Below are positions 1 to 64,000 of a DNA stretch of 64,000 nt, one piece after another; the stretch's first letter is position 1; each line of letters opens with the position of its first letter. The notes under the pieces are model-generated. The model did no database searches. It saw only the letters and a program-made list of their open reading frames with translations, and was not told where the DNA came from. Position numbers and translations under genes: made by a program. The stretch spans positions 62,001 to 126,000 of the forward strand of contig JAIBAP010000006.1 of assembly GCA_019695115.1 (NCBI GenBank), given 5' to 3'. The stretch comes from Caldilineales bacterium. Its GTDB lineage: Bacteria > Chloroflexota > Anaerolineae > J102.

Positions 1-508
1 TGTGCCCGGCCTCGGTGGCGTCGGAGCGGAGGAATTTGAGCCGGGCGGGGGTGTTCCAGAACAGGTGCTCGACGCTGATGCTGGTTCCGGGGGGCGAGCC
101 GATGGCGCGCTCGCCGGCCAGCCGGCCGCCTTCCAGCCGCAACTCGATGCCGGCGGCCTCGGCGGCGGCGCGGGTGACGAGTGTGAACTGGCTGACGGCG
201 CTGATGGCGGCCAGGGCTTCGCCGCGGAAGCCGAGGGTGGCGATGTGTTCCAGGTCGTCGGCGCTTTGGAGTTTGCTGGTGGCGTGGCGCTGGACGGCCA
301 GGGCGGCTTCGGCGGCGGGGATGCCGCTGCCGTTGTCGATGACGCGCACCAGCCCCCGCCCGCCCTCGCGCGCTTCCACCCGGATGTCGGTGGCGCCGGC
401 GTCCAGGCTGTTCTCGATCAGTTCTTTGGCGACGGAGGCAGGGCGCTCGACGACTTCGCCAGCGGCGATTTTGTCGGCGACGTCAGGGGCGAGGAGGCGG
501 ATGGGCAT
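1..508 (-). CDS. mutL: DNA mismatch repair protein MutL, N-terminal part (runs off the window)
   Basis: This is the first ~169 residues of MutL, the GHKL ATPase that links MutS mismatch recognition to strand incision. The protein starts MPIRLLAPDVADKIAAGEVV. It then shows the conserved GHKL motifs: an ELIENSLDAG helix, DNGSGI, and GFRGEALAAI. Translation starts at an ATG at 508 reading leftward, and the gene continues beyond position 1. The region just upstream is not the usual one. A second copy of the first ~25 codons lies at 3789-3865 beside gyrA, so this gene has been separated from gyrA by a 3.2 kb insertion. Family assignment is certain; completeness cannot be judged. Confidence 0.96.
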   Translation of the reverse strand, partial: MPIRLLAPDVADKIAAGEVVERPASVAKELIENSLDAGATDIRVEAREGGRGLVRVIDNGSGIPAAEAALAVQRHATSKLQSADDLEHIATLGFRGEALAAISAVSQFTLVTRAAAEAAGIELRLEGGRLAGERAIGSPPGTSISVEHLFWNTPARLKFLRSDATEAGH

Positions 509-536
509 GGGGGGGGATTATAGCATGGGCGGGGCC
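432..536. repeat. Direct repeat copy 1: mutL 5' end plus leader
   Basis: About 105 bp covering the first ~25 codons of mutL and ~28 bp of its upstream sequence. It recurs in the same orientation at 3789-3892 with only scattered substitutions and one length difference in a G run. The two copies bracket the toxin-antitoxin/cassette island. Confidence 0.9.
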
Positions 537-559
537 CCTGCTCACATCCCAACAAAGAT

Positions 560-587
560 TTGATCTGGAGCAATTTCTGGCTACAAT
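560..587 (+). promoter_or_regulatory. Probable sigma-70 promoter of the first toxin-antitoxin operon
   Basis: A -35-like TTGATC at 560-565 and a -10 TACAAT at 582-587 are separated by 16 bp. They point toward the toxin gene at 643. The -10 box lies inside the palindrome at 568-604, as expected for an autoregulated toxin-antitoxin operon. Confidence 0.6.
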
Positions 588-604
588 ATAGCCAGAAATT
601 GCTC
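568..604. promoter_or_regulatory. Perfect 15-bp inverted repeat, likely antitoxin operator
   Basis: The arms GAGCAATTTCTGGCT (568-582) and AGCCAGAAATTGCTC (590-604) are exact reverse complements with a 7-nt spacer. The dyad covers the -10 box and ends 38 bp before the toxin start. Its position suits binding by the antitoxin or the toxin-antitoxin complex. A transcript hairpin is the alternative reading. Confidence 0.65.
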
Positions 605-642
605 GTTGACGACACTCACTTCACCCCGGAGGAGACAGCATC

Positions 643-966
643 TTGCGTTATGAAATCATCTTTGCTCCACAAGCCGAAGAAGACTTGCTAGACTTGCGCG
701 CCAATGAGCGCGGTGAAGTCTTGGATGCTATCGAGACTCATCTCCGCTACGAACCAGAAAAAGTCAGCAAGAGCCGTATCAAGCGCTTGGAGGGGCTTGA
801 ATGGCCGCAGTATCGGCTACGGATCGGTGATATTCGAGCGTTTTACGATGTGTTCTATGTTCGTGCGGGCGGTGTTGTTGAGATACTTGTCGTTCGAGAG
901 AAAACCGAAGCTATGAAATGGCTTGCAGACTATGGGAGAAAGACGGATGATTCAGATTCCGCTTAA
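643..966 (+). CDS. RelE/ParE-family toxin
   Basis: A 107-residue protein with the RelE/ParE superfamily pattern. It has an N-terminal beta strand (MRYEIIFAPQAEEDL), two helices, and a central strand with LKR-like spacing (RIKRLEGLEWPQYRLRIGD). It continues with a RAFYDVF strand and a terminal VVREKTEAM strand. Such toxins cleave mRNA on the ribosome (RelE) or poison gyrase (ParE); which applies here cannot be told. The TTG start at 643 is chosen because GGAGGAG lies 9-10 nt upstream. The C-terminus overlaps the antitoxin by 20 nt. Toxin-before-antitoxin order is common for this class. It is the first gene of the cassette-like island. Confidence 0.85.
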   Translation: MRYEIIFAPQAEEDLLDLRANERGEVLDAIETHLRYEPEKVSKSRIKRLEGLEWPQYRLRIGDIRAFYDVFYVRAGGVVEILVVREKTEAMKWLADYGRKTDDSDSA

Positions 967-1231
967 CCAAGTGAAAGATGACCTCTCACGCTACTTGCGG
1001 ATGGCCGAAAAAGAGGATGTCATTATCACCCGCCATGGCATCCCCGCTGGCGTCTTGATCGGTTTCGAGGATCCAGAAGCCTGGTGGGAGGAGTTGCTGT
1101 TGCGTGATCCGCGTTTCAGCGCGCGGGTGGCTCAGGCGCGCAGCAGTCTACGCGCTGGGCAGGGCATTAGCATCGAGCGGTTGCGCGAGAAGCACAACAT
1201 CCAGCCGGAGACGGCCAGGGTGGAGGAGTAA
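947..1231 (+). CDS. Phd/YefM-type antitoxin
   Basis: A 94-residue protein with the Phd/YefM fold signature: MIQIPLNQVKDDLSRYLRMA, then EDVIITRHGIPAGVLIGFED. The C-terminal tail is charged and would bind and neutralise the RelE/ParE-like toxin encoded just before it. The ATG at 947 overlaps the toxin gene by 20 nt and is preceded by GGGAGAAAG, so translation is probably coupled. Upstream in-frame starts are possible but lack a ribosome-binding site. The N-terminal domain normally binds the operator, here most likely the palindrome at 568-604. Confidence 0.87.
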   Translation: MIQIPLNQVKDDLSRYLRMAEKEDVIITRHGIPAGVLIGFEDPEAWWEELLLRDPRFSARVAQARSSLRAGQGISIERLREKHNIQPETARVEE

Positions 1232-1260
1232 AGAGTGACTGCTACCGCCAGCAGGAAACC

Positions 1261-1554
1261 TTGGATCGGATTTTCCAAATGCCTGTGCCGACCTCCCTGG
1301 AATGGCGCGATATCGAGGCGCTCTTTCTTGTGTTAGGCGCACGCACGGTGGAAGGAAGCGGCTCACGCGTACGTTTCGAGTTGATGGGCGTAGATGACCG
1401 GCTGGACTACGGCGAAACGCGCTGGGTCACGCTCGGCGTGTTGCACGGGAAAGTGGTGGTCATCGTGCCTACCGAAAGTGAAGACGAGATTCATGTCATT
1501 TCCATGCGTGAGGCCGACAAAGATGAGCAACTCCTATTCTTCCGCAACCTCTGA
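1261..1554 (+). CDS. Chimeric HicA-N / BrnT-C toxin-like protein
   Basis: A 97-residue frame whose halves resemble different toxins. Residues ~1-42 (FQMPVPTSLEWRDIEALF, then VLGARTVEGSGSRVRFEL) match the HicA-type mRNA interferase. Residues ~48-97 (YGETRWVTLGVLHGKVVVIV, then DEIHVISMREADKDEQ) match the C-terminal two thirds of BrnT. The HicA C-terminus and BrnT N-terminus are both absent. The start is uncertain. HicA homology begins about eight codons before the TTG at 1261 without an in-frame start, so the native start may have been lost; ATG 1279 is the other candidate. The following BrnA-type antitoxin overlaps it by 32 nt. The join looks like recombination between adjacent toxin genes. 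Activity is unknown. Confidence 0.72.
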   Translation: MDRIFQMPVPTSLEWRDIEALFLVLGARTVEGSGSRVRFELMGVDDRLDYGETRWVTLGVLHGKVVVIVPTESEDEIHVISMREADKDEQLLFFRNL

Positions 1555-1834
1555 CGAGATCGAGATGGACGATTACCCCAAGGTCACGCAAGCTGACCTG
1601 GATCGGGCGACCTTTCGCGTCAACCTCAAGCCCACCCCGCGTAAACGGCGCGTGACCATGTTGCTGGACACCGGTTTGGTGGAGTACTTCAAAGCACAAG
1701 CTGGCGAACGTGGCTATCAAACCTTGATCAACGAAACTCTCCGACAAGCTGTGGAAGGTGACGAGCTGGAAGAAAGGCTACGACGCATTATTCGCGAGGA
1801 AATCCAGCGCGAGGCTGTGTTGGCAGGGGCGTAA
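1523..1834 (+). CDS. brnA: BrnA-type antitoxin
   Basis: A 103-residue protein with the BrnA signature in its C-terminal half: RRVTMLLDTGLVEYFKAQ followed by GYQTLINETLRQAV. This is the ribbon-helix-helix DNA-binding segment that also caps BrnT. The ATG at 1523 overlaps the toxin frame and has GTGAGG nine nt upstream; ATG 1565 is an alternative. Because the partner keeps only the C-terminal part of BrnT, it is open whether this protein still forms a complex or works only as a repressor. Confidence 0.8.
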   Translation: MSNSYSSATSDEIEMDDYPKVTQADLDRATFRVNLKPTPRKRRVTMLLDTGLVEYFKAQAGERGYQTLINETLRQAVEGDELEERLRRIIREEIQREAVLAGA

Positions 1835-1863
1835 CTGACAGTTCCCAAACAGTCACGTCGTTT

Positions 1864-1922
1864 GGTTGCGGGAATGCCGCAGGTAAGGTGGCACGGTTCG
1901 CCGTCATGGGCGGCGTTCGTCG
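1864..1922. repeat. Imperfect intergenic repeat, copy A
   Basis: This stretch after the BrnA gene resembles 2690-2741 after the next antitoxin. Both contain GGTTGCG, a GGTGG element and then a 32-nt block starting GCACGGTTCG that is identical at 29 positions. Each copy follows a toxin-antitoxin pair. They could be decayed recombination sites or cassette-associated sequence, but I do not see the R''/R' core boxes of an attC site in either. Confidence 0.6.
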
Positions 1923-2046
1923 CTTTTTGGGGCCTGCAACTTGCGCCCCTATCCACTCAACACCCTGGTTTCTCCCGTCCAAAGGGGTGCACCTGACCCT
2001 TTCGCCGTCAAAGCCACCGGCCGGCGCATATTTTCGCTTCAAACTG

Positions 2047-2055
2047 TGATATAAT
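2047..2055 (+). promoter_or_regulatory. Extended -10 promoter of the second BrnT-like module
   Basis: TG at 2047-2048, one base, then consensus TATAAT at 2050-2055 form an extended -10 element 52 bp before the toxin start. There is no convincing -35, which fits an extended -10 promoter. It lets this module be expressed independently of its neighbours. Confidence 0.6.
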
Positions 2056-2106
2056 AGCCCCGCAAGATGATGTTCTGTTGTTCTCAGCAAGCCGGGATGG
2101 TCGGCT

Positions 2107-2358
2107 GTGGTTAACTGGCAGCGTTTCACTCCTACCGATTTTGAGTACGACTTCGAGCGCGATGAGTTGGCTGCCCATCATGTATCGTTCGGTGAGGCGG
2201 TCGAGTGCTTCTTCGCTGACTTCGAGGTGCGACGCAACAAGTCGTACCGTGATCGCTACCAACTGCTGGGACACACCATCGGCGGACGATCGCTCAAGAT
2301 CATCTTTCAACTCAAACCAGGCAATACCGTGCGCATCATTACTGGATGGGATGTATGA
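2107..2358 (+). CDS. brnT: BrnT-family toxin
   Basis: An 83-residue protein with the BrnT layout. It begins with a short acidic strand and helix (FEYDFERDELAAHHVSFGEA), then the central segment VECFFADFEVRRN. The paired strands GRSLKIIFQLKPGNTVRIIT close the RelE-like sheet. BrnT toxins are ribonucleases neutralised by BrnA. The start is GTG at 2107 with a weak GGGATGG six nt upstream. The stop codon overlaps the next gene by ATGA, indicating translational coupling. Some residues differ from canonical BrnT, for example the shortened C-terminus GWDV. Confidence 0.75.
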   Translation: MVNWQRFTPTDFEYDFERDELAAHHVSFGEAVECFFADFEVRRNKSYRDRYQLLGHTIGGRSLKIIFQLKPGNTVRIITGWDV

Positions 2359-2648
2359 GTCCGCGAAGCAAAATGACCAAACAGTTATCCGAGCAAGAGA
2401 TTGACCAGACCGTGGTTGCGCAGGCCACCGATGATGCGGCCTGGGAAGCGCCCGTGCGTGTCATCAGAACCGCACCCGCCTCGCTCGCGCTTCCTGCCGA
2501 GTTAGCTGCACGAGCGGCGTTTCTAGCGCAGTTGCACCGTACTCCCAACGTTGAGGATTGGTTGCGACGCGTGATCCAAGAACGCGTTGAACTCGAAGAA
2601 GCGGCCTTTGTCGGCATCAAACGCAGTCTGGCCGCGCGGGCGAGCTAA
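2355..2648 (+). CDS. Putative antitoxin paired with the BrnT-like toxin
   Basis: A 97-residue protein translated from an ATG that overlaps the toxin stop (ATGA). The N-terminal third is polar. The middle, RTAPASLALPAELAARAAF, looks like the strand and first helix of a ribbon-helix-helix protein. NVEDWLRRVIQERVELEEA forms the second helix and an amphipathic tail. It does not show the usual BrnA motif, so I assign it as a non-canonical antitoxin from its position, size and fold pattern. Confidence 0.62.
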   Translation: MSPRSKMTKQLSEQEIDQTVVAQATDDAAWEAPVRVIRTAPASLALPAELAARAAFLAQLHRTPNVEDWLRRVIQERVELEEAAFVGIKRSLAARAS

Positions 2649-2689
2649 AGTCCGTGGCGGCAGTAGGCAACCTATCCTGTTGGGCAGTG

Positions 2690-2741
2690 GGTTGCGCCGT
2701 GGGTGGTCAGCACGGTTCGTCATCCTGGGCGGCGTTCGTCG
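2690..2741. repeat. Imperfect intergenic repeat, copy B
   Basis: Second copy of the element at 1864-1922. The 32-nt core at 2710-2741 matches 1891-1922 at 29 positions. It lies in the ~250 bp between the antitoxin and the RibD-like gene. The rest of that gap is GC-rich and I see no gene in it. Confidence 0.6.
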
Positions 2742-2896
2742 TTGGGTGGGTCTGGCGCCTGGGCCTGGCCCAACACAGCATTCTCAGAAACCATCCCTGC
2801 CCCACCCGCGCCAGCCGCAGAAAACCCGCTCTGCTCCCCCCATTTTTGAAGCCACGCAGCCCAACTCGGCCCACTTTCCTACGAAAGGAACATGCA

Positions 2897-3493
2897 ATGT
2901 CGAAAGTTATCGCAATCATGTCCATGTCGCTCGACGGTTTCGTTGCCGACTTCAACGATGGCGTGGCCGAAGTGTTCGACTGGTACTTCAGCTCGGGGGA
3001 CGTCGAGTTTCAGGCTGGAGGGGCAGACCCCATGACCTTCAAGGTGTCAGGGAGCAGCGCCGAGCACCTTCGCGGTCTCTGGTCTGAACTCGGAGCCGTG
3101 CTCACAGGTAGACGCACCTTTGACAAAGCCCATGGCTGGGGCGGCAATCACGCGTGGGGACCAGCATTCGTGGTGACCCACCACATTCCCAACGGATGGC
3201 CGCGACCGAACTCGACCGTCCACTTCGTGACCGACGGCATCGAAAGCGCCGTGAGGCAAGCCAAAGCCGCCGCAGGCGGGAAGTCCGTTGGGGTCCACGG
3301 CGCTGACACTATCCAGCAGTTGCTGAATGCTGGTCTCCTCGACGAAATCAGCGTCGACATAGCGGCGGTTCTTCTTGGCTCGGGAGTTCGACTCTTTGAC
3401 CGCCTCGCCGCCACGCCCGCCGTCCTCGGCAACCCGACGGTGATCGCGGGTGTCGGGGTTACACACCTACGCTACCCGGTACGCAAGGCGTAG
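2897..3493 (+). CDS. RibD C-terminal / dihydrofolate reductase-like protein
   Basis: A 198-residue protein of the RibD_C/DHFR-like family. It begins MSKVIAIMSMSLDGFVADFN, typical of that fold. It continues with an LTGRRTFD nucleotide-binding motif, a FVVTHHIP strand and a VGVHGADTIQQLLNAGLLDE segment. It ends with VLLGSGVRLFD. Members reduce folate- or flavin-like substrates with NADPH, but most are of unknown substrate, and this clade is common as cargo in integron cassettes. The ATG at 2897 is supported by AAAGGA seven nt upstream. The gene is directly followed by an attC site at 3534-3593, so gene plus site look like one cassette. Confidence 0.88.
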   Translation: MSKVIAIMSMSLDGFVADFNDGVAEVFDWYFSSGDVEFQAGGADPMTFKVSGSSAEHLRGLWSELGAVLTGRRTFDKAHGWGGNHAWGPAFVVTHHIPNGWPRPNSTVHFVTDGIESAVRQAKAAAGGKSVGVHGADTIQQLLNAGLLDEISVDIAAVLLGSGVRLFDRLAATPAVLGNPTVIAGVGVTHLRYPVRKA

Positions 3494-3533
3494 TCGCGAG
3501 GGAGCAAACGATGCTTTCCAAAAGCAACGCACC

Positions 3534-3593
3534 GCCCAACAACGGCATGAACCTGACTTGCTCCTCGCAAGTGGGTTATGCCGACCGTTGGGC
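3534..3593 (+). other. Integron attC recombination site (60 bp)
   Basis: The element begins with GCCCAAC (R'', consensus RYYYAAC) and ends with GTTGGGC (R', consensus GTTRRRY), which are perfect complements. Inside, CGGCATGAACC pairs with GGTTATGCCG with one unpaired base, and ACTTGC pairs with GCAAGT around a TCCTC loop. Size, box order and the extrahelical base match a folded attC hairpin. It lies 41 bp after the RibD-like gene, in the orientation expected for a cassette read rightward. No integrase is present in the window. Confidence 0.86.
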
Positions 3594-3686
3594 TATGAGA
3601 ACGAGGGCGAGGGCGGGCGCTCTTGACGCAGGGAGAGGGTGTGCTTTAATGGCGTGCAGAGCGGTATCGTAAGTCCTGGAGAGGCT

Positions 3687-3705
3687 GGGTGTTCGCAGAA
3701 CACCC
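3687..3705. other. Short hairpin in the island-gyrA gap
   Basis: GGGTGTTC and GAACACCC form an 8-bp perfect stem with a 3-nt loop. No T-run follows directly, although an 8-T run occurs ~50 bp later. It could end transcription from the island before gyrA. The remainder of 3594-3788 shows no gene. Confidence 0.4.
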
Positions 3706-3788
3706 CACTCCGTCAATGCGACGGTGGTTATCGGCCCCCAGGCAGAGCCGCTATTTTTTTTGCGCTCATCGTGGCGTCAGGGTCTTCA

Positions 3789-3865
3789 ACGGAGGCAGGG
3801 CGCTCGACGACTTCACCGGCGGCGATCTTGTCGGCGACGTCAGGGGCGAGGAGGCGGATGGGCAG
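3789..3865 (-). pseudogene. Duplicated, truncated mutL 5' fragment
   Basis: Read leftward, this encodes PIRLLAPDVADKIAAGEVVE plus four more MutL residues (RPAS and V), then diverges where true MutL continues into its ATPase motifs. The initiator position is CTG instead of ATG. Matching leader sequence runs on to 3892. It is a non-functional copy of the start of mutL, left next to gyrA on the far side of the inserted cassette island. Confidence 0.85.
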
Positions 3866-3892
3866 GGGGGGGATGATAGCATGGGCGGGGCC
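3789..3892. repeat. Direct repeat copy 2: mutL 5' end plus leader
   Basis: Partner of 432-536. The copies bracket ~3.25 kb. Because mutL and gyrA would otherwise be adjacent and divergent, this copy probably marks the ancestral junction on the gyrA side. Confidence 0.88.
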
Positions 3893-3922
3893 ACAAAAAT
3901 AGCTCATTCCCCCCCTTTCCGC

Positions 3923-3928
3923 TATAAT
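3923..3928 (+). promoter_or_regulatory. gyrA -10 element
   Basis: Consensus TATAAT lies 45 bp before the gyrA start. No good -35 is visible 16-18 bp upstream, so the assignment rests on the -10 alone. Confidence 0.55.
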
Positions 3929-3972
3929 AAACCGTTTCACCCATCCCTCCCCGACCTTCCCCAAGCAACCTT

Positions 3973-6656
<2,684 letters not shown>

Positions 6657-6660
<4 letters not shown>

Positions 6661-8048
6661 CCCTCAGCCAACTTCTTGGCCGCCAGCCGGGTTTGCAGCT
6701 CGAGTTTCTGCCCCGGCTGGAGATGGAGCCGTTGCTGGAAACGATTGTCGCCCTGGCCAACAGCGAGGGCGGGCAGATCGTGGTCGGGGCTGACCCGGCC
6801 GGGCGGCTGGTGGGCGGTTTGCAGGTCGAAGACGCCGACGACGTGGTGCGGGCGGCGCTGGTGCAGATTCAGCCGCCGCTGCGGGTGGAGGTGGAGCCAT
6901 ACGAGTTGCCGCAGGGCACGATGCTGGTCTTTGCGGCCCCGCGCACGGGCGAATTGCACAGTCTGGCCGATGGCCGGGTGTTGGTGCGGCGCGGGGCGGC
7001 CAATCAGGTGCTGACCGGCGACGACCTGACCTTGCTGGCTGCCAGCCGCGGCAGCGGCGCCTTCGAGACCGAGGAGGTGGACGGGGCCAGTCTGGCCGAT
7101 TTCGATATGGAGGTGGTGGCCGAGTATGTCGAACATCGCCGCCGCCGCCAGCCGCGCGCCTTCGTTGGCTCGACTGAATCCTTGCTCAAGCAGATCGGCG
7201 CCCTCAGTCCCAACGGCGTGGCATCGGTCATGGGGGTGCTGCTCTTTGGCCGCGAGCCGCAACTCTTCTTGCCGCAGGCCGGGCTGACGTTTGTCAAATT
7301 CGCTGGCAGCGACCGCCGCGAGGCCACCGGGCAGATCGGTTATGGCCGCCGCGAGGATGTGCAGGGGCCGCTGGCGCGGATCATCGAGCGGGCCTGGCAG
7401 GTGGTGTGGGAGGAGATGGCCAAGCAGTCGGTGGTGCGGGGGCTGGTGCGCGAGGAAGAAACCGAGTATCCGGCCACCGCCGTGCGCGAGGCGTTGGTGA
7501 ATGCCGTGGCGCATCGCGATTATCACATCGGCGGGCGGCGCATCGAGGTGCTGATGTATCGCGACCGGCTGGAGGTCGCTTCGCCGGGCGGGCTGCCTGG
7601 CTACATCACCCTGCAAAACATCATCGACGAGCACTACAGCCGCAATCCCCGGCTGGTGAATGGGCTGCTGCAATGGGGCTATATCGAGGAGTTGGGGCTG
7701 GGTGTCGACAAGATGATCGAGTCGATGGTGGCGGCGGGGCATCCGCAACCCGAGTTCCGGGCGACGCCGCACTCGTTTGTGGTCACGCTGCGCAAGGGCC
7801 GCGAGCTGGGGCAGCCGGGGGCCAAACCGCAGTGGGAGCAGAACATGAACGAGCGGCAGATGCAGGCGCTGCAATTCGTCCAGCGCGAGGGCCGGATCAG
7901 CAACAAGGACTATCGCGACCTCTGCCCCACCGTCAGCGCCGAAACCCTGCGTCTGGACCTGGCCGACCTGGTGGATAAGGGCCTGTTGTTGAAAATTGGC
8001 GACAAGAAGGGGACGTACTATGTGCTCAAGCGCCGCGGCAGCACCTGA
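6657..8048 (+). CDS. AlbA_2 (Schlafen-like) domain ATP-binding protein
   Basis: A 463-residue protein with three parts. Residues ~1-115 form an AlbA_2/Schlafen-type putative nucleic-acid-binding domain ([20 protein letters not shown], then [10 protein letters not shown]). Residues ~250-385 form a GHKL-type ATPase module with [20 protein letters not shown] as N-box and [14 protein letters not shown] further on. The end, [20 protein letters not shown], begins a winged helix. Proteins of this architecture are often called RecG-like or transcriptional regulators, but none of these labels is proven. The ATG overlaps the gyrA stop (ATGA), so the two are translationally coupled. The inverted repeats just downstream could be its binding site. 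Confidence 0.82.
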
Positions 8049-8055
8049 CCACGCC

Positions 8056-8093
8056 TTTATCCCAAGTTTTATCCCAAACGGATTTGGGATAAA
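8056..8093. promoter_or_regulatory. TTTATCCCAA repeat cluster with an 11-bp perfect palindrome
   Basis: TTTATCCCAAA (8068-8078) and TTTGGGATAAA (8083-8093) are exact inverted repeats around a 4-nt loop. A third half-site, TTTATCCCAAG, starts at 8056. The cluster sits between the AlbA_2 gene and the promoter of the next gene. It may be an operator or a transcript hairpin; there is no long T-run. Confidence 0.5.
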
Positions 8094-8111
8094 TTGGCTT
8101 ATCCGCGCAGC

Positions 8112-8139
8112 TTGCTCCAGGCGGGCTGCGTGGTATACT
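8112..8139 (+). promoter_or_regulatory. Promoter of the SH3-domain protein gene
   Basis: TTGCTC (8112-8117) and TATACT (8134-8139) are separated by 16 bp, about 40 bp before the start codon. Confidence 0.55.
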
Positions 8140-8179
8140 TGCCCCGTCTTCCCCTCATCCTTGTCTTGACGGAGCTTGC

Positions 8180-8707
8180 ATGAGCCAACGTAGCTTCCAG
8201 GCCCGCCGCCGGCAGCAGCGCCCGCGTTCACCGTGGGCGGCGATGCTGATCCCATTCCTCGCCATCCTGATCACGTTCGGGCTGTTCTATGTGCTCGTGC
8301 GCACCCTGGGTGGAGGGGCCGCGCCCCCGCCGACGCCCATCGCGCCCCCTCCCACCGCCACCGAAGCCCCGGCGCCCACCCCCACGCCCGCTCTGGCGAC
8401 GCCCACCGCCGAGCCAAGCCCGACCCCTGAACTCCCCACCCCCACCCCCCTGCCGGCCGGCCCGGACGTGTTGCGCGTCGGTGGCCAGGCGACCGTGAAT
8501 GCCGAGACCGGTCTGCGGATGCGAGGCGGGCCGGGCACCAACTTTAACCCCGTCGCCACCCTGCCTGCTGGCGCCATCGTCGATGTCATCGGCGGACCGG
8601 AGCGGGCCGACACCTACACCTGGTGGCAGATTCGTTACAAGCAGCCCGATGGCAGCCAGATAGAGGGCTGGGCCGCGGGCGATTTCCTGGATCCGGGCGC
8701 GGGATAG
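8180..8707 (+). CDS. Membrane-anchored SH3-domain protein
   Basis: A 175-residue protein. It has an Arg/Gln-rich cytoplasmic N-terminus, one membrane segment at ~21-43 (AAMLIPFLAILITFGLFYVL), and a Pro/Thr-rich spacer to ~95. A bacterial SH3 domain follows at ~100-172 with TVNAETGLRMRGGPGTNF and a WWQIRYK strand. The layout places the SH3 domain outside the membrane, where such domains bind peptidoglycan or other wall ligands. It is read from its own promoter and faces the convergent holin-like gene across a palindromic repeat. No enzymatic domain is present. Confidence 0.8.
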   Translation: MSQRSFQARRRQQRPRSPWAAMLIPFLAILITFGLFYVLVRTLGGGAAPPPTPIAPPPTATEAPAPTPTPALATPTAEPSPTPELPTPTPLPAGPDVLRVGGQATVNAETGLRMRGGPGTNFNPVATLPAGAIVDVIGGPERADTYTWWQIRYKQPDGSQIEGWAAGDFLDPGAG

Positions 8708-8727
8708 AACCTTGTGTGGGCCGGGTT

Positions 8728-8822
8728 AACGACTAAAGTCGTTATTACGAGGAGCGATTGACATTCGTAGTAACGACTTCAGTCGTTCTTTGCCGCATAA
8801 ACGACTGAAGTCGTTACTACGA
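8728..8822. repeat. Three-copy palindromic intergenic repeat (AACGACTGAAGTCGTT family)
   Basis: Three units occur at 8728-8752, 8765-8787 and 8800-8822. The last two form a perfect inverted pair with 23-bp arms and a 12-nt loop. The core AACGACTGAAGTCGTT is itself nearly palindromic and is followed by ACTACGA. The element separates two convergent genes, so it may also act as a bidirectional terminator. It resembles REP-type interspersed elements. Confidence 0.75.
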
Positions 8823-8837
8823 GGAATGGGCAAAGCC

Positions 8838-9200
8838 CTACTTCTTGTCTTCCGGCAGGACGACGTTGAGCACGATGCTGACCACCGAAACGATCAGCGA
8901 ACCCCAAAGGGCCGGTAAGAAACCAGTGACAGAGAAATCGAGGCCCAGGAGACGGGCGACGCTGCCGGTCAGCCACAGCATCAGGGCGTTGATGACGATG
9001 ATGAACAGGCCCAATGTCAGGGCCACGAGCGGGCAGGTGAGGAAACTGACGACAGGTTTGATCAGGGCATTGACCAACCCAAAGATGAGCGCCACGAGCA
9101 GCAGGTCGGTGACGCCGCCGTAGTTGATGCCGTCGATGGCCCAGGCCGCGACGCCCAGGGCCACGGCGTTGATGACCAGACGGATGATGAGGTTTCGCAT
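8838..9200 (-). CDS. Phage-holin-like superfamily IV four-TM membrane protein
   Basis: A 120-residue protein made almost entirely of four membrane segments (residues ~3-22, 30-50, 55-78, 92-115). It ends in a charged PEDKK tail. The pattern, with a short AIDGINYGG loop after the first helix and NALIKPVVSFLTCPL between the second and third, is that of the widespread holin-like superfamily IV. Despite the name these are usually chromosomal and not linked to phage, and nothing nearby is phage-like. It starts 15 bp after the DUF-type regulator upstream and is probably cotranscribed with it. Confidence 0.82.
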   Translation of the reverse strand: MRNLIIRLVINAVALGVAAWAIDGINYGGVTDLLLVALIFGLVNALIKPVVSFLTCPLVALTLGLFIIVINALMLWLTGSVARLLGLDFSVTGFLPALWGSLIVSVVSIVLNVVLPEDKK

Positions 9201-9215
9201 CGGACGCTGACTCCT

Positions 9216-9608
9216 TCACTCGACAAAGATCTCGACGCGCTCGCCTTGTTCCAGGTCTTCGACCTCGACGAGCTTGCCGGTGTGTCCCGCCCGCACTGCG
9301 GCGGCCAGTTGTTGGAAATCGATGCCTTCCTGGTCTTCGACAAAACGAGCGCCCATCTTCAGCCCGACGTTGACCAGGCCGGTGGGGATGTTGATGTTGA
9401 CTTTGTCGCGGCCGCTGTTCAGGTCGGTGACGCGCACCCTGAACCAGCGCGGGGGAGTCGCCGGCGTGGGCGGAGCCGGGCTTTTGGGTGTGGGCGAGCC
9501 GGTCTCGCTCGCCCGCAAGGCATCCAGCAGGCGCACACCATCTTCGGCGCTGATTTTGCCGTCGCTGACAAGCTGGAGGATGCGCATGCGTTCTTCGGTC
9601 GTGGGCAT
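9216..9608 (-). CDS. SHOCT/YvlB-like N-terminal domain protein
   Basis: A 130-residue protein. Residues 1-32 (MPTTEERMRILQLVSDGKIS, then AEDGVRLLDAL) match the short helical domain at the N-terminus of YvlB/LiaX-like proteins, often annotated SHOCT-like. After a Pro-rich linker, residues ~55-130 form a second domain with WFRVRVTDLNSGRDKVNINI and a terminal VEVEDLEQGERVEIFVE, seen in stress-related membrane proteins. The start codon is only six bases from a 33-unit heptamer array, and the mRNA leader therefore lacks a Shine-Dalgarno sequence. It is upstream of the holin-like gene in one probable operon. Confidence 0.65.
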   Translation of the reverse strand: MPTTEERMRILQLVSDGKISAEDGVRLLDALRASETGSPTPKSPAPPTPATPPRWFRVRVTDLNSGRDKVNINIPTGLVNVGLKMGARFVEDQEGIDFQQLAAAVRAGHTGKLVEVEDLEQGERVEIFVE

Positions 9609-9614
9609 TTGTGG

Positions 9615-9845
9615 TGCGTGATGCGTGGTGCGTGGTGCGTGGTGCGTGATGCGTGGTGCGTGGTGCGTGATGCGTGATGCGTGGTGCGTGGGGCGTGGGG
9701 CGTGGGGCGTGGGGCGTGGGGTGTGATGCGTGGGGCGTGATGCGTGATGCGTGGGGCGTGGGGCGTGATGCGTGGGGCGTGGGGCGTGGTGCGTGGTGCG
9801 TGATGCGTGATGCGTGATGCGTGGTGCGTGGTGCGTGGTGCGTAG
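9615..9845. repeat. 33-unit heptanucleotide array (TGCGTGG/TGCGTGA/GGCGTGG)
   Basis: Thirty-three uninterrupted in-phase heptamers, nearly all matching KGCGTGR. The array starts six bases from the start codon of the leftward gene at 9608, so on that strand the leader reads as (YCACGCM)n. There is no coding potential of note. Confidence 0.95.
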
Positions 9846-9903
9846 GGAGATCAGTGGGGCATGTTTCGTAATTCATGCGAACAACCGGCGTCATGCCGAC
9901 TCA

Positions 9904-9952
9904 ACACGGAACCCGGAACACGGAACACGCAACACGCAACACGCAACACGCA
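9904..9952. repeat. 7-unit heptanucleotide array (ACACGCA/ACACGGA/ACCCGGA)
   Basis: Seven in-phase heptamers ending six bases before the 3' end of the leftward GNAT gene. Between this and the 33-unit array (9846-9903) I see nothing else. Confidence 0.9.
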
Positions 9953-9957
9953 ACCCT

Positions 9958-10977
9958 TCACCGCTCGCTGAGTCTGCGGACGCGACGGCGCATGGTGAGC
10001 AGGGTGTAGGTGGGGCGCAGCCCGCAGCTTGCCAGAACGTCAGCGGCGTCGGGCTGATAATCGACGCTGGTGGCGATGACGGCGCGGTGCGGGTAGTCGC
10101 GCAGGCAGGCCAGGCCGTGCAGGGCCAGGGTTCGCTCCCAACAGCCGACCTCGGTGGGGAGAAGAAGTAGGTCGAGACGATGCTCGCCGCGCGGGCGGGA
10201 GTCGGCGTCAACCATCCCCAACAGCTCATCCGCCCGCCACAAACCGAGCCGCTGCCGAAAGCCCTGCCCGCTCATCCGGCCCCACAGCCGGGTGACGCCG
10301 GCATCGGTGAAGTGGCCGAGGTCGTTGTGCCGGCGGGCGTTCCACCAACGCGCCAGTTCGGGCATGGCTTGTCGGGCCAGATAGTGCACGGCCTGTTGGT
10401 CGCGATCCGAGAGCGGATGCAAGGCCACATCGGCGGGCAGCGGCGGCGGCGGCAGGTCGGGGACGGCGGCCGCCCGGTGATGAGTCTCGGCCAGGACCGG
10501 GGCGAAGCCCATGCGCTCGTAGAGGCCGCGGGCCACCTGGTTGTCGTGGCGCACCTGCAGGGTGGCCCACTCGCCGCCCCACTGACCGATGCGGTCGAGA
10601 GCGGCGTCCATCAGCCCGCGGGCGATGCCCCGACCGCGAAAGGCGCGGCGCACGGCCACATTGGCGATCATCCATCGCTGGCCGTAGGAATCGAGCTGCT
10701 GCAAGGTGATATTGCCAACGACCTCTCCCTCGGCCTCCCACACAAAGCCCCGAAAATAGCCGCCCATCTCCGCCCCCGGCGGGATCATCAGATACAGGAG
10801 CGGCCCCAGCCGGGCCATGGCCCGCAGTTCGCGCAGCGAAGCTCGCCCCGCCGCATCCAAATCATCGGCGAAAGCCTCGTCGATCAGATCGGCAATCGCA
10901 CCCAAATCATTGTGGATGTCGATCTGTCGCAGCCCGCTGCGCCGCTGGATGGTGGGGGTGGCTTGCGTTGCGACCAT
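9958..10977 (-). CDS. GNAT-family acetyltransferase, two-domain
   Basis: A 339-residue protein. The N-terminal half is a complete GNAT domain: VWEAEGEVVGNITLQQLD, IANVAVRRAFRGRGIARGLM as the acetyl-CoA motif A (~residues 110-130), and DNQVARGLYERMGF as motif B. The second half repeats the fold weakly, without the RxxGxG/A motif, and is probably a degenerate GNAT domain. Substrate is unknown. It is monocistronic and leftward, upstream of the heptamer arrays. The ATG at 10977 is the only good start. Confidence 0.85.
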   Translation of the reverse strand: MVATQATPTIQRRSGLRQIDIHNDLGAIADLIDEAFADDLDAAGRASLRELRAMARLGPLLYLMIPPGAEMGGYFRGFVWEAEGEVVGNITLQQLDSYGQRWMIANVAVRRAFRGRGIARGLMDAALDRIGQWGGEWATLQVRHDNQVARGLYERMGFAPVLAETHHRAAAVPDLPPPPLPADVALHPLSDRDQQAVHYLARQAMPELARWWNARRHNDLGHFTDAGVTRLWGRMSGQGFRQRLGLWRADELLGMVDADSRPRGEHRLDLLLLPTEVGCWERTLALHGLACLRDYPHRAVIATSVDYQPDAADVLASCGLRPTYTLLTMRRRVRRLSER

Positions 10978-11044
10978 CGTGCCTGGGAGGAAACCACGGA
11001 ATCGGAAACGATGGCATTGTAGGGGATGGTTGGAACGGCGTCAA

Positions 11045-11086
11045 ACAAAGCAAACACCTGTCAGGTGTTGTCCACCTGACAGGTGT
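11045..11086 (-). terminator. Intrinsic terminator of hrcA-grpE-dnaK
   Basis: Arms ACACCTGTCAGGTG (11054-11067) and CACCTGACAGGTGT (11073-11086) pair perfectly over 14 bp with a 5-nt loop. Read leftward, the stem is followed by TTGCTTTGTTTGA. It lies 12 bp after the dnaK stop. Confidence 0.85.
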
Positions 11087-11097
11087 GGGGGCGCTGG

Positions 11098-12996
<1,899 letters not shown>

Positions 12997-13036
12997 GATG
13001 GTTGGATGATAGTGGCTTGGGTGTGGGGGTCGAAAG

Positions 13037-13579
13037 TCAGGCCGCAACGCGCACCTGGCTGGGGCGCAGGATGCGGTCGTTGAGTCGGTAGCCGCGACGG
13101 ATTTCGGCGATGATCTCACCGCTGGCGACGGTGGGGTTGGCTTCGATGCTGATCGCTTCGTGCAGGTTGGGGTCGAACGGGCCAACGGCGGGGATGGCGG
13201 TGACGCCTTCGCGCTCGACGACCATCTGCAACTTGCGCAGGATCAACTCGAAGCCCTTCACCCAGGCGGCCTCGGTTTCGCCGGTGGGCACGCTGGCGAA
13301 GGCGCGCTCGAAATCGTCGACGACAGGGAGTAGTTCGAGCAGCAGGCGGGCGTTGGCCTGGGCCACGCGCTCTTCGGTCTCGCGCTCCTTGCGCTTGCGA
13401 AAGTTCTGCAAGTCGGCCTGGGCGCGCAACAGTTGGTCGCGGGCGGCGTCGGCGGCCTTCTTGGCCTCGGTCACTTCGGCTACCAGGCTGGCGATGATCT
13501 CGTCCTCGGCCCGGTCGGCGGCGTCTGCGTTGGGCAGGTCGGTGGAGTCGGTGGAGAGCAGGGTCTCGTCGTTGTTCAT
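13037..13579 (-). CDS. grpE: Nucleotide exchange factor GrpE
   Basis: A 180-residue GrpE, which releases ADP from DnaK. The N-terminal ~40 residues are acidic and disordered. Residues ~40-95 form the dimerising coiled coil ([20 protein letters not shown]). The head domain contains [24 protein letters not shown] and the terminal signature [15 protein letters not shown] followed by [17 protein letters not shown]. It lies 40 bp upstream of dnaK and 38 bp downstream of hrcA on the same strand. Confidence 0.96.
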
Positions 13580-13617
13580 AGGGGGGCTTGTGTGGGCGAT
13601 GAGCGGCCCCGGTCGGC

Positions 13618-14697
13618 TCAGGCGTCGATGGTGGCCCTGTCGCCGCCTTCTTCGTCGCCATACAGGTTGGCGACCAGGCTGCTCATGAGATTTGACATAA
13701 AGCGGACAGTGGAAATGGTGCGTCCGTAGGGCATGCGCATGGGGCCGATGACGCCGAGGATGCCGGTGCCCTGGCTGGGTTGGCCATAGCGCGAGAGCAC
13801 CAGGCTGACATCGGGCAGGTTGTGGTAGGGGTGTTCGCCACCGATGATCACCTGCACACCGGGCAAGTGCCGGGCTTCCTGGATGATCGGCTCGATGGGC
13901 GAAGGCTCCTCGAAAATCTCCAAAAAGCGCCGCGCCTCGGCCTGGTCGATGAATTCCGGCGCCTGCAGGACGTTGCTCAGCCCGTCGCGGTAGATCTGCT
14001 CGCTGCGGTCGTCTTCGTGGGTGAGGATTTCGGCCACCAGATCGACGATCTGCCGGGCCAGGGGGTCGGTGTCGCTTTCGGTCTGGCGGGCGCGGGCGGC
14101 GTCCAGGCTGGCCAGGCGGCGGTTGAGGCTGGCGCTGAGATGCGAAAGCTCGGCCTGCGACCAGGGGTCTTCGAGCGCAATCAGCTGCTGCCGCACGACG
14201 CCGCCTTGCTGCACCAAGACCATCAACACCGTGCGCGGCTGCAGGCTGATCAGTTCGATGTGCTTGAACAGGGCGCTGGTGGGCCGCAGCCGGGTGGTGA
14301 TGGCTGCGCTCTGCACCGTCCGGGCGAGGACGCTGGCCGACAACCGCACCCACTGATCCAGTTCCTGCTGCACCTGATAGAACTGGTGGCGGATGGTGTG
14401 CTCGATAGCGGTCGGCAGTTGCGATTCCTGGAGGACGTTCTGGACGAAATAGCGATAGCCTTTGTGCGTGGGCACCCGGCCGGCCGAGGTGTGCGGGTGG
14501 GTGAGATAGCCCAGGTCTTCCAGCGCCTTCATCTCGTTGCGCACGGTGGCCGGCGAGATGCCCAGTTCGTAGGCCTCGACCAGCATGCGCGACCCCACCG
14601 GTTCGGCTGAAGCGACGAACTGGCGGACGATCAGGCCCAGGATGGCGCTTTGGCGGGCGGTGAGGTCGTCGGCGGCGGGGATGGGGGCGTCGGTCAT
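13618..14697 (-). CDS. hrcA: Heat-inducible transcription repressor HrcA
   Basis: A 359-residue HrcA, which binds CIRCE and represses class I heat-shock genes. Residues ~10-90 form the winged helix (LTARQSAILGLIVRQFVASA; GISPATVRNEMKALEDLGYL; HTSAGRVPTHKGYRYFV). The GAF-like central domain and the inserted dimerising domain follow, and the end holds GILGVIGPMRMPYGRTISTV. The CIRCE element lies 34 bp before the start codon, so the gene is autoregulated. First gene of hrcA-grpE-dnaK. Confidence 0.97.
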   Translation of the reverse strand: MTDAPIPAADDLTARQSAILGLIVRQFVASAEPVGSRMLVEAYELGISPATVRNEMKALEDLGYLTHPHTSAGRVPTHKGYRYFVQNVLQESQLPTAIEHTIRHQFYQVQQELDQWVRLSASVLARTVQSAAITTRLRPTSALFKHIELISLQPRTVLMVLVQQGGVVRQQLIALEDPWSQAELSHLSASLNRRLASLDAARARQTESDTDPLARQIVDLVAEILTHEDDRSEQIYRDGLSNVLQAPEFIDQAEARRFLEIFEEPSPIEPIIQEARHLPGVQVIIGGEHPYHNLPDVSLVLSRYGQPSQGTGILGVIGPMRMPYGRTISTVRFMSNLMSSLVANLYGDEEGGDRATIDA

Positions 14698-14730
14698 GGC
14701 GTTTGTGTGAACATGAGCAAAGAGACGCCT

Positions 14731-14757
14731 TTAGCACTCGCACAGTCAGAGTGCTAA
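14731..14757. promoter_or_regulatory. CIRCE operator
   Basis: TTAGCACTC, nine bases, GAGTGCTAA: a perfect match to the CIRCE consensus bound by HrcA. It is placed between the promoter and the hrcA start. Confidence 0.98.
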
Positions 14758-14771
14758 AGGCACGAGTGCGA

Positions 14772-14800
14772 ATGATAGCACAGAACCCGCCTGCACCCAA
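14772..14800 (-). promoter_or_regulatory. hrcA-grpE-dnaK promoter
   Basis: Read leftward, TTGGGT (14800-14795) and TATCAT (14777-14772) are 17 bp apart. CIRCE begins ~15 bp downstream of the -10, so HrcA bound there would block early transcription. Confidence 0.65.
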
Positions 14801-14888
14801 AAAGCGTTTCGATCTCGCTCCGAAGACCTGCCACCCGTGACCGTCCGGCAAGGAGAGTGACGAGGATCTCCCAATCGGCCTTCATCAA

Positions 14889-14917
14889 TTGACCACCTTC
14901 TGCCGCCAGCCTATACT
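14889..14917 (+). promoter_or_regulatory. Strong sigma-70 promoter preceding a heptamer-array leader
   Basis: TTGACC (14889-14894) and TATACT (14912-14917) are spaced by 17 bp. Transcription would start near 14924, within the first or second repeat unit, making the array almost the whole 5' leader of the gene at 15002. Confidence 0.75.
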
Positions 14918-14920
14918 GTC

Positions 14921-14997
14921 TACTCCCTACTCCCTACTCCCTCCTCCCTCCTCCCTACTCCCTCCTCCCTCCTCCCTCCTCCCTCCTCCCTACTCCC
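14921..14997. repeat. 11-unit heptanucleotide array (TACTCCC/TCCTCCC)
   Basis: Eleven in-phase heptamers, pyrimidine-rich on the coding strand, ending four bases before the ATG at 15002. The leader therefore has no Shine-Dalgarno sequence and instead resembles the anti-Shine-Dalgarno motif CCTCC. 14801-14888 shows nothing else. Confidence 0.95.
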
Positions 14998-15001
14998 CCC
15001 C

Positions 15002-15652
15002 ATGCCCGACTTTACCATCGACGACCTCAACCAGATCAAACGCAAACCACAGCGCGGCTCCTACGAGCGCGATGTCGTCTACAGCATCATCGACGAAGCC
15101 CTTTATTGTCATGTCGGCTTCGTCCAAGATGACCAACCTATCGTCATCCCCACCATCCACGCCCGCCTCGACGACGCCCTCATCCTGCACGGGGCCAAAG
15201 CCAGCCGCATGCTCAAGCACCTGGCTGCCGGGCAACCGGTTTGCGTGACCATCACCCTCCTGGACGGGCTGGTGTTCGCCCGCTCGGTCTTCAACCATTC
15301 CATGAACTACCGCTCGGTAGTCGTCTTTGGCCACGGCCGCCTGATCGAAGACGCGGACGAAAAATGGCGGGCGGTCGAGGCTTTGACCGAGCACATCGCC
15401 CGCGGCCGTTGGGCCGATTCCCGCCAACCGACGCCAAAAGAGATGGATGCCACCGCCGTCGTCAGCATCGCCATCGAACGCGCCTCGGCCAAAATCCGCA
15501 CCGGCCCGCCCGGCGACGACGAGGCCGACTACGCCCTGCCGGTCTGGGCCGGTGTGCTCCCCACCGGCCTGCACCTGGACGAGCCGATCCCCGACCCCAG
15601 GCTGGCCGCCGACATCGTCTTGCCCGACTACCTGCGGCAGTACAGCCGCTGA
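15002..15652 (+). CDS. Pyridoxamine 5'-phosphate oxidase-like FMN-binding protein
   Basis: A 216-residue protein of the flavin-reductase/PNPOx-like split-barrel family (Pyridox_ox_2/NimA type). IDEALYCHVGFVQDDQPIVI gives the first barrel strands. Then come PTIHARLDDALILHGAKASR, the pattern AAGQPVCVTITLLDGLVFAR and SVFNHSMNYRSVVVFG. Members bind FMN at a dimer interface; the substrate of this subgroup is unknown. The ATG at 15002 follows the heptamer array with no ribosome-binding site. It is followed after 7 nt by the sugar dehydrogenase gene. Confidence 0.85.
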   Translation: MPDFTIDDLNQIKRKPQRGSYERDVVYSIIDEALYCHVGFVQDDQPIVIPTIHARLDDALILHGAKASRMLKHLAAGQPVCVTITLLDGLVFARSVFNHSMNYRSVVVFGHGRLIEDADEKWRAVEALTEHIARGRWADSRQPTPKEMDATAVVSIAIERASAKIRTGPPGDDEADYALPVWAGVLPTGLHLDEPIPDPRLAADIVLPDYLRQYSR

Positions 15653-15659
15653 GAAGCCC

Positions 15660-16901
15660 ATGTCCAGCCGTCCCACCTCGCACCCATCAGCGCCCGACCG
15701 CAGGCGCCTGCGCAAAGCCACGGAGGCAATCGCCTCTCTGCTGCTGGCGCTCGGTCTCCTCGCCGCTTTCCGCCTGGCGGACGCCGCCGGCCCAACACCA
15801 CCCATTCCTGCCTCTGCTGGCCCGGCCCTGACGCCCACCCCCACCGCCCAGCCCCTGCCAGCGCACATCCGCATCGAAACCTGGGTGGCAGGAACCGACG
15901 TGCCCATCGCCCTGGTCTGGGGGCCGGATGGCCGCCTTTACCACACCGAGAAGAACCTGCACCTCATCCAGGTGCGCGACGCCAGCGGCGCTCTGGTCGA
16001 TTCGATTCCCATCCCCCTGCCGGCAGGCGATGTCAAAGACCTCTACGGCCTCGCCCTTGACCCTGACTTCCCTGCCCAGCCGCTCTTCTACGTCTTCTAC
16101 ACCCACGCCGCCCCGCTGAGCAACCGCGTCCTGCGTTTCCGCTATGCCGATGGCGTCGCCAGCGACCCGTTCACCCTCTTCTCGGCCCCCCTGCCCGGCG
16201 ACTGCCTGGAGCACAACGGCGGCAAGCTGGCCTTCGGTCAGGATGGCGCCCTCTACATCTCCTTTGGCGAGAACTGCATCGACGCCCTCGCCCAGGACAT
16301 GACCATCCCCCAGGGCAAAATCCTGCGTATCAGCCCTACCGATGGCTCGGCCCTGCCCGACAACCCCTTCTATGATGGCGACGGCCCCAACGACGACCAC
16401 ATCTGGGCGCTGGGCGTGCGCAACCCCTTTGGCCTGACCATCGACCCGGAGACAGGCAACGTCTGGGAGAGCGAGAACGGCCCCGGCTGCGGCGACGAAG
16501 TCAACCACATCGTCGCCGGCGCCAACTACGGCTGGCCCCTCAGCAGCCCCAGCTACTTCGAGTGTATCGACCCCGGCTCGCCCTACCTGCCCCCGGCCTG
16601 GGCCTGGACCCCAACCATCGCCCCCACCGGCCTGAATTTCTATCGCGGCTACCAGCTGTGGGGCTGGCATGGCGACCTGCTGATGTGCGCCTGGCGCACA
16701 GGGCGGCTGTACCGCTTCAGCCTCGATGCTTCTCGCACGCGGCTGGCGACGATGGCCGAATACGACATCCAGCCGGCCACTTGCAAGCTGGATGTGGCCA
16801 CCGGCCCGGACGGCAGCCTGTATCTCAGCGCCCGCGACGAAAAAGCCATCTACCGGCTGACGGCTGCGCCGCTCTGGCTGCCGCTGCTCTTACGTGAATG
16901 A
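15660..16901 (+). CDS. Secreted PQQ-dependent aldose-type sugar dehydrogenase
   Basis: A 413-residue exported protein. It has an Arg-rich N-region and hydrophobic signal segment (~residues 24-45), then a six-bladed GSDH propeller: IALVWGPDGRLYHTEKN, LALDPDF, HNGGKLAFGQDGALYISFGE, WALGVRNPFGLTIDPETGN and HIVAGANYGWPL. These match PQQ-dependent soluble glucose/aldose dehydrogenases, which oxidise sugars outside the cytoplasm, though many relatives have untested substrates. The C-terminus LWLPLLLRE matches the tail on three other exported proteins in this window. ATG at 15660, seven nt after the preceding stop. Confidence 0.86.
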   Translation: MSSRPTSHPSAPDRRRLRKATEAIASLLLALGLLAAFRLADAAGPTPPIPASAGPALTPTPTAQPLPAHIRIETWVAGTDVPIALVWGPDGRLYHTEKNLHLIQVRDASGALVDSIPIPLPAGDVKDLYGLALDPDFPAQPLFYVFYTHAAPLSNRVLRFRYADGVASDPFTLFSAPLPGDCLEHNGGKLAFGQDGALYISFGENCIDALAQDMTIPQGKILRISPTDGSALPDNPFYDGDGPNDDHIWALGVRNPFGLTIDPETGNVWESENGPGCGDEVNHIVAGANYGWPLSSPSYFECIDPGSPYLPPAWAWTPTIAPTGLNFYRGYQLWGWHGDLLMCAWRTGRLYRFSLDASRTRLATMAEYDIQPATCKLDVATGPDGSLYLSARDEKAIYRLTAAPLWLPLLLRE

Positions 16902-16918
16902 CGCCGCCCTCTGGCTTT

Positions 16919-16947
16919 TTGGCAGACGGCCCTGACTTTGCTAGAAT
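16919..16947 (+). promoter_or_regulatory. tRNA-Cys promoter
   Basis: TTGGCA (16919-16924) and TAGAAT (16942-16947) are 17 bp apart and lie 14 bp before the mature tRNA 5' end. Confidence 0.7.
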
Positions 16948-16960
16948 AGGTGTCATCGAT

Positions 16961-17031
16961 GGCGACGTAGCCAAGTGGCAAGGCACGGGTCTGCAAAACC
17001 CTGATCGCGGGTTCAAATCCCGCCGTCGCCT
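16961..17031 (+). tRNA. tRNA-Cys (GCA)
   Basis: A 71-nt cloverleaf. The acceptor stem GGCGACG pairs with CGTCGCC and the discriminator base is T (U), as required for Cys. The D-arm is AGCCAAGTGGCAAGGC. The anticodon loop is CTGCAAA, giving anticodon GCA. The T-arm is GCGGGTTCAAATCCCGC. CCA is not encoded. Confidence 0.97.
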
Positions 17032-17127
17032 CTCCTTCACCAGCACCGGCCTCCCAACCGGTGCTGTTTGCTTTCCTGCAACGGCGCGGCCAGCGCCGGA
17101 CTCTCAGCTATATAGACAGTGACTGCC

Positions 17128-17613
17128 ATGATAGCCATCCGCAACATCGCAGCGGCGAGGCGGCGTCTCTTGCCGGCGGTGGTGGTTTGTGTTGTGTATG
17201 CGCTTGTCGCCTGCACGAACGACCTCACCCCCACCCCAGGCCCCAGGCCCGAGCCCACCCGGCTGTTGGCCTCCGGCAGCGGTCATCTGGTGTATGCGGA
17301 GGGGTGTCTGTTCATGGTCGCAGACGCCGATGCAGATAACCGGCGCGCACTGGTCTGGCCGCCGGACATCGTCGCGACCGTCGATGAACGGGCAGGCGTG
17401 GTGCGGGTGCAGCTGCCCGATGGCAGCGCCACAACGGTGAAACTGGGGGAGATTGCGGTTTTTGCCGGCGGTGAAGTGGTGGGGCCGAACGCCGAGGAGC
17501 GCGATGTGATCGGCAAGCGGGCGGATGGCTCACAGCCCGAGCGCTGCCCGTCCCCCTATTGGCTGGTGTCGGATGTGAGCTTGCCGACCCCCACCCCACC
17601 CCCTTCTCCTTGA
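17128..17613 (+). CDS. Small predicted lipoprotein, function unknown
   Basis: A 161-residue protein with an Arg-rich start and hydrophobic signal ending in YALVACTND, a lipobox with Cys29 as the acylation site. A Pro/Thr-rich spacer follows, then a ~90-residue domain beginning RLLASGSGHLVYAEGCLFMV and containing DGSATTVKLGEIAVFAGGEV. The tail is Pro/Thr-rich. I do not recognise the domain; the strand-rich pattern suggests a small beta fold on the outer face of the membrane. GTG 17119 is an alternative start three codons upstream. Confidence 0.6.
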   Translation: MIAIRNIAAARRRLLPAVVVCVVYALVACTNDLTPTPGPRPEPTRLLASGSGHLVYAEGCLFMVADADADNRRALVWPPDIVATVDERAGVVRVQLPDGSATTVKLGEIAVFAGGEVVGPNAEERDVIGKRADGSQPERCPSPYWLVSDVSLPTPTPPPSP

Positions 17614-17786
17614 TCCGATGGGGTTCGAAGTGACCTGGGTTTGGGGCAAATTTGTGCAAAAGCAGGGCAATACGCCTTTTGTTGGACTGAGCGGCGCGCG
17701 CACGCATAATTGACAAACACTCGCTTTCTGATAATAATGAGTTGCATCGTCTTCAACCGCCTTCACCACCCAAGGGAGCGCCGCTT

Positions 17787-18614
17787 ATGAAGAAAACTAT
17801 CCTGATTGGCCTTATCATCGCCTTGCTGTTGGCGATGCTGCCGCTTAGTTTCACCACGGCAAGCGCAGAGGCCAGTACGTGCAAAGCGTGGTATGTGGTC
17901 AAAAAGGGCGAAACGCTCAACCAGATCGCCGATCGTTACCATGTCACCGTCAACGCCATCGTCAAGGCCAACCACATCCCCAACCGCAACCGCATCTATC
18001 CGGGCCAGAAACTCTGCATCCCCGGCGTCCCCACCCCACCGCCGCCCACCTGCACCTGGGTCTGGGTCAACGGCGCCTGGTCGTGGACGTGCACCGGCAC
18101 GCCCTACTGGCCGCCCCCGCCCGGCCCCATCCCGCCCCCGCCTGTCGTTCCCCCCGGCTGCTCCATCGCCCCCATCCTCGGCTTCGGCCAGGTCTGGTAC
18201 AACAACCCTGGCGTGCGCGCCAAACTCGGTTGCCCCAAAGAGGCCGAGAAAGGCATCACAGCCAACGATGAGCAGTTCGAGAAGGGTTATGTCGTCCAGG
18301 ATGTGAGCAACAAGCGTCTCTTTGTCATCTTTGGCGCCGGAGGGTGGCAACAGCACCCCGACACCTGGCAGGATGGCGAAGCGATCAACAACCCCTGGCT
18401 GATCCCGCCCCCAGGCTTCCACCAGCCCCAATACGGCATTGGCAAAATGTGGCGACAGGTGGACAACATGAGCCAGCGCCTGGGATGGGCGCGGCGACCG
18501 CAGGCCGCGATCAACGCCACCTGGCAGCCCTACGATGGCGGCATGATGCTGTGGTCCTCGACCGGCGGCATCTTCGTCCTCTACAACAGCGGCGCCTGGC
18601 AGCAATTCAAGTAG
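17787..18614 (+). CDS. Secreted LysM-domain protein
   Basis: A 275-residue protein. It has a signal peptide (MKKTILIGLIIALLLAMLPL, cleavage near ASAEA) and one LysM domain at residues ~35-79 (WYVVKKGETLNQIADRYHVT; IYPGQKLCIPG), which binds GlcNAc polymers in peptidoglycan. A Pro/Trp-rich linker follows. The C-terminal region (~130-275) has two related blocks, ILGFGQVWYNNPGVRAKLGC and YGIGKMWRQVDNMSQRLGWA, followed by segments such as VIFGAGGW and VLYNSGAW. This looks like an LGFP-like repeat module that may also bind wall material. AAGGGA lies ten nt before the ATG at 17787. It ends in an intrinsic terminator. Confidence 0.85.
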   Translation: MKKTILIGLIIALLLAMLPLSFTTASAEASTCKAWYVVKKGETLNQIADRYHVTVNAIVKANHIPNRNRIYPGQKLCIPGVPTPPPPTCTWVWVNGAWSWTCTGTPYWPPPPGPIPPPPVVPPGCSIAPILGFGQVWYNNPGVRAKLGCPKEAEKGITANDEQFEKGYVVQDVSNKRLFVIFGAGGWQQHPDTWQDGEAINNPWLIPPPGFHQPQYGIGKMWRQVDNMSQRLGWARRPQAAINATWQPYDGGMMLWSSTGGIFVLYNSGAWQQFK

Positions 18615-18638
18615 CACCCTGCCCCACCGTCCTCGGCC

Positions 18639-18677
18639 GAAAGCCGGCTCATCGCGAGCCGGCTTTCGTTTTGTTTT
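18639..18677 (+). terminator. Intrinsic terminator of the LysM gene
   Basis: GAAAGCCGGCTC and GAGCCGGCTTTC form a 12-bp perfect stem with a 5-nt loop, followed by GTTTTGTTTT. Confidence 0.92.
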
Positions 18678-18730
18678 CCACCCCTCCCCTGGCCGTCGGC
18701 GACCTGCCGCCCTTTGCCTGGCTCGGCCAC

Positions 18731-18761
18731 TTGTCGCCTGTCCCCGTCCGAATGCTATAAT
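18731..18761 (+). promoter_or_regulatory. lepB promoter
   Basis: Consensus TATAAT at 18756-18761 with TTGTCG 19 bp upstream (18731-18736). The last bases of the -10 box overlap an ATG that would otherwise be called as the lepB start, which rules that ATG out if this promoter is used. Confidence 0.65.
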
Positions 18762-18792
18762 GTCAGCCAGTCCCTTCACCCCGGAACAGCTT

Positions 18793-19422
18793 GTGAGCGA
18801 ACCCGACCTCCTACCCCTCGCCGCCCAACCCACCTTGGCCCCCGCCGCCGAACCGGAACCGGTTGCGCCATCCACACCGGCCGCCGGCCATGCCGACGCC
18901 ATCTGGGAGATCTTGGAGACGTTGATCATCGCTGGCCTGTTGATCGTCTTCTTCAGGGCCTTCATTTTTCAGAACTACATCGTCGAAGGGCAGAGCATGC
19001 TGAACACCCTCCTGCCCGGCGAAAGAGTCATCGTCAGCCGCCTGAGCTACATCCTGGGCGACCCCCAGCGCGGGGATGTCATCGTCCTCCAATTCCCGCT
19101 CGACCCCGAACGGGATTTCGTCAAGCGCATCATCGGTTTGCCCGGCGAGACCATCGCCATCGACGATGGCTTTGTCACCATCGACGGCAAGCCCCTGCCG
19201 CCGGAAACCTACGTCGAATTCCCCAGCGGCACGGACATGGGGCCTGTGCAACTGGCCGCTGACGAATACTTCGTCATGGGTGACAACCGCGCCGGCTCCA
19301 GCGACTCGCGCAGCTGGGGCCCGCTCAGAGACCGCGACATCATCGGCAAAGCCTGGCTGGTCTACTTCCCCTTCGACCAATTCGGCTTCGTCACCCATCC
19401 CGACCTGGAACCGCAAGGATGA
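18793..19422 (+). CDS. lepB: Signal peptidase I
   Basis: A 209-residue type I signal peptidase, the membrane serine protease that removes signal peptides from exported proteins. After a Pro/Ala/Glu-rich N-terminus, one membrane helix (WEILETLIIAGLLIVFFRAF) precedes box B (VEGQSMLNTL) with catalytic Ser68. Box D (DFVKRIIGLPGE) holds the general base Lys111, and box E is MGDNRAGSSDSR. Start choice: a GTG at 18793 with GGAA eight nt upstream is preferred, because the ATG at 18760 overlaps the TATAAT promoter box. The stop overlaps rpiB by ATGA. Confidence 0.94.
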   Translation: MSEPDLLPLAAQPTLAPAAEPEPVAPSTPAAGHADAIWEILETLIIAGLLIVFFRAFIFQNYIVEGQSMLNTLLPGERVIVSRLSYILGDPQRGDVIVLQFPLDPERDFVKRIIGLPGETIAIDDGFVTIDGKPLPPETYVEFPSGTDMGPVQLAADEYFVMGDNRAGSSDSRSWGPLRDRDIIGKAWLVYFPFDQFGFVTHPDLEPQG

Positions 19423-19970
19423 CGCCCACCGAAGCCGACGTCCGCGCCCTGGTAGGCCAGGTTCTGGCCAGGCTTGAGGAAACCGACCTCCTCGCTGGCC
19501 CGGCCGCCCCGGCGCGACCCACCGTGGCCATCGCCTCTGACCACGGCGGCTTCGCCCTCAAAGAGCAGCTCAAACCCTACCTGATCGAGCTTGGCTACGA
19601 GGCGCTCGACCTGGGCACGAACAGCAGCGAAAGCGTCGACTACCCAGATTTCGCCTTTGCCGTCGCCAGCGCCGTCGCCCAGGGCCGCTGCCAGGTCGGC
19701 ATCGTCATCGACGGCGCCGGCATCGGCTCGTGCATGGTTGCCAACAAAGTGCCGGGCGTGCGCGCCAGCCTGTGCTACGATGTCAGCAGCGCCAGCAACG
19801 CCCGCGAACACAACCATGCCAACGTCCTCACCCTGGGGGCGGGGCTGGTCGGCCCCAACCTGGCCCGGCAGATCGTCAAAACCTGGCTGCAGACGCCCTG
19901 GGGCGAGGGCCGGCACGCCAAGCGGGTCGAGAAGATCACCGCCATCGAACGGCGATTCACGCGTCCATGA
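19419..19970 (+). CDS. rpiB: RpiB/LacAB-family sugar-phosphate isomerase with N-terminal extension
   Basis: A 183-residue protein of the ribose-5-phosphate isomerase B family. The RpiB core starts near residue 35 ([20 protein letters not shown]) and includes [16 protein letters not shown], the phosphate loop [17 protein letters not shown], and [13 protein letters not shown]. In E. coli RpiB a catalytic Cys precedes GTGxG; here that position is Asp, as in Cys-less relatives. The first ~20 residues ([18 protein letters not shown]) form an extra amphipathic helix and linker like the encapsulation peptides of microcompartment enzymes. ATGA overlap with lepB, and deoC follows after 7 nt. Confidence 0.88.
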
Positions 19971-19977
19971 CCGGCCT

Positions 19978-20862
19978 ATGAGCTACTCCCTGCGCAACCA
20001 CAGTTTCGAGCAACTGGTCGAACTCATCACCCACGAGGTGTTGGCTGCTTATCCCGACGCGTTGGCGGGCGCTTGCACGGCCTGCGCCCGGCCCTGCGGC
20101 GGCCAGTGCGTCAGCGCCCACCCCGAGGCCGCGCGGCAATTGCTGGCGGCCGGGGCCAGCCGGCTGAGCACGCGGCTGGGGGTGAGCGATGTGGCGGCGG
20201 ATATGGCGGCCATGATCGACCACACCCTGCTCAAACCGGATGCCACCGAAGACCAGGTGCGCCAACTTTGCGCTGAGGCCCGCCAGTTCAGCTTCGCTTC
20301 GGTCTGTGTCAACCCCACCTGGGTGCCGCTCTGCGCCGACCTGTTGCACGGGGCGGCGCCGGTGGTGTGTACGGTGGTCGGCTTCCCCCTGGGCGCCACC
20401 CTGCCGGAGGTGAAAGCCTATGAGACCGAACGGGCGGTGATGGAAGGCGCCTGCGAGATCGACATGGTGATCAACATCGGCGCGCTCAAAAGCCGCCGCC
20501 ACACCCATGTCCTGCGCGACATCGCCGGTGTGGTGCGGGCTGCCCGCAGCGGCGGCGCCCTGGTCAAAGTCATCATCGAGACCGCCCTCCTGACCGACGA
20601 AGAGAAGGTGGAGGCGTGCGCGCTCAGCCAGGCGGCCGGGGCTGATTTCGTCAAGACCAGCACCGGCTTTGCCAGCGGCGGGGCCACCGTGGCCGATATT
20701 GCCCTCATGCGGCGGGTGGTCAGCCCGGAGATGGGGGTCAAGGCATCGGGCGGCATCCGCAGCGCCGACGATGTCACGGCCATGATCCAGGCTGGGGCCA
20801 CGCGCATCGGCGCCAGCGCCGGCGTCAAGATCCTGCAACAGGTAAGCGGCAAGGCGGCGTAG
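19978..20862 (+). CDS. deoC: Deoxyribose-phosphate aldolase with N-terminal Cys-rich extension
   Basis: A 294-residue DeoC, a class I aldolase converting deoxyribose 5-phosphate to glyceraldehyde 3-phosphate and acetaldehyde. The barrel begins near residue 72 ([20 protein letters not shown]). The Schiff-base lysine is K226 in [11 protein letters not shown], and the second active-site lysine is K255 in GVKASGG. The ~70-residue N-terminal extension is unusual. It starts with an amphipathic helix ([17 protein letters not shown]), then four cysteines, C33, C36, C40 and C44 ([12 protein letters not shown]), a potential metal or cluster site. Coupled to rpiB, a pairing found in sugar-phosphate microcompartment loci. 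No shell genes are in the window. Confidence 0.93.
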
Positions 20863-20869
20863 GTGCAGG

Positions 20870-21046
20870 ATGACCCCCACCCCACCCCCGCCCGACCCGC
20901 TCATGAGCCTGCCGCTGGCCTTCTGGGCCAACCTGCCGCTGGTCGTCTGTCTGATCTTCGCCGTCGCCATTGTCATCGGCTTCCTCATCATCGTCCGTGA
21001 AAACCGTCGAATCGCGGCAAGAGATAGCGTGATCGAAGAAGAGTAG
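20870..21046 (+). CDS. Small single-pass membrane protein (58 aa)
   Basis: A short frame beginning seven nt after deoC, ATG at 20870 to TAG at 21044-21046. A Pro/Thr-rich N-terminus is followed by one strong membrane segment (PLVVCLIFAVAIVIGFLIIV) and a charged C-terminus (RENRRIAARDSVIEEE). Size, position and clean TM profile support a real gene, but I do not recognise a family. It is probably translated from the rpiB-deoC message. Confidence 0.6.
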   Translation: MTPTPPPPDPLMSLPLAFWANLPLVVCLIFAVAIVIGFLIIVRENRRIAARDSVIEEE

Positions 21047-21057
21047 TCGATTATTAC

Positions 21058-21078
21058 GTGTTGCGTGTTGCGTGTTGC
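21058..21078. repeat. 3-unit heptanucleotide array (GTGTTGC)
   Basis: Three exact copies followed by a GTAGTTGC variant. The sequence is the reverse complement of GCAACAC units in the array at 21137-21227, so the pair could fold together. Confidence 0.8.
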
Positions 21079-21136
21079 GTAGTTGCTGGTGCAGCAACCG
21101 TACTTGACACATAGGCACGAAGAACACGAAGGAATC

Positions 21137-21227
21137 CGGAACACGCAACACGGAACCCGGAACCCGGAACACGCACCACGCACCACGCACCACGGAACAC
21201 GCACCACGGAACCCGGAACCCGGAACA
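21137..21227. repeat. 13-unit heptanucleotide array (CGGAACM/CGCACCA/CGCAACA)
   Basis: Thirteen in-phase heptamers 30 bp upstream of the ppa start. 21079-21136 between the two arrays shows no other feature except a possible TTGACA at 21112. Confidence 0.95.
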
Positions 21228-21257
21228 AACCCCACCCACCCCCCTCCAAGGATCCCC

Positions 21258-21803
21258 ATGCAAAACCTCTGGCGCGAACTGCGCACCGGCCCCGACGCCC
21301 CCGACGTCGTCTATGCGATTGTCGAAATCCCCAAAGGCTCACGCAACAAATACGAGTACAACAAGGAACACGGTGTGATCAAACTCGACCGTGTGCTGTA
21401 CTCCTCCGTCTCCTACCCCGGCGACTACGGCCTGATGCCGCAGACCTTCTGGGAAGACGGCGACCCCTTCGACATCCTGGTGATGGTCAGCGAGCCGACC
21501 TATCCTGGCTGCATCATCGAAGCCCGGCCCATCGGCATCTTCAAGATGGACGACAAGGGCAAATCGGATGACAAAATCCTGGCCGTGCCCCTGCGCGACC
21601 CTCGCTATGCCGGCTTTCAGGATCTGAAGGATGTGCCCGCCCACTTCCTGCTCGAGATCGAACACTTCTTCAGCGTCTACAAGGCGTTGGAGGAGGGCGG
21701 CCGGGTGCATCCGAAAGGCTGGGAGGACGCGGCGGCGGCCAAAGAATCCATCCGCCACTCGATGCAACTTTATCGCGACCGCTTCTCGTTGGGGGGACTC
21801 TAA
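21258..21803 (+). CDS. ppa: Inorganic pyrophosphatase (family I)
   Basis: A 181-residue soluble family I pyrophosphatase, which hydrolyses PPi and drives biosynthetic reactions. Signature elements are EIPKGSRNKYEYNKEHG, the metal-binding SYPGDYGLMPQTFWEDGDPF and DILVMV, then IGIFKMDDKGKSDDKILAVP. These supply the Asp, Glu, Lys and Tyr ligands of the active site. ATG at 21258 with AAGGA close upstream (5-6 nt), after the heptamer array. The MBL hydrolase gene begins on the next base after the stop. Confidence 0.97.
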   Translation: MQNLWRELRTGPDAPDVVYAIVEIPKGSRNKYEYNKEHGVIKLDRVLYSSVSYPGDYGLMPQTFWEDGDPFDILVMVSEPTYPGCIIEARPIGIFKMDDKGKSDDKILAVPLRDPRYAGFQDLKDVPAHFLLEIEHFFSVYKALEEGGRVHPKGWEDAAAAKESIRHSMQLYRDRFSLGGL

Positions 21804-22493
21804 GTGCAACTGGTCGTCCCCGATCTGTACTGGATCGACCTGGGCGCGGTCAACGCCTACCTGTGGACGGGCGCCGGCGGGCCGTCGCTGATCGACACCG
21901 GCATGCCTGGCTCGGTCGATAAGCTGTTGGCCGAGCTAAAGAGCCTGGGCATCGCGCCCACCGACCTCCGCCGCATCCTGATCACCCACGCCGACCTCGA
22001 CCACATTGGCGGCCTGCGCCGGCTGCAAGCCGAAAGCGCGGCGCGGGTGTGTTGCCATGCGGTCGAAGCAGAACTTGTGCGCGGTCTCAGGGCCAAACCG
22101 GTCAGCCCCACGCTGCCAGGCTATCTCACGCGGCCCATCTTCTTGCTGGTCGACCGCATCTACAAGCCCGGCGCGGCCCAGGTCGAGGAGTTGGTGATCG
22201 AAGGCCATGTCACGCCCGAAGGTTTTACCGTCCTCCATACACCCGGCCATTCCCCCGGCCACATGGCGCTGCTGCACAAAGAGCACGGGATTCTGATCGC
22301 GGGCGATGCCCTCAACAACCGCAAAGCCAGGTTGGGCGGCCCCCCACCCATCGCCACCCCCAGGCTGGGCGCGGCCTACGAAAGCATCGCCAAACTGGGC
22401 AAACTGAGCTACGAAATCGCCTGCTTCGGCCACGGCCCCCCCATCGTGGGCGGGGCCAGCGCAGCCGTAGCAGCGTTCGCCAGCCGCGCCTGA
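21804..22493 (+). CDS. Metallo-beta-lactamase-fold hydrolase (His-to-Asp variant)
   Basis: A 229-residue MBL-fold protein. The metal motif reads THADLDHIGG (residues 61-70): the usual HxHxDH is HxDxDH, a variant found in some subfamilies. Further ligands are H in LHTPGHSPGHMALL and D in ILIAGDALNN, and a terminal FGHGPP completes the site. GTG start at 21804, directly after the ppa stop, with GGGGGGA as ribosome-binding site. Substrate unknown. Confidence 0.85.
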   Translation: MQLVVPDLYWIDLGAVNAYLWTGAGGPSLIDTGMPGSVDKLLAELKSLGIAPTDLRRILITHADLDHIGGLRRLQAESAARVCCHAVEAELVRGLRAKPVSPTLPGYLTRPIFLLVDRIYKPGAAQVEELVIEGHVTPEGFTVLHTPGHSPGHMALLHKEHGILIAGDALNNRKARLGGPPPIATPRLGAAYESIAKLGKLSYEIACFGHGPPIVGGASAAVAAFASRA

Positions 22494-22508
22494 ACCGCAA
22501 GCGTCAGC

Positions 22509-22595
22509 GCGCGGCCCGGCCCGTACCACCAGCGCCAGCGCGGCCCGGCCCGTACCACCAGCGCCAGCGCGGCCCGGCCCGTACCACCAGCGCCA
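22509..22595. repeat. Three perfect 29-bp tandem repeats
   Basis: The unit begins GCGCGGCCCGGCCC and ends CCAGCGCCA and is repeated three times without change. It fills the gap between the convergent MBL and flippase genes. The lack of divergence suggests recent expansion. Confidence 0.93.
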
Positions 22596-22606
22596 GCGCG
22601 TGGCGT

Positions 22607-24049
22607 TCACGCCCCGCGCACCCCAGCGAAAGCTGCCAGGGCCTGGCGCAGCTCGTCCGTCGGGGCCAGACGCAGCCGCCAGAGGAGGAGGAGGTAGGCC
22701 GGGACGAGGACGGCGGTGAGGATGAGGGCGTGGAGGAGGGGACGCGCTGCATCCAGCAGGGGCAGAAGGGCGAGCAGGGGGGCGAAGATCAGCAACATGG
22801 CCGGCCAGGGCGGGCGCAGCCAGGCGCGACCGATCACGATCAGGGAGGCGGCCATCACCGCCACACCGGCGCCCAGGGCCAGGGCCGCGCCGGTGGCCGC
22901 AAGCGTGGGGATGAGGAGCAGGCTGGCGAGCGTGCAGGCGCTGAGTCCGGCAAAGGCGGCGGCCAGGGCGACGCGCGGGCGAGCAAAGGCGGCGGCGGCG
23001 TAGCGACCGGCCCAGACGAGGGGCTGGGCCAGGAGGGTCAGGCTCAGGATCAGGAAGATCGGGCCGGCGGCGGCAAAGTCGGCGCCGAAAAGAAGCGGCG
23101 CCACCGGGAAGGTGAGTAAGGCGATGCCGATGAGGAGCACGCCCATGAGGATGCCGCTGTAGCGCAGCAAGAGATCGAGCCAGCGCTGGGCGCCGGCGTG
23201 CTGTTGGCGGGTGTGGAGCAGGGCCAGCGTGGGCGTGAACGAGGCCATGTATTGCGTCAGGACGGTGATGACCAGCATGTAGAGGCTGAGGGCCAGGCCA
23301 AGATAGCCGACGGCGACGGTGTCGTGTGTCAGCAGTTCCAGCAGCACCGGGCCGCTGCGATAGAGGAGGACGATGAGGATGTTGGCCAGGAAGAAGCCGG
23401 TCCCAAAACGGAGATAGGGCCGCAGGCCGGGCCAGTCGGGGCGGGTGGGGCGCCAGACCGGGCGCGCCCAGAGCAGGCCGGGGATCAGGAAGATGGCCTC
23501 GCTGGCCAGCAGGCCCATCAGTAGCCCTGTCAGACCCCACGGCAGGCCCAGGACCAGACAAGGGATCATGATCAGTTGCCGCCACGAGACCTCGACCGAC
23601 CAGCGGCCCATCTGGTTGAGGCCAAAACAGAGGTGGTAGGGCGTCCAAGAGAGGAGGCGGAGGGCGACGCCCAACCCGATCAGCAGTCCCTGCCAGCGGT
23701 TCAGCCAGGGCGCCAGCCAGGGGGCGGCAAGGGCGAGGGCGAGCGCCATGACAAGCCCAATGCCCAGTCGCGCCCAGGTCAGCTGCCAGATAAGCCAGCG
23801 GATGCGCTCTTGTCCCGGCCGGCCTTGCTGCGCCCAGCCGGGCACATGGCGGCCGATGATGTCCAGCCCGCCCAGGTCGCCGGCCATCTGCAGGATGAGG
23901 CTGAGCGAGATGACGAAGGCCAGTTGCCCGAAAAGTTCCGGCCCCAGGCGGCGGGGGATGAAGGCGGCGAAGGCGAAGGCGCCGGCAAGTTGGGCGGCCT
24001 TGTGGGCGCTGATGGCCGTCAGGTTGCGGGCGGCGGTGCGAGCGGCCAT
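22607..24049 (-). CDS. Wzx-like polysaccharide flippase
   Basis: A 480-residue integral membrane protein with about 12-14 hydrophobic segments. The N-terminus, FAFAAFIPRRLGPELFGQLA, is typical of the MOP/RfbX flippases that move lipid-linked oligosaccharide units across the membrane. Charged loops such as RTRQQHAGAQRWLDLLLRYS-like segments recur between helices. ATG at 24049; it lies seven nt after the DUF5693 gene on the same strand and is the last gene of the leftward polysaccharide block. Specific substrate unknown. Confidence 0.82.
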   Translation of the reverse strand: MAARTAARNLTAISAHKAAQLAGAFAFAAFIPRRLGPELFGQLAFVISLSLILQMAGDLGGLDIIGRHVPGWAQQGRPGQERIRWLIWQLTWARLGIGLVMALALALAAPWLAPWLNRWQGLLIGLGVALRLLSWTPYHLCFGLNQMGRWSVEVSWRQLIMIPCLVLGLPWGLTGLLMGLLASEAIFLIPGLLWARPVWRPTRPDWPGLRPYLRFGTGFFLANILIVLLYRSGPVLLELLTHDTVAVGYLGLALSLYMLVITVLTQYMASFTPTLALLHTRQQHAGAQRWLDLLLRYSGILMGVLLIGIALLTFPVAPLLFGADFAAAGPIFLILSLTLLAQPLVWAGRYAAAAFARPRVALAAAFAGLSACTLASLLLIPTLAATGAALALGAGVAVMAASLIVIGRAWLRPPWPAMLLIFAPLLALLPLLDAARPLLHALILTAVLVPAYLLLLWRLRLAPTDELRQALAAFAGVRGA

Positions 24050-24056
24050 GAGCGAA

Positions 24057-25988
24057 TCAGCGACGGCCCCCGGCGAGGATGGTGGCAGCGGCCGCCAGCG
24101 CGGCCGCCAACGGGGCTGCCAGCGCCCAACTGCGCCCGACCTGGGCCAGGCTGAGGGCGATGGGCCGGCTGGGCTGGCGCAGGCTGCCGGCGGTGGAAAT
24201 GGCGCCGGCCGTGGCTGCCAGCCCCACCAGCGAGCGGGCGGCCGAAGCGGCGGGCAGTGCGGTGTAGGCCGGCCAGAGGAGCGCCAACCCGGCCCATTTG
24301 CGCAGAGGTTGGGGGCTGACGGCCATGCGGGCATCGCCCAGGGCGCGCTGGGCGGCGCTGAGATGGTGGGTGTGTCCGGCCGGGTGCTCGCGATCAAGGG
24401 CGTCGACCGGGTCGGCGGGCAGGCGGGAGCGGAGCAAGAGGGGGAGGGTCAGGATCAGCAAGCCGGCCGGCCAGCGACGGGCGCCGGAGAGGAAGGGCGG
24501 CGGGGCGACGACCATCTGCACGGCCAACGGCAAGGCCCAGTCGAGGTGGCCGAGGCGGAGGCTTTCGATGCGCAGGGCGTAGTCGGGCTGGTTGGCGGCG
24601 GCGGCGGCCAGCAGCCCGGCAGCCGGCGCCGCCAGGAGCGAGGCCGGCCCAGCCGCCGGCCCGGCGGAGAGGGCGGCCAGGGCCAGGAGTTTGGCGGCGT
24701 AGGAGGGGGCGTAGGTGTGTTCGAGGGCGTCGCGGGGCCGGTCGAGCCGGGGCAGGAGGGTGGAGGCCAGGGCGAAGCCGCCGCCGGCCAGGGCCATAGC
24801 CAGCGGCAGGGGCAGGGGCAGCAGACGGTCGGCGGTCAGCAGGCCCAGGCCAAGCACCGGGAGCGAGAGGTCTAATCCGGCGGCGGCAGGTGAGGCATCG
24901 ACCAGCGGTTGCTCCAGCCAGGTCTCGACCACTGCCTGGACGCGGGCCAGGGGCAAGGGGTCGGGCCAGGAGGCGGCCGGGGCGTGTTGATGATCGTGGC
25001 CGTGGTCGTGACCGGGCTCGTGGTCGTCATGCTTGTGTTCGGGGAGGTCGAGGCTGAAACCGGCGTGGTGGGTCAGGGCATGAACGAGTTCATCCAGATA
25101 GCGGTAGACGGCGGTGGGGGTGGAGGCGTGGACGCCGATGTCGGTATCGACGAAGATGAGGCGGATGCCGCCTTCTTGGGCGCGCAGGCTGGCGCGGTAG
25201 GCCAGGCTGGCTTCGTCCTCGCGGTCGAGGTCGGCGGGGGTGTAGCGCAGGGCCGGGAGGGTGCAGTCGGGGGCCGTTTTGGCGATGAACCAGTCGCCAC
25301 GCTGGTGGCGGCTATCGGGGAAGTAGGCGGCGGTCAGGTTGTGGCGGCGCAGGCTGGCGGCGGTGTCGGCCAGGTGCATCTCGTGGCCCAGGAGGGGGTC
25401 GTCGGCGAAGGCGATGATGCTGGCCTCCAGGCCGGCGGCCTGGGCCAGGGTGCGTTCGATGGTCGCGGCGGTGGGCCAGGGGTAGCTGACCGGGCGGGCG
25501 ATGAGTTGGAGGCCGGTGGCGCGGGCAAAGCGGAAGGTTTCGGGGTCGAAGCCAAGCCCCAGGGGGCGGATGGCGGCCAGGTCTCCTGTGAGATCGAGGC
25601 TGTCTGGGCTGGTTTCGGCCAGCAGGTGGGGGAAGCGGGCCTGGAATTCGGCCTGGAGCCGGGTGATGAGGCCGGACCGGGGGCTGGTGAAGCGGTGGAC
25701 ATCGGGCAGGCCGCTCCCGTGCGGGGTCAGCGCCCCGGCCCGGATCAGGCTGTCAAGGGTGTCTTCGAGCAGGGCGATGTGGGTGGCGCCGTGGTGGCGG
25801 CAGTCGTGCAGGAAGTCGTAGAGCGGGCGGCCGGCGCGGGTGGCGGCGATGCTGGCCTGCTCGAAGTAGAGGCTGAGGTAGACCTGCCGGTTGTGCTGTT
25901 CGCGCCGGCGCCGTTGTTGGATCTGCCGGAAGACGGCGGGCAGCCCGACCAGGATCAGCCCGGATGCGAGAAAGGGGGTGAGGCGCAT
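24057..25988 (-). CDS. DUF5693 family membrane protein with His-rich loop
   Basis: A 643-residue protein. The N-terminal half is a soluble domain outside one short membrane anchor (MRLTPFLASGLILVGLPAVF). It contains LTGDLAAIRPLGLGFDPETF and RLIFVDTDIGV and resembles DUF5693, a family found with polysaccharide-pyruvyltransferase and flippase genes. At ~350-370 lies a His/Asp loop, HKHDDHEPGHDHGHDHQH, a likely metal-binding stretch. The C-terminal half has ~8 membrane segments. Biochemical function is unknown. It precedes the flippase by 7 nt. Heptamer arrays lie just upstream of its start, whose leader lacks a Shine-Dalgarno sequence. Confidence 0.72.
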   Translation of the reverse strand: MRLTPFLASGLILVGLPAVFRQIQQRRRREQHNRQVYLSLYFEQASIAATRAGRPLYDFLHDCRHHGATHIALLEDTLDSLIRAGALTPHGSGLPDVHRFTSPRSGLITRLQAEFQARFPHLLAETSPDSLDLTGDLAAIRPLGLGFDPETFRFARATGLQLIARPVSYPWPTAATIERTLAQAAGLEASIIAFADDPLLGHEMHLADTAASLRRHNLTAAYFPDSRHQRGDWFIAKTAPDCTLPALRYTPADLDREDEASLAYRASLRAQEGGIRLIFVDTDIGVHASTPTAVYRYLDELVHALTHHAGFSLDLPEHKHDDHEPGHDHGHDHQHAPAASWPDPLPLARVQAVVETWLEQPLVDASPAAAGLDLSLPVLGLGLLTADRLLPLPLPLAMALAGGGFALASTLLPRLDRPRDALEHTYAPSYAAKLLALAALSAGPAAGPASLLAAPAAGLLAAAAANQPDYALRIESLRLGHLDWALPLAVQMVVAPPPFLSGARRWPAGLLILTLPLLLRSRLPADPVDALDREHPAGHTHHLSAAQRALGDARMAVSPQPLRKWAGLALLWPAYTALPAASAARSLVGLAATAGAISTAGSLRQPSRPIALSLAQVGRSWALAAPLAAALAAAATILAGGRR

Positions 25989-26002
25989 AGGAATGGCGGA
26001 TT

Positions 26003-26023
26003 GCGAAGTGCGAAGTGCGAAAT
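26003..26023. repeat. 3-unit heptanucleotide array (GCGAAGT)
   Basis: Three in-phase units ending ~15 bp from the start of the DUF5693 gene. 26024-26069 carries looser GAAT-containing repeats of 8-10 bp. Confidence 0.75.
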
Positions 26024-26069
26024 GGATCGATCACGAATGGCACGAATGGACGAATAGCACGAATAGATC

Positions 26070-26139
26070 CAGTCATCAGTCATCAGTCATCAGTCATCAG
26101 TTACCAGTTACCAGTTACCACCTGCCCCCTGCCCTCTGC
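26070..26139. repeat. 10-unit heptanucleotide array (CAGTCAT/CAGTTAC/CMCCTGC)
   Basis: Four CAGTCAT, three CAGTTAC and three CNNCTGC-type units, all in one register. The array ends exactly at the stop codon of the leftward gene at 26140. Confidence 0.93.
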
Positions 26140-28215
26140 CTACTTGCAAGCCGGGTGGGCATTGGCCAGGTTTTTGCAGGCGGTGGCGGTGATGTCGGGG
26201 GGCGGGGCCAGGTCGAGGACGGCGCGCCAGGCTTCTTCGGCCAGGGGGGAGCGGGCGGCTTCGGCGGCGTGGGCGCGGCCAAGTCGGAGGTCGAGGTTGT
26301 TGGGGCGCAGTTTTAGCGCGCGGTCGAAGGCAGCCAACGCCTCGACGGATTTCTTATCGGCATGGAGGGCGAAGGCCAGGGCGGCCCAGGCTTCGGGCAG
26401 GTCGGGGGCCAGTTCGACCGCCCGCCGCCCGTGGACGATGGCTTCGGCAGGTTGCCCGGACTGGCGCAGGAGGTTGGCCAGCAGCAGGTGCGCCCAGGGG
26501 TTCTCGTCGTCGATCGTCAACGAGTTGCGGTAGGCGCGGGTGGCGTCCTGGGGCCGGCCCGTTTGCTGGTAGGCAAAGCCCAACTCGGCCCAGAGGTTGC
26601 CATCGCCGCTTTGCAGCGGGATGAGCACCTGCAGGGCGGCGATGGCGGCCGGCCAGTCGGTGTTGGCCCGCGCCTGGCGGGCGAATTGGCGCAATTCGTC
26701 GATGTGGTCGGCCGGCCGTGGGGTGGTGAGTTCGGCGGGGAGGAGATCCAGGCCGGCCGGCGCCGAGGCCTGAGCCAGGGCCGAGGCTGGGAAGTGATAG
26801 AGGTCGAGCGACGGGGCGAAATGCTGTTCCAAAGCGCCGGCGGCCAGGGAGGGATAGTCGGCGATGGGAAAACGACTGTAGAGCGATTGCAGCAGATAGA
26901 TGTCGGTGGCGTCGCCCGCGGCCACGGCCACCTGGTCGAGCGTGTCGGCGTCGATCAGCCGCGTCTCCGGCAGGTAGTGGCGGACATAGGCGGCGGCGGC
27001 GGGGATGACGACGGCGCTGGTTGCGGTCAGGCGCGGGCGCAGGTAGGCGGCGGCGGCGCGCCAGTCTTCGTAATCAGGGTGGCGGGCCAGGCGCAGGCCG
27101 GGGGTGAAGGTCGCGATCAGTAGGCAGACGGCCAGGGAGGGCAGGGCGCGGCGGATCGGCTGGGGGAGAGCGGTCGCCCGCCCGAAGGCCGCGGCCAGGC
27201 CGGTGAGTCCGGCGGCGGTGAGGATGAGCAAGGGCGGCAGGCTGCCGATGAGGTAGCGCGGGCTGAAGAATTGGTCGCGCTGGGCCAGGCTGTAGAGGAT
27301 GAGGACGGGCGGCAGGAGCAGCCAGAGGAGGATGAAGGCCAGGTCGGCCGGGCGCCGCCGCCGGGTGATGACGCCAACAATGGCGGTCAGCAGCACCGGC
27401 AGGCCCCAGGGCCAGGCGCCTGTCAGCCCGGTGGGCAGCTCGGCGGCGAGTTCGGCGGGGGTGGGGAAGGCGCTGGCAACGGGGGCGATCTGCAGGCTTG
27501 CGGCGGCGGAGGGGCCGGTCAGCCCCTGGGCAAGGGCCTGGCCAAAACGGAAGAGGTAGTCGGGACGAAAGGGCGAGAGCAGAAAGATGGCCAGGATGAC
27601 GGCGAAGGCCGAAATGCCCGGCGCCAGCGCCTGCCAGCGCCGCTGCCGGCGGGCCGCGGCCAGGCCGGTGACCAGCCAGTGCAGACCGTGCACGGGCAGG
27701 AGGGTGAGACCGAATAGGTGGGTGTGCAACAGGGCCAACATCGCCGGCGCATAGCCCATCCAGGCCTCTGGTTGTTTGGCCGCAGCCAGATAGAGCCAGG
27801 TGCAGAGCAGGACGAGGGCCAGGAAGAGGCTGTAGGGGCGCAGCTCGCGGCTGTATTGCACGGCCAGGGGCGCAAAGGCCAGCAAGAGGGCGCTGAGGGC
27901 CGGGATCGGCGGCGGCGCCAGACGACGGGCGACGGTGACGATGAGGGCGATGCTGATCACACCGATGAACGCAGCCGGCAGCCGCAGCCAGAACTCCTGG
28001 CTCCCCCAGCCAAGCGCCAGCCGGGTGAGGACGAAATCGGCGGGCATGTGGGCGCCGTAGGTCAGCGCCGCCGGGAAATCGCCCCAGGCCGCCTGCGCCA
28101 GCCGCAGCTGGATCAACTCGTCCAGCCAGAGACTGAAGCCATCCAGATCGGCCACCCTCAGCCCAAAACCGGCCAGGAGCGCCGCCACGAGCAAGAGGCG
28201 ATGACGAGGCGACAT
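26140..28215 (-). CDS. GT39-like membrane glycosyltransferase with C-terminal TPR
   Basis: A 691-residue protein. Residues ~1-420 have 10-11 membrane helices and the first-loop acidic motif FSLWLDELIQL, the pattern of dolichol/undecaprenyl-phosphate-sugar-dependent GT39/GT83 transferases. A soluble region follows. The last ~140 residues form TPR repeats (LWAELGFAYQQTGRPQDATR; AWAALAFALHADKKSVEALA). Such enzymes add sugars to proteins or lipids on the outer face. ATG at 28215, 14 bp from the GT2 gene upstream. Confidence 0.8.
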   Translation of the reverse strand: MSPRHRLLLVAALLAGFGLRVADLDGFSLWLDELIQLRLAQAAWGDFPAALTYGAHMPADFVLTRLALGWGSQEFWLRLPAAFIGVISIALIVTVARRLAPPPIPALSALLLAFAPLAVQYSRELRPYSLFLALVLLCTWLYLAAAKQPEAWMGYAPAMLALLHTHLFGLTLLPVHGLHWLVTGLAAARRQRRWQALAPGISAFAVILAIFLLSPFRPDYLFRFGQALAQGLTGPSAAASLQIAPVASAFPTPAELAAELPTGLTGAWPWGLPVLLTAIVGVITRRRRPADLAFILLWLLLPPVLILYSLAQRDQFFSPRYLIGSLPPLLILTAAGLTGLAAAFGRATALPQPIRRALPSLAVCLLIATFTPGLRLARHPDYEDWRAAAAYLRPRLTATSAVVIPAAAAYVRHYLPETRLIDADTLDQVAVAAGDATDIYLLQSLYSRFPIADYPSLAAGALEQHFAPSLDLYHFPASALAQASAPAGLDLLPAELTTPRPADHIDELRQFARQARANTDWPAAIAALQVLIPLQSGDGNLWAELGFAYQQTGRPQDATRAYRNSLTIDDENPWAHLLLANLLRQSGQPAEAIVHGRRAVELAPDLPEAWAALAFALHADKKSVEALAAFDRALKLRPNNLDLRLGRAHAAEAARSPLAEEAWRAVLDLAPPPDITATACKNLANAHPACK

Positions 28216-28229
28216 GGGCGGAATCGAGC

Positions 28230-29279
28230 TTAGCCCTGCGCCCCTGACCCTAACAGCGCGCCCGGCCGGTCGGGGGCAAGATGGCCGCGAGCGAAGGGCG
28301 AGCGGGCGTAGTGAAGCAGGCCGATGGCAAAGGCGATGGCGTTGTAGCCGTAATAGAGCCAGTGCCAGGGGATGACGCGCAGGGCAAAACCCAGCCCGCG
28401 CCGGGCCGCAAACCAGCGGTACAGGCCCCGGTTGAGCACCAGCAACAGCCCCGCCAACCCCAGGCTGGCGGCCAGCGCCGCCGGCGCCCAAACCGACGCC
28501 GCCAGGCTGAACAGCAAAAGCCAGAAGGTGACGACGCTGATGCGGTTGTGCGTCTGCAGATTGAGGTCGTTGACGAAGGCCCGGTGCCGCAAGATCAGCT
28601 CGGCCCAGGGGATGCCGCGGTCGATGATGTCGGAACGCAGCAGATTGGCGGCCGTCCAGCGTTTGCAGTGCGTGGCCAGCAGGTGCTTGTCCAGGCGGAT
28701 GCGGCCGCCTTGCCGCGCCAGTCGGTAGCCTAGCTCGATGTCTTCGATACACGGCCGCCCGTACTCGTCGGTGAAGCCGCCCAGTCGGAAGAAAACATCC
28801 CGCCGGATGGCCCCACAGCCCGTCCAGAAGGTGTTGGCCTGCTCGGAGCCGTGCTGGTGGACATAATGATGGAAGAGGTTCTTGTATTGGCTGAGGAAGC
28901 CGGGGTCGGCGGGCCGGTCATCGTAGGAGCCAAAGAGGGCGTCGAGGGCGGGTGAGCCATCCGGCCCGGTGGCGGCGAAGGTGGCGGCGACGCGGGCGAC
29001 GGCGTCGGGGTGGGGGATGACATCGGCGTCCAGGAAGAAGAGGATCTCGCCGGTGGCGGCCACGGCCCCCAGGTTGCGGGCCACGGCCGGGCCAGAGTGG
29101 GGGTGGGGCGTGCTGAGGACGCGGCATCCGCTCGCCTGGGCGATGACGGCAGTGGCATCCGAGGAACCATCATCGACGACGATGATCTCGCCGGGGCGCT
29201 GCCGGCCGGTTTGCAGGGCCGAGAGCAGGGCAGGCAGAAAAGCGGCGGCGTCGAGGGCGGGGATGATGACGGAGATCAT
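28230..29279 (-). CDS. Family 2 glycosyltransferase
   Basis: A 349-residue inverting GT-A enzyme. ISVIIPALDAAAFLPALL starts the nucleotide-binding fold, with VVDDGSSDAT and FFLDADV supplying the DxD metal site. CIEDIELGYRL supplies the ED motif with the catalytic base. The C-terminal ~110 residues hold two or three membrane segments. Probably transfers a sugar from a nucleotide donor to a polyprenyl carrier. Five nt separate it from the preceding flavoprotein gene, so they are cotranscribed. Confidence 0.88.
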   Translation of the reverse strand: MISVIIPALDAAAFLPALLSALQTGRQRPGEIIVVDDGSSDATAVIAQASGCRVLSTPHPHSGPAVARNLGAVAATGEILFFLDADVIPHPDAVARVAATFAATGPDGSPALDALFGSYDDRPADPGFLSQYKNLFHHYVHQHGSEQANTFWTGCGAIRRDVFFRLGGFTDEYGRPCIEDIELGYRLARQGGRIRLDKHLLATHCKRWTAANLLRSDIIDRGIPWAELILRHRAFVNDLNLQTHNRISVVTFWLLLFSLAASVWAPAALAASLGLAGLLLVLNRGLYRWFAARRGLGFALRVIPWHWLYYGYNAIAFAIGLLHYARSPFARGHLAPDRPGALLGSGAQG

Positions 29280-29284
29280 GGCGG

Positions 29285-30712
29285 CTAGTCGACTTTATAG
29301 GTCTTGCTGACATCGATGTATTCGGCTTGTTGGCCGATCAGGTAGTCGGTCAGGGCGAGGGCGTCCTCGATGACGCCGTCGCTGTTCATGTAGCGGAACG
29401 AGCCGGTGCGCCCCACCAGGTGCAGGCTGGGGAAGCGGTCGGCCAGGAAGGTTTTGACGGCTTTGACTTTGTCGGCGTAGCCGATGTAGTAGACGGGATA
29501 GGCGAAGGGGACGCGCAGCACCCACCAGTGATGCAGGCTGTGGGGCGGGATGAAGCCGATCTGCTCGAAATCGCGCACGGCCCTCTCCACCAGCTGTCCG
29601 TCCTCCATCTCCCAGGTTGGCTCGCCCCGGCTGGTGAAGACCTCCGCCGCCAACGAGGTGAAGCCCGCCGGCGCCAGTTCCTGGCTCCAGTTGCGCGGCT
29701 CGTGCGTGCGGCCGCACACCAGTTCGGGCTGCGGGAAGTAGGTCCAGCTGTCGTCGCTGACACGCGGCCGGTCGAGGGCCAGGAAGAGCAGGATCATGTC
29801 GCGATAGCTGAGCTGGAAGTCGCGTTCGACCGTATGGGCGCCGGTTTCGGCGTGCAGGGCAGCCAACAGCAGGTTGAGGGGGATGGACGAGATCAGGCGG
29901 TCGGCCTCGATCTGTTGCTGTCCCCCGGCCTCCTGGATCTCCACCTGCCAGCGGCCGCCGGGAAGCGGGCGCAGGGCCGAGACCCCGGCCCCGGTGATCA
30001 CCCGGCCGCCCAGCCGTGTGATTTCCTGGCCTATGCGGTCGGGGATCATGCCAAAGCCGCTGCGCGGGTACCAGAAGTGCGAGATGATGGTGGGGGGCGG
30101 CTCGGCGCCGGGGATGAGGGCGCGCTTGACGGCCTCCGTCAGGCTGGGCAGGCTGATGCGCTGCGCCGCCCAATCGGCCGAGAGTTGGGTGCAGGGGATG
30201 CCCCAGACTTTTTCGGTGTAGGGGCCGAAGAAAACATCGTACATCGCCCGGCCAAAGCGGTTCACTACCCAGTCTTCGAAGGAAATGTCGGCGCGATGGC
30301 CGTTGAGCCGGTGTTTGATGACCGCGGCGCCGTAGCTGCCCACCACGCGCGCGGCCTGGGCTGGGCTGAAGATGCTGAGGGCGCTGGGGAAGCGGATGGG
30401 GTAATCGACGAATTTGCCTTGCAGGTAGATGTGGCTGATGCGCGGCACCCGCAACAGGTCTGGCCCCATCAGGGCCTGAATCCAGGCGATGATCTCGGGC
30501 TTGTGGCTGTGGAAGCGATGGCCGCCGATGTCGAAGCGGAATTCGCGCTGGGAGTCGTCGCGGCCAACGTAGGTGCGCGCCAAACCGCCCACCTGCCGGC
30601 CTTTTTCGATGACGGTGACGCGGCGACCCCGCCGCGCCAGTTCCAGGCCGGTTGCCAGGCCGGCAATGCCGCCACCCAGGAGGAGGACGTGTTCGTGGGG
30701 CTTACAGATCAT
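29285..30712 (-). CDS. FAD-dependent oxidoreductase (amine-oxidase / UDP-galactopyranose mutase-like)
   Basis: A 475-residue flavoprotein. The N-terminus has the FAD-binding Rossmann motif HVLLLGGGIAGLATGLELAR, followed by GGLARTY and DIGGHRFHSH. The latter is typical of NAD(P)-binding 'protoporphyrinogen oxidase-like' proteins that accompany glycosyltransferases and include UDP-galactopyranose mutase relatives. YTEKVWGIPCTQLSADWAAQ and SRYMNSDGV-like ends are present. It could isomerise or oxidise a sugar nucleotide for the polymer. The ATG at 30712 overlaps the upstream gene stop (ATGA). Confidence 0.82.
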   Translation of the reverse strand: MICKPHEHVLLLGGGIAGLATGLELARRGRRVTVIEKGRQVGGLARTYVGRDDSQREFRFDIGGHRFHSHKPEIIAWIQALMGPDLLRVPRISHIYLQGKFVDYPIRFPSALSIFSPAQAARVVGSYGAAVIKHRLNGHRADISFEDWVVNRFGRAMYDVFFGPYTEKVWGIPCTQLSADWAAQRISLPSLTEAVKRALIPGAEPPPTIISHFWYPRSGFGMIPDRIGQEITRLGGRVITGAGVSALRPLPGGRWQVEIQEAGGQQQIEADRLISSIPLNLLLAALHAETGAHTVERDFQLSYRDMILLFLALDRPRVSDDSWTYFPQPELVCGRTHEPRNWSQELAPAGFTSLAAEVFTSRGEPTWEMEDGQLVERAVRDFEQIGFIPPHSLHHWWVLRVPFAYPVYYIGYADKVKAVKTFLADRFPSLHLVGRTGSFRYMNSDGVIEDALALTDYLIGQQAEYIDVSKTYKVD

Positions 30713-31926
30713 GGGCTTGTGCGCGTGGTCGGCGTCCATTGGCGGGGCCGGTTCAGCAGGGTGTCGAGGGTGCTGCGGGCCGCGGCCAGGAGATCGACGG
30801 GGAAGATGAGCAGAAGGAAGGGCAGGCGCAGCCACCATGCCCAGGGTTTGTGCGTCCGGACGAGGGCGGCGATCACTTGCAGGTAGGGAAGGACGAGGAC
30901 GGCGATGAAGAACCAGGCGGGGAAGTCGAAATGGGTCGGCAGGATGGCGTCGCTGAGGAGGAGGCCAGCCGCCGCCAGCAGGGCCAGGCGGTCGAGATAG
31001 CCGAGGCTGAAGAGGAAAAGTTCGAGGCGGAGCCAGAAGGAGAGGGGAGGGGCGGACTGGGGGCCGGACGGGCGGCGGCGCTCACGGCCCAGGGCCACAT
31101 CCTGAAAGCCGCGGCCCCAGCGCACGTGCTGCCGCCAGTAGGCGTTCAGGGTGGCGGGGGCCTGGTCGATGGCCGGGATCGATTCGACGAAGCGGGTGCG
31201 CAGGCCGGCGGCGGCAAGGCGCAGGGTGAGGTCGGTGTCTTCGAGGAAAGCGCCGGGGAGGAAGCCGCCCAGGGTGGCCAGAACCGAGCGGCGGTAGGCG
31301 CAGTGTGAGCCGAGGATGGCCGGGGCCAGATGCAGCCGGTCTTTGGCCGCCATGGTCAGGCGCTGATGGACGAGCCGTTCGCTGGCCGAGTAGTAGGCGC
31401 TGGCCGAGACAAGGGCGTTGGCGGCCTCGGTGCGGCCGCTGACGGCGGCGACCTGGGGATCGGCGAAGGGGGCAACGAGGGCGAGCAGGCCGCCCGGCTG
31501 GGGCCGGTGGTCGGCGTCGTAGACGGCGATGATCTCGCCCCACGGTTCGGCGACGAGGGCGGCGTTGAGGGCAGCGGCTTTCCCACGGCCAGGGGAGAGG
31601 TGCAGGGCGGCGGCGCCAGGGGTCTGCGCCGTCAGTTCGTCGATGAGGAGGGCGGTGTGGCTGCGAGAGCCGTCATCGATGAGGAGGAGGCGGAGATGGT
31701 CGGGCGGGTAGCCGTTTTGGCTCAGGGCGTCCACCAGGGGGGGCAGGCTGGGGCCGTCGTCGCGGCAGGGGATGAGGACGAGCAGGTTGGGAAAGGACGG
31801 CGGCGGCGCTGGGGGCGAGAGCCGCTGGGGTGAAGCAAGAGCCGCTATTGTAAAGATAAGCCGTCGCAGGCTGAAAACCAGGAGGGGCAGCGCGACGAGC
31901 AGGCTGGCCAGGTGCGGAAGCGTCAT
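30709..31926 (-). CDS. Membrane glycosyltransferase (GT2-like)
   Basis: A 405-residue protein with one N-terminal membrane helix and a GT-A core: NLLVLIPCRDDGPSLPPLVD, LLIDDGS, IAVYDADHRPQPG and LEDTDLTLRL. A QHVRWGRGF motif, close to Q/RxxRW of processive synthases, follows, then three membrane helices. The pattern is that of synthase-type enzymes such as hyaluronan or N-acetylglucosaminyl transferases. It overlaps both neighbours by ATGA, showing tight translational coupling. Confidence 0.87.
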   Translation of the reverse strand: MTLPHLASLLVALPLLVFSLRRLIFTIAALASPQRLSPPAPPPSFPNLLVLIPCRDDGPSLPPLVDALSQNGYPPDHLRLLLIDDGSRSHTALLIDELTAQTPGAAALHLSPGRGKAAALNAALVAEPWGEIIAVYDADHRPQPGGLLALVAPFADPQVAAVSGRTEAANALVSASAYYSASERLVHQRLTMAAKDRLHLAPAILGSHCAYRRSVLATLGGFLPGAFLEDTDLTLRLAAAGLRTRFVESIPAIDQAPATLNAYWRQHVRWGRGFQDVALGRERRRPSGPQSAPPLSFWLRLELFLFSLGYLDRLALLAAAGLLLSDAILPTHFDFPAWFFIAVLVLPYLQVIAALVRTHKPWAWWLRLPFLLLIFPVDLLAAARSTLDTLLNRPRQWTPTTRTSP

Positions 31927-33107
31927 CGCAGGGCCAGGGCCAGCCGGCGGCGGAGGAGGGCGGCGGTGTCGGTGCGGTGGAAGGCAACGCCGCTGCGCCA
32001 CACGCGCCAGGCTTCACGGCGGTCACGCGCCCATCCTGCCGCCAGCGCCCGGTCGTTCAGGCCCCGGCGCAGGCGCTGGCCGATGGTGGTGAGCGGGGCT
32101 TTTTGGGTCAGGCGCCAGAGCGAGGGCAGATCGAGGGCTTCGGCGCGGCTTCGTTGGCCGGGCGGGAGGTCGGCGGCTAGCCGTTGTAGCCAGGCGGCGG
32201 GGACGGGCGCGGCGTAGGCGGCCTGGGCCAGCCGCAGAGCGCCGTAGAGATGGGCGCTGGCGCCGGTGGTCTGGGCGCGAGTGTAGAGACCAGGATGGCC
32301 GGCGCTCGGACGGTCGAAGGCCAGGTCGGGGAAGGCTTCCAGCAGGCGGCGGAGGTCGTAGAGTTGGATCAGGGCGGGTTTGCCCATCAAGAGGTGGAAG
32401 ATGAGGTGGGCGGCGACGTGGAGCAGGCAGTCGGCGGGGTGGAGGGCGAGGGCCGGGACGCCTTCCAGTTCCCAGGCTACGGCTCTGTCCCAGATGTCGT
32501 CGCCCAGTTCCAGCCGCAGACCGAACCAGGATTCGGTGAGCGAGGTGTGCGGTTCGAGGTGAAAGCTGTCGTCGGCGAAGAGATAGGGGTTGGCCGTGCT
32601 GGTGGCGGCGGTGGCTGGGGTTGCGCCGGCGGTCTTGTAGGTCCACTCGTGTTTGACGATGCCGGGGCCTCTTTCGGGGTCGGTGTGTTTGCCGCTGTAG
32701 CCCAGCTGGGCGAGGACGGTCTGCAAGCGGGGGAAGTTGGCAGGCCGGACGAGGACATCGATGTCGGTCATGCCGCGCAGCCCCAGGTCGCGGTAGATGG
32801 CTGGGGCCAGGTAGGCGCCCTTGAGGACGATCAGCGGCAGGGCTTCGTCCCGGCAAGCCCGTAACATCTGGGCCAGGGCCGCCAGGAGGGTGGCGTTGCG
32901 GGCCTGGGTGCGTTGGGCGGCCAGGCGCAGGCGGGCAGCCTGGAGGGGCGGCAGTTGCTCGCCGGCGTTGTGCAGCAGCAACGGCCCCAGCCCGGTGGCG
33001 TGGGCAAAGACGCCGACCGCCTCCCAATCGACGCCGCTGAGCTGTTCGCCGGCCAGGAGACTAAAGAGGGCGGCGGCAGGGGCGGGGAGGCTGTGGGGGG
33101 CGGCCAT
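31923..33107 (-). CDS. Uncharacterised nucleotidyltransferase (PF14907-like)
   Basis: A 394-residue protein of the nucleotidyltransferase family found in polysaccharide and RiPP loci. The core motif is LKGAYLAPAIYRDLGLRGM followed by TDIDVLV, residues ~96-120, giving the DxD pair of the polymerase-beta fold. A conserved region LHPADCLLHVAAHLIFH follows. Target unknown. The ATG at 33107 is chosen because an earlier TTG would begin within the terminator of the upstream radical SAM gene. It heads the polysaccharide block and may instead belong functionally with the peptide/radical-SAM pair upstream. Confidence 0.83.
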   Translation of the reverse strand: MAAPHSLPAPAAALFSLLAGEQLSGVDWEAVGVFAHATGLGPLLLHNAGEQLPPLQAARLRLAAQRTQARNATLLAALAQMLRACRDEALPLIVLKGAYLAPAIYRDLGLRGMTDIDVLVRPANFPRLQTVLAQLGYSGKHTDPERGPGIVKHEWTYKTAGATPATAATSTANPYLFADDSFHLEPHTSLTESWFGLRLELGDDIWDRAVAWELEGVPALALHPADCLLHVAAHLIFHLLMGKPALIQLYDLRRLLEAFPDLAFDRPSAGHPGLYTRAQTTGASAHLYGALRLAQAAYAAPVPAAWLQRLAADLPPGQRSRAEALDLPSLWRLTQKAPLTTIGQRLRRGLNDRALAAGWARDRREAWRVWRSGVAFHRTDTAALLRRRLALALR

Positions 33108-33121
33108 GGGGCGGGTGGATG

Positions 33122-33148
33122 ACAAAAAGAAGGGGCGCAATGCGCCCC
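33122..33148 (-). terminator. Intrinsic terminator of the radical SAM gene
   Basis: Read leftward, GGGGCGCA and TGCGCCCC form an 8-bp perfect stem with a 1-nt centre, followed by TTCTTTTTG. It separates the radical SAM gene from the nucleotidyltransferase operon. Confidence 0.85.
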
Positions 33149-33174
33149 ATCATAAACGCAAGACGGGCCACAGT

Positions 33175-34689
33175 TCAGACCGATTCGCTGGCGCCAAAGG
33201 CGGCGTGGCTGGCGGTGGGGCCTTTGTGGGTGTTGTCGTTGTAGCGGACGAGCCGCGGGCGTAAGGCATCGCGCAACGAGCGCAGCGGGCCGACGCGCTG
33301 GATGAGGGCGGCGCCGCCGGTCTTGACGGCGCCTTCGAGATAATACTTGAAGAAGCCATGCCGCCAGCGCCAGCGCAGCAGGGCGTAGTAGGGGGCCAGG
33401 AGCCAATGCCCCTGGCTGCGGCCGACGAAGAGGATGTCGCAGATGTCGGACATGGCCCGGCCTTCGCTCTCGCTCACCCAGGGTGTGTTGCCTTTGTGGA
33501 TGTCGAACTCGGCCCAGCCCATCTGGTCGGCGGGCGGGATATAGCCGCGCTCCAGGGCGTCGGGCCAGAGCGGGGTGCCCGGATAGGGCATGTAAATGGC
33601 CACCGAGCAGCGGGCCTTGCGGTTGACCGCGCACACGCGCTCGATCACATCCAGGGTGAGACGGCGCTCGGCCGGGCCTTCGGCTGGCAGGCCGAGGATG
33701 AAGCTGAGGTTGGCTTCGATGTCAGGGGCATATTCGGCCAGGTTGCGGATGCCCCACTCGATCATCTCGGCCCTCTGGTCTTTGTGGATGCTATCGAGCA
33801 CAGCCTGCGAGCCTGACTCGGCCCCAACGTTGACCCACTGGCAGCCGGTCTGCGCCATCCACTGCACGAACTCCGGCTTGAGGAGCTGCACCCGCACCTG
33901 CCCGCTCCAGGGCATGCCCACCGTCTCGACCATGCGTTGCATGGCTTTGATGCGGCCAAACAGATAGTCGTCGGCGTAATCGACGGCGTCGATGCCGTAG
34001 TGGTCGCGCAGCCAGTGCACCTGTTCGACTACAAACGCCTCGGAATGTTGCCGCCAGGTGCGTTTCATCACCACTTCGTTGTAGCAGAAACCGCACCGGA
34101 ACGGGCAGCCGCGCGAGATGTAGACCGGGATGGCGCGGCGGTAGGGGCCGGATTGCAGGAAGTAGGCCGGGATGTTTGGCAGCAGATCCCAGCGCGGGCG
34201 GAAGTCATCCAGGTTGGCGATGAACGGGCGTTCGGGGTTGATGTGGATGTCGCCCCCCTCGTCCCGCCAGGCCAGACCCCGAATGCTGGCCAGCTCCCGT
34301 CCGTCGGCCAGCGCCTGCGTGAGTTCCTGCGCCGTGACCTCGCCTTCGTTGACGATGACGAAATCGACATAATCCTCTTTCAGCACCGCCTCGGGCATGA
34401 TCGTGGCATGGACGCCGCCCCAGACGGTGGGGATGCCCATGGCTTTGACAGCCTGGGTGGCCTCGATAGTCGTCCGTAGTTGCGGGCCGGTGATGGTGCT
34501 GAAGCCGACCCAATCCGGGCGTCGGCGCTCCACCTCGCGCAAGAAATTTTGTTTGCCCGCCTCTGTCTCATGGAAGATGCGCACTTCGCAGCCTAATTGC
34601 AGCAGGGCGTCGGCCACATACATGATCCCAAAAGGGGGATACATGTCGCGCTCGTTGCGAAAATTGACCAGAAAGACGGAGGCGGGCAT
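33175..34689 (-). CDS. B12-binding-type radical SAM protein
   Basis: A 504-residue protein. Residues ~1-135 form a cobalamin-binding-like Rossmann domain (FGIMYVADALLQLGCEVRIF; VWGGVHATIMPEAVL). The radical SAM core follows with the 4Fe-4S motif RGCPFRCGFCY, using Cys195, Cys199 and Cys202, and GAESGSQAVLDSIHK later. The C-terminal ~100 residues are basic. The family includes BchE-like enzymes and RiPP-modifying methyltransferases. It is preceded 207 bp upstream by a 22-residue peptide gene and followed by a terminator, so peptide and enzyme probably form one transcription unit. Confidence 0.9.
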   Translation of the reverse strand: MPASVFLVNFRNERDMYPPFGIMYVADALLQLGCEVRIFHETEAGKQNFLREVERRRPDWVGFSTITGPQLRTTIEATQAVKAMGIPTVWGGVHATIMPEAVLKEDYVDFVIVNEGEVTAQELTQALADGRELASIRGLAWRDEGGDIHINPERPFIANLDDFRPRWDLLPNIPAYFLQSGPYRRAIPVYISRGCPFRCGFCYNEVVMKRTWRQHSEAFVVEQVHWLRDHYGIDAVDYADDYLFGRIKAMQRMVETVGMPWSGQVRVQLLKPEFVQWMAQTGCQWVNVGAESGSQAVLDSIHKDQRAEMIEWGIRNLAEYAPDIEANLSFILGLPAEGPAERRLTLDVIERVCAVNRKARCSVAIYMPYPGTPLWPDALERGYIPPADQMGWAEFDIHKGNTPWVSESEGRAMSDICDILFVGRSQGHWLLAPYYALLRWRWRHGFFKYYLEGAVKTGGAALIQRVGPLRSLRDALRPRLVRYNDNTHKGPTASHAAFGASESV

Positions 34690-34700
34690 GGGGGTCCTCG

Positions 34701-34725
34701 TTCGGGCGGCTGGGGTAGCTGCGCT
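34701..34725. repeat. 25-bp inverted repeat, left copy
   Basis: TTCGGGCGGCTGGGGTAGCT plus five bases. Its reverse complement occurs at 35047-35071 with a single mismatch. The copies flank the 22-residue peptide gene. Confidence 0.85.
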
Positions 34726-34895
34726 GAGCCGAAGGTGACTACAGTGGGTGTAGCGCCGGGCGAACCGGCCGGTAGGGACGATGGCGAAGGCTGAATCTGT
34801 CTGGCGCTCGGCCAGAGGTCTCAGACTGCGCGGGACGGAGTGAGCGAGCCGGGTCGGCGCCCAGGCACAAGGGCCAACCGGCTAGGTGATGGCGC

Positions 34896-34964
34896 TCAGT
34901 GCGAGCTGAAGGTGACTTGCTTCAGTTCTTCGTGTTTGACGAGGGTCGGCTTTTCGTACTTCAT
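34896..34964 (-). CDS. 22-residue RiPP-leader-like peptide
   Basis: A short gene read leftward, ATG at 34964, with a strong GGGAG ribosome-binding site eight nt upstream. The peptide begins MKYEKPTLVKHEEL and ends KQVTFSSH. Its spacing Tyr3, Pro6, Leu8, Thr18 matches the lasso-peptide leader pattern YxxPxL...T, with Glu12 replacing the usual Gly. After Thr18 only four residues remain, so no lasso core is encoded. It lies upstream of the B12-type radical SAM gene on the same strand. I infer a ribosomally made substrate or a leader-like cofactor peptide for that enzyme; no product is known. Confidence 0.65.
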   Translation of the reverse strand: MKYEKPTLVKHEELKQVTFSSH

Positions 34965-35046
34965 GTTACATCCTCCCAAGAGTCCATCGGTGTGGGAGCC
35001 GGCGGGATGCAAGGGCATCATCGCTGGCAGTCGATTGGTTGGCCGA

Positions 35047-35071
35047 AGCGCAGCTACCCCAGGCGCCCGAA
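35047..35071. repeat. 25-bp inverted repeat, right copy
   Basis: AGCGCAGCTACCCCAGGCGC plus CCGAA, complementary to 34701-34725 at 24 of 25 positions. Confidence 0.85.
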
Positions 35072-35116
35072 GTTGGCCGGACAATCGTGATGATTGGATT
35101 GTGCTGACAAGATGGA

Positions 35117-35199
35117 TAGGGCGGGTGGGGGTCGAACCCACAAGTGCCTTTGCACGGCGGATTTTAAGTCCGCTGCGTATGCCATTTCGCCACCGCCCC
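35117..35199 (-). tRNA. tRNA-Leu (UAA)
   Basis: An 83-nt cloverleaf. The acceptor 5' strand GGGGCGG pairs with CCGCCCT, with a G-U closing pair, and the discriminator is A. The anticodon arm GCGGACTTAAAATCCGC gives anticodon TAA. A variable arm GTGCAAAGGCAC identifies a class II tRNA. The T-arm is GTGGGTTCGACCCCCAC. CCA is not encoded. Confidence 0.95.
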
Positions 35200-35213
35200 G
35201 TGGCGATGCTTCA

Positions 35214-35254
35214 AACACAGACCCTAAAGGCATGAAGTCTTTAGGGTCTGTGTT
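35214..35254 (-). terminator. Hairpin after the ferritin gene
   Basis: AACACAGACCCTAAAG and CTTTAGGGTCTGTGTT form a 16-bp perfect stem with a 9-nt loop, about 65 bp after the ferritin stop. Only a short T-run follows, so termination is probable but not certain. Confidence 0.65.
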
Positions 35255-35320
35255 GCTTCTCGCTTGTCGCCGGCGATGATAGCAGCAAGCGGGGGAGTCG
35301 TCAAATGTGTGGCGAGCAGG

Positions 35321-35818
35321 TCAATCCGCGGCCCCGCGCCCGCCCATTTCGCGGTCGAGCAAGAGCAGCCCCGGCCCTGAATCACCGGCAAGCCGCAGAT
35401 TGGCGACGGCGGCGGTGGCGTTCTTCTCTTCTTCCACCTGTTCGTCGATGTACCACTGCAACAGCACCTGGGTGGGGTAGTCGCCCTCATCTACCGCCAG
35501 CTTGTAGAGGCTGTGGATCAGCCCGGTGACTTTCTGCTCGTGGGCGAGGGTCTTTTCGAAGATGGCAAGCGTGCTGCCGGAGCCGGCCGGCGGGGCATCG
35601 ACGGCTTTGAGGACGATGGCGCCGCCGCGGTCGTTCATGTAGTCGAACAGCTTGAGCGCGTGCTGCGTCTCCTCCTGGTACTGCAGCCGCATCCAATGGG
35701 CAAAACCGGGCAGGTTCTGCGCCTCGAAATAGGCTGACATGGACAGATAGACGTAGGCCGAATAGAGTTCGGCGTCGATCTGATCGTTGATGGCGTTCTG
35801 GACTTTTTGGCTGAACAT
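35321..35818 (-). CDS. Ferritin (non-haem)
   Basis: A 165-residue four-helix ferritin that oxidises Fe(II) and stores it as mineral in a 24-mer. Helix A starts MFSQKVQNAINDQIDAELYS with the ligand Glu in DAELYSAY. Helix B has YQEETQHALKLFDYM with the ExxH ligand pair. Helix C/D holds KTLAHEQKVTGLIHSLYKLA and WYIDEQVEEEKN. The C-terminal ~20 residues are a longer, Gly-rich tail. The ATG at 35818 is chosen because GGAGAA lies eight nt upstream; an ATG five codons earlier overlaps this site. Confidence 0.94.
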   Translation of the reverse strand: MFSQKVQNAINDQIDAELYSAYVYLSMSAYFEAQNLPGFAHWMRLQYQEETQHALKLFDYMNDRGGAIVLKAVDAPPAGSGSTLAIFEKTLAHEQKVTGLIHSLYKLAVDEGDYPTQVLLQWYIDEQVEEEKNATAAVANLRLAGDSGPGLLLLDREMGGRGAAD

Positions 35819-35958
35819 ATTTGATTTCTCCATTTGGGTGGGGTAGGATGGTCGTGGTGTGTGTGACGTGTGACGCGGCGCGCGGCGTGGGTCTTACGTC
35901 GGGCCGGGTTGCCAACTCTACGCCAGCGAACAATCGGTGGAATGGTATTCTAGCCTGC

Positions 35959-35987
35959 TTGACGGCATACTACTTTTGGAGTATTCT
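35959..35987 (+). promoter_or_regulatory. Candidate promoter for the secreted caspase-fold gene cluster
   Basis: TTGACG (35959-35964) and TATTCT (35982-35987) are 17 bp apart. Transcription would begin ~255 bp before the start at 36252, leaving a long leader. The remainder of the gap 35819-36251 contains no clear gene. A TTGACA at 36219 has no matching -10. Confidence 0.5.
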
Positions 35988-36251
35988 GCCTTTTGAAGCA
36001 GCATTTCGGGTCGCGAAGCAGTCTTGTCGTCTTGTTTTCCAGGTGTGTAGACGTTTCTGGGCTGGCTTTGCGCACTTCCCCCCATCAGGTTTGTGCTCAG
36101 GCGTGCCATAGCGGCATTGAGATGGCGCGCGATCTTCATGGAGTTCTCGCGGAGGATTCGCATCGAGGCAGGTCGGCTCGTTCGTAGAGTCGATGGCCCT
36201 GCGAAGTCAGCAAAACACTTGACAGGCTCGTTTCGGGTCTGACGGTCGACA

Positions 36252-39200
36252 ATGCAACGACGGATTTCGACAACGTGGGCGGTGCCGATAATGCTCGCCC
36301 TCCTCCTTCTCTTGCTGGTGGTGTTCCTGGGGCCGGTCAATAGCGCCGCGTCCGCCCTCCAGGCTGACCAGGCTTCTGCTCTGGAGCCACAGGCCACGCC
36401 CACCACGGTCGTCCTCAGTCAGGGACTGAACGGCTATGCCGGCACGACCGACACCTGGCTGAATTTCTTTGCCACCTCTACCAACTATGGCGCCGCCGAT
36501 CGGTTTCAGGTGAGGGGTGGGGGGCAGGCCAGCGCCCTCGTGCGTTTCGATTTGTCGTCACTGCCGGCCGGCGCGACGATCCTCGACGCCCATCTGCAAC
36601 TCCATACGATCGGACGATCTTCGGTTGGCCCGATCGATGTCGGCGCCTTTGGCCTGCGCCGGCCGTGGAAAGAGAACGAGGCGACGTGGGCTGAGGCGGC
36701 GGCGGGCGACCCGTGGGCCGGGCCAGGCGCCAGCAACCCTGATTTCGACAGGTTGCCAGCGTCATCCTCGGTCGCCTCGGTATCAACGCTCAACGACGAT
36801 TACGTCTGGAATGTGACGGATCTGGTGCAGGGCTGGTATGCCGACTCCTCCGGCAACAACGGCCTCATCCTGGTCGGTGTCAGCAGCACTCTAATCGCCT
36901 ACGAATTTCAATCCTCATTTGGCGGCTACTTCGAAGATCGCCCGAAACTGGTCATCACCTATGTGGAGGGGACGGTAGAGACCTCCACGCCCACACCCAC
37001 GTTCACGCCCTCAAGCAATACATCGACCCCGACCCCCAGCCCAACGCCCGTCCCCACCATTTCCGTCATCCTCAGCCAGGGGCGCGATGGCTACACCGGC
37101 ACGAACGACACCTGGATCAACTCCTTTGCTACCACGGCCAATTACGGCGCGGCCACCTTGCTGGAGGTGCGAGGGGGCGGGCAATCGAGTTCGCTCGTGC
37201 GCTTTGATCTTTCATCCCTGCCAGCCGCCGGCATCACCATCCAGCGGGCGCGGCTGCGGTTGTACAGCCTGTCGCGCTCGAACAGCGCCCCGGTCAATGT
37301 TGGGGCCTTCGGGCTGTTGCGGCCGTGGGCCGAGCACGAGGCCACCTGGGAGATGGCGATGGCCGGACAGCCGTGGCACAAGCCCGGCGCCACCGGCGAC
37401 GACAGCGACCGCACCCGCGACCCGATCGCCGTCAGCCCGGTGCCGGCGGTCAATGTCTGGACGGATTGGGATGTCACACCCCTGGCAAACTTCTGGCACG
37501 ACGTTCCGAGTGAGAATTTCGGCATCCTCTTGCAAGGGATCAGCCCCACGTTGGTGCAATATGACTTCCAATCTTCATTTGGCGGCGATTGGCAGCAGCG
37601 CCCGCAGTTGGTGGTCGATTACAGCTTCGATCTGAACACCACCGACACGCCCACGCCCACGATGACACCCACTTCGACCTCCAAACCTACCTCCACAGCC
37701 ACCCGCACTCCCACGTCTACACCTACACCCACCCCCAGCCGCACGCCCACTTTTACCACCACCCCCACCGCCACCCCCAGTCGAACGCCCACTTCTACCA
37801 CCACCCCCACGGTCACTCCCAGCCAAACGCCCACCCCCACAGCCACTCCCAGCCAAACGCCCACCCCTACTGCTACCCCCACCTCCACGCCCGGCCCAAC
37901 GGCTACGCCCACCCCCACGCCCACGCCATCGCCCACCCCCAGCCCGACGCCCACACCCACCCCAACCGCCACCTTCACCCCAACGCCGACTTTCACCCCC
38001 ACCGCCACCCCCACGGCTACGGCCACGCTCACCCTCACGCTCACCCCGACGGCCACGCCCACCGGCCCTTCCTCGCCGCCTGATAGCTACGAAGACGATA
38101 ACGCCTGCACCCGCGCCAACGTCATCCCCACGGATGGCTCGACTCAAACCCACAACTTCAACCGGCCGGGCGACCAGGATTGGATCAAATTCACCGCCGA
38201 AGAGCACAAGACCTACGTCATCGAGACCTCGAACATTGGCGCCGACCACAACGGCGTGCTCTCGATCTTCAACGCCTGCCAGAACCCGTCGCTTGGCTCG
38301 GCCGACAATGCTTTTGGGCAGACGCTGCGCCTGGAATGGGACGTCCAAACGGCCGGCGTCTACTACCTGAAGATGCAGCAACACGATCCCACCATCTTCG
38401 GTCCGACTACCAACTATAACATCAGTGTCAGCAAGGACGTTTTGCCACCCTCGCCGCCGGCCAGCCTGCGCACCTCGGCCCTCGACCGCGCCCTGGCCAT
38501 CCAGTGGCGGCGCAGCTCGGGCCGCGATGTTGCAGGCTATTACGTCTGGTTTGGCACCACATCCGGCTTCTACAGCGGTTTCGAGCCGGTAGATGGGGCG
38601 GATGTCACCTACTTTGAGCTGACCGGGCTACAGAATGGACTGCGCTATTACGTTGCCATCAGCGCCTACGACTTTTCGGGCAATGTCAGCAACCGCTCGT
38701 TGGAGATCAGCGCCCAGCCGGCTCCCCCGCCCGACCAGACGGCGCCGGTAGTTGCCATCGATCAGCCAACGGCCAACGCCGCCTATTCGACCACGCTCGG
38801 CATCCTCAGCGTCGGCGGCGCCGCGACCGACATTGCCAACAACCTCAGCCGGGCGCGGGTGCGCAACATCACCCGCAGCAAGGAATGGTGGGATTACAGT
38901 CTGGAGGGCGGGAGCGACTCGTTCCACATCGACAACGTCGAGTTGGGTCAGGGCGCCAACGATATCGAAGTCACCGTCTTCGATTCGGCTGGCAACCAGG
39001 GAACCGATAGCTTGACCATCAACCGCCTGACTTCTAGCCCCGGTTCGGTCATCATCCTGGCGGGGCGAAACGACACCAACAGTCTGCAAACCAATATCGA
39101 AAACGCCACCAACCGCGCCTATCGGGTGTTCAAGGGAGCCGGATTCAGCGACGACGACATCTATTACCTGGCGCCTGTCTCCCAGGACCCGAACGGGGAT

Positions 39201-40136
39201 GGCGTGTACAACGAAGTCGACGCCACGACGAGCGCCAGCAATCTGCAACAGGCGATCACGGTTTGGGCGGCGAGCGGCGGGCGGGTTGGCCCTGGCAAGC
39301 CGCTCTATCTCTACATGATGGATCATGGCGAGATCGACTATTTCTGCGCCGACGGCTGCACCTCGTCGGGTCGCTTCACTGCCCGTTCGTTGGATGGCTG
39401 GTTGGGCAGTCTGGAAAGCAGCAGCAGCGTGGATCAGATCAATATCATCGTCGAGGCCTGCCATTCCGGCAGCTTCATCGACCGCAGCGGCGAACCTCTG
39501 CAGAGCATTTCGCGCTCGGGCCGGGTGGTCATCACCTCGACCAACCGCGACAACAATGCCTATGCCTCGGCCCAGGGCGCCTATTTCTCCGATTCCTTCT
39601 TCTCGTGCGTGGCGGCCAGCAACAGCTTGCGCTTCTGCTTCGACCAGGCCCGCTCTGCCATCGCCGCCACTGGCAACCTGCAACAACCGTGGATGGACGA
39701 CAACGGCGACGGCCTCAGCAACACCCTCGATGGTTCGCTGGCGCAGGGCCGCTACGTCACACACTTCTTTGGCATCTCGCCCCCTCGCTTCGTGGCAGCG
39801 ACGGTGAGGGTGGTGGGTGGCAATGGCGTCTTGGAAGCCCGCCTGGAAAGCGGCTCCGAGCCGGTCGAGTTGGTGTGGGCGGCGGTCTATGCGCCGTCGT
39901 TCCAAGAACCAGACAACACCACGCTCGACCTGGGGGTGCCGTTGGTGGCCCTGAGCGCAGTTCCAGGCCAGCCGGACCTCTATCGCGCCACGTACAACGG
40001 TGGTTTCATCGAACCAGGCGCTTATCGTGTGGTTTTCTACGCCCAAGACCGCGTCGAAAGCTACGCCCAGCCCTGGCTGCTCATCAGTGGGGGGGCGCAG
40101 GTCTTTCTGCCCATGGCCCTGCGCGCCAGTCACTGA
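36252..40136 (+). CDS. Large secreted C13/caspase-like cysteine peptidase with DNRLRE, PPC and FN3 domains
   Basis: A 1294-residue exported protein. Signal peptide (~1-35). Two DNRLRE-type domains at ~48-235 and ~270-455 ([20 protein letters not shown] and its repeat). A TPT-rich linker runs to ~605. A PPC domain (~609-725) and a fibronectin III domain (~729-825) follow, then a strand-rich segment. A clan CD peptidase domain from ~930 has candidate catalytic His1025 in YMMDHGEID and Cys1070 in VEACHSGSF, a 45-residue spacing like legumain (C13). The C-terminus [11 protein letters not shown] carries the shared LP tail. The ATG at 36252 has no obvious ribosome-binding site. First of three consecutive caspase-fold genes. 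Confidence 0.83.
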
Positions 40137-40232
40137 AAAGGAGGCACAACCGCAACTGAACCCAAACACCCCTCGACTACTCACCACTCTACCCTGTCAC
40201 ATCTCATGCAACCCTCAGGAGGGAGGGAATCT

Positions 40233-42314
40233 ATGAATGCGAACAATCCCACTCAGGCGCGGCGCCGGCTGTTGTTGGCAGTCCTGACGCTCGCTCTGAC
40301 ACTCATCGTGATCGTGCCGCTGGTCGTGGCGCAACCGGCCCCGGCCCCGGCGGCGCCCGGCGCGCCCGGCGCATCCAGCCCGGCCGCCCTCGACCCCGCC
40401 GGCGCCCTCGGCGCCGATGACGGCGTCCTCGATGTCGGCGCCGAGCACCAGGCCGACGGCCCGCCCTACGGCTCCAGCCCTGGCGACCTGCCCATCTGCC
40501 AGACCTCGGCCAACAATTTCTACTGGCGGATGCGCAACATCGGCGGCTACACCGGCTCCAACAGCTTCCTCTACGCCAACAGCCTGGCCTGGGAAACAGA
40601 CTGGAAGAGATCGGCCTTAGGCGGCTCGGAGGAAATCTACGCCGACAACGTCGATATCGCCTACTACTGCGACCACGGCAGCAACGGCGCCGTCTACTTC
40701 CCCTGGGGCCACACCGATAACTGGCTCGTGCCCAACGATTGCTACGGCTCGTGGGGCACCAAGGACAACGAGTGGATGGCCTTTGGCACCTGTCTGACCC
40801 TGACCGACCGCGGTGGCTGGGCCAACTGCATGAATGGCCAACACCTGATCGCCGGCTACATCACCGTCTCCTATGATTCCGACGAAGGCGGCGAATGGGC
40901 CAATCGGCTGCTGGCCGGCAACACCGTCACCCAGGCCTGGTTCGGGATGTGCGACGCCACTCAGCCCAGCAGCGTGGTGGCCCGCGTCATCGCCGAAGAC
41001 TGGCGCCATTTCAGCGACCGCATCTGGAATCGCGGCGGCCCGGCCTATGGCGACATCGTCGACAGCTGGTACTACTGGCAAGACCACCAATGCTACAAGG
41101 CCCCGCCCAAGATCATCGACCCTGACTCGATCACGGCCATGCCGGCCTATGTCGTGCAGGATCGGGCAGTGAACACGGACTTCGTGCAGAACATCGCCGG
41201 CGCGCTGGGTCTGGAAGGCCAGGCCACGCTGGACAACGGCGTCTACACCCTAGTCGACACCACCGGCGGCATGACGCACACGCTGACGGTCGATGCGGCT
41301 TCGGGCGGCTATCAGTACCAGAACAATAGCACGCTCTGGGTGGCGCCCGATCCCAGCGAGCCGGCCGCCCTCCCCGACCCGGCGGAAGCGATGCACCTGG
41401 CCGATAACTTCTTCCTGGCGAACGCCCAAGCCCTGCCCGGCGCTTCCTATCTGGCCAATGGCTCTGCCTTTACCGAGCAAGTGACCCAGGCGGAGCGCGG
41501 CGGCGGCTTTCTGGGGGCGGATCGCATCGTCCAGGAGCAGGGTGTGGATGTCATGGTCGCCTACGGCCGCAATCTGACCGTGGGTCTGGCCCAGGGCGGC
41601 ACGACTGAAGTCTCGGTCGCAGGCCCCGGCGCCGGCACCAAGTACTACATCGCCCAGGCTGCCACCGCGCAAGACGCCCTGGCCGGCGGCCCCGCCGGCG
41701 TCGTTGGCGGCTCGCGCGATGTGAGCATGGGCGCGTCTATCGCCGTCCAGGACTCCGATAAGGCCTGGGAGGCGTTCGAGGCCGATCATCAACTGGCCAT
41801 TGTCACCATCCCGCTGGACGCCGACCACTTCGAGCGCCATCCCATCTCCGACACGCTGGCCTACTACGAGCAGCCACACGGCATCTCGCAGCAGGAACTG
41901 ATCCCGGTCTGGGTCTTCAATGCCGACCTGTTCAAGGGCCAGGACCTGCTGGTGGCCAACGCCCTCATCTACGTCCCCGCCTCGCCCGACTACTACCCGC
42001 CTACGGGACAGATCATCAGCCCCGCCGATGGCTTCGGCGCCGTGGCCGGACAGCAGATCACCTTCAAGGCGCAGGCAACCGGCGGCTTCGGACCATTCAC
42101 CTACGACTGGTCTTCCAGCGTCGATGGCCCGTTGGGCACGGGGGCTGAGATCATGGCAGCCCTGAGCGGTGCAGCCCACCCTGAACAGGATGGCCCCACG
42201 CCGCACAGCATCAGCGTCAAGATCACCAACGCCAACGGTCAGTCGCGTACGCTCACTGTCGGGGTCACTGTCGGTCGACCGATCTACTTGCCCATGCACC
42301 TGTTCGCTCACTGA
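40233..42314 (+). CDS. Secreted DUF6345-like protein with caspase-fold His/Cys pair
   Basis: A 693-residue exported protein. Signal segment (RRRLLLAVLTLALTLIVIVP), then an Ala/Pro-rich linker. A domain at ~85-260 has YYCDHGSNGAVYF (His148) and AFGTCLTLTD (Cys187), 39 residues apart, each after a hydrophobic strand. This is the clan CD arrangement and resembles DUF6345. The middle region (~290-590) is unrecognised. A PKD/Ig-like module at ~595-685 precedes the C-terminus IYLPMHLFAH, a variant of the shared tail. The ATG at 40233 has a strong AGGAGGGAGGG upstream. Peptidase activity is inferred, not shown. Confidence 0.72.
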   Translation: MNANNPTQARRRLLLAVLTLALTLIVIVPLVVAQPAPAPAAPGAPGASSPAALDPAGALGADDGVLDVGAEHQADGPPYGSSPGDLPICQTSANNFYWRMRNIGGYTGSNSFLYANSLAWETDWKRSALGGSEEIYADNVDIAYYCDHGSNGAVYFPWGHTDNWLVPNDCYGSWGTKDNEWMAFGTCLTLTDRGGWANCMNGQHLIAGYITVSYDSDEGGEWANRLLAGNTVTQAWFGMCDATQPSSVVARVIAEDWRHFSDRIWNRGGPAYGDIVDSWYYWQDHQCYKAPPKIIDPDSITAMPAYVVQDRAVNTDFVQNIAGALGLEGQATLDNGVYTLVDTTGGMTHTLTVDAASGGYQYQNNSTLWVAPDPSEPAALPDPAEAMHLADNFFLANAQALPGASYLANGSAFTEQVTQAERGGGFLGADRIVQEQGVDVMVAYGRNLTVGLAQGGTTEVSVAGPGAGTKYYIAQAATAQDALAGGPAGVVGGSRDVSMGASIAVQDSDKAWEAFEADHQLAIVTIPLDADHFERHPISDTLAYYEQPHGISQQELIPVWVFNADLFKGQDLLVANALIYVPASPDYYPPTGQIISPADGFGAVAGQQITFKAQATGGFGPFTYDWSSSVDGPLGTGAEIMAALSGAAHPEQDGPTPHSISVKITNANGQSRTLTVGVTVGRPIYLPMHLFAH

Positions 42315-42331
42315 TCGTTCCATCCTCGTTC

Positions 42332-42363
42332 GGGTTGGCGGGGCTATCCGGCCCCGCCAACCC
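42332..42363 (+). terminator. Strong GC hairpin between the second and third caspase-fold genes
   Basis: GGGTTGGCGGGGC and GCCCCGCCAACCC pair perfectly over 13 bp with a 6-nt loop. The downstream sequence has only scattered T. It could be a terminator or an attenuator that lowers expression of the third gene. Confidence 0.6.
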
Positions 42364-42425
42364 ACCCATTTCGTTTCCGTCCGGCCCCGTCCGGACACCC
42401 CACCACCGCCCTGGGAGGCAGGCTG

Positions 42426-45400
42426 ATGAGCGACTCCACCACCCCATCCGGCGCCGCTGGCGCCCAAACACGCACCCGGCGGCCCCTGGGCTGGTTGCCT
42501 GGCGCCGCCGGCATCGCCCTCATCGTTGTCTTGCTGTCGTGGGCAGCGTTGTCGCCAGTGCAAGGAGCCGCGCCGGGCAGTCTGCTGCCATTCCTCGCCC
42601 CTCAGAACCCCGGCCCCGACCTGGTAATCAGCACGCTCCGCCTTTCCCAGGCCGTCCCCGCTGCCAACACACCGGTCGATATCGAAGTCCGCGTCACCAA
42701 CCAGGGCACCACCGCCAGCCCCGCCTTCTTCACCTATCTCTACACCGATCTGGCCGCCCCCCCCACCCCCGGCACGCCCGACCGCACCTTCTTCCAATAT
42801 TTCGGCCTCAACCCTGGCCAATCGATCACCTTCACCTACCAGGGCCATACTTTTGCCACCGTCGGTTGCGACCACAATGTCTATGCCTGGGTCGATCGCG
42901 ACAACGAGGTTGTCGAAGACAACGAAGAAAACAACCTCAGCCTGATCACCTTCTGCGTGGGGACGACGCCGACTCCCACGGCCACGCCCTCTCCCACGAT
43001 CTCCCCGACCCCCACACTCACGCCCACCGCCACGGATACCCCCACCCCGGCCCCCTGCCAGGCTGACGCCTTCGAGCCGGACCTCACCTGTGGCGCTGCT
43101 GCCGCCATCACCACCAACGGCCTGCAACAAATCCGCAACCTCTGTCCCGTCGGCGACGAAGACTGGGCCAAATTCACCGCCACCGCCGGGATCACCTATA
43201 CCGTCGCCACCTCCAACACCGGCGTCGACGCCGACACCGTCCTGGCGGTCTATAACCAGTGCAACCAGCCGCCCGCCAGCACCAGCGACCCGGCCTTTGG
43301 CAATGGCGCCCAACTGGTCTTCCAGGCCCCCACCACGGGGACTTACTATGTCCGGGTCAAGCACCACAACGCCACCTACGGCCAAAACGCCTCCTATCAG
43401 CTTTCCGTCACCGGCGCCACCGACTGCGCCGGCGATACCTTCGAGCAAGACAATTCGTGTTCTGCAGCCCGCGATGTGACAGTGGGCGGCCCGCTCCAGC
43501 GCCGTCGCTTCTGCGCCTCGCAGGATGCCGATTGGATCAAGTTCCCGGCCTCCAGCGGCGCCACCTATGCCATCACCCCCACCCTGGTTGGCCCCGATGC
43601 CCATCCTCAACTGACCGTGCTCGACCAATGTGGCGCCCAGACGCCGGTCACGCAGGGCCAGAACCTGCAATGGACGGCCGCCGCCGACCAGACCTATTAC
43701 ATCGGCATCCAGAACCAGAACCCCGACATCTTCGGCCCCACCACCAACTATGACCTGCGGGTGCAGATGACAGCCTGCGCCCCGGACGATTTCGAGGGCG
43801 ACAACACCCCCACGGACGCCAGCCTCTCGCTCCCCACCGGCGCCGGGCAGGACCACGACTTCTGCCCGTTGGGCGATCTGGACTGGACGCGCTTCCAGGC
43901 TCAGGCGGGGCAACTGTATGTGATGGAAACCTTCGAGTTGGCCGACGACGCTGACACCAAGATCTGCCTCTACCAGGCCGACGGCAGCACTCAGATCGCC
44001 TGCAACGACGATGGCGGCGGCGCCCTGGCCTCGCGGCTGCGCTGGACGGCCGCTGCTGCCGGCGACTACTATCTGCGGGTCGAGAACCGCAAGAGCGGGG
44101 TCAGCGGCCCCACCACCGGCTACAATCTGGCCATCACCGCCGGCGAAACCTACGACGCCTTCGAGCAGGATGGAACCAAGGATCTGGCCAAGACCATCGC
44201 CAGCGATGGCACGCCCCAACACCACAACTTCACGCCCGATGGCGACCAGGACTGGGTGAAGTTCGAGGCCGTGGCCGGCGAACCGTATACGATGCAATCG
44301 GCCTGCGTGGGCGGCGATTGCGACACGATCATGCACCTGATCGGCAGCGACGGGACGACCGAGCTGAGCCAGAACGACGACTACGGCTCCGGCCCCGGTT
44401 CGCGCATTACCTACATCTTCCCGCAGGCGGGGACCTACTACGTGCGGGTGCATCACTATCGCTCCAACCGGTCGGGCAACGGCACCCGCTACGACCTGAC
44501 CGTGACCCGCAACTACCAGCCGCCGACGCCCACCCCCACCGCCACCCCCACCACCTCTGGCGGCCCCACCCCCACGCCCACCGTCACCCCACCCGCTTCC
44601 GGCATCCAAACACTCATCGTCACCAACCGCGAGCGCCTGTCTGCGCTCTACGGCGAGACTGCGGCCACAGATGTGATGAACGCCCTCGCCCTCCTGGCTG
44701 ACCACCCCCTGGTCAAGGGCCAGATCGTCCAGGTGGAGAACAACGCCGCCGCCAACACGGCTTACATCCAATGGGCCAACAACTTGCGCGACACCAACGC
44801 CACTCAAGCCGTCAGCGCCGCCGTCCGCAATGTGATCCTTTCCTATCTGGCCAACAACCCCAACGTGCAGTACATCGTGTTGGTGGGCAACGACATGGTG
44901 ATCCCGTTCCGGCGCTTTCCCGACCGCACCCGCTATTCCGAAAGCCGTTACCAGGCCTTTGTGACCGGCAACACCACCATCTGGGCTGCCTGCCGCGACA
45001 ACATGGCCCTGACCGACGACTACTACGCCGACCGTGAGCCGAACCTGGTGGGCGGGCGCGAGATCTACGTGCCCGATTTCGGCCTGGGCCGGCTGCCCGA
45101 AGGCCCGAACGAGATCACCGTCTTCATCAACAATTTCATCGCCAACAGCGAAATCCATCTCCAACGGGCGCTCGTCACCGGCTACGATTTTGTCGCCGAT
45201 ACCGGCGTCAACATCTCGACCACCATCTCCTCTGACCTGGGGCCGGATGGCTCGGTCGATGGCGGTCTCAACGGCGAATTTTGGCAGGCGTCGAGCTTAC
45301 GCGAGCGCCAGCTCAACACCGTTCCCCGCTTCGATGTTCAGTCCATCAACGGCCACGCCAGCCATCATCTGGAAGGCGCTCCCGTGGGTGGCTCGGTAGC

Positions 45401-46649
45401 CGATACTGATATCCGCAGCTACGGCTCGTCGGATCTGCGCGGGAGCCTGGTGTTCACGGTGGGCTGTCATTCGGGTCTGAACGACGTGGGGGGCTTACCG
45501 GCCGGCCTCGATCTGGCGCAGGCCTTCTTTGGGCGCGGGGCCAACTACATCGCCAACACCGGCTATGGCTGGGGGTCGAACAACGGTTTGGGCTGGTCCG
45601 AGCGTCTGATGAGCAATTTCACCAAAGAGTGGACAAAGGGCGCGTCGGTGCCTATCGGCCGGGCGTTCATGGCGGCCAAACAGCGCTATTTCACCGAAAC
45701 GAGCAATTTCGACGCTTACGACGAGAAGGCGATGCAGGAATCGACTCTCTACGGGCTACCGCAGTACCGCCTGGTCAGCGGCGGCGTCCTCGGCCCTGAG
45801 GACCCCTTCCCTGGCGTCAGCTTCACCACCACCCTGCCCCTGGGCGACGAAGAAGTCAACGTCGGCAAGCTCGACCTCAGCCTCAACGGTTCCTTCACCG
45901 CCCTGGACGAGACACAGACCACCGACGGCGCCTTCTACAGCATCAACGACAGCACGCAGGTGGCCGCCAACCAGCCCGTGCAGCCGCAGATCTACGCCAA
46001 TGTCACCTCGCAGACGGCGGGCCGCGCCCACGGGGTGATCATCCGCGGGGGCAGCTACACCGATGTCCCGGCCGTGGACCCGTTGGTGGCGCAGCCGGTG
46101 CACGAGTGGGTGCCCCGCGCCGATTGGGCCGAGCCGGCCGCCCTCAGCGACGGCTGGTGGCCGCCAGAACCGGCCAATGTCCAGGCGCTGGATACGGGCC
46201 GGCCGCTGGATCAACTCGTCACCCAGATCGGGCAGTTCGATGCCTCAACCGGGCAGCAGCGGCTGTACGACGATATGAGCCTCGACCTGCTGTACTCGGA
46301 CAGCGAGGACTGGACCCCGCCGGCGATCACGCTGGTGAGCGAGAGCGTGGATCTACACCGGCGGGTGGCAAAGGTGAAGGTCGAGGCCAGCGATCCATCC
46401 GGGATCATGGCGGTGGTCGTCCTCTACACCCATGGCGACGGCGTCTGGAGCGACCAGGACCTCGATTTCGACATCGCCGCCGACAAATGGTTGGGCGAGA
46501 TCCCGGCCACCGAGCGGACAAGCTATTGGGTGCAGGTGATCGACAAAGCCGGCAACGTCGCCTCTGACACCAACAAGGGCTATTACTACGCCCTGGCCGA
46601 GAGCTTCCGCCAGTTGTTCTTGCCCACGCTGTTGCGTCTGCGGCCATGA
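42426..46649 (+). CDS. Large secreted gingipain-like (C25) cysteine peptidase with CARDB and four PPC domains
   Basis: A 1407-residue exported protein. N-terminal hydrophobic segment at ~25-48. CARDB adhesion-type domain at ~64-175 (DLVISTLRLSQAVPAANTPV). Four PPC domains at ~215-330, 337-450, 455-575 and 577-695, each opening with D.FE.D and containing DxDW. A C25-like catalytic region at ~725-1120 has SINGHASHHLEG (His977 with His980 and His981 nearby) and FTVGCHSGLND (Cys1014), a 37-residue spacing close to that of gingipains. A C-terminal beta domain follows, and the protein ends LFLPTLLRLRP, the shared tail. Third of the cluster, 111 bp after the second gene. Confidence 0.86.
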   Translation: MSDSTTPSGAAGAQTRTRRPLGWLPGAAGIALIVVLLSWAALSPVQGAAPGSLLPFLAPQNPGPDLVISTLRLSQAVPAANTPVDIEVRVTNQGTTASPAFFTYLYTDLAAPPTPGTPDRTFFQYFGLNPGQSITFTYQGHTFATVGCDHNVYAWVDRDNEVVEDNEENNLSLITFCVGTTPTPTATPSPTISPTPTLTPTATDTPTPAPCQADAFEPDLTCGAAAAITTNGLQQIRNLCPVGDEDWAKFTATAGITYTVATSNTGVDADTVLAVYNQCNQPPASTSDPAFGNGAQLVFQAPTTGTYYVRVKHHNATYGQNASYQLSVTGATDCAGDTFEQDNSCSAARDVTVGGPLQRRRFCASQDADWIKFPASSGATYAITPTLVGPDAHPQLTVLDQCGAQTPVTQGQNLQWTAAADQTYYIGIQNQNPDIFGPTTNYDLRVQMTACAPDDFEGDNTPTDASLSLPTGAGQDHDFCPLGDLDWTRFQAQAGQLYVMETFELADDADTKICLYQADGSTQIACNDDGGGALASRLRWTAAAAGDYYLRVENRKSGVSGPTTGYNLAITAGETYDAFEQDGTKDLAKTIASDGTPQHHNFTPDGDQDWVKFEAVAGEPYTMQSACVGGDCDTIMHLIGSDGTTELSQNDDYGSGPGSRITYIFPQAGTYYVRVHHYRSNRSGNGTRYDLTVTRNYQPPTPTPTATPTTSGGPTPTPTVTPPASGIQTLIVTNRERLSALYGETAATDVMNALALLADHPLVKGQIVQVENNAAANTAYIQWANNLRDTNATQAVSAAVRNVILSYLANNPNVQYIVLVGNDMVIPFRRFPDRTRYSESRYQAFVTGNTTIWAACRDNMALTDDYYADREPNLVGGREIYVPDFGLGRLPEGPNEITVFINNFIANSEIHLQRALVTGYDFVADTGVNISTTISSDLGPDGSVDGGLNGEFWQASSLRERQLNTVPRFDVQSINGHASHHLEGAPVGGSVADTDIRSYGSSDLRGSLVFTVGCHSGLNDVGGLPAGLDLAQAFFGRGANYIANTGYGWGSNNGLGWSERLMSNFTKEWTKGASVPIGRAFMAAKQRYFTETSNFDAYDEKAMQESTLYGLPQYRLVSGGVLGPEDPFPGVSFTTTLPLGDEEVNVGKLDLSLNGSFTALDETQTTDGAFYSINDSTQVAANQPVQPQIYANVTSQTAGRAHGVIIRGGSYTDVPAVDPLVAQPVHEWVPRADWAEPAALSDGWWPPEPANVQALDTGRPLDQLVTQIGQFDASTGQQRLYDDMSLDLLYSDSEDWTPPAITLVSESVDLHRRVAKVKVEASDPSGIMAVVVLYTHGDGVWSDQDLDFDIAADKWLGEIPATERTSYWVQVIDKAGNVASDTNKGYYYALAESFRQLFLPTLLRLRP

Positions 46650-46691
46650 GTCTTTGACTCCCTTTGGCCTCTGCATTATGATCCTGTCCTG

Positions 46692-46991
46692 ATGAAAACA
46701 ACCACCGTCACGACCAGGTCAGAGAACATGCAGGCATTAACGCTTACTCTTGCAGCAGAGAACGATCTGATTGTCATTCCAGGCGAGTTGGCGCGCCGGG
46801 CAGGTCTGACCGCGGGCAGTGTGCATGTTGTTCTTGGCCACCAGAGCCTTACGCTGATAGCCGAGGCGCCGAAGATTGACTACACGATCCAGGCCCATTC
46901 TCTGGCGGCAACCTTGCGAGAGCAAGCTGCCGAGTTTGCGTCCCCGGCCGAAGAGGAACCAGGCGCCGAGTATTGGACCCCCATCCCATGA
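46692..46991 (+). CDS. AbrB/SpoVT-like DNA-binding protein A
   Basis: A 99-residue protein. Its core [20 protein letters not shown] followed by [11 protein letters not shown] has the swapped-hairpin AbrB pattern of type II antitoxins. The C-terminal half ([12 protein letters not shown], then an acidic WTPIP end) is shared with the protein at 49430-49729. No toxin is adjacent, so it is an orphan antitoxin or a local regulator. Its stop overlaps the malate synthase start (ATGA), making it the first gene of that operon. Confidence 0.7.
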
Positions 46992-48553
46992 CCCCCGGCA
47001 TCCAAATCCTCGGCCCCGTCACTCCCGAAGCCGCCGAAGTCCTCAGCCCGCCCGCCCTGGCCTTCGTGGCCGCCCTGCACCGTCGCTTCGACGACCGCCG
47101 GCGCGACCTGCTGCGGGCGCGCATCGCCCGCCAGGAGAGCTTCGACCGCGGCGCCCTGCCCGACTTCCTGCCGGAGACGGTCGAGGTGCGAGCCGCAGAT
47201 TGGCGCGTGGCCGAGACCCCGCCCGACTTGCAGAAACGCTGGGTCGAGATCACCGGCCCGGTCGAGCGCAAGATGATGATCAACGCCTTCAACTCTGGCG
47301 CCAGCGTCTTCATGGCCGACTTCGAGGACGCACTGTCGCCATCGTGGGAGAACGTCATCCAGGGCCAGATCAACCTCATCGACGCCGTCCGCAGGCGCAT
47401 CGGCTACACCAGCCCGGAAGGCAAAGACTACCGGCTCAACGAGCAGATCGCCACCCTGCTCGTGCGCCCGCGCGGCTGGCATCTGACCGAGCGGCATCTG
47501 TTGGTGGATGGCCGGCCGGTCTCGGCCAGCCTGTTCGATTTCGGCCTCACCTTCTTTCACAACGCCCACGAACTGATCCAGCGCGGCAGCGGCCCCTATT
47601 TCTACCTGCCCAAGCTCGAAAGCCACCTGGAAGCCCGGCTGTGGAACGATGTCTTCGTCGCCGCCCAACACGCCATCGGCCTGCCGGCGGGCGTCATCCG
47701 GGCCACCGTCCTGATCGAGACCATCCTCGCCGCCTTCGAGATGGACGAAATCCTCTACGAATTGCGCGACCATGCTTCGGGGTTGAACGCCGGCCGTTGG
47801 GACTACATGTTCAGTTGCATCAAGAAATTCCGGGCGCGGGCCGACCTGATCCTGCCCGACCGCGGCCAGGTGACGATGGCCGTGCCCTTCATGCGCGCCT
47901 ATTGCCAACTGCTGGTCAAGACCTGCCATCGCCGTCAGGCCCACGCCATTGGCGGCATGGCAGCCTACATCCCCAGCCGTCGCGACCCAGTCGTGAACGA
48001 GAAGGCGCTGGCAGCCGTGCGCGCCGACAAAGAACGCGAGGCCGGCGACGGCTTCGATGGCACCTGGGTGGCGCATCCCGACCTGACCCCCACCGCCTGG
48101 GAAATCTTTGCCCGCACCCTGGGCGAGCGCCCACACCAAAAAGAGCGACTGCGCCAAGATGTGGCGGTCGAGGCGGGCCAACTGCTGGATTTCCGCATCG
48201 AGGGCGGGACCATCACCGAGGCAGGGTTCCGCACCAATGTCAGCGTCGCCCTGCAATACCTGGACGCCTGGCTGCTGGGCAACGGCGCCGCCGCCATCAA
48301 CAACCTGATGGAAGACACCGCCACCGCCGAAATCTCGCGCTCGCAACTGTGGCAATGGCTGCACAATCGCGCCCATCTGAACGACGGACGTCCGGTCAGC
48401 GCCGACCTGTATCAGCAGGTGCGGGACGAAGAATTGGCCCGTTTGGGCGAGGGCGGGCGGCTGAGCGAGGCCGCCGTCCTCCTCGATGAGCTGGTGCTGA
48501 ACCCCTCCTTCATCGAATTCCTCACCTATCTGGCTTACGACCACCTGGCCTGA
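46988..48553 (+). CDS. aceB: Malate synthase A
   Basis: A 521-residue malate synthase, which condenses glyoxylate with acetyl-CoA to give malate. Signatures include [20 protein letters not shown] with the catalytic-face acidic residues and [11 protein letters not shown]-like [15 protein letters not shown]. Also present are [39 protein letters not shown], and [14 protein letters not shown]. The ATG at 46988 overlaps the AbrB-like stop. The stop overlaps the MBL gene by one base. With the GlcD-type oxidase at 49958 it suggests glycolate/glyoxylate use. aceA is not in the window. Confidence 0.97.
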
Positions 48554-49443
48554 TGCACCCGAATTCGTTCCGCTTTGCGCTTGGTCAGGCGGCGATCACA
48601 GTTTTTCGCAGCGCCGGCTTCCGCGCTCCCTTGCACGAGTTGATGGTCGTCCCTGAACCCGACCGGACGCCCAAACTCAACCGGCTGCTGGATGAACCGA
48701 CCACTTTTCCTTGTTGGAGCATCCACATCGCCCTCGGCCCGGCCTCGGTGCTGGTCGATCCCGGCCGCTACATCGCCCCGCCCGACGACCCCTGGTGGCT
48801 CCCCGCCGCCGAAATCCCGCCCGACCTGAGCGCGCAACTGCCCGCCGCCGGCATCGACCCGGCCTCGCTCACGCACGTGGTCATCACCCACCTCCACGAT
48901 GACCATTTCGGCGCTGCCTGGTGTGCATCGACGCCGTGTTTCCCCAACGCCCGCCACCTCTTGGGCCGCCCCGACTGGGACTCCGCCGACTTCCGACAGT
49001 GGCTGGCCGACCCGGACTCTTCGGCCCATCGAATCCTGGGCGGGCTCCATGACCGGGGGCTGGTGGAGCTGGTCGAGGGCGCTCGAACCCTGGTCGAGGG
49101 CATCGACCTGATCCCCGCGCCCGGCGAGACCCCCGGCCACCAGATCGTGCGTGTGCATTCCCGTGGGCGAACGCTCTACTGTCTGGGCGATCTCTATCAC
49201 CATGCCCTGGAAGTAAGCCGGCCGGAGTGGATGGCCGCATGGACGGACGCCGAGGCCGCTGGCCGCAGCCGGGCGATGCTGGTCGAGCGCGCTCTGGCCG
49301 AGGACGCCCTGCTGATCGCCACCCACATCCCTGCGCCGGGCCGGCTTCGGCGCACCCCTGCCGGCGTCGAATGGCAGCCTGCGGAGGATTTGCCAGTTAT
49401 GAGTTATCGAGAAGAGCACTCGTCCGCTACTAGGCAGAACTGA
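48553..49443 (+). CDS. Metallo-beta-lactamase-fold hydrolase
   Basis: A 296-residue MBL-fold protein with the full metal motif THLHDDHFGAAW, a downstream His in AGETPGHQIVRVHS-like PGETPGHQ, the Asp of YCLGDLYHH, and a closing ATHIPAPGR. The ATG at 48553 overlaps the aceB stop by one base, so the two are translationally coupled. A role linked to glyoxylate or thioester metabolism is possible but only by context. Confidence 0.84.
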   Translation: MHPNSFRFALGQAAITVFRSAGFRAPLHELMVVPEPDRTPKLNRLLDEPTTFPCWSIHIALGPASVLVDPGRYIAPPDDPWWLPAAEIPPDLSAQLPAAGIDPASLTHVVITHLHDDHFGAAWCASTPCFPNARHLLGRPDWDSADFRQWLADPDSSAHRILGGLHDRGLVELVEGARTLVEGIDLIPAPGETPGHQIVRVHSRGRTLYCLGDLYHHALEVSRPEWMAAWTDAEAAGRSRAMLVERALAEDALLIATHIPAPGRLRRTPAGVEWQPAEDLPVMSYREEHSSATRQN

Positions 49444-49729
49444 CCCACCGGGCTGCATCTTCGTGGAGCGAGCCGACAATAGCCCAGTATTCGTCATCGC
49501 GGCAGTCTTCGCGCCCCAAACCAAAGGTTGCTGCCTGCTCGCGTAGCGATAAGGCCACGGTCTGCCAACGGGCTGCGTAGTCGGTCTCAGCCGGTATGGA
49601 AGTGATGGTCAGGCGATGATCGCCCGGAATCACCATAACTGCCCCCTCTTGTAGTCCGGTCTCACGAGCGAGAGTGGCCGGGAGCACCAACACGGGCTCA
49701 TCAGAAAAACGCATGTTGCAGGCAGTCAT
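49430..49729 (-). CDS. AbrB/SpoVT-like DNA-binding protein B
   Basis: A 99-residue protein read leftward. The core VLVLPATLARETGLQEGAVM and VIPGDHRLTI matches the AbrB hairpin, and the tail ALSLREQAATFGL parallels [12 protein letters not shown] of the protein at 46692. The two are paralogues on opposite sides of aceB. AGGAG seven nt before the ATG at 49729 fixes the start. Its 3' end overlaps the MBL gene end by 14 bp. No partner toxin is adjacent. Confidence 0.7.
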   Translation of the reverse strand: MTACNMRFSDEPVLVLPATLARETGLQEGAVMVIPGDHRLTITSIPAETDYAARWQTVALSLREQAATFGLGREDCRDDEYWAIVGSLHEDAARWVSSA

Positions 49730-49841
49730 CAGATTGCTCCTATGTGATCCGCATGAAGTGGGTGACATGATACACCCCCGGTTTTCAGCCGTCAATTCCG
49801 CTGTTGACTGGCCGCTGACAGACCACCAACAGACTGGCGCG

Positions 49842-49871
49842 TTGGGCAAGACTCTGCAACCAGAGTAGAAT
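49842..49871 (+). promoter_or_regulatory. Promoter of the GlcD-type oxidase gene
   Basis: TTGGGC (49842-49847) and TAGAAT (49866-49871) are 18 bp apart, ~85 bp before the start codon. Confidence 0.5.
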
Positions 49872-49957
49872 TGGCGTGTTCCTCGTCTACCTCACTCTTC
49901 GGTCGTTCTCTATGCGACCAGACAGACCTTCTATTCCCTCTCCTGTAAGGTGTCGCT

Positions 49958-51370
49958 ATGGTGCATTCGGAAGACTCCTTCTCAGCAAAGCTCAGCGATG
50001 AACGTCCTTTCCTTGTCGCCCTGGCTGAGATCATCCCCCCCGACCGCCTGCTCACCCGTCCAGCACAGCTCGTCCCCTACGAATCCGACGCCCTGACGGC
50101 CTACCGCGCCCGGCCGCTGGCCGTTGTCCTGCCCGAAACGCAGGATGAGGTCATCGCCGCCGTGCGGCTGTGCCACCAATTTGGGGTCCCGTTCGTGGCC
50201 CGGGGCAGCGGCACCAGTCTGTCGGGCGGCTCCTTGCCGGTGACGGATGGCATCGTCATCGGCCTCAACCGCCTGAACCATCTCCTGCGCCTCGACCCGG
50301 AACAGCGTCTGGCGGTGGTGGAGCCAGGCGTCGTCAACCTGGCCATCTCGCAGGCGGCCGCGCCCTACGGCCTTTATTATGCGCCCGACCCTTCCAGCCA
50401 ACCCGTGTGCACCATCGGCGGCAATGTCGCCTTCAATTCCGGCGGCGCCCACTGCCTCAAATACGGCATGACCAGCAACCATGTGCTTGGGATCAAGGCC
50501 GTGCTGCCCGATGGCGAGGTCGTCCATCTGGGCGGCGAGAGCCAGGAAAGCGTCGGCCCCGACCTGGTGGGGCTGTTCGTCGGCTGCGAAGGGCTGTTCG
50601 GCATCGCCCTGGAGATCACCGTCCGGCTGGTGCCCCGGCCCGAAATGTATCGCACCGTCCTGGCGGCCTACGATAGCCTGGCCAGGGCGGGCGAAGCCGT
50701 GGCCCAGGTGGTGGCGTCGGGTTTGCTGCCGGGGGCGATCGAGATCATGGACGCGCTGGCCATCCGCGCCGCCGAGGCAGGGGTCAACGCCGGTTATCCC
50801 AAGGGGGCGGCGGCGCTGCTGATCGTCGAGCTGGAGGGCGAGACGGTGCAAGTGGGGGTCGAGTTCGACCGCCTGGTGAAGGTCATCCAGGCATCGGGGG
50901 CCTATGAGGTGCGCGTGGCCCAGAACGAGGCCGAGCGGGCCATGATCTGGAAAGGGCGCAAGGGCGCGTTTTCGGCGGTGGGCCGGCTCAGCCCCGACTA
51001 CATCGTGCAGGATGGCGTTGTCCCCCGCAGCCGTCTGGGCGAGGCGCTGGCCGAGATCGACCGGCTGAGCAGCGAATACGGGCTGCGCGTGGCCAATGTC
51101 TTTCATGCCGGCGACGGCAACCTGCACCCGCTTATCCTCTACGATGGCCGCGAGGCCGGCGCCTACGATCGGGCCGAGGGGCTGGCGGGCGAGATCATCA
51201 AGATGTGCATCCGCATGGGCGGCTCGATCACGGGCGAGCATGGCGTGGGCATCGAAAAACGGCAGTACCTGCCCGCCCAATTCAACGAGATCGACATGGC
51301 CGCCCTGCACAGGCTGCGATGGGCCATGGATCCGGGCGAGCTGGCTAATCGGGGGAAGATGTTTCCGTGA
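49958..51370 (+). CDS. glcD: FAD-linked oxidase, glycolate oxidase GlcD-type
   Basis: A 470-residue FAD-binding oxidase. The PCMH FAD domain holds [20 protein letters not shown], the FAD loop [15 protein letters not shown] and [19 protein letters not shown]. The C-terminal substrate domain has [16 protein letters not shown] and [17 protein letters not shown]. These match GlcD, which oxidises glycolate to glyoxylate, and D-lactate relatives. GlcE and GlcF genes are not in the window. TAAGGTG lies just upstream of the ATG. Proximity to aceB supports a glycolate-to-malate route. Confidence 0.92.
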
Positions 51371-51417
51371 GTGGCAGGGGGCAGGGTGCAGAGCTTGTCC
51401 TGAGTGAAACGAAGGAT

Positions 51418-51466
51418 CGCAGGTGGCAAGTGGCAGATGGCAAGTCGCAAGTGGCAAGTGGCGGGT
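51418..51466. repeat. 7-unit heptanucleotide array (GGCAAGT family)
   Basis: Seven in-phase units such as GGCAAGT, GGCAGAT and CGCAAGT, 48 bp after the glcD stop. Confidence 0.85.
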
Positions 51467-51495
51467 GGTATGTAGATCCGTCGCCCGCCGCCCTT

Positions 51496-51543
51496 GTCTA
51501 CTTGTCTCCACGTCTCTGCGTCCCTGCGTCTCTCCGTCTCCCC
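51496..51543. repeat. 6-unit octanucleotide array (GTCTCTGC/GTCTCCMC)
   Basis: Six in-phase 8-bp units beginning GTCT or GTCC. The register and core resemble the octamer array at 54929-55016. Confidence 0.8.
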
Positions 51544-51602
51544 TTCATCGGAACCAGGCTCCTCAAGTCGGCGTCTACTTTTCTGATTCCCGCCGCCTTT
51601 GC

Positions 51603-51608
51603 TATAAT
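51603..51608 (+). promoter_or_regulatory. -10 element for the SH3 lipoprotein gene
   Basis: Consensus TATAAT 81 bp before the start codon; TTCTGA 16 bp upstream is a weak -35. Confidence 0.5.
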
Positions 51609-51689
51609 CCGCCGTCGTTGCGGCGTAGGCCCGGCCATGCCTGGGTCTGCGCCTCTCTTTTGACCCGACTCTGAGGTAAGAACCCCACC

Positions 51690-52685
51690 ATGTTTGTTCG
51701 CAACTGGCGCCTCGCCTGCCTGGGCCTGACCGCCGCCCTCCTGCTGGCGGCCTGCGGCAACCAGGCCACGCCTGAGCCCACCCCCACCCGCACCCCCCGG
51801 CCCACCTTCACCCCCACCCCCCAGGGTCAGGTGGCCAACAACCAGCTTTTCCAGACCCCGACCCTCGACCCGAACCAACCGACGCCGACCGAGGTCTTCA
51901 TCCTCCCTACCGACACCCCCGCCCCACCCACCGACACGCCGCCCCCGCCCACCGACACCCCCGCTCCCACCCTTGAGCCAACCGTCCAGCCGGCCGCCGT
52001 TTTCTCCGGCCAGGTCGTCAATGTCCGCTCCGGGCCTGGAACCAGCTATGGGCTGATCGGGCGTCTGAACGCCGGGCAGCGTTACCCGGCTACCGGCAAG
52101 AACCCGGACGGCAGCTGGTGGCAGATCGATTTCGGCGGCCAGGCCGGCTGGGTGATCGGCAACCTGGTTCAGAGCGAAGGCGCCGTCGATGCCGTGCAGG
52201 TGGCGACCAACATCCCCGCCGCGCCCCCGCGCCCCACTGCCCGGCCCACACAGCCGCCGGCGCCCACCGCCCCGCCGGCGCCGCAGCCCACCCCCGCCCC
52301 GACCTTCCCCTTCACCCTGGGCAAGGGCGTCGAGCGCTGCGACCCCAACGCCGGCACCACCTACTTCGAGGGCTTCGTGCGCGACCGCGGCAACAACCTG
52401 GTCAACGGCGTCTGTGTCCACATCGCCTTCTACGGGCCGCGCACCACCAAGTGCAGCGGCTGCGATGGCGTCGGCGATGGCAAGTGGGGCTTCTCGCCCT
52501 TTGGCGGCCCGGCCACGCCCGGCACCCCGATCGAGATCTTCGTCGTCCAATGCCCCAGCAGCATGCCGCCGGGAGGTCAGACGCCGGAAACAGGCTTTGC
52601 CAGCCTGACGCCGCTCTCCGAGAAGTGGACGCGCACGATCAACCAGAGCGAGCAGTGCACGGGCATCACCTTCTACAAGAACTGA
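51690..52685 (+). CDS. SH3-domain lipoprotein
   Basis: A 331-residue lipoprotein. The signal ends in the lipobox LLAAC with Cys22. A long Pro/Thr-rich spacer follows to ~110. An SH3 domain at ~105-165 has FSGQVVNVRSGPGTSYGLIG and WWQIDFGGQAGWVIGNLV. A second Pro-rich spacer leads to a C-terminal ~120-residue domain with cysteines (KGVERCDPNAGTTYFEGFVR; TTKCSGCDG) of unknown function. The gene has its own promoter and ends in an intrinsic terminator. It resembles the SH3 protein at 8180 in design but not in its C-terminus. Confidence 0.82.
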   Translation: MFVRNWRLACLGLTAALLLAACGNQATPEPTPTRTPRPTFTPTPQGQVANNQLFQTPTLDPNQPTPTEVFILPTDTPAPPTDTPPPPTDTPAPTLEPTVQPAAVFSGQVVNVRSGPGTSYGLIGRLNAGQRYPATGKNPDGSWWQIDFGGQAGWVIGNLVQSEGAVDAVQVATNIPAAPPRPTARPTQPPAPTAPPAPQPTPAPTFPFTLGKGVERCDPNAGTTYFEGFVRDRGNNLVNGVCVHIAFYGPRTTKCSGCDGVGDGKWGFSPFGGPATPGTPIEIFVVQCPSSMPPGGQTPETGFASLTPLSEKWTRTINQSEQCTGITFYKN

Positions 52686-52712
52686 GCGCCCGTCCCCGTC
52701 CCCAACCAGCCA

Positions 52713-52745
52713 AGAAGCCGAGCCACAGAGCTCGGCTTTTTGTTT
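52713..52745 (+). terminator. Intrinsic terminator of the SH3 lipoprotein gene
   Basis: AAGCCGAGC and GCTCGGCTT form a 9-bp stem with a 6-nt loop, followed by TTTTGTTT. It may also stop leftward transcription of the AbiEii-type gene. Confidence 0.9.
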
Positions 52746-52762
52746 GCCAGCTTATAGCCTGC

Positions 52763-53425
52763 CTACTCGGCGTAGATCAACTGCTCCCCCAACATCCGCA
52801 GATCGTCGAGGAATTGCCCGACCTCCGGCCCCTGCCACCACCTCACCTGCCGCCAGTCAGTCTCGGTGGCCGAAAGCAGCACCCGCGCCAGGTCGGGCGG
52901 GAAAATACCGGCCGCCTTCGAGTGCGCATTCATGATCGCTTCTTCGAGCGAAAGCCCCATCCGGGTGCAGAAGCCCCAAATATCGGCCAGGTCTTTGGCG
53001 GCGGCGCGATCCAATGCGGCCGTGACCTTGTTGGCCAGGATGTTCTCCGGGCTATCCAGCCGGCCGAGGACGGGGTGCCGGCTGATTTCGCCCACACGGG
53101 CGGGGACGTCGTTTACCATCTCGATCTTGAGTTGCACACCTGCTTCTTCAATGAAGAACCTGGCGAAGCGTGCTTCAGTCTGTGAAACAGAAATCTGCCA
53201 GCGTGGGACGCTGGCAAAGGCATCGATGGTGCGCTCCGTCCAAAGCACAAAGCGACTATCGTCATTGGCGAAAAAGTCGAGATCATCCGAAAAACGATGA
53301 TGCAGGTAGCCCCGTGATGTGGCCGTCCCGCCAGTCAAATAAAGACCATTGTCCAACTGCGCCATCACTTCAAGTGCTCGGTCTTGAAGCGGATAGAGTT
53401 GTTCAAAGTAGTAAGAGCTATCCAT
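52763..53425 (-). CDS. AbiEii/AbiGii-family nucleotidyltransferase toxin
   Basis: A 220-residue protein with the AbiEii/AbiGii fold. LYLTGGTATSRGYLHHRFSD and DLDFF give the GG(x)nSxDLD nucleotidyltransferase motif, with Asp48 and Asp50 as likely metal ligands. KIEMVNDVP carries the third acidic residue, and SPENILANKVTAALDRAAAK with KDLADIW is the conserved family segment. Such proteins are toxins of type IV-like or tRNA-modifying systems and can cause abortive phage infection. ATG at 53425; it overlaps the upstream gene by 8 bp, which supports a toxin-antitoxin pair. Confidence 0.86.
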   Translation of the reverse strand: MDSSYYFEQLYPLQDRALEVMAQLDNGLYLTGGTATSRGYLHHRFSDDLDFFANDDSRFVLWTERTIDAFASVPRWQISVSQTEARFARFFIEEAGVQLKIEMVNDVPARVGEISRHPVLGRLDSPENILANKVTAALDRAAAKDLADIWGFCTRMGLSLEEAIMNAHSKAAGIFPPDLARVLLSATETDWRQVRWWQGPEVGQFLDDLRMLGEQLIYAE

Positions 53426-53756
53426 GATCTTTTGCGTCCAACGTTGCTGATTGACGGCTTACCAGCCATCTCGAAAGAAAATCCAACCCACGCGTACGCG
53501 CCTGAGACCGCATCTTGCCCCGCCAGCGCGGCCACCCCTCCACCAGCGCCTTGAAGCCCAGCTTGTGGACGATCTCGCGATAGGGCGCGTATTCCAACAG
53601 CCGCACCGCCGCCCAATCGCGATCCAGCCGCCCCCAGGTGAATTCCCCAGCCAGCATCGCATCGAACATGGCTTCGTCGATGTCGTAATCCCACACATAG
53701 GGCAGGCGTTTGCGCAGTTGGGGCGCGGTTGGCGCCTCCAGCGTTGTCTCTGTCAT
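53418..53756 (-). CDS. Probable antitoxin partner of the AbiEii-type toxin
   Basis: A 112-residue protein. KRLPYVWDYDIDEAMFDAML is followed by a helical region (WAAVRLLEYAPYREIVHKLG) and a basic C-terminus. It is not the winged-helix AbiEi antitoxin. It resembles the short helical proteins (DUF6922-like) that sit upstream of AbiEii-type genes in many bacteria. The start at 53756 follows AAAGGA by eight nt. Eight bases overlap the toxin gene. Role inferred from this arrangement. Confidence 0.65.
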   Translation of the reverse strand: MTETTLEAPTAPQLRKRLPYVWDYDIDEAMFDAMLAGEFTWGRLDRDWAAVRLLEYAPYREIVHKLGFKALVEGWPRWRGKMRSQARTRGLDFLSRWLVSRQSATLDAKDHG

Positions 53757-53831
53757 CTTGGCATCCTTTGGCAACCATTGTACCACAATCTGATCGCGCA
53801 CCCCACCCACCCTATGTTTCCACAGACAGGA

Positions 53832-53860
53832 CAACGCCCCGCAGCTAGTGCGGGGCGTTG
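53832..53860. terminator. Strong hairpin between the VOC and antitoxin genes
   Basis: CAACGCCCCGCA and TGCGGGGCGTTG are a perfect 12-bp stem with a 5-nt loop, 25 bp after the VOC stop. No T-run follows, so rho-independent function is uncertain. Confidence 0.55.
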
Positions 53861-53885
53861 CTGTCCTCCAAAAAGTTGCTACGAT

Positions 53886-54655
53886 TCAACTCGCCGGCGG
53901 TTGAATCACTTTGAACGTAGCGCCCTGTGGGTCGGCCAGGGCGGCGATGCGACCAAACGGCGAATCATCGACGCCCATCACCTTGCCGCCGAGCTTGTTC
54001 ACAGCCGCCGCGGTCTCATCGGCGTTGGCCACCGCGAAATAGGTGACCCACTGCGAGCGAAAGTCGCCCCACGAGGGATCGATTTGCATGATCCCGGCCA
54101 GCATCTCCTCGCCGTGCTTGAGCACATAATTCCCAGGCCGCCCGGCATGGGGTCAGCGGTGGCGCCGAGCAGCGCCATGTAGAAATCACGCGCCTTCTTC
54201 GCATCCGAGGCATACATCTCGTGCCAGGTGGTCGCGCCCGACTCATCCGTGACCTGCGAGCCGATATGCTGCCCGGCCTGCCAGAAGCTGAAGGCGGCGC
54301 CGGTCGGGTCCACGCAACCCGCCATGCCGCCAAACTCGCCCACTACCATCGGCGGATAAAGCACGTTGGCCCCCAATTCTACAGCCCGGGCCACATCGGC
54401 CTCGATGTTATCGCTGGCGAAATAGAGGCCCCAGGTGGCCGGTGCGGATGGTGCATCGGGTTGATTGGGGGACAGGCCCGCGGTTGTGCGTTGGCCCAGG
54501 CGGGCGGTGGTGTAGCCGCCAAATTCGGGGCCGCCAATGTCATAATCCCAGCCGAAGATGGCGTGATAGAACCCGCGCGCGGCCTCAATTTCTGGCGTCG
54601 TCAGATCGACCCAGGTGGGCGCGCCCGCTGGTTTGGGCTGCGAATAGGTAGTCAT
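53886..54655 (-). pseudogene. Two-domain VOC (glyoxalase-fold) protein interrupted by a frameshift
   Basis: Two adjacent frames read leftward form one VOC protein of ~256 residues. The first part starts MTTYSQPKPAGAPTWVDLTT and contains FYHAIFGWDYDIGG and a second VOC unit start (TTWHEMYASDAKKARDFYMA). The frame breaks near 54128-54133 and continues as NYVLKHGEEMLAGIMQIDPS to FKVIQPPAS. One added base restores the reading frame, and total length fits a 1-nt deletion. AAAGGAGAG precedes the ATG at 54655. It may be a real pseudogene or a sequencing error. The family is common in stress or resistance contexts. Confidence 0.8.
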
Positions 54656-54928
54656 GTGGTCTCTCCTTTCTTGAGTGGAACTTGAGTGGTGTGTGGACGA
54701 GGATGGCAAACCGTCGGGCGGTTGGCGCCCCATCGATGCAACGCCCGTCAGCTTCAATCGCGGTTCACCCGTCACACCGACTTGCATCCTCGCCCGGTCA
54801 TTGTAGCATACAAACAAGCGGCTCGACTATACTTGCCTCCGGCCCGCGGCTGAACACCGTCGATTGCAGTCTGCGAATCTCGAATTGCGGTAACTGGCCC
54901 GCCCTTCCCTCCAGCGAATCGCCGCACG

Positions 54929-55016
54929 TCTCCTTGTCTCCTTGTCTACCTGTTTCCTTGTCTCCTTGTCTGCTTGTCTACCTGTTTCCTTGTCTACCTG
55001 TTTCCTTGTCTACTTC
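54929..55016. repeat. 11-unit octanucleotide array (TCTCCTTG/TCTACCTG/TTTCCTTG)
   Basis: Eleven in-phase 8-bp units ending 11 bp before the ATG at 55028. The leader has no Shine-Dalgarno sequence. The upstream part of the gap (54656-54928) shows no gene. Confidence 0.93.
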
Positions 55017-55027
55017 CCTCCTTCCCC

Positions 55028-56755
55028 ATGACCCTCCGCCGCCTCGCCCTCGTCCTCTTCATCCCCATACCCTTCCTCGTCTGCGCCTTGCTGTTGGGGC
55101 TAGGCTGGCGCCTGGGCTGGTGGTTCGACCGCACGGGTGAGGAAAAACTCTCGGCGCAGATCAAGGGCCTGGGCGATCTCACCGCCGATTGGCTGCGCCC
55201 GCGCCTCGACCTGGCCAGCGACCAGCCTGCCGCCCACAGCGGCGTCGATCCCTTCGGCGTCAACGTCTTCCTCGAACAGGAGCCTGACCCGGCCGTGCGC
55301 GAGCGCGTGGTCAAGATGGCCGCCGAAGCGGGCTTCCACTGGCTGCGGCAGGAATTCCCCTGGGAAGACATCGAAATCCACGGCAAGGGCGATTTCGAGG
55401 ACCGCCGGCACGAGCCATACCGCTCGGCCTGGGAAAAGTACGACCACATCGTCGATCTGGCTCAGCAGAACGGGATGGAACTGATCGTCCGCGTCAGCAA
55501 CCCGCCGGAATGGACGCGGGCGCAGGGTGACGCCGTGGGCACTTTCGCCCCGCCCGACGACTACCAGGACTTCGCCGACTTCGCCACCGCGCTCGTGGGC
55601 CGCTACAAAGGCCGGGTGAAGTACTACCAGCTCTGGAACGAGCCGAACATCTATCCCGAATGGGGCAACTACGCCATCAGCCCCGAAGACTACACCCGTC
55701 TGCTCTGCACCGCCGCTCGCGCCGCCCGCCAGGCCGACCCGAACGTCGTCATCATCAACGGCGCCCTCGCCTCCACCATCGTCCTCGACCCTGCCGCTTC
55801 GCCGCCCGGCAACGCCCTCAACGACCTCCTCTTCCTCCAGCGCATGTACGACGCCGGCGCCAGAGATTGCTTCGATATCGTGGCCATGCAGGGATACGGC
55901 CTCTGGTCTGGCCCGACCGACGAGCGTATGAACCCGCGCGTGATCAACTTCGCCCGCCCCCAACTGGTGCGCGACCTGATGGTGGCCAACGGCGACGCCG
56001 CCAAAGCCATCTGGATCAGCGAAATGAACTGGAACGCCGTCCCCGACGCGGTGGCGGACAAACGCTTCGGCCAGGTCAGCGAAGCACAGCAGGCCCAGTA
56101 CCTGCCCCTGGCCTACGCGCGCTTGCAGCACGACTGGCCCTGGCTGGGCGTGGCCAACACCTGGTATTTCAAACGCCCCGACTTTAGTTGGCGTGATGAA
56201 AACAAGCCCGAATACTACTTTCGCCTGGCCGAGCCGGACTTCACGCCCCTGCCGGTCTACGAGAGCATGAAAGCCTACGCTCCCGCCGTCGCCGCGGCGC
56301 CGACCATGCACCCCGGCGCCCACCCGCCCGACCACTGGGCCATCCAGGGCGACGCCTACCGCCTCGAACCCCGGCCCGCCTCCACTCTCGGCCAGGTCGG
56401 CCTGCTCCCGGCCGGCGGCGAACTGAGCCTGCGCTTCGATGGCGCCTCCCTGCGCCTGATCCCGCCCGCCCAGGCGCCCGACACAGCGGAGATCACAGTC
56501 GTGGTGGATGGAGGCAGGCCGCAGACCCACACCGTCGAGCCAGGCCGAGAGCTGCGCATCCGTGGCCGGGGGGATGGTCCGCACCAGGTCGTCATCCGGG
56601 CGCAGGACGAAGTGTGGGTCGATCATTGGCAGGTCAACGGCGGCGACCGCTCGCGCTGGTTCTGGCCGCTGCTGGCGGGATTCACGGTCCTGTGGGGGCT
56701 TTATCTGCTGAGTGTGTGGCGCGGGGTGCGGCGAAGCAGGCGGGGCGCAGCCTGA
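55028..56755 (+). CDS. Membrane-anchored glycoside hydrolase (GH39/GH5-like clan A)
   Basis: A 575-residue protein. N-terminal membrane segment (LALVLFIPIPFLVCALLLGL), then a TIM-barrel glycosidase with the acid/base Glu205 in YQLWNEPNIYPEW and the candidate nucleophile Glu332 in WISEMNWNAV. The spacing and motifs fit clan GH-A (GH39- or GH5-like). A beta-sandwich region follows (~445-545), then a second membrane segment (WPLLAGFTVLWGLYLLSVWR) and a basic tail. It probably acts on surface glycans or external polysaccharides. The start follows the octamer array. Confidence 0.82.
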   Translation: MTLRRLALVLFIPIPFLVCALLLGLGWRLGWWFDRTGEEKLSAQIKGLGDLTADWLRPRLDLASDQPAAHSGVDPFGVNVFLEQEPDPAVRERVVKMAAEAGFHWLRQEFPWEDIEIHGKGDFEDRRHEPYRSAWEKYDHIVDLAQQNGMELIVRVSNPPEWTRAQGDAVGTFAPPDDYQDFADFATALVGRYKGRVKYYQLWNEPNIYPEWGNYAISPEDYTRLLCTAARAARQADPNVVIINGALASTIVLDPAASPPGNALNDLLFLQRMYDAGARDCFDIVAMQGYGLWSGPTDERMNPRVINFARPQLVRDLMVANGDAAKAIWISEMNWNAVPDAVADKRFGQVSEAQQAQYLPLAYARLQHDWPWLGVANTWYFKRPDFSWRDENKPEYYFRLAEPDFTPLPVYESMKAYAPAVAAAPTMHPGAHPPDHWAIQGDAYRLEPRPASTLGQVGLLPAGGELSLRFDGASLRLIPPAQAPDTAEITVVVDGGRPQTHTVEPGRELRIRGRGDGPHQVVIRAQDEVWVDHWQVNGGDRSRWFWPLLAGFTVLWGLYLLSVWRGVRRSRRGAA

Positions 56756-56881
56756 CGGCGCTTCCTAATCATCTTTTAATCCACTTTATGATTTCGCGCA
56801 TGTATGATGTGAACGCCGCGCTGCTAGAATGATGCCCGATCCTGAAACATCAGACCTGAAAATCGCCGACATCTCCCCACC

Positions 56882-56944
56882 TTTCACGCTTCACGTTTCA
56901 CGCCTCACGTTTCACGCTTCACGCCTCACGTTTCACGCTTCACA
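56882..56944. repeat. 9-unit heptanucleotide array (TTTCACG/CTTCACG/CCTCACG)
   Basis: Nine in-phase units 41 bp before the ccmH-like start. Two similar units recur near 60226. 56756-56881 shows no other feature. Confidence 0.93.
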
Positions 56945-56985
56945 ACCTTCATCACCCATCAACCCAGCCATCGACAACCCCCACC

Positions 56986-57456
56986 ATGCGCCGTTTCCTT
57001 CTTGCCGCCTTTTTTCTCTTGCTCATTGCACTCCCGGCTTTTGCCCAGGAGGGCGACCCCAAAGAAAAACTGACCAAAGAACTCTGGTGCCCTATCTGCA
57101 ACGGCATCCGCCTGGATGTGTGCGAACAGCAGGTCTGCGAGCAAATGCGGGAGATGATCGACGTCAGCCTGGACGCCGGCAAGACGCCGGAGCAGATCAA
57201 AGCCGATTTCATCGATCTCTATGGGCCGGAGGTGTTGGGCGAGCCGCCGCGGGAGGGCTTCAACCTGGTGGCCTGGATCATGCCAGTTGTGCTGCTGGTG
57301 GGCGGCCTCGCCATCGTCGCCTATCTGACCCTGCGTTGGACTCGCCGTCCGGCCCCGGCAGTCATCCCGCCCGGCCCCCCGACGCCGCCAGCCGCAGGCC
57401 CCACCCCGCAGGACCCCTATCTCGCTCGCGTCGAACGCGACCTGGGTGATCTATGA
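56986..57456 (+). CDS. ccmH: Cytochrome c maturation protein CcmH-like
   Basis: A 156-residue protein with a signal peptide ([20 protein letters not shown]). The thiol motif LWCPICNG (Cys35, Cys38) sits in the usual CcmH/CycL place and is followed by [21 protein letters not shown] membrane segment (~95-115) and a Pro-rich tail follow. It keeps apocytochrome haem-binding cysteines reduced for haem ligation outside the membrane. The stop overlaps ccmG by ATGA. First gene of a ccm operon that here lacks ccmABCDE. Confidence 0.9.
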
Positions 57457-58049
57457 GCCAGATGCCGCTTCCTACCGCCCCCTCGTCGAAGCCGCGCTCG
57501 CGGGCCGGCAGCCTGTTGTTGGTCGGCGGCGTCGCCGTCGTCGGCCTGATCCTGCTGGCCGTGTTCTATTATGGCATCCTCCATCCGCCCAGCGTGCGCG
57601 TTGGCTCGGGCAAGGCGCCGGAATTCACCTTCACCAACTACGGCTTCGGGCTGTCGGAGTTCGACGGCCAGACCATACGGCTGTCGGAGCTACGCGGCAA
57701 GCCGGTGGTGGTCAACTTCTGGGCGAGCTGGTGTGTGCCCTGCCGCGAAGAACAGGCCGGGCTGGAGCAGGCCTGGCAAAAATACCGGGATCAGGTCTGG
57801 TTCGTCGGCCTGGATTATCTGGATCAAGAGCCGAACGCCCGCTCATACCTGAGTGAGTTTGCCGTCAGCTATCCCAACGGCGCCGATAAAGGCGGCCGAG
57901 CCTATAGCACCTACCACATCCAGGGCGTGCCAGAGACGTTCTTCATCGACGCCGAGGGCAACATCCAGGGTTTCTTCGTCGGCCCCATCCCCCAGCCAGA
58001 GCTGGAACGACGCATCGAGGCGTTGATCGCCTCATCCTCAAGTTCTTGA
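57453..58049 (+). CDS. ccmG: Thiol:disulfide interchange protein CcmG/TlpA-like
   Basis: A 198-residue membrane-anchored thioredoxin-fold protein. Membrane helix at ~20-42. The domain from ~52 has [20 protein letters not shown] with the active-site pair Cys94 and Cys97, and the cis-Pro loop [12 protein letters not shown]. It supplies reductant to CcmH or apocytochrome. Overlaps ccmH by 4 nt. Confidence 0.93.
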
Positions 58050-58113
58050 TCGCCGCCCGACATCACTAAGCCCTACAGGTTTTCAAAACCTGGCCGGCTT
58101 TTGGAGAACGATT

Positions 58114-60171
58114 ATGGTCGATATCGGTTTCATTGCCCTTTTGTTGGCGCTGGTCGTGACGATGTACGGCATCGTCGCCAGTCTCTTCGGTGGTCTGCGC
58201 CGCAACGCTGTGCTGGCAACCAGTGGACGCAACGCCCTGTTCGCCATGTGCGGCTTGGTCACTGTGGCGGTGGTAGCCCTTTGGTACCTACTGCTGACCA
58301 ACGACATGTCGGTCGAGTATGTGTCCAGCCATAGCGAGCGCGGCCTGCCTACCTTCTACCGTTTCTCGTCGCTCTGGGGCGGCCAGGCAGGGTCGCTGCT
58401 GTTTTGGGGCTGGCTACTGGCGCTCTATGGCGCTCTAATGGTGGCGCTGGAATGGAAACGCGAGCCGCGACGCGGGCCGTACATGGTCGCCATTCTCCTG
58501 GCCGTGCAGCTCTTCTTCTTGGTCATCAACGTCTGGGCCGCCAACCCCTTCAACCGGCTCTGGCTACTGCCCGATGGCTCCACCCACGGCGCTGTCTTCA
58601 AACCGGCCGGCGCTTCGCTCTTTATCCCCGCCGATGGCAACGGCCTCAACCCCCTGCTCCAGAACTATTGGATGGTCATCCATCCCGTTTTCCTCTACCT
58701 GGGCTATGTCGGCCTGACCCTGCCTATGGTCCTGGCCGTTTCCAGCCTCATCTCCGGGCAACTCGACGATGGCTGGGTGAAGACCGTGCGCAAGTGGACG
58801 CTCATCCCCTGGCTTTTCCTAGCCATTGGCATCCTCATGGGCAGCCAGTGGGCCTATGTCGAGTTGGGCTGGGGCGGTTTCTGGGCCTGGGACCCGGTCG
58901 AGAACGCCTCTTTCATCCCCTGGCTGACGGCGACGGCCTTCCTGCACAGCATCGTCATCCAGCATCAGCGTGGGATGCTGAAGGTGTGGAACATGGTGCT
59001 GGCTTTCATCAGTTTCTGGCTGGTGGTCATCGGCACCTTCATTACCCGTAGCGGCATCATCGACTCGGTGCACGCCTTCGCGCTCTCCAACGTCGGGCCT
59101 CTGTTCCTGAGTTTCATCGTCCTCACTTTCCTCACCTTCCTGGCCCTGCTGTGGATGCGGCTGCCGCAATTGCAAGGCGCGAGCGAGCTGGACTCGATGC
59201 TGAGCCGCGAGGCGGCCTTCCTCTATGTCAATGTCCTCTTTCTGGTGGCCGCCTTCGCCACCCTCTTCGGCACCGTGTTTCCCATCATCTCGCAGGGGCT
59301 GACCCAAACCAAGATCGCCGTCGGACCGCCCTACTTCAACAAGGTCGATGGCCCCCTCTTCCTTGCCATCCTTGTGCTCATGGCCATTGGCCCCCTGCTC
59401 GGCTGGCGGCGGAGTTCACCGGAGATGCTCCGCCGCAATCTGACCCCGCCCATTGCCTTCTCCATTGCTGTGATCGCTCTCCTGATCATGATGGTCACCC
59501 GGCGCTGGGTGCCGGTGGTGGCCTGGGGCGTGTGCGCACTCGTGGTCGGCGCCATCCTCTGGGAGTATTACCGCGGCGCCCGCGCCCGCCACATCGCTGC
59601 CAAAGAAAGCTGGCCCGTCGCCCTGGGGCAGATCATGATCCGCAACCAGCGGCGCTACGGCGGCTATATTGTCCATCTTGGCATCATCTTCATCACCGTG
59701 GCTGTGACCGGCGTCAGCAACTTCCAGTTCAACCTCAAGACGAGCCTGAATCTGAACGAGAGCGCCACGCTGGCCGGCTACACCTTCACCTTCGTCGGCC
59801 TGCAAGAAGAACGGGCCTCCAACCACGACGCCATGATCGCCACGGTGCAGGTGACGAAAAACGGCCGCTCGGTGGCGACCCTGACCCCGCGCATGAATTT
59901 CTACACCGCTGTTAGCGGCCGCGACATGGGGCCGACGACCGAGGTGGGAGTGCGGAGCAACCTGCGTGAGGATGTCTACATTGTCTTCAACGGCTGGGAG
60001 CAGAACGGCCAACTGGGCGCCTTCGAGATCTTCGTCAATCCACTGATGTTGTGGATGTGGATCGGCGGCGTCATCCTGATTGCCGGGACGCTGTTCGCCC
60101 TCTGGCCGATCACCGTGCGCGCCACCCGCCGCGTCTCTGTCCCCGCTGCCCTTCAGCCCGCCCAGCCGTGA
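58114..60171 (+). CDS. ccmF: Cytochrome c haem lyase subunit CcmF
   Basis: A 685-residue membrane protein with ~14-15 helices. The WWD-type haem-handling motif is WGGFWAWDPVENASFIPWLT, with conserved HS (TAFLHSIVIQHQRG) and TRSGIIDSVHAF. A large periplasmic domain near 560-640 precedes the last helix. CcmF attaches haem to the apocytochrome CXXCH motif. GGAGAACG lies upstream of the ATG. Confidence 0.96.
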   Translation: MVDIGFIALLLALVVTMYGIVASLFGGLRRNAVLATSGRNALFAMCGLVTVAVVALWYLLLTNDMSVEYVSSHSERGLPTFYRFSSLWGGQAGSLLFWGWLLALYGALMVALEWKREPRRGPYMVAILLAVQLFFLVINVWAANPFNRLWLLPDGSTHGAVFKPAGASLFIPADGNGLNPLLQNYWMVIHPVFLYLGYVGLTLPMVLAVSSLISGQLDDGWVKTVRKWTLIPWLFLAIGILMGSQWAYVELGWGGFWAWDPVENASFIPWLTATAFLHSIVIQHQRGMLKVWNMVLAFISFWLVVIGTFITRSGIIDSVHAFALSNVGPLFLSFIVLTFLTFLALLWMRLPQLQGASELDSMLSREAAFLYVNVLFLVAAFATLFGTVFPIISQGLTQTKIAVGPPYFNKVDGPLFLAILVLMAIGPLLGWRRSSPEMLRRNLTPPIAFSIAVIALLIMMVTRRWVPVVAWGVCALVVGAILWEYYRGARARHIAAKESWPVALGQIMIRNQRRYGGYIVHLGIIFITVAVTGVSNFQFNLKTSLNLNESATLAGYTFTFVGLQEERASNHDAMIATVQVTKNGRSVATLTPRMNFYTAVSGRDMGPTTEVGVRSNLREDVYIVFNGWEQNGQLGAFEIFVNPLMLWMWIGGVILIAGTLFALWPITVRATRRVSVPAALQPAQP

Positions 60172-60253
60172 GGCGTCAGCCAGTCGCACCTCGTCGCGCC
60201 CAAAAGCGCGCCCCCCCCACCGCCGTTTCACGCTTCACCGGTCAAGCAGAACC

Positions 60254-60274
60254 TCTAATCTCCAATCTCCACTC
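60254..60274. repeat. 3-unit heptanucleotide array (TCTAATC/TCCAATC/TCCACTC)
   Basis: Three in-phase units 16 bp before the next start codon. Short, so less certain than the longer arrays. Confidence 0.55.
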
Positions 60275-60289
60275 TCCTCTTATCCACCC

Positions 60290-60811
60290 ATGTGGCTCAT
60301 CGCTGCTCTCGTCCTCATGCTTCTCACCGGCCTGGTGATTTTCTGGCCCTATCTGCGCCCGCAGGTTGCGCTCGGCCCGGCGGTTGATCTGGACCCGCGC
60401 CTGGTCGATCTGTATGCCCAGCGCGACAAACTCTATCAGGCGGTGCGCGATGCTCGCCTGGATCTGGAGACGGGCAAGCTGACGGCGGGGGATTTCGAGC
60501 AGCACGAGGCCGGGTTGAAGCAACGGGCGGCGGAGGTTTTGCGGGCCATCGACCAGGTGGAGGGGGACCTGCTCTCACCGCAACTTGACGCCAGGTTGGA
60601 GGCCGAGATCGCTGCTGCTCGTTCGGCGCGAGGCTCGGACGATCACTCGCTGGAAGCATCGATTGCCGCCGCCCGGCGCAGCCGGCAGGGTGGTGGGGTT
60701 CTGGCTCCGGCTGTGGCCGGCGCCGACCGCTTCTGCGGCCATTGCGGTAACCCGCTGCAAATGGGTGATCGTTTCTGCGGCAAGTGCGGACAGGCCGTGC
60801 GCGCTGCCTAG
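60290..60811 (+). CDS. CcmI-like N-terminus fused to a zinc ribbon
   Basis: A 173-residue protein. One N-terminal membrane helix (MWLIAALVLMLLTGLVIFWP) is followed by a charged helical region (LYAQRDKLYQAVRDARLDLE; TGKLTAGDFEQH), the pattern of CcmI/CycH N-termini. It ends in a zinc-ribbon: Cys149, Cys152, Cys163 and Cys166 in RFCGHCGNPLQMGDRFCGKC. Location directly after ccmF supports a role in cytochrome c assembly, perhaps holding apocytochrome with CcmH/CcmF. The zinc-ribbon ending is unusual for CcmI, which normally continues into TPRs. Confidence 0.72.
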   Translation: MWLIAALVLMLLTGLVIFWPYLRPQVALGPAVDLDPRLVDLYAQRDKLYQAVRDARLDLETGKLTAGDFEQHEAGLKQRAAEVLRAIDQVEGDLLSPQLDARLEAEIAAARSARGSDDHSLEASIAAARRSRQGGGVLAPAVAGADRFCGHCGNPLQMGDRFCGKCGQAVRAA

Positions 60812-60916
60812 GGGCGGGGCGCAGCCAGGCGGGGAACACACGGGCGGGAGAGTTGACAAGAAGTCAGCCTCCGCCGACAATGGCGCTGCCGACCCCAAAA
60901 GGGGAAGGTGCGGAGG

Positions 60917-62404
60917 ATGAATCTGATCGATCTCGTGCCAGCCCAAGATACCTTTCATGAAGCCTGCGGCGTCGCAGGCGTTTTTCTGCCTGGGGGACGT
61001 GGCAACGGCGTCGCAGGGCGGGAGAACCATGCCGCGCGGGCGTTGTTCTTTGCCCTCTATGCGCTCAACCATCGCGGGCAGGAAAGCGCCGGCATGGCCA
61101 CCTGCGAGGATGGTATCGTCCATCTGCACAAGGATATGGGCCTGGTGTCGCAGGTGTTCAACGAACACAACCTGGCGCCGCTCAAGGGCAACTTTGGCAT
61201 CGGCCACACCCGCTATTCCACCACCGGCGGCAGCAGTCTGCGTAATGCCCAGCCCTATCTGATCGAAACCATCCACGGGCCGCTGGCCGTGGCCCACAAC
61301 GGCAACCTGGTCAATGCCTCGGTCCTGCGACGCCAGCTTCTGCAGCGCGGGGTGGGGCTGGTGTCCACCTCGGATAGCGAGGTGATCACGCAGATGCTGG
61401 CGACGCCCACGGTGGGGGGAGCGAACCCGTTCGGCCCCTGGCTGCCGGCCGGGGCCTGGGAGGATCGCATTGCCTCGTTCATGGACAGGGCCGAGGGCGC
61501 TTACTGCCTGGCCATCCTTACCCGCGAGGCCCTTTACGCTGTGCGCGACCCCTGGGGTCTGCGGCCGCTGTGCCTGGGCGAGGTGGAGTGGGAGGGCGAG
61601 AAGGGCTACGTCTTTGCCAGCGAGTCGTGCGCTCTGGCTACCATCGGCGCCCGTTTCCTGCGCGAGGTCGAACCGGGCGAGATCGTGCGCGTGGACGAGG
61701 AGGGCCTGCACAGCACCCAGGCGCGACCGCCCAAGACCCGCCGTTTTTGCAGTTTCGAGTATGTCTACTTCGCCCGGCCTGATTCGATGTTCGAGGGCCA
61801 GACGGTGCATCATGTGCGGCAGGCGCTGGGCCGCCGGCTGGCGCGCGAGGCGCCGGTGGAAGCAGACCTGGTGGTGGGCGTGCCCGATTCATCCACCCCG
61901 GCCGCCATCGGTTATGCGATGGAGTCGGGCATCCCCTTCAGCGAGGGCTTCACGAAGAACCGCTACATTGGCCGCACCTTCATTCAGCCGGGCGACCACC
62001 TGCGTAAGATGGGCGTGCGGTTGAAGTACAACCCTCTGGCCGGGAACCTGGCCGGGAAGCGGCTGGTGATGGTGGATGACAGCATCGTGCGCGGGAACAC
62101 GGCCGGGCCGCTGGTGCAGCTTTTGCGCGAGGGTGGGGCCACCGAGGTGCATGTGCGGATTTCCAGCCCGCCGGTGCGCCATCCTTGCTTCATGGGCATC
62201 GATATGCCAACGCCTGAGGAACTGATCGGCGCCCACATGGATGTCGAGGCCATCCGCCGACTGCTCGGCGCCGACAGCCTGGCCTACCTCAGCCTGGATG
62301 GCATGTTGGCCGCCATCGAGCAAGGCATCCCTGCCTCCCAACCCTGTGGCCACTGCCATGCCTGCTTCAGCGGCGATTATCCGGTGGGGGGGAGGGGGGA
62401 GTAG
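60917..62404 (+). CDS. purF: Amidophosphoribosyltransferase
   Basis: A 495-residue PurF, which makes phosphoribosylamine from PRPP and glutamine in the first step of purine synthesis. The propeptide MNLIDLVPAQDTFHEA precedes Cys17, the expected N-terminal nucleophile after cleavage (CGVAGV). The glutaminase domain has HRGQESAGMA and GHTRYSTTGG. The PRTase domain has the PRPP motif LVMVDDSIVRGNTAG. The C-terminal CGHCHACFSGDYPV fits the Fe-S type. GGGGAAGG eight nt before the ATG at 60917 sets the start. A heptamer array begins inside the stop codon. Confidence 0.97.
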   Translation: MNLIDLVPAQDTFHEACGVAGVFLPGGRGNGVAGRENHAARALFFALYALNHRGQESAGMATCEDGIVHLHKDMGLVSQVFNEHNLAPLKGNFGIGHTRYSTTGGSSLRNAQPYLIETIHGPLAVAHNGNLVNASVLRRQLLQRGVGLVSTSDSEVITQMLATPTVGGANPFGPWLPAGAWEDRIASFMDRAEGAYCLAILTREALYAVRDPWGLRPLCLGEVEWEGEKGYVFASESCALATIGARFLREVEPGEIVRVDEEGLHSTQARPPKTRRFCSFEYVYFARPDSMFEGQTVHHVRQALGRRLAREAPVEADLVVGVPDSSTPAAIGYAMESGIPFSEGFTKNRYIGRTFIQPGDHLRKMGVRLKYNPLAGNLAGKRLVMVDDSIVRGNTAGPLVQLLREGGATEVHVRISSPPVRHPCFMGIDMPTPEELIGAHMDVEAIRRLLGADSLAYLSLDGMLAAIEQGIPASQPCGHCHACFSGDYPVGGRGE

Positions 62405-62498
62405 GAAGTAGGGAGTAGGAAGTAAGAAGTGGGGAGTAGGAAGTAGGGAGTAGGAAGTAGGGAGTAAGAAGTAAGAACTGGGGAGTAGGTAGTCATAA
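62401..62498. repeat. 14-unit heptanucleotide array (GTAGGAA/GTAGGGA)
   Basis: Fourteen in-phase units beginning at the purF stop codon (TAG at 62402-62404 is part of the first unit). The last units are degenerate. Confidence 0.95.
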
Positions 62499-62509
62499 GT
62501 GCGCAATCG

Positions 62510-62565
62510 CTAATCTCCAATAACCAATCTCCAATAACCAATCTCCAATAACCAATAACCAATAA
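62510..62565. repeat. 8-unit heptanucleotide array (CCAATAA/CCAATCT)
   Basis: Eight in-phase units that run to within two bases of the purD ATG at 62568, leaving no room for a Shine-Dalgarno sequence. Confidence 0.94.
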
Positions 62566-62567
62566 CC

Positions 62568-63845
62568 ATGACCACCCTCCTCATCCTCGGCAACGGCGGG
62601 CGCGAGCACGCGCTGGCCTGGAAGCTGGCGCAGGCGCCGGACGTCGAGCGCGTCTTTGTTGCGCCCGGCAACGGCGGCACGGCCACCGAGCCGTGCTGCC
62701 AGAACGTCGCCCTCGACCCCACCGACTGCCCGCGCCTGATCGCCTTCGCCCGCGAGCGCGGCGTCGATTTTGTCGTCGTCGGCCCAGAAGCGCCGCTGGC
62801 AGCGGGGGCGGTGGACGCCTTTGCCGCCGCCGGCATCTCTGCCTTTGGCCCAACCGCCGCGGCTGCCCGCATCGAAGCCTCCAAAGCCTTCGCCCGTGGC
62901 TTCATGGCCCGGCATGGCATCCCCTCCCCGCGCTATCGCATCTTCACCGACTACGATGCGGCCGCTGCTTTTCTGCGCAACGCCGAGTTCGAGGTCGTGG
63001 TCAAGGCCTCGGGGCTGGCAGCCGGCAAGGGCGTCATCGTCCCCGATGGCCGGGACGAGGCCCTTACCGCCGTGGCAGCGATCCTGCTCGACCGTCGTTT
63101 CGGCGCGGCCGGCGACGAAGTGGTGATCGAGGAGCGGCTGGCGGGGCCGGAGGTCTCGGTGCTGGCCTTCTGCGATGGCGAGCGGCTGGCCGTGATGCCG
63201 TTGGCGCAGGATCACAAGCGGGTTTTCGACCAGGATCGGGGACCGAACACGGGCGGGATGGGCGCTTTCGCCCCGGCCGATCTGCTGGCGCCCGGCGAAC
63301 TGGCTGCGGTCGAGGCCGGCATCCTCCGTCCCACCCTGGCCGGGCTGGCCGCCGAGGGGACCCCGTTCCGCGGCGTGCTTTTCGCCGGGCTGATGCTGAC
63401 CACCGCCGGCCCCAAAGTGCTGGAGTTCAACTGTCGTTTCGGCGACCCTGAAACCCAGGCCCTGTTGCCCTTGCTCGATGCCGACCTGCTCCCCATCCTG
63501 CAAGCCTGCGCCCAGGGCCGGCTCGACCCGGCCACAGTGCGCTGGCGGCAGCAGACGGCCGTGTGTGTGATGGCGGCTGCGCCCGGCTATCCCGGCGATT
63601 ATGCCAGAGGCGCCCGCATCGACGGCCTGGAAGCGGCCGGGCGTTTGCCGGGCGTCAAGGTTTTTCATGCCGGCACGGCGGCGGCAGGGGGCGAGGTTGT
63701 GACCAACGGCGGCCGGGTGCTGGCCGTCACAGCCACGGGCGCCGATCTCGGCCAGGCCCGCGCCTCGGCCTACCAGGCCGTGGCCAGCATCCGTTTCGAG
63801 GGCATGCACTACCGCCGGGATATTGGCGGGAGGTCGGGCCGGTGA
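62568..63845 (+). CDS. purD: Phosphoribosylamine-glycine ligase
   Basis: A 425-residue PurD, the ATP-grasp enzyme that joins glycine to phosphoribosylamine in purine synthesis. It starts MTTLLILGNGGREHALAWKL. VGPEAPLAAG, the ATP-grasp KASGLAAGKGVIVPDG, the family signature RFGDPETQALLPLL and the C-terminal VFHAGTA are all present. The ATG at 62568 directly follows a heptamer array. The stop overlaps the next gene. Confidence 0.97.
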   Translation: MTTLLILGNGGREHALAWKLAQAPDVERVFVAPGNGGTATEPCCQNVALDPTDCPRLIAFARERGVDFVVVGPEAPLAAGAVDAFAAAGISAFGPTAAAARIEASKAFARGFMARHGIPSPRYRIFTDYDAAAAFLRNAEFEVVVKASGLAAGKGVIVPDGRDEALTAVAAILLDRRFGAAGDEVVIEERLAGPEVSVLAFCDGERLAVMPLAQDHKRVFDQDRGPNTGGMGAFAPADLLAPGELAAVEAGILRPTLAGLAAEGTPFRGVLFAGLMLTTAGPKVLEFNCRFGDPETQALLPLLDADLLPILQACAQGRLDPATVRWRQQTAVCVMAAAPGYPGDYARGARIDGLEAAGRLPGVKVFHAGTAAAGGEVVTNGGRVLAVTATGADLGQARASAYQAVASIRFEGMHYRRDIGGRSGR

Positions 63846-64000
63846 CAGAGCCGGTGACGGAGCCAAGTTCGACTTCCGGCATTGGCAGCCTGGGCGAAGG
63901 GTCGTTGCATGCCGCCCTGAAGTCGTGGTACGCCCGCCCCGGCGACCGCCTGGAAGCGCCGGTCGATGGCTTCGTGATCGACATCGTCGGCGACGACCGG
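63842..64000 (+). CDS. Unidentified protein, N-terminal part (runs off the window)
   Basis: A GTG at 63842 overlaps the purD stop (GTGA) and opens 53 codons to the window edge. After a Thr/Ser-rich start the sequence reads SLHAALKSWYARPGDRLEAP then VDGFVIDIVGDD. I recognise this as a conserved start in proteins of unknown function, possibly nuclease-like, but cannot name the family from so short a piece. Probably cotranscribed with purD. Confidence 0.6.
   Translation, partial: MTEPVTEPSSTSGIGSLGEGSLHAALKSWYARPGDRLEAPVDGFVIDIVGDDR

Follow-up and report, generated by a model that had tools for sequence, protein, structure and literature searches.

The 64,000-nucleotide stretch of DNA analyzed here, referred to below as the window, carries on its minus strand a gene of 22 codons, running from ATG to TGA (34896 to 34964), that encodes the precursor-like peptide MKYEKPTLVKHEELKQVTFSSH. 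A strong Shine-Dalgarno sequence, GGGAGGA (34971 to 34977, minus strand), lies a few bases ahead of the ATG, and homologues of the gene are likewise preceded by a strong one. Residues 1 to 18 of the peptide are leader-like (Y3xxP6xL8 and T18) and are followed by the conserved end F19-S20-S21-H22. A preliminary description of this DNA had already pointed to the ribosome-binding site, to the resemblance to a lasso leader, and to the FSSH end. All three hold: among the 33 short ORFs of the window that combine a strong Shine-Dalgarno sequence with an ATG, this one alone fits the leader pattern, and both the precursor layout and an F-S-x-H end are conserved. Upstream of the peptide gene lies a tRNA-Leu(TAA) (35117 to 35199, minus strand), which stands just before the peptide both here and in the three other genomes of this family (at L006 5325 to 5408, L007 9879 to 9962, and L008 649 to 733). 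A tRNA-Cys precedes that tRNA-Leu(TAA) in three of the four.

Downstream of the peptide gene, as previously noted, lies the gene for a radical SAM protein of 504 amino acids with a B12-binding domain (33175 to 34689), in which both PF02310 (E 5e-20) and Radical_SAM PF04055 (E 1e-13) match above cut-off. The terminator proposed after this unit corresponds to a hairpin and T run at 33132 to 33148 (minus strand), between the radical SAM gene and the next gene; it is kept at the same place in one of three close relatives and is absent from the other two. That next gene (31923 to 33107) encodes the nucleotidyltransferase of PF14907 (NTP_transf_5) type that had been suspected there (E 8e-40). Its AlphaFold model (pLDDT 90) resembles the nucleotidyltransferases ANT(2'')-Ia and LnuA and, weakly, FKRP. 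The operon continues with a membrane-type family 2 glycosyltransferase (30709 to 31926), a PRK07208-type FAD-dependent oxidoreductase (29285 to 30721, start approximate), and a further family 2 glycosyltransferase (28230 to 29279), all three conserved in the operon, and then with a PMT_2-type (GT-C) membrane glycosyltransferase carrying a TPR domain (26140 to 28215, start approximate), a DUF5693-like protein (24057 to 25988; 32% identical to the DUF5693 protein of L031), and a polysaccharide-flippase-like protein (22607 to 24060, start approximate). The last of these is 54% identical to a flippase of G005, a genome from another genus, where the flippase adjoins DUF5693 and FGE-like genes. All genes from the peptide through the flippase-like gene lie on the minus strand. 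On the plus strand, at 36252 to 46649, there are three consecutive large, secreted-looking ORFs of 1294, 702, and 1407 amino acids. Repeats rich in Thr and Pro mark the first of these, and similar short motifs close at least two of the three.

The 22-codon ORF is a true coding gene, conserved and under purifying selection, and it is this conservation that most strongly shows it not to be a chance ORF. The window's genome (G000) and G005 encode an identical peptide, with seven synonymous and no nonsynonymous changes between them (pS 0.58, pN 0.00), while the 60-base flanks have fallen to an identity of 0.22 to 0.37, which is background, so that in the DNA alignment the ORF stands as an island of identity between diverged flanks. 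The 17 complete copies comprise 15 distinct sequences. In every copy the leader Tyr stands at the same distance from the stop, exactly 20 residues, and no indels separate the distinct sequences over this length. Y, K-P, K, L, T-F-S, and the C-terminal H are invariant positions, and in all 15 distinct sequences only four residues follow T18. It is very improbable, in our view, that the ORF is instead a regulatory upstream ORF, an attenuator peptide, or a product of chance. Its small size, its position 206 to 271 nt before the first enzyme gene in the window's family, and the hairpin 3' of the radical SAM gene would suit such a role, but amino acids and C-terminus are kept while codons and flanks change, different genes follow the peptide in different lineages, and G298 carries copies on two contigs. 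A search of the leader region against Rfam also gave no match, and the leader motif fits RRE binding. The gene probably encodes a precursor from which a tiny modified peptide is made.

The distribution of the peptide places this precursor in a wider setting. Among 61 relatives searched, the 22-mer occurs in four genomes, 86 to 100% identical and always ahead of the same radical SAM gene, with the rest of the window's operon conserved to the contig limits. A profile search of 396 Anaerolineae-class genomes gave 14 with a strong peptide match; a peptide in G179, cut by a contig end, was counted apart from these. The radical SAM orthologue is present in 15 of the 396, and the two occur together in 13, a co-occurrence for which Fisher's test (p = 2e-21) overstates the evidence because the genomes are not independent samples. 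As these 13 are all but one of the peptide genomes, the peptide is indeed conserved along with homologous enzymes, as the original proposal would have it. Together, the genomes with peptide and radical SAM come from roughly twelve genera that belong to several families. No additional peptide was found at E <= 0.01 in 400 genomes drawn from the phylum to cover its other classes, and in sister genera that lack the peptide, PF14907 relatives are distant (29 to 37% identity) and no similar peptide was present at the loci examined. One peptide genome, G065 (81% complete), yielded neither the radical SAM protein nor the kinase described below.

The idea of a minimal pair of peptide and radical SAM enzyme does not survive this comparison, as the constant neighbor is the PF14907 gene. 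Beyond the window's family, each of the 12 loci has it as the next gene after the peptide, at a distance of 53 to 358 nt. The radical SAM gene adjoins the peptide, across the 206- to 271-nt gap, only in the four genomes of the window's family; elsewhere it lies kilobases away or on a separate contig. In these other lineages, a search confined to the DNA just ahead of the radical SAM gene gave no peptide, and scanning the complete loci placed it before PF14907 instead. Two further observations concern the PF14907 genes. G298 holds two differing copies of the cluster of peptide, PF14907, DUF5693, and FGE-like genes, on contigs C16 and C144 (L086 and L087). A diverged second PF14907-like gene (23 to 25% identity) is found at L086 1521 to 2297, L087 1942 to 2544, L021/L145 2874 to 3581, and L030 2148 to 3062.

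The properties of the radical SAM protein itself bear on whether it acts on the peptide. Its CxxxCxxC motif (C195, C199, and C202) is invariant in 24 orthologues. Orthologues at 61 to 80% identity occur across Anaerolineae-class MAGs and form a distinct Chloroflexota group. In its AlphaFold model (pLDDT 82) the fold is near that of TsrM, AprD4, OxsB, and TokK, with which it shares the two-domain fold and the CxxxCxxC cluster motif at only about 15 to 20% identity. The sugar diol dehydratase AprD4 is the top-scoring known enzyme by sequence, and the RiPP radical SAM families TIGR03975 and ApyD are matched weakly. As a TsrM-like fold is thereby paired with AprD4 as the best match by sequence, the model would fit a peptide or a sugar substrate alike.

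It could be envisaged that this enzyme directly modifies the peptide, for example by methylation or another change at F19, S20, or H22, with the remaining proteins as accessories. Adjacency of the two genes in four genomes, their strong co-occurrence, a predicted fold nearest to the TsrM and TokK methyltransferases, and the weak matches to TIGR03975 and ApyD would all be in line with such a role. We nevertheless regard it as rather unlikely, for the gene is not beside the peptide outside the window's family, no RRE domain is seen in the model, AprD4 is equally close in fold, and the FAD enzyme, glycosyltransferases, and flippase suggest a sugar substrate. The suggestion, made in the preliminary description, that the radical SAM protein modifies the peptide is accordingly weakened by the lack of an RRE domain in the model and by relatives whose substrates include both sugars and amino acids.

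Candidates for the missing functions become visible when the peptide loci are compared. In four loci the system lies in one block with the peptide (L023, L034, L084, and L085), comprising PF14907, a PqqD-family RRE, an HprK-like kinase, a Transglut_core3 protein, an AsnB-type amidotransferase, and the radical SAM protein. DUF5693 and FGE-like genes are part of the block in L023, L084, and L085 but not in L034, and glycosyltransferases and flippases also occur in several peptide loci. The absence of a lasso cyclase and protease near the peptide had been remarked on before, and this stands for the 64-kb window, in which no relatives of PqqD, B2, or AsnB were found; it does not stand for the genome, as lasso-type machinery lies on other contigs. 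FGE-like, flippase, RRE, and AsnB genes are on contig C75, a B2-like protein is encoded on C28, and an HprK-like kinase on C79, so that the window's genome has all parts of the system, spread over four contigs. Most peptide genomes similarly encode a PqqD-family RRE elsewhere, whereas a search of G002 (79% complete) gave none. The two halves of the system are tied together by the gene order of G005, where genes for a flippase, an FGE-like protein, and an RRE lie beside those for GT-C and DUF5693.

Comparison with curated models gives these partners different degrees of likeness to lasso enzymes. One member of the Transglut_core3 (B2-like) proteins scores 44.2 bits against a cut-off of 33 for NF033537 (lasso_biosyn_B2), and in the window's genome the B2-like protein keeps its Cys and a GHAW motif, while the kinase keeps GxxGAGKTTTG. 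Some genomes of the window's family carry the B2-like gene but no peptide, and the gene may therefore not be dedicated to the system there. The kinase matches its curated family weakly (25 bits). The AsnB proteins, which have an intact MCGI start, score 440 to 453 bits with the asparagine synthase model (cut-off 267) and 224 to 234 bits with the lasso cyclase model NF033535, short of its cut-off of 525. The FGE-like proteins were rejected as formylglycine enzymes, since they show no conserved Cys pair at the catalytic position. On visual inspection, several small proteins encoded near FGE-like or AsnB genes resemble DinB (L082 12276 to 12794, L135 10151 to 10681, and L147 12973 to 13515). EgtB is a fusion of DinB and FGE that acts on histidine, and it could be speculated that a split EgtB-like enzyme acts on the terminal His of the peptide. 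In a literature search from which most subscription journals were missing, no paper was found on DUF5693, these peptides, or the system.

The closest known systems are the linear polyphosphorylated peptides (LPPs) and the tailoring of paeninodin and pseudomycoidin. LPPs have the leader motif YxxPxVLxHQxIxFETxxS, are encoded in polysaccharide loci by clusters with an RRE, an HprK-like kinase that targets a core Ser close to the leader end, and an NTP transferase, and are described as restricted to Bacillota (Popov et al. 2026, PMC13381572). Set against this consensus, the 22-mer has Y, P, H, L, and T in register and differs at the remaining positions, so that the leader register in common is Y1, P4, H9, I/L12, and T16, followed by Ser; in the 22-mer family the Ser is invariant at T+2 and often also present at T+3. 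A discrete RRE, an HprK-like kinase, an NTP transferase, and a place in polysaccharide loci are likewise common to both. In contrast to the Bacillota LPPs, with their long variable cores, SpI-like peptidase, and MsbA-like transporter, the Chloroflexota system has an invariant core of three to four residues, a B2-like peptidase, scattered genes, and, in addition, the radical SAM, FGE-like, DUF5693, and AsnB proteins. Neither an SpI-like peptidase nor an MsbA-like transporter was noticed among the ORFs listed for its loci.

Pseudomycoidin is tailored by two enzymes in turn, the Ser kinase PsmK and then PsmN, which adds hexoses (PMC9266682). With the paeninodin and pseudomycoidin lasso systems (PadeK, PsmK, and PsmN), the system described here shares an RRE, a B2-like peptidase, an AsnB-family protein, an HprK-like kinase, and a nucleotidyltransferase, as well as a [Y/W]xxP leader with a Thr near its end. 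The core is here too short for a lasso ring, the AsnB protein has an intact glutaminase Cys and fits asparagine synthase over lasso cyclase, and the conserved end is FS-x-H instead of a C-terminal Ser. The 22-mer also scores 12.8 bits against the curated lasso leader model NF033521, below its cut-off of 19. As the core could not accommodate both a macrolactam ring and a threaded tail, and as the AsnB protein falls below the lasso cyclase cut-off, we conclude that the 22-mer is not a lasso peptide. Likeness also extends to the XrtA/PEP-CTERM exopolysaccharide loci, whose amidotransferase the AsnB protein resembles below the curated cut-off; HprK_rel_A is the only curated match of the kinase, weak and again below cut-off.

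When these comparisons are combined, we lean, with moderate confidence, toward a reading in which the 22-mer gives rise to a short RiPP-like product, made by lasso- and LPP-related enzymes and integrated into a pathway for cell-surface glycans. By analogy, the system would work like LPP or paeninodin tailoring, but without a long variable core, and the best reading would be an RRE-guided peptide that is phosphorylated and glycosylated on Ser20 and tied to the assembly of surface glycans. The PqqD-like RRE would bind residues 3 to 8 (Y-x-x-P-x-L), the HprK-like kinase may then phosphorylate the invariant Ser20, and the PF14907 enzyme could place a sugar or nucleotidyl group on the phosphoserine, as PsmN acts after PsmK. 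The B2-like peptidase would cut at or after Thr18 to leave a modified core of three to four residues. The radical SAM protein, FAD enzyme, GT2 and GT-C glycosyltransferases, AsnB, and flippases may elaborate, amidate, and export a glycan that carries the modified core or is primed by it. The choice of Ser20 for phosphorylation and the sequence of the steps are proposed by analogy only. The co-occurrence of the 22-mer with radical SAM, PF14907, RRE, kinase, B2-like, and AsnB genes supports such a pathway; the B2-like gene found without the peptide, an AsnB that is not a cyclase, the weak kinase match, the four contigs in the window's genome, and G065, with neither radical SAM nor kinase, count against it.

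An invariant core argues for a fixed role, such as that of a primer, an anchor, or a cofactor-like molecule, rather than for a diversifying antibiotic. In an alternative reading, the peptide would carry a conserved small molecule or give rise to it, with FSSH or a part of it excised and remodeled in the manner of the PQQ and mycofactocin precursors instead of serving as a tag. The invariant end, set against the variable cores of LPPs, and the abundance of redox-type enzymes in the vicinity (radical SAM, FAD oxidoreductase, and FGE-like) would agree with this. We consider it unlikely, as genes for glycan assembly and flippases dominate the loci and no cofactor-type dehydrogenases were noticed. 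A link to the glycan may be carried one step further, as a tentative suggestion. The system could represent an undescribed family in which the precursor is nearly all leader and the invariant Phe-Ser-x-His end, modified by lasso-derived enzymes and a cobalamin radical SAM protein, serves to prime, anchor, or tag a surface glycan of Chloroflexota cells with a ribosomally synthesized unit.

A near-invariant "core" of three to four residues is the opposite of the usual core of a natural product, and lasso- and LPP-type machinery may thus extend beyond antimicrobial-style products to a role that is conserved and perhaps structural or cofactor-like. The 22-mer is also a candidate substrate for the PF14907 nucleotidyltransferases and HprK-like kinases of polysaccharide loci, and it is short enough to be synthesized, which makes RRE binding, phosphorylation, and glycosylation testable in vitro. 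A related peptide is found in L009 (G048:C1:707500-727400), at about 9715 to 9827 on the minus strand, where a nearly identical leader, YEAPKLIKHQRLQKVT, is followed by a longer core of 17 residues, LATTPPPLNFPNALPGQ, in the neighborhood of PqqD, a fragment resembling HprK, and a radical SAM protein of 32% identity. This peptide was considered as a family member and left out, as a cousin with a real core of ordinary length.
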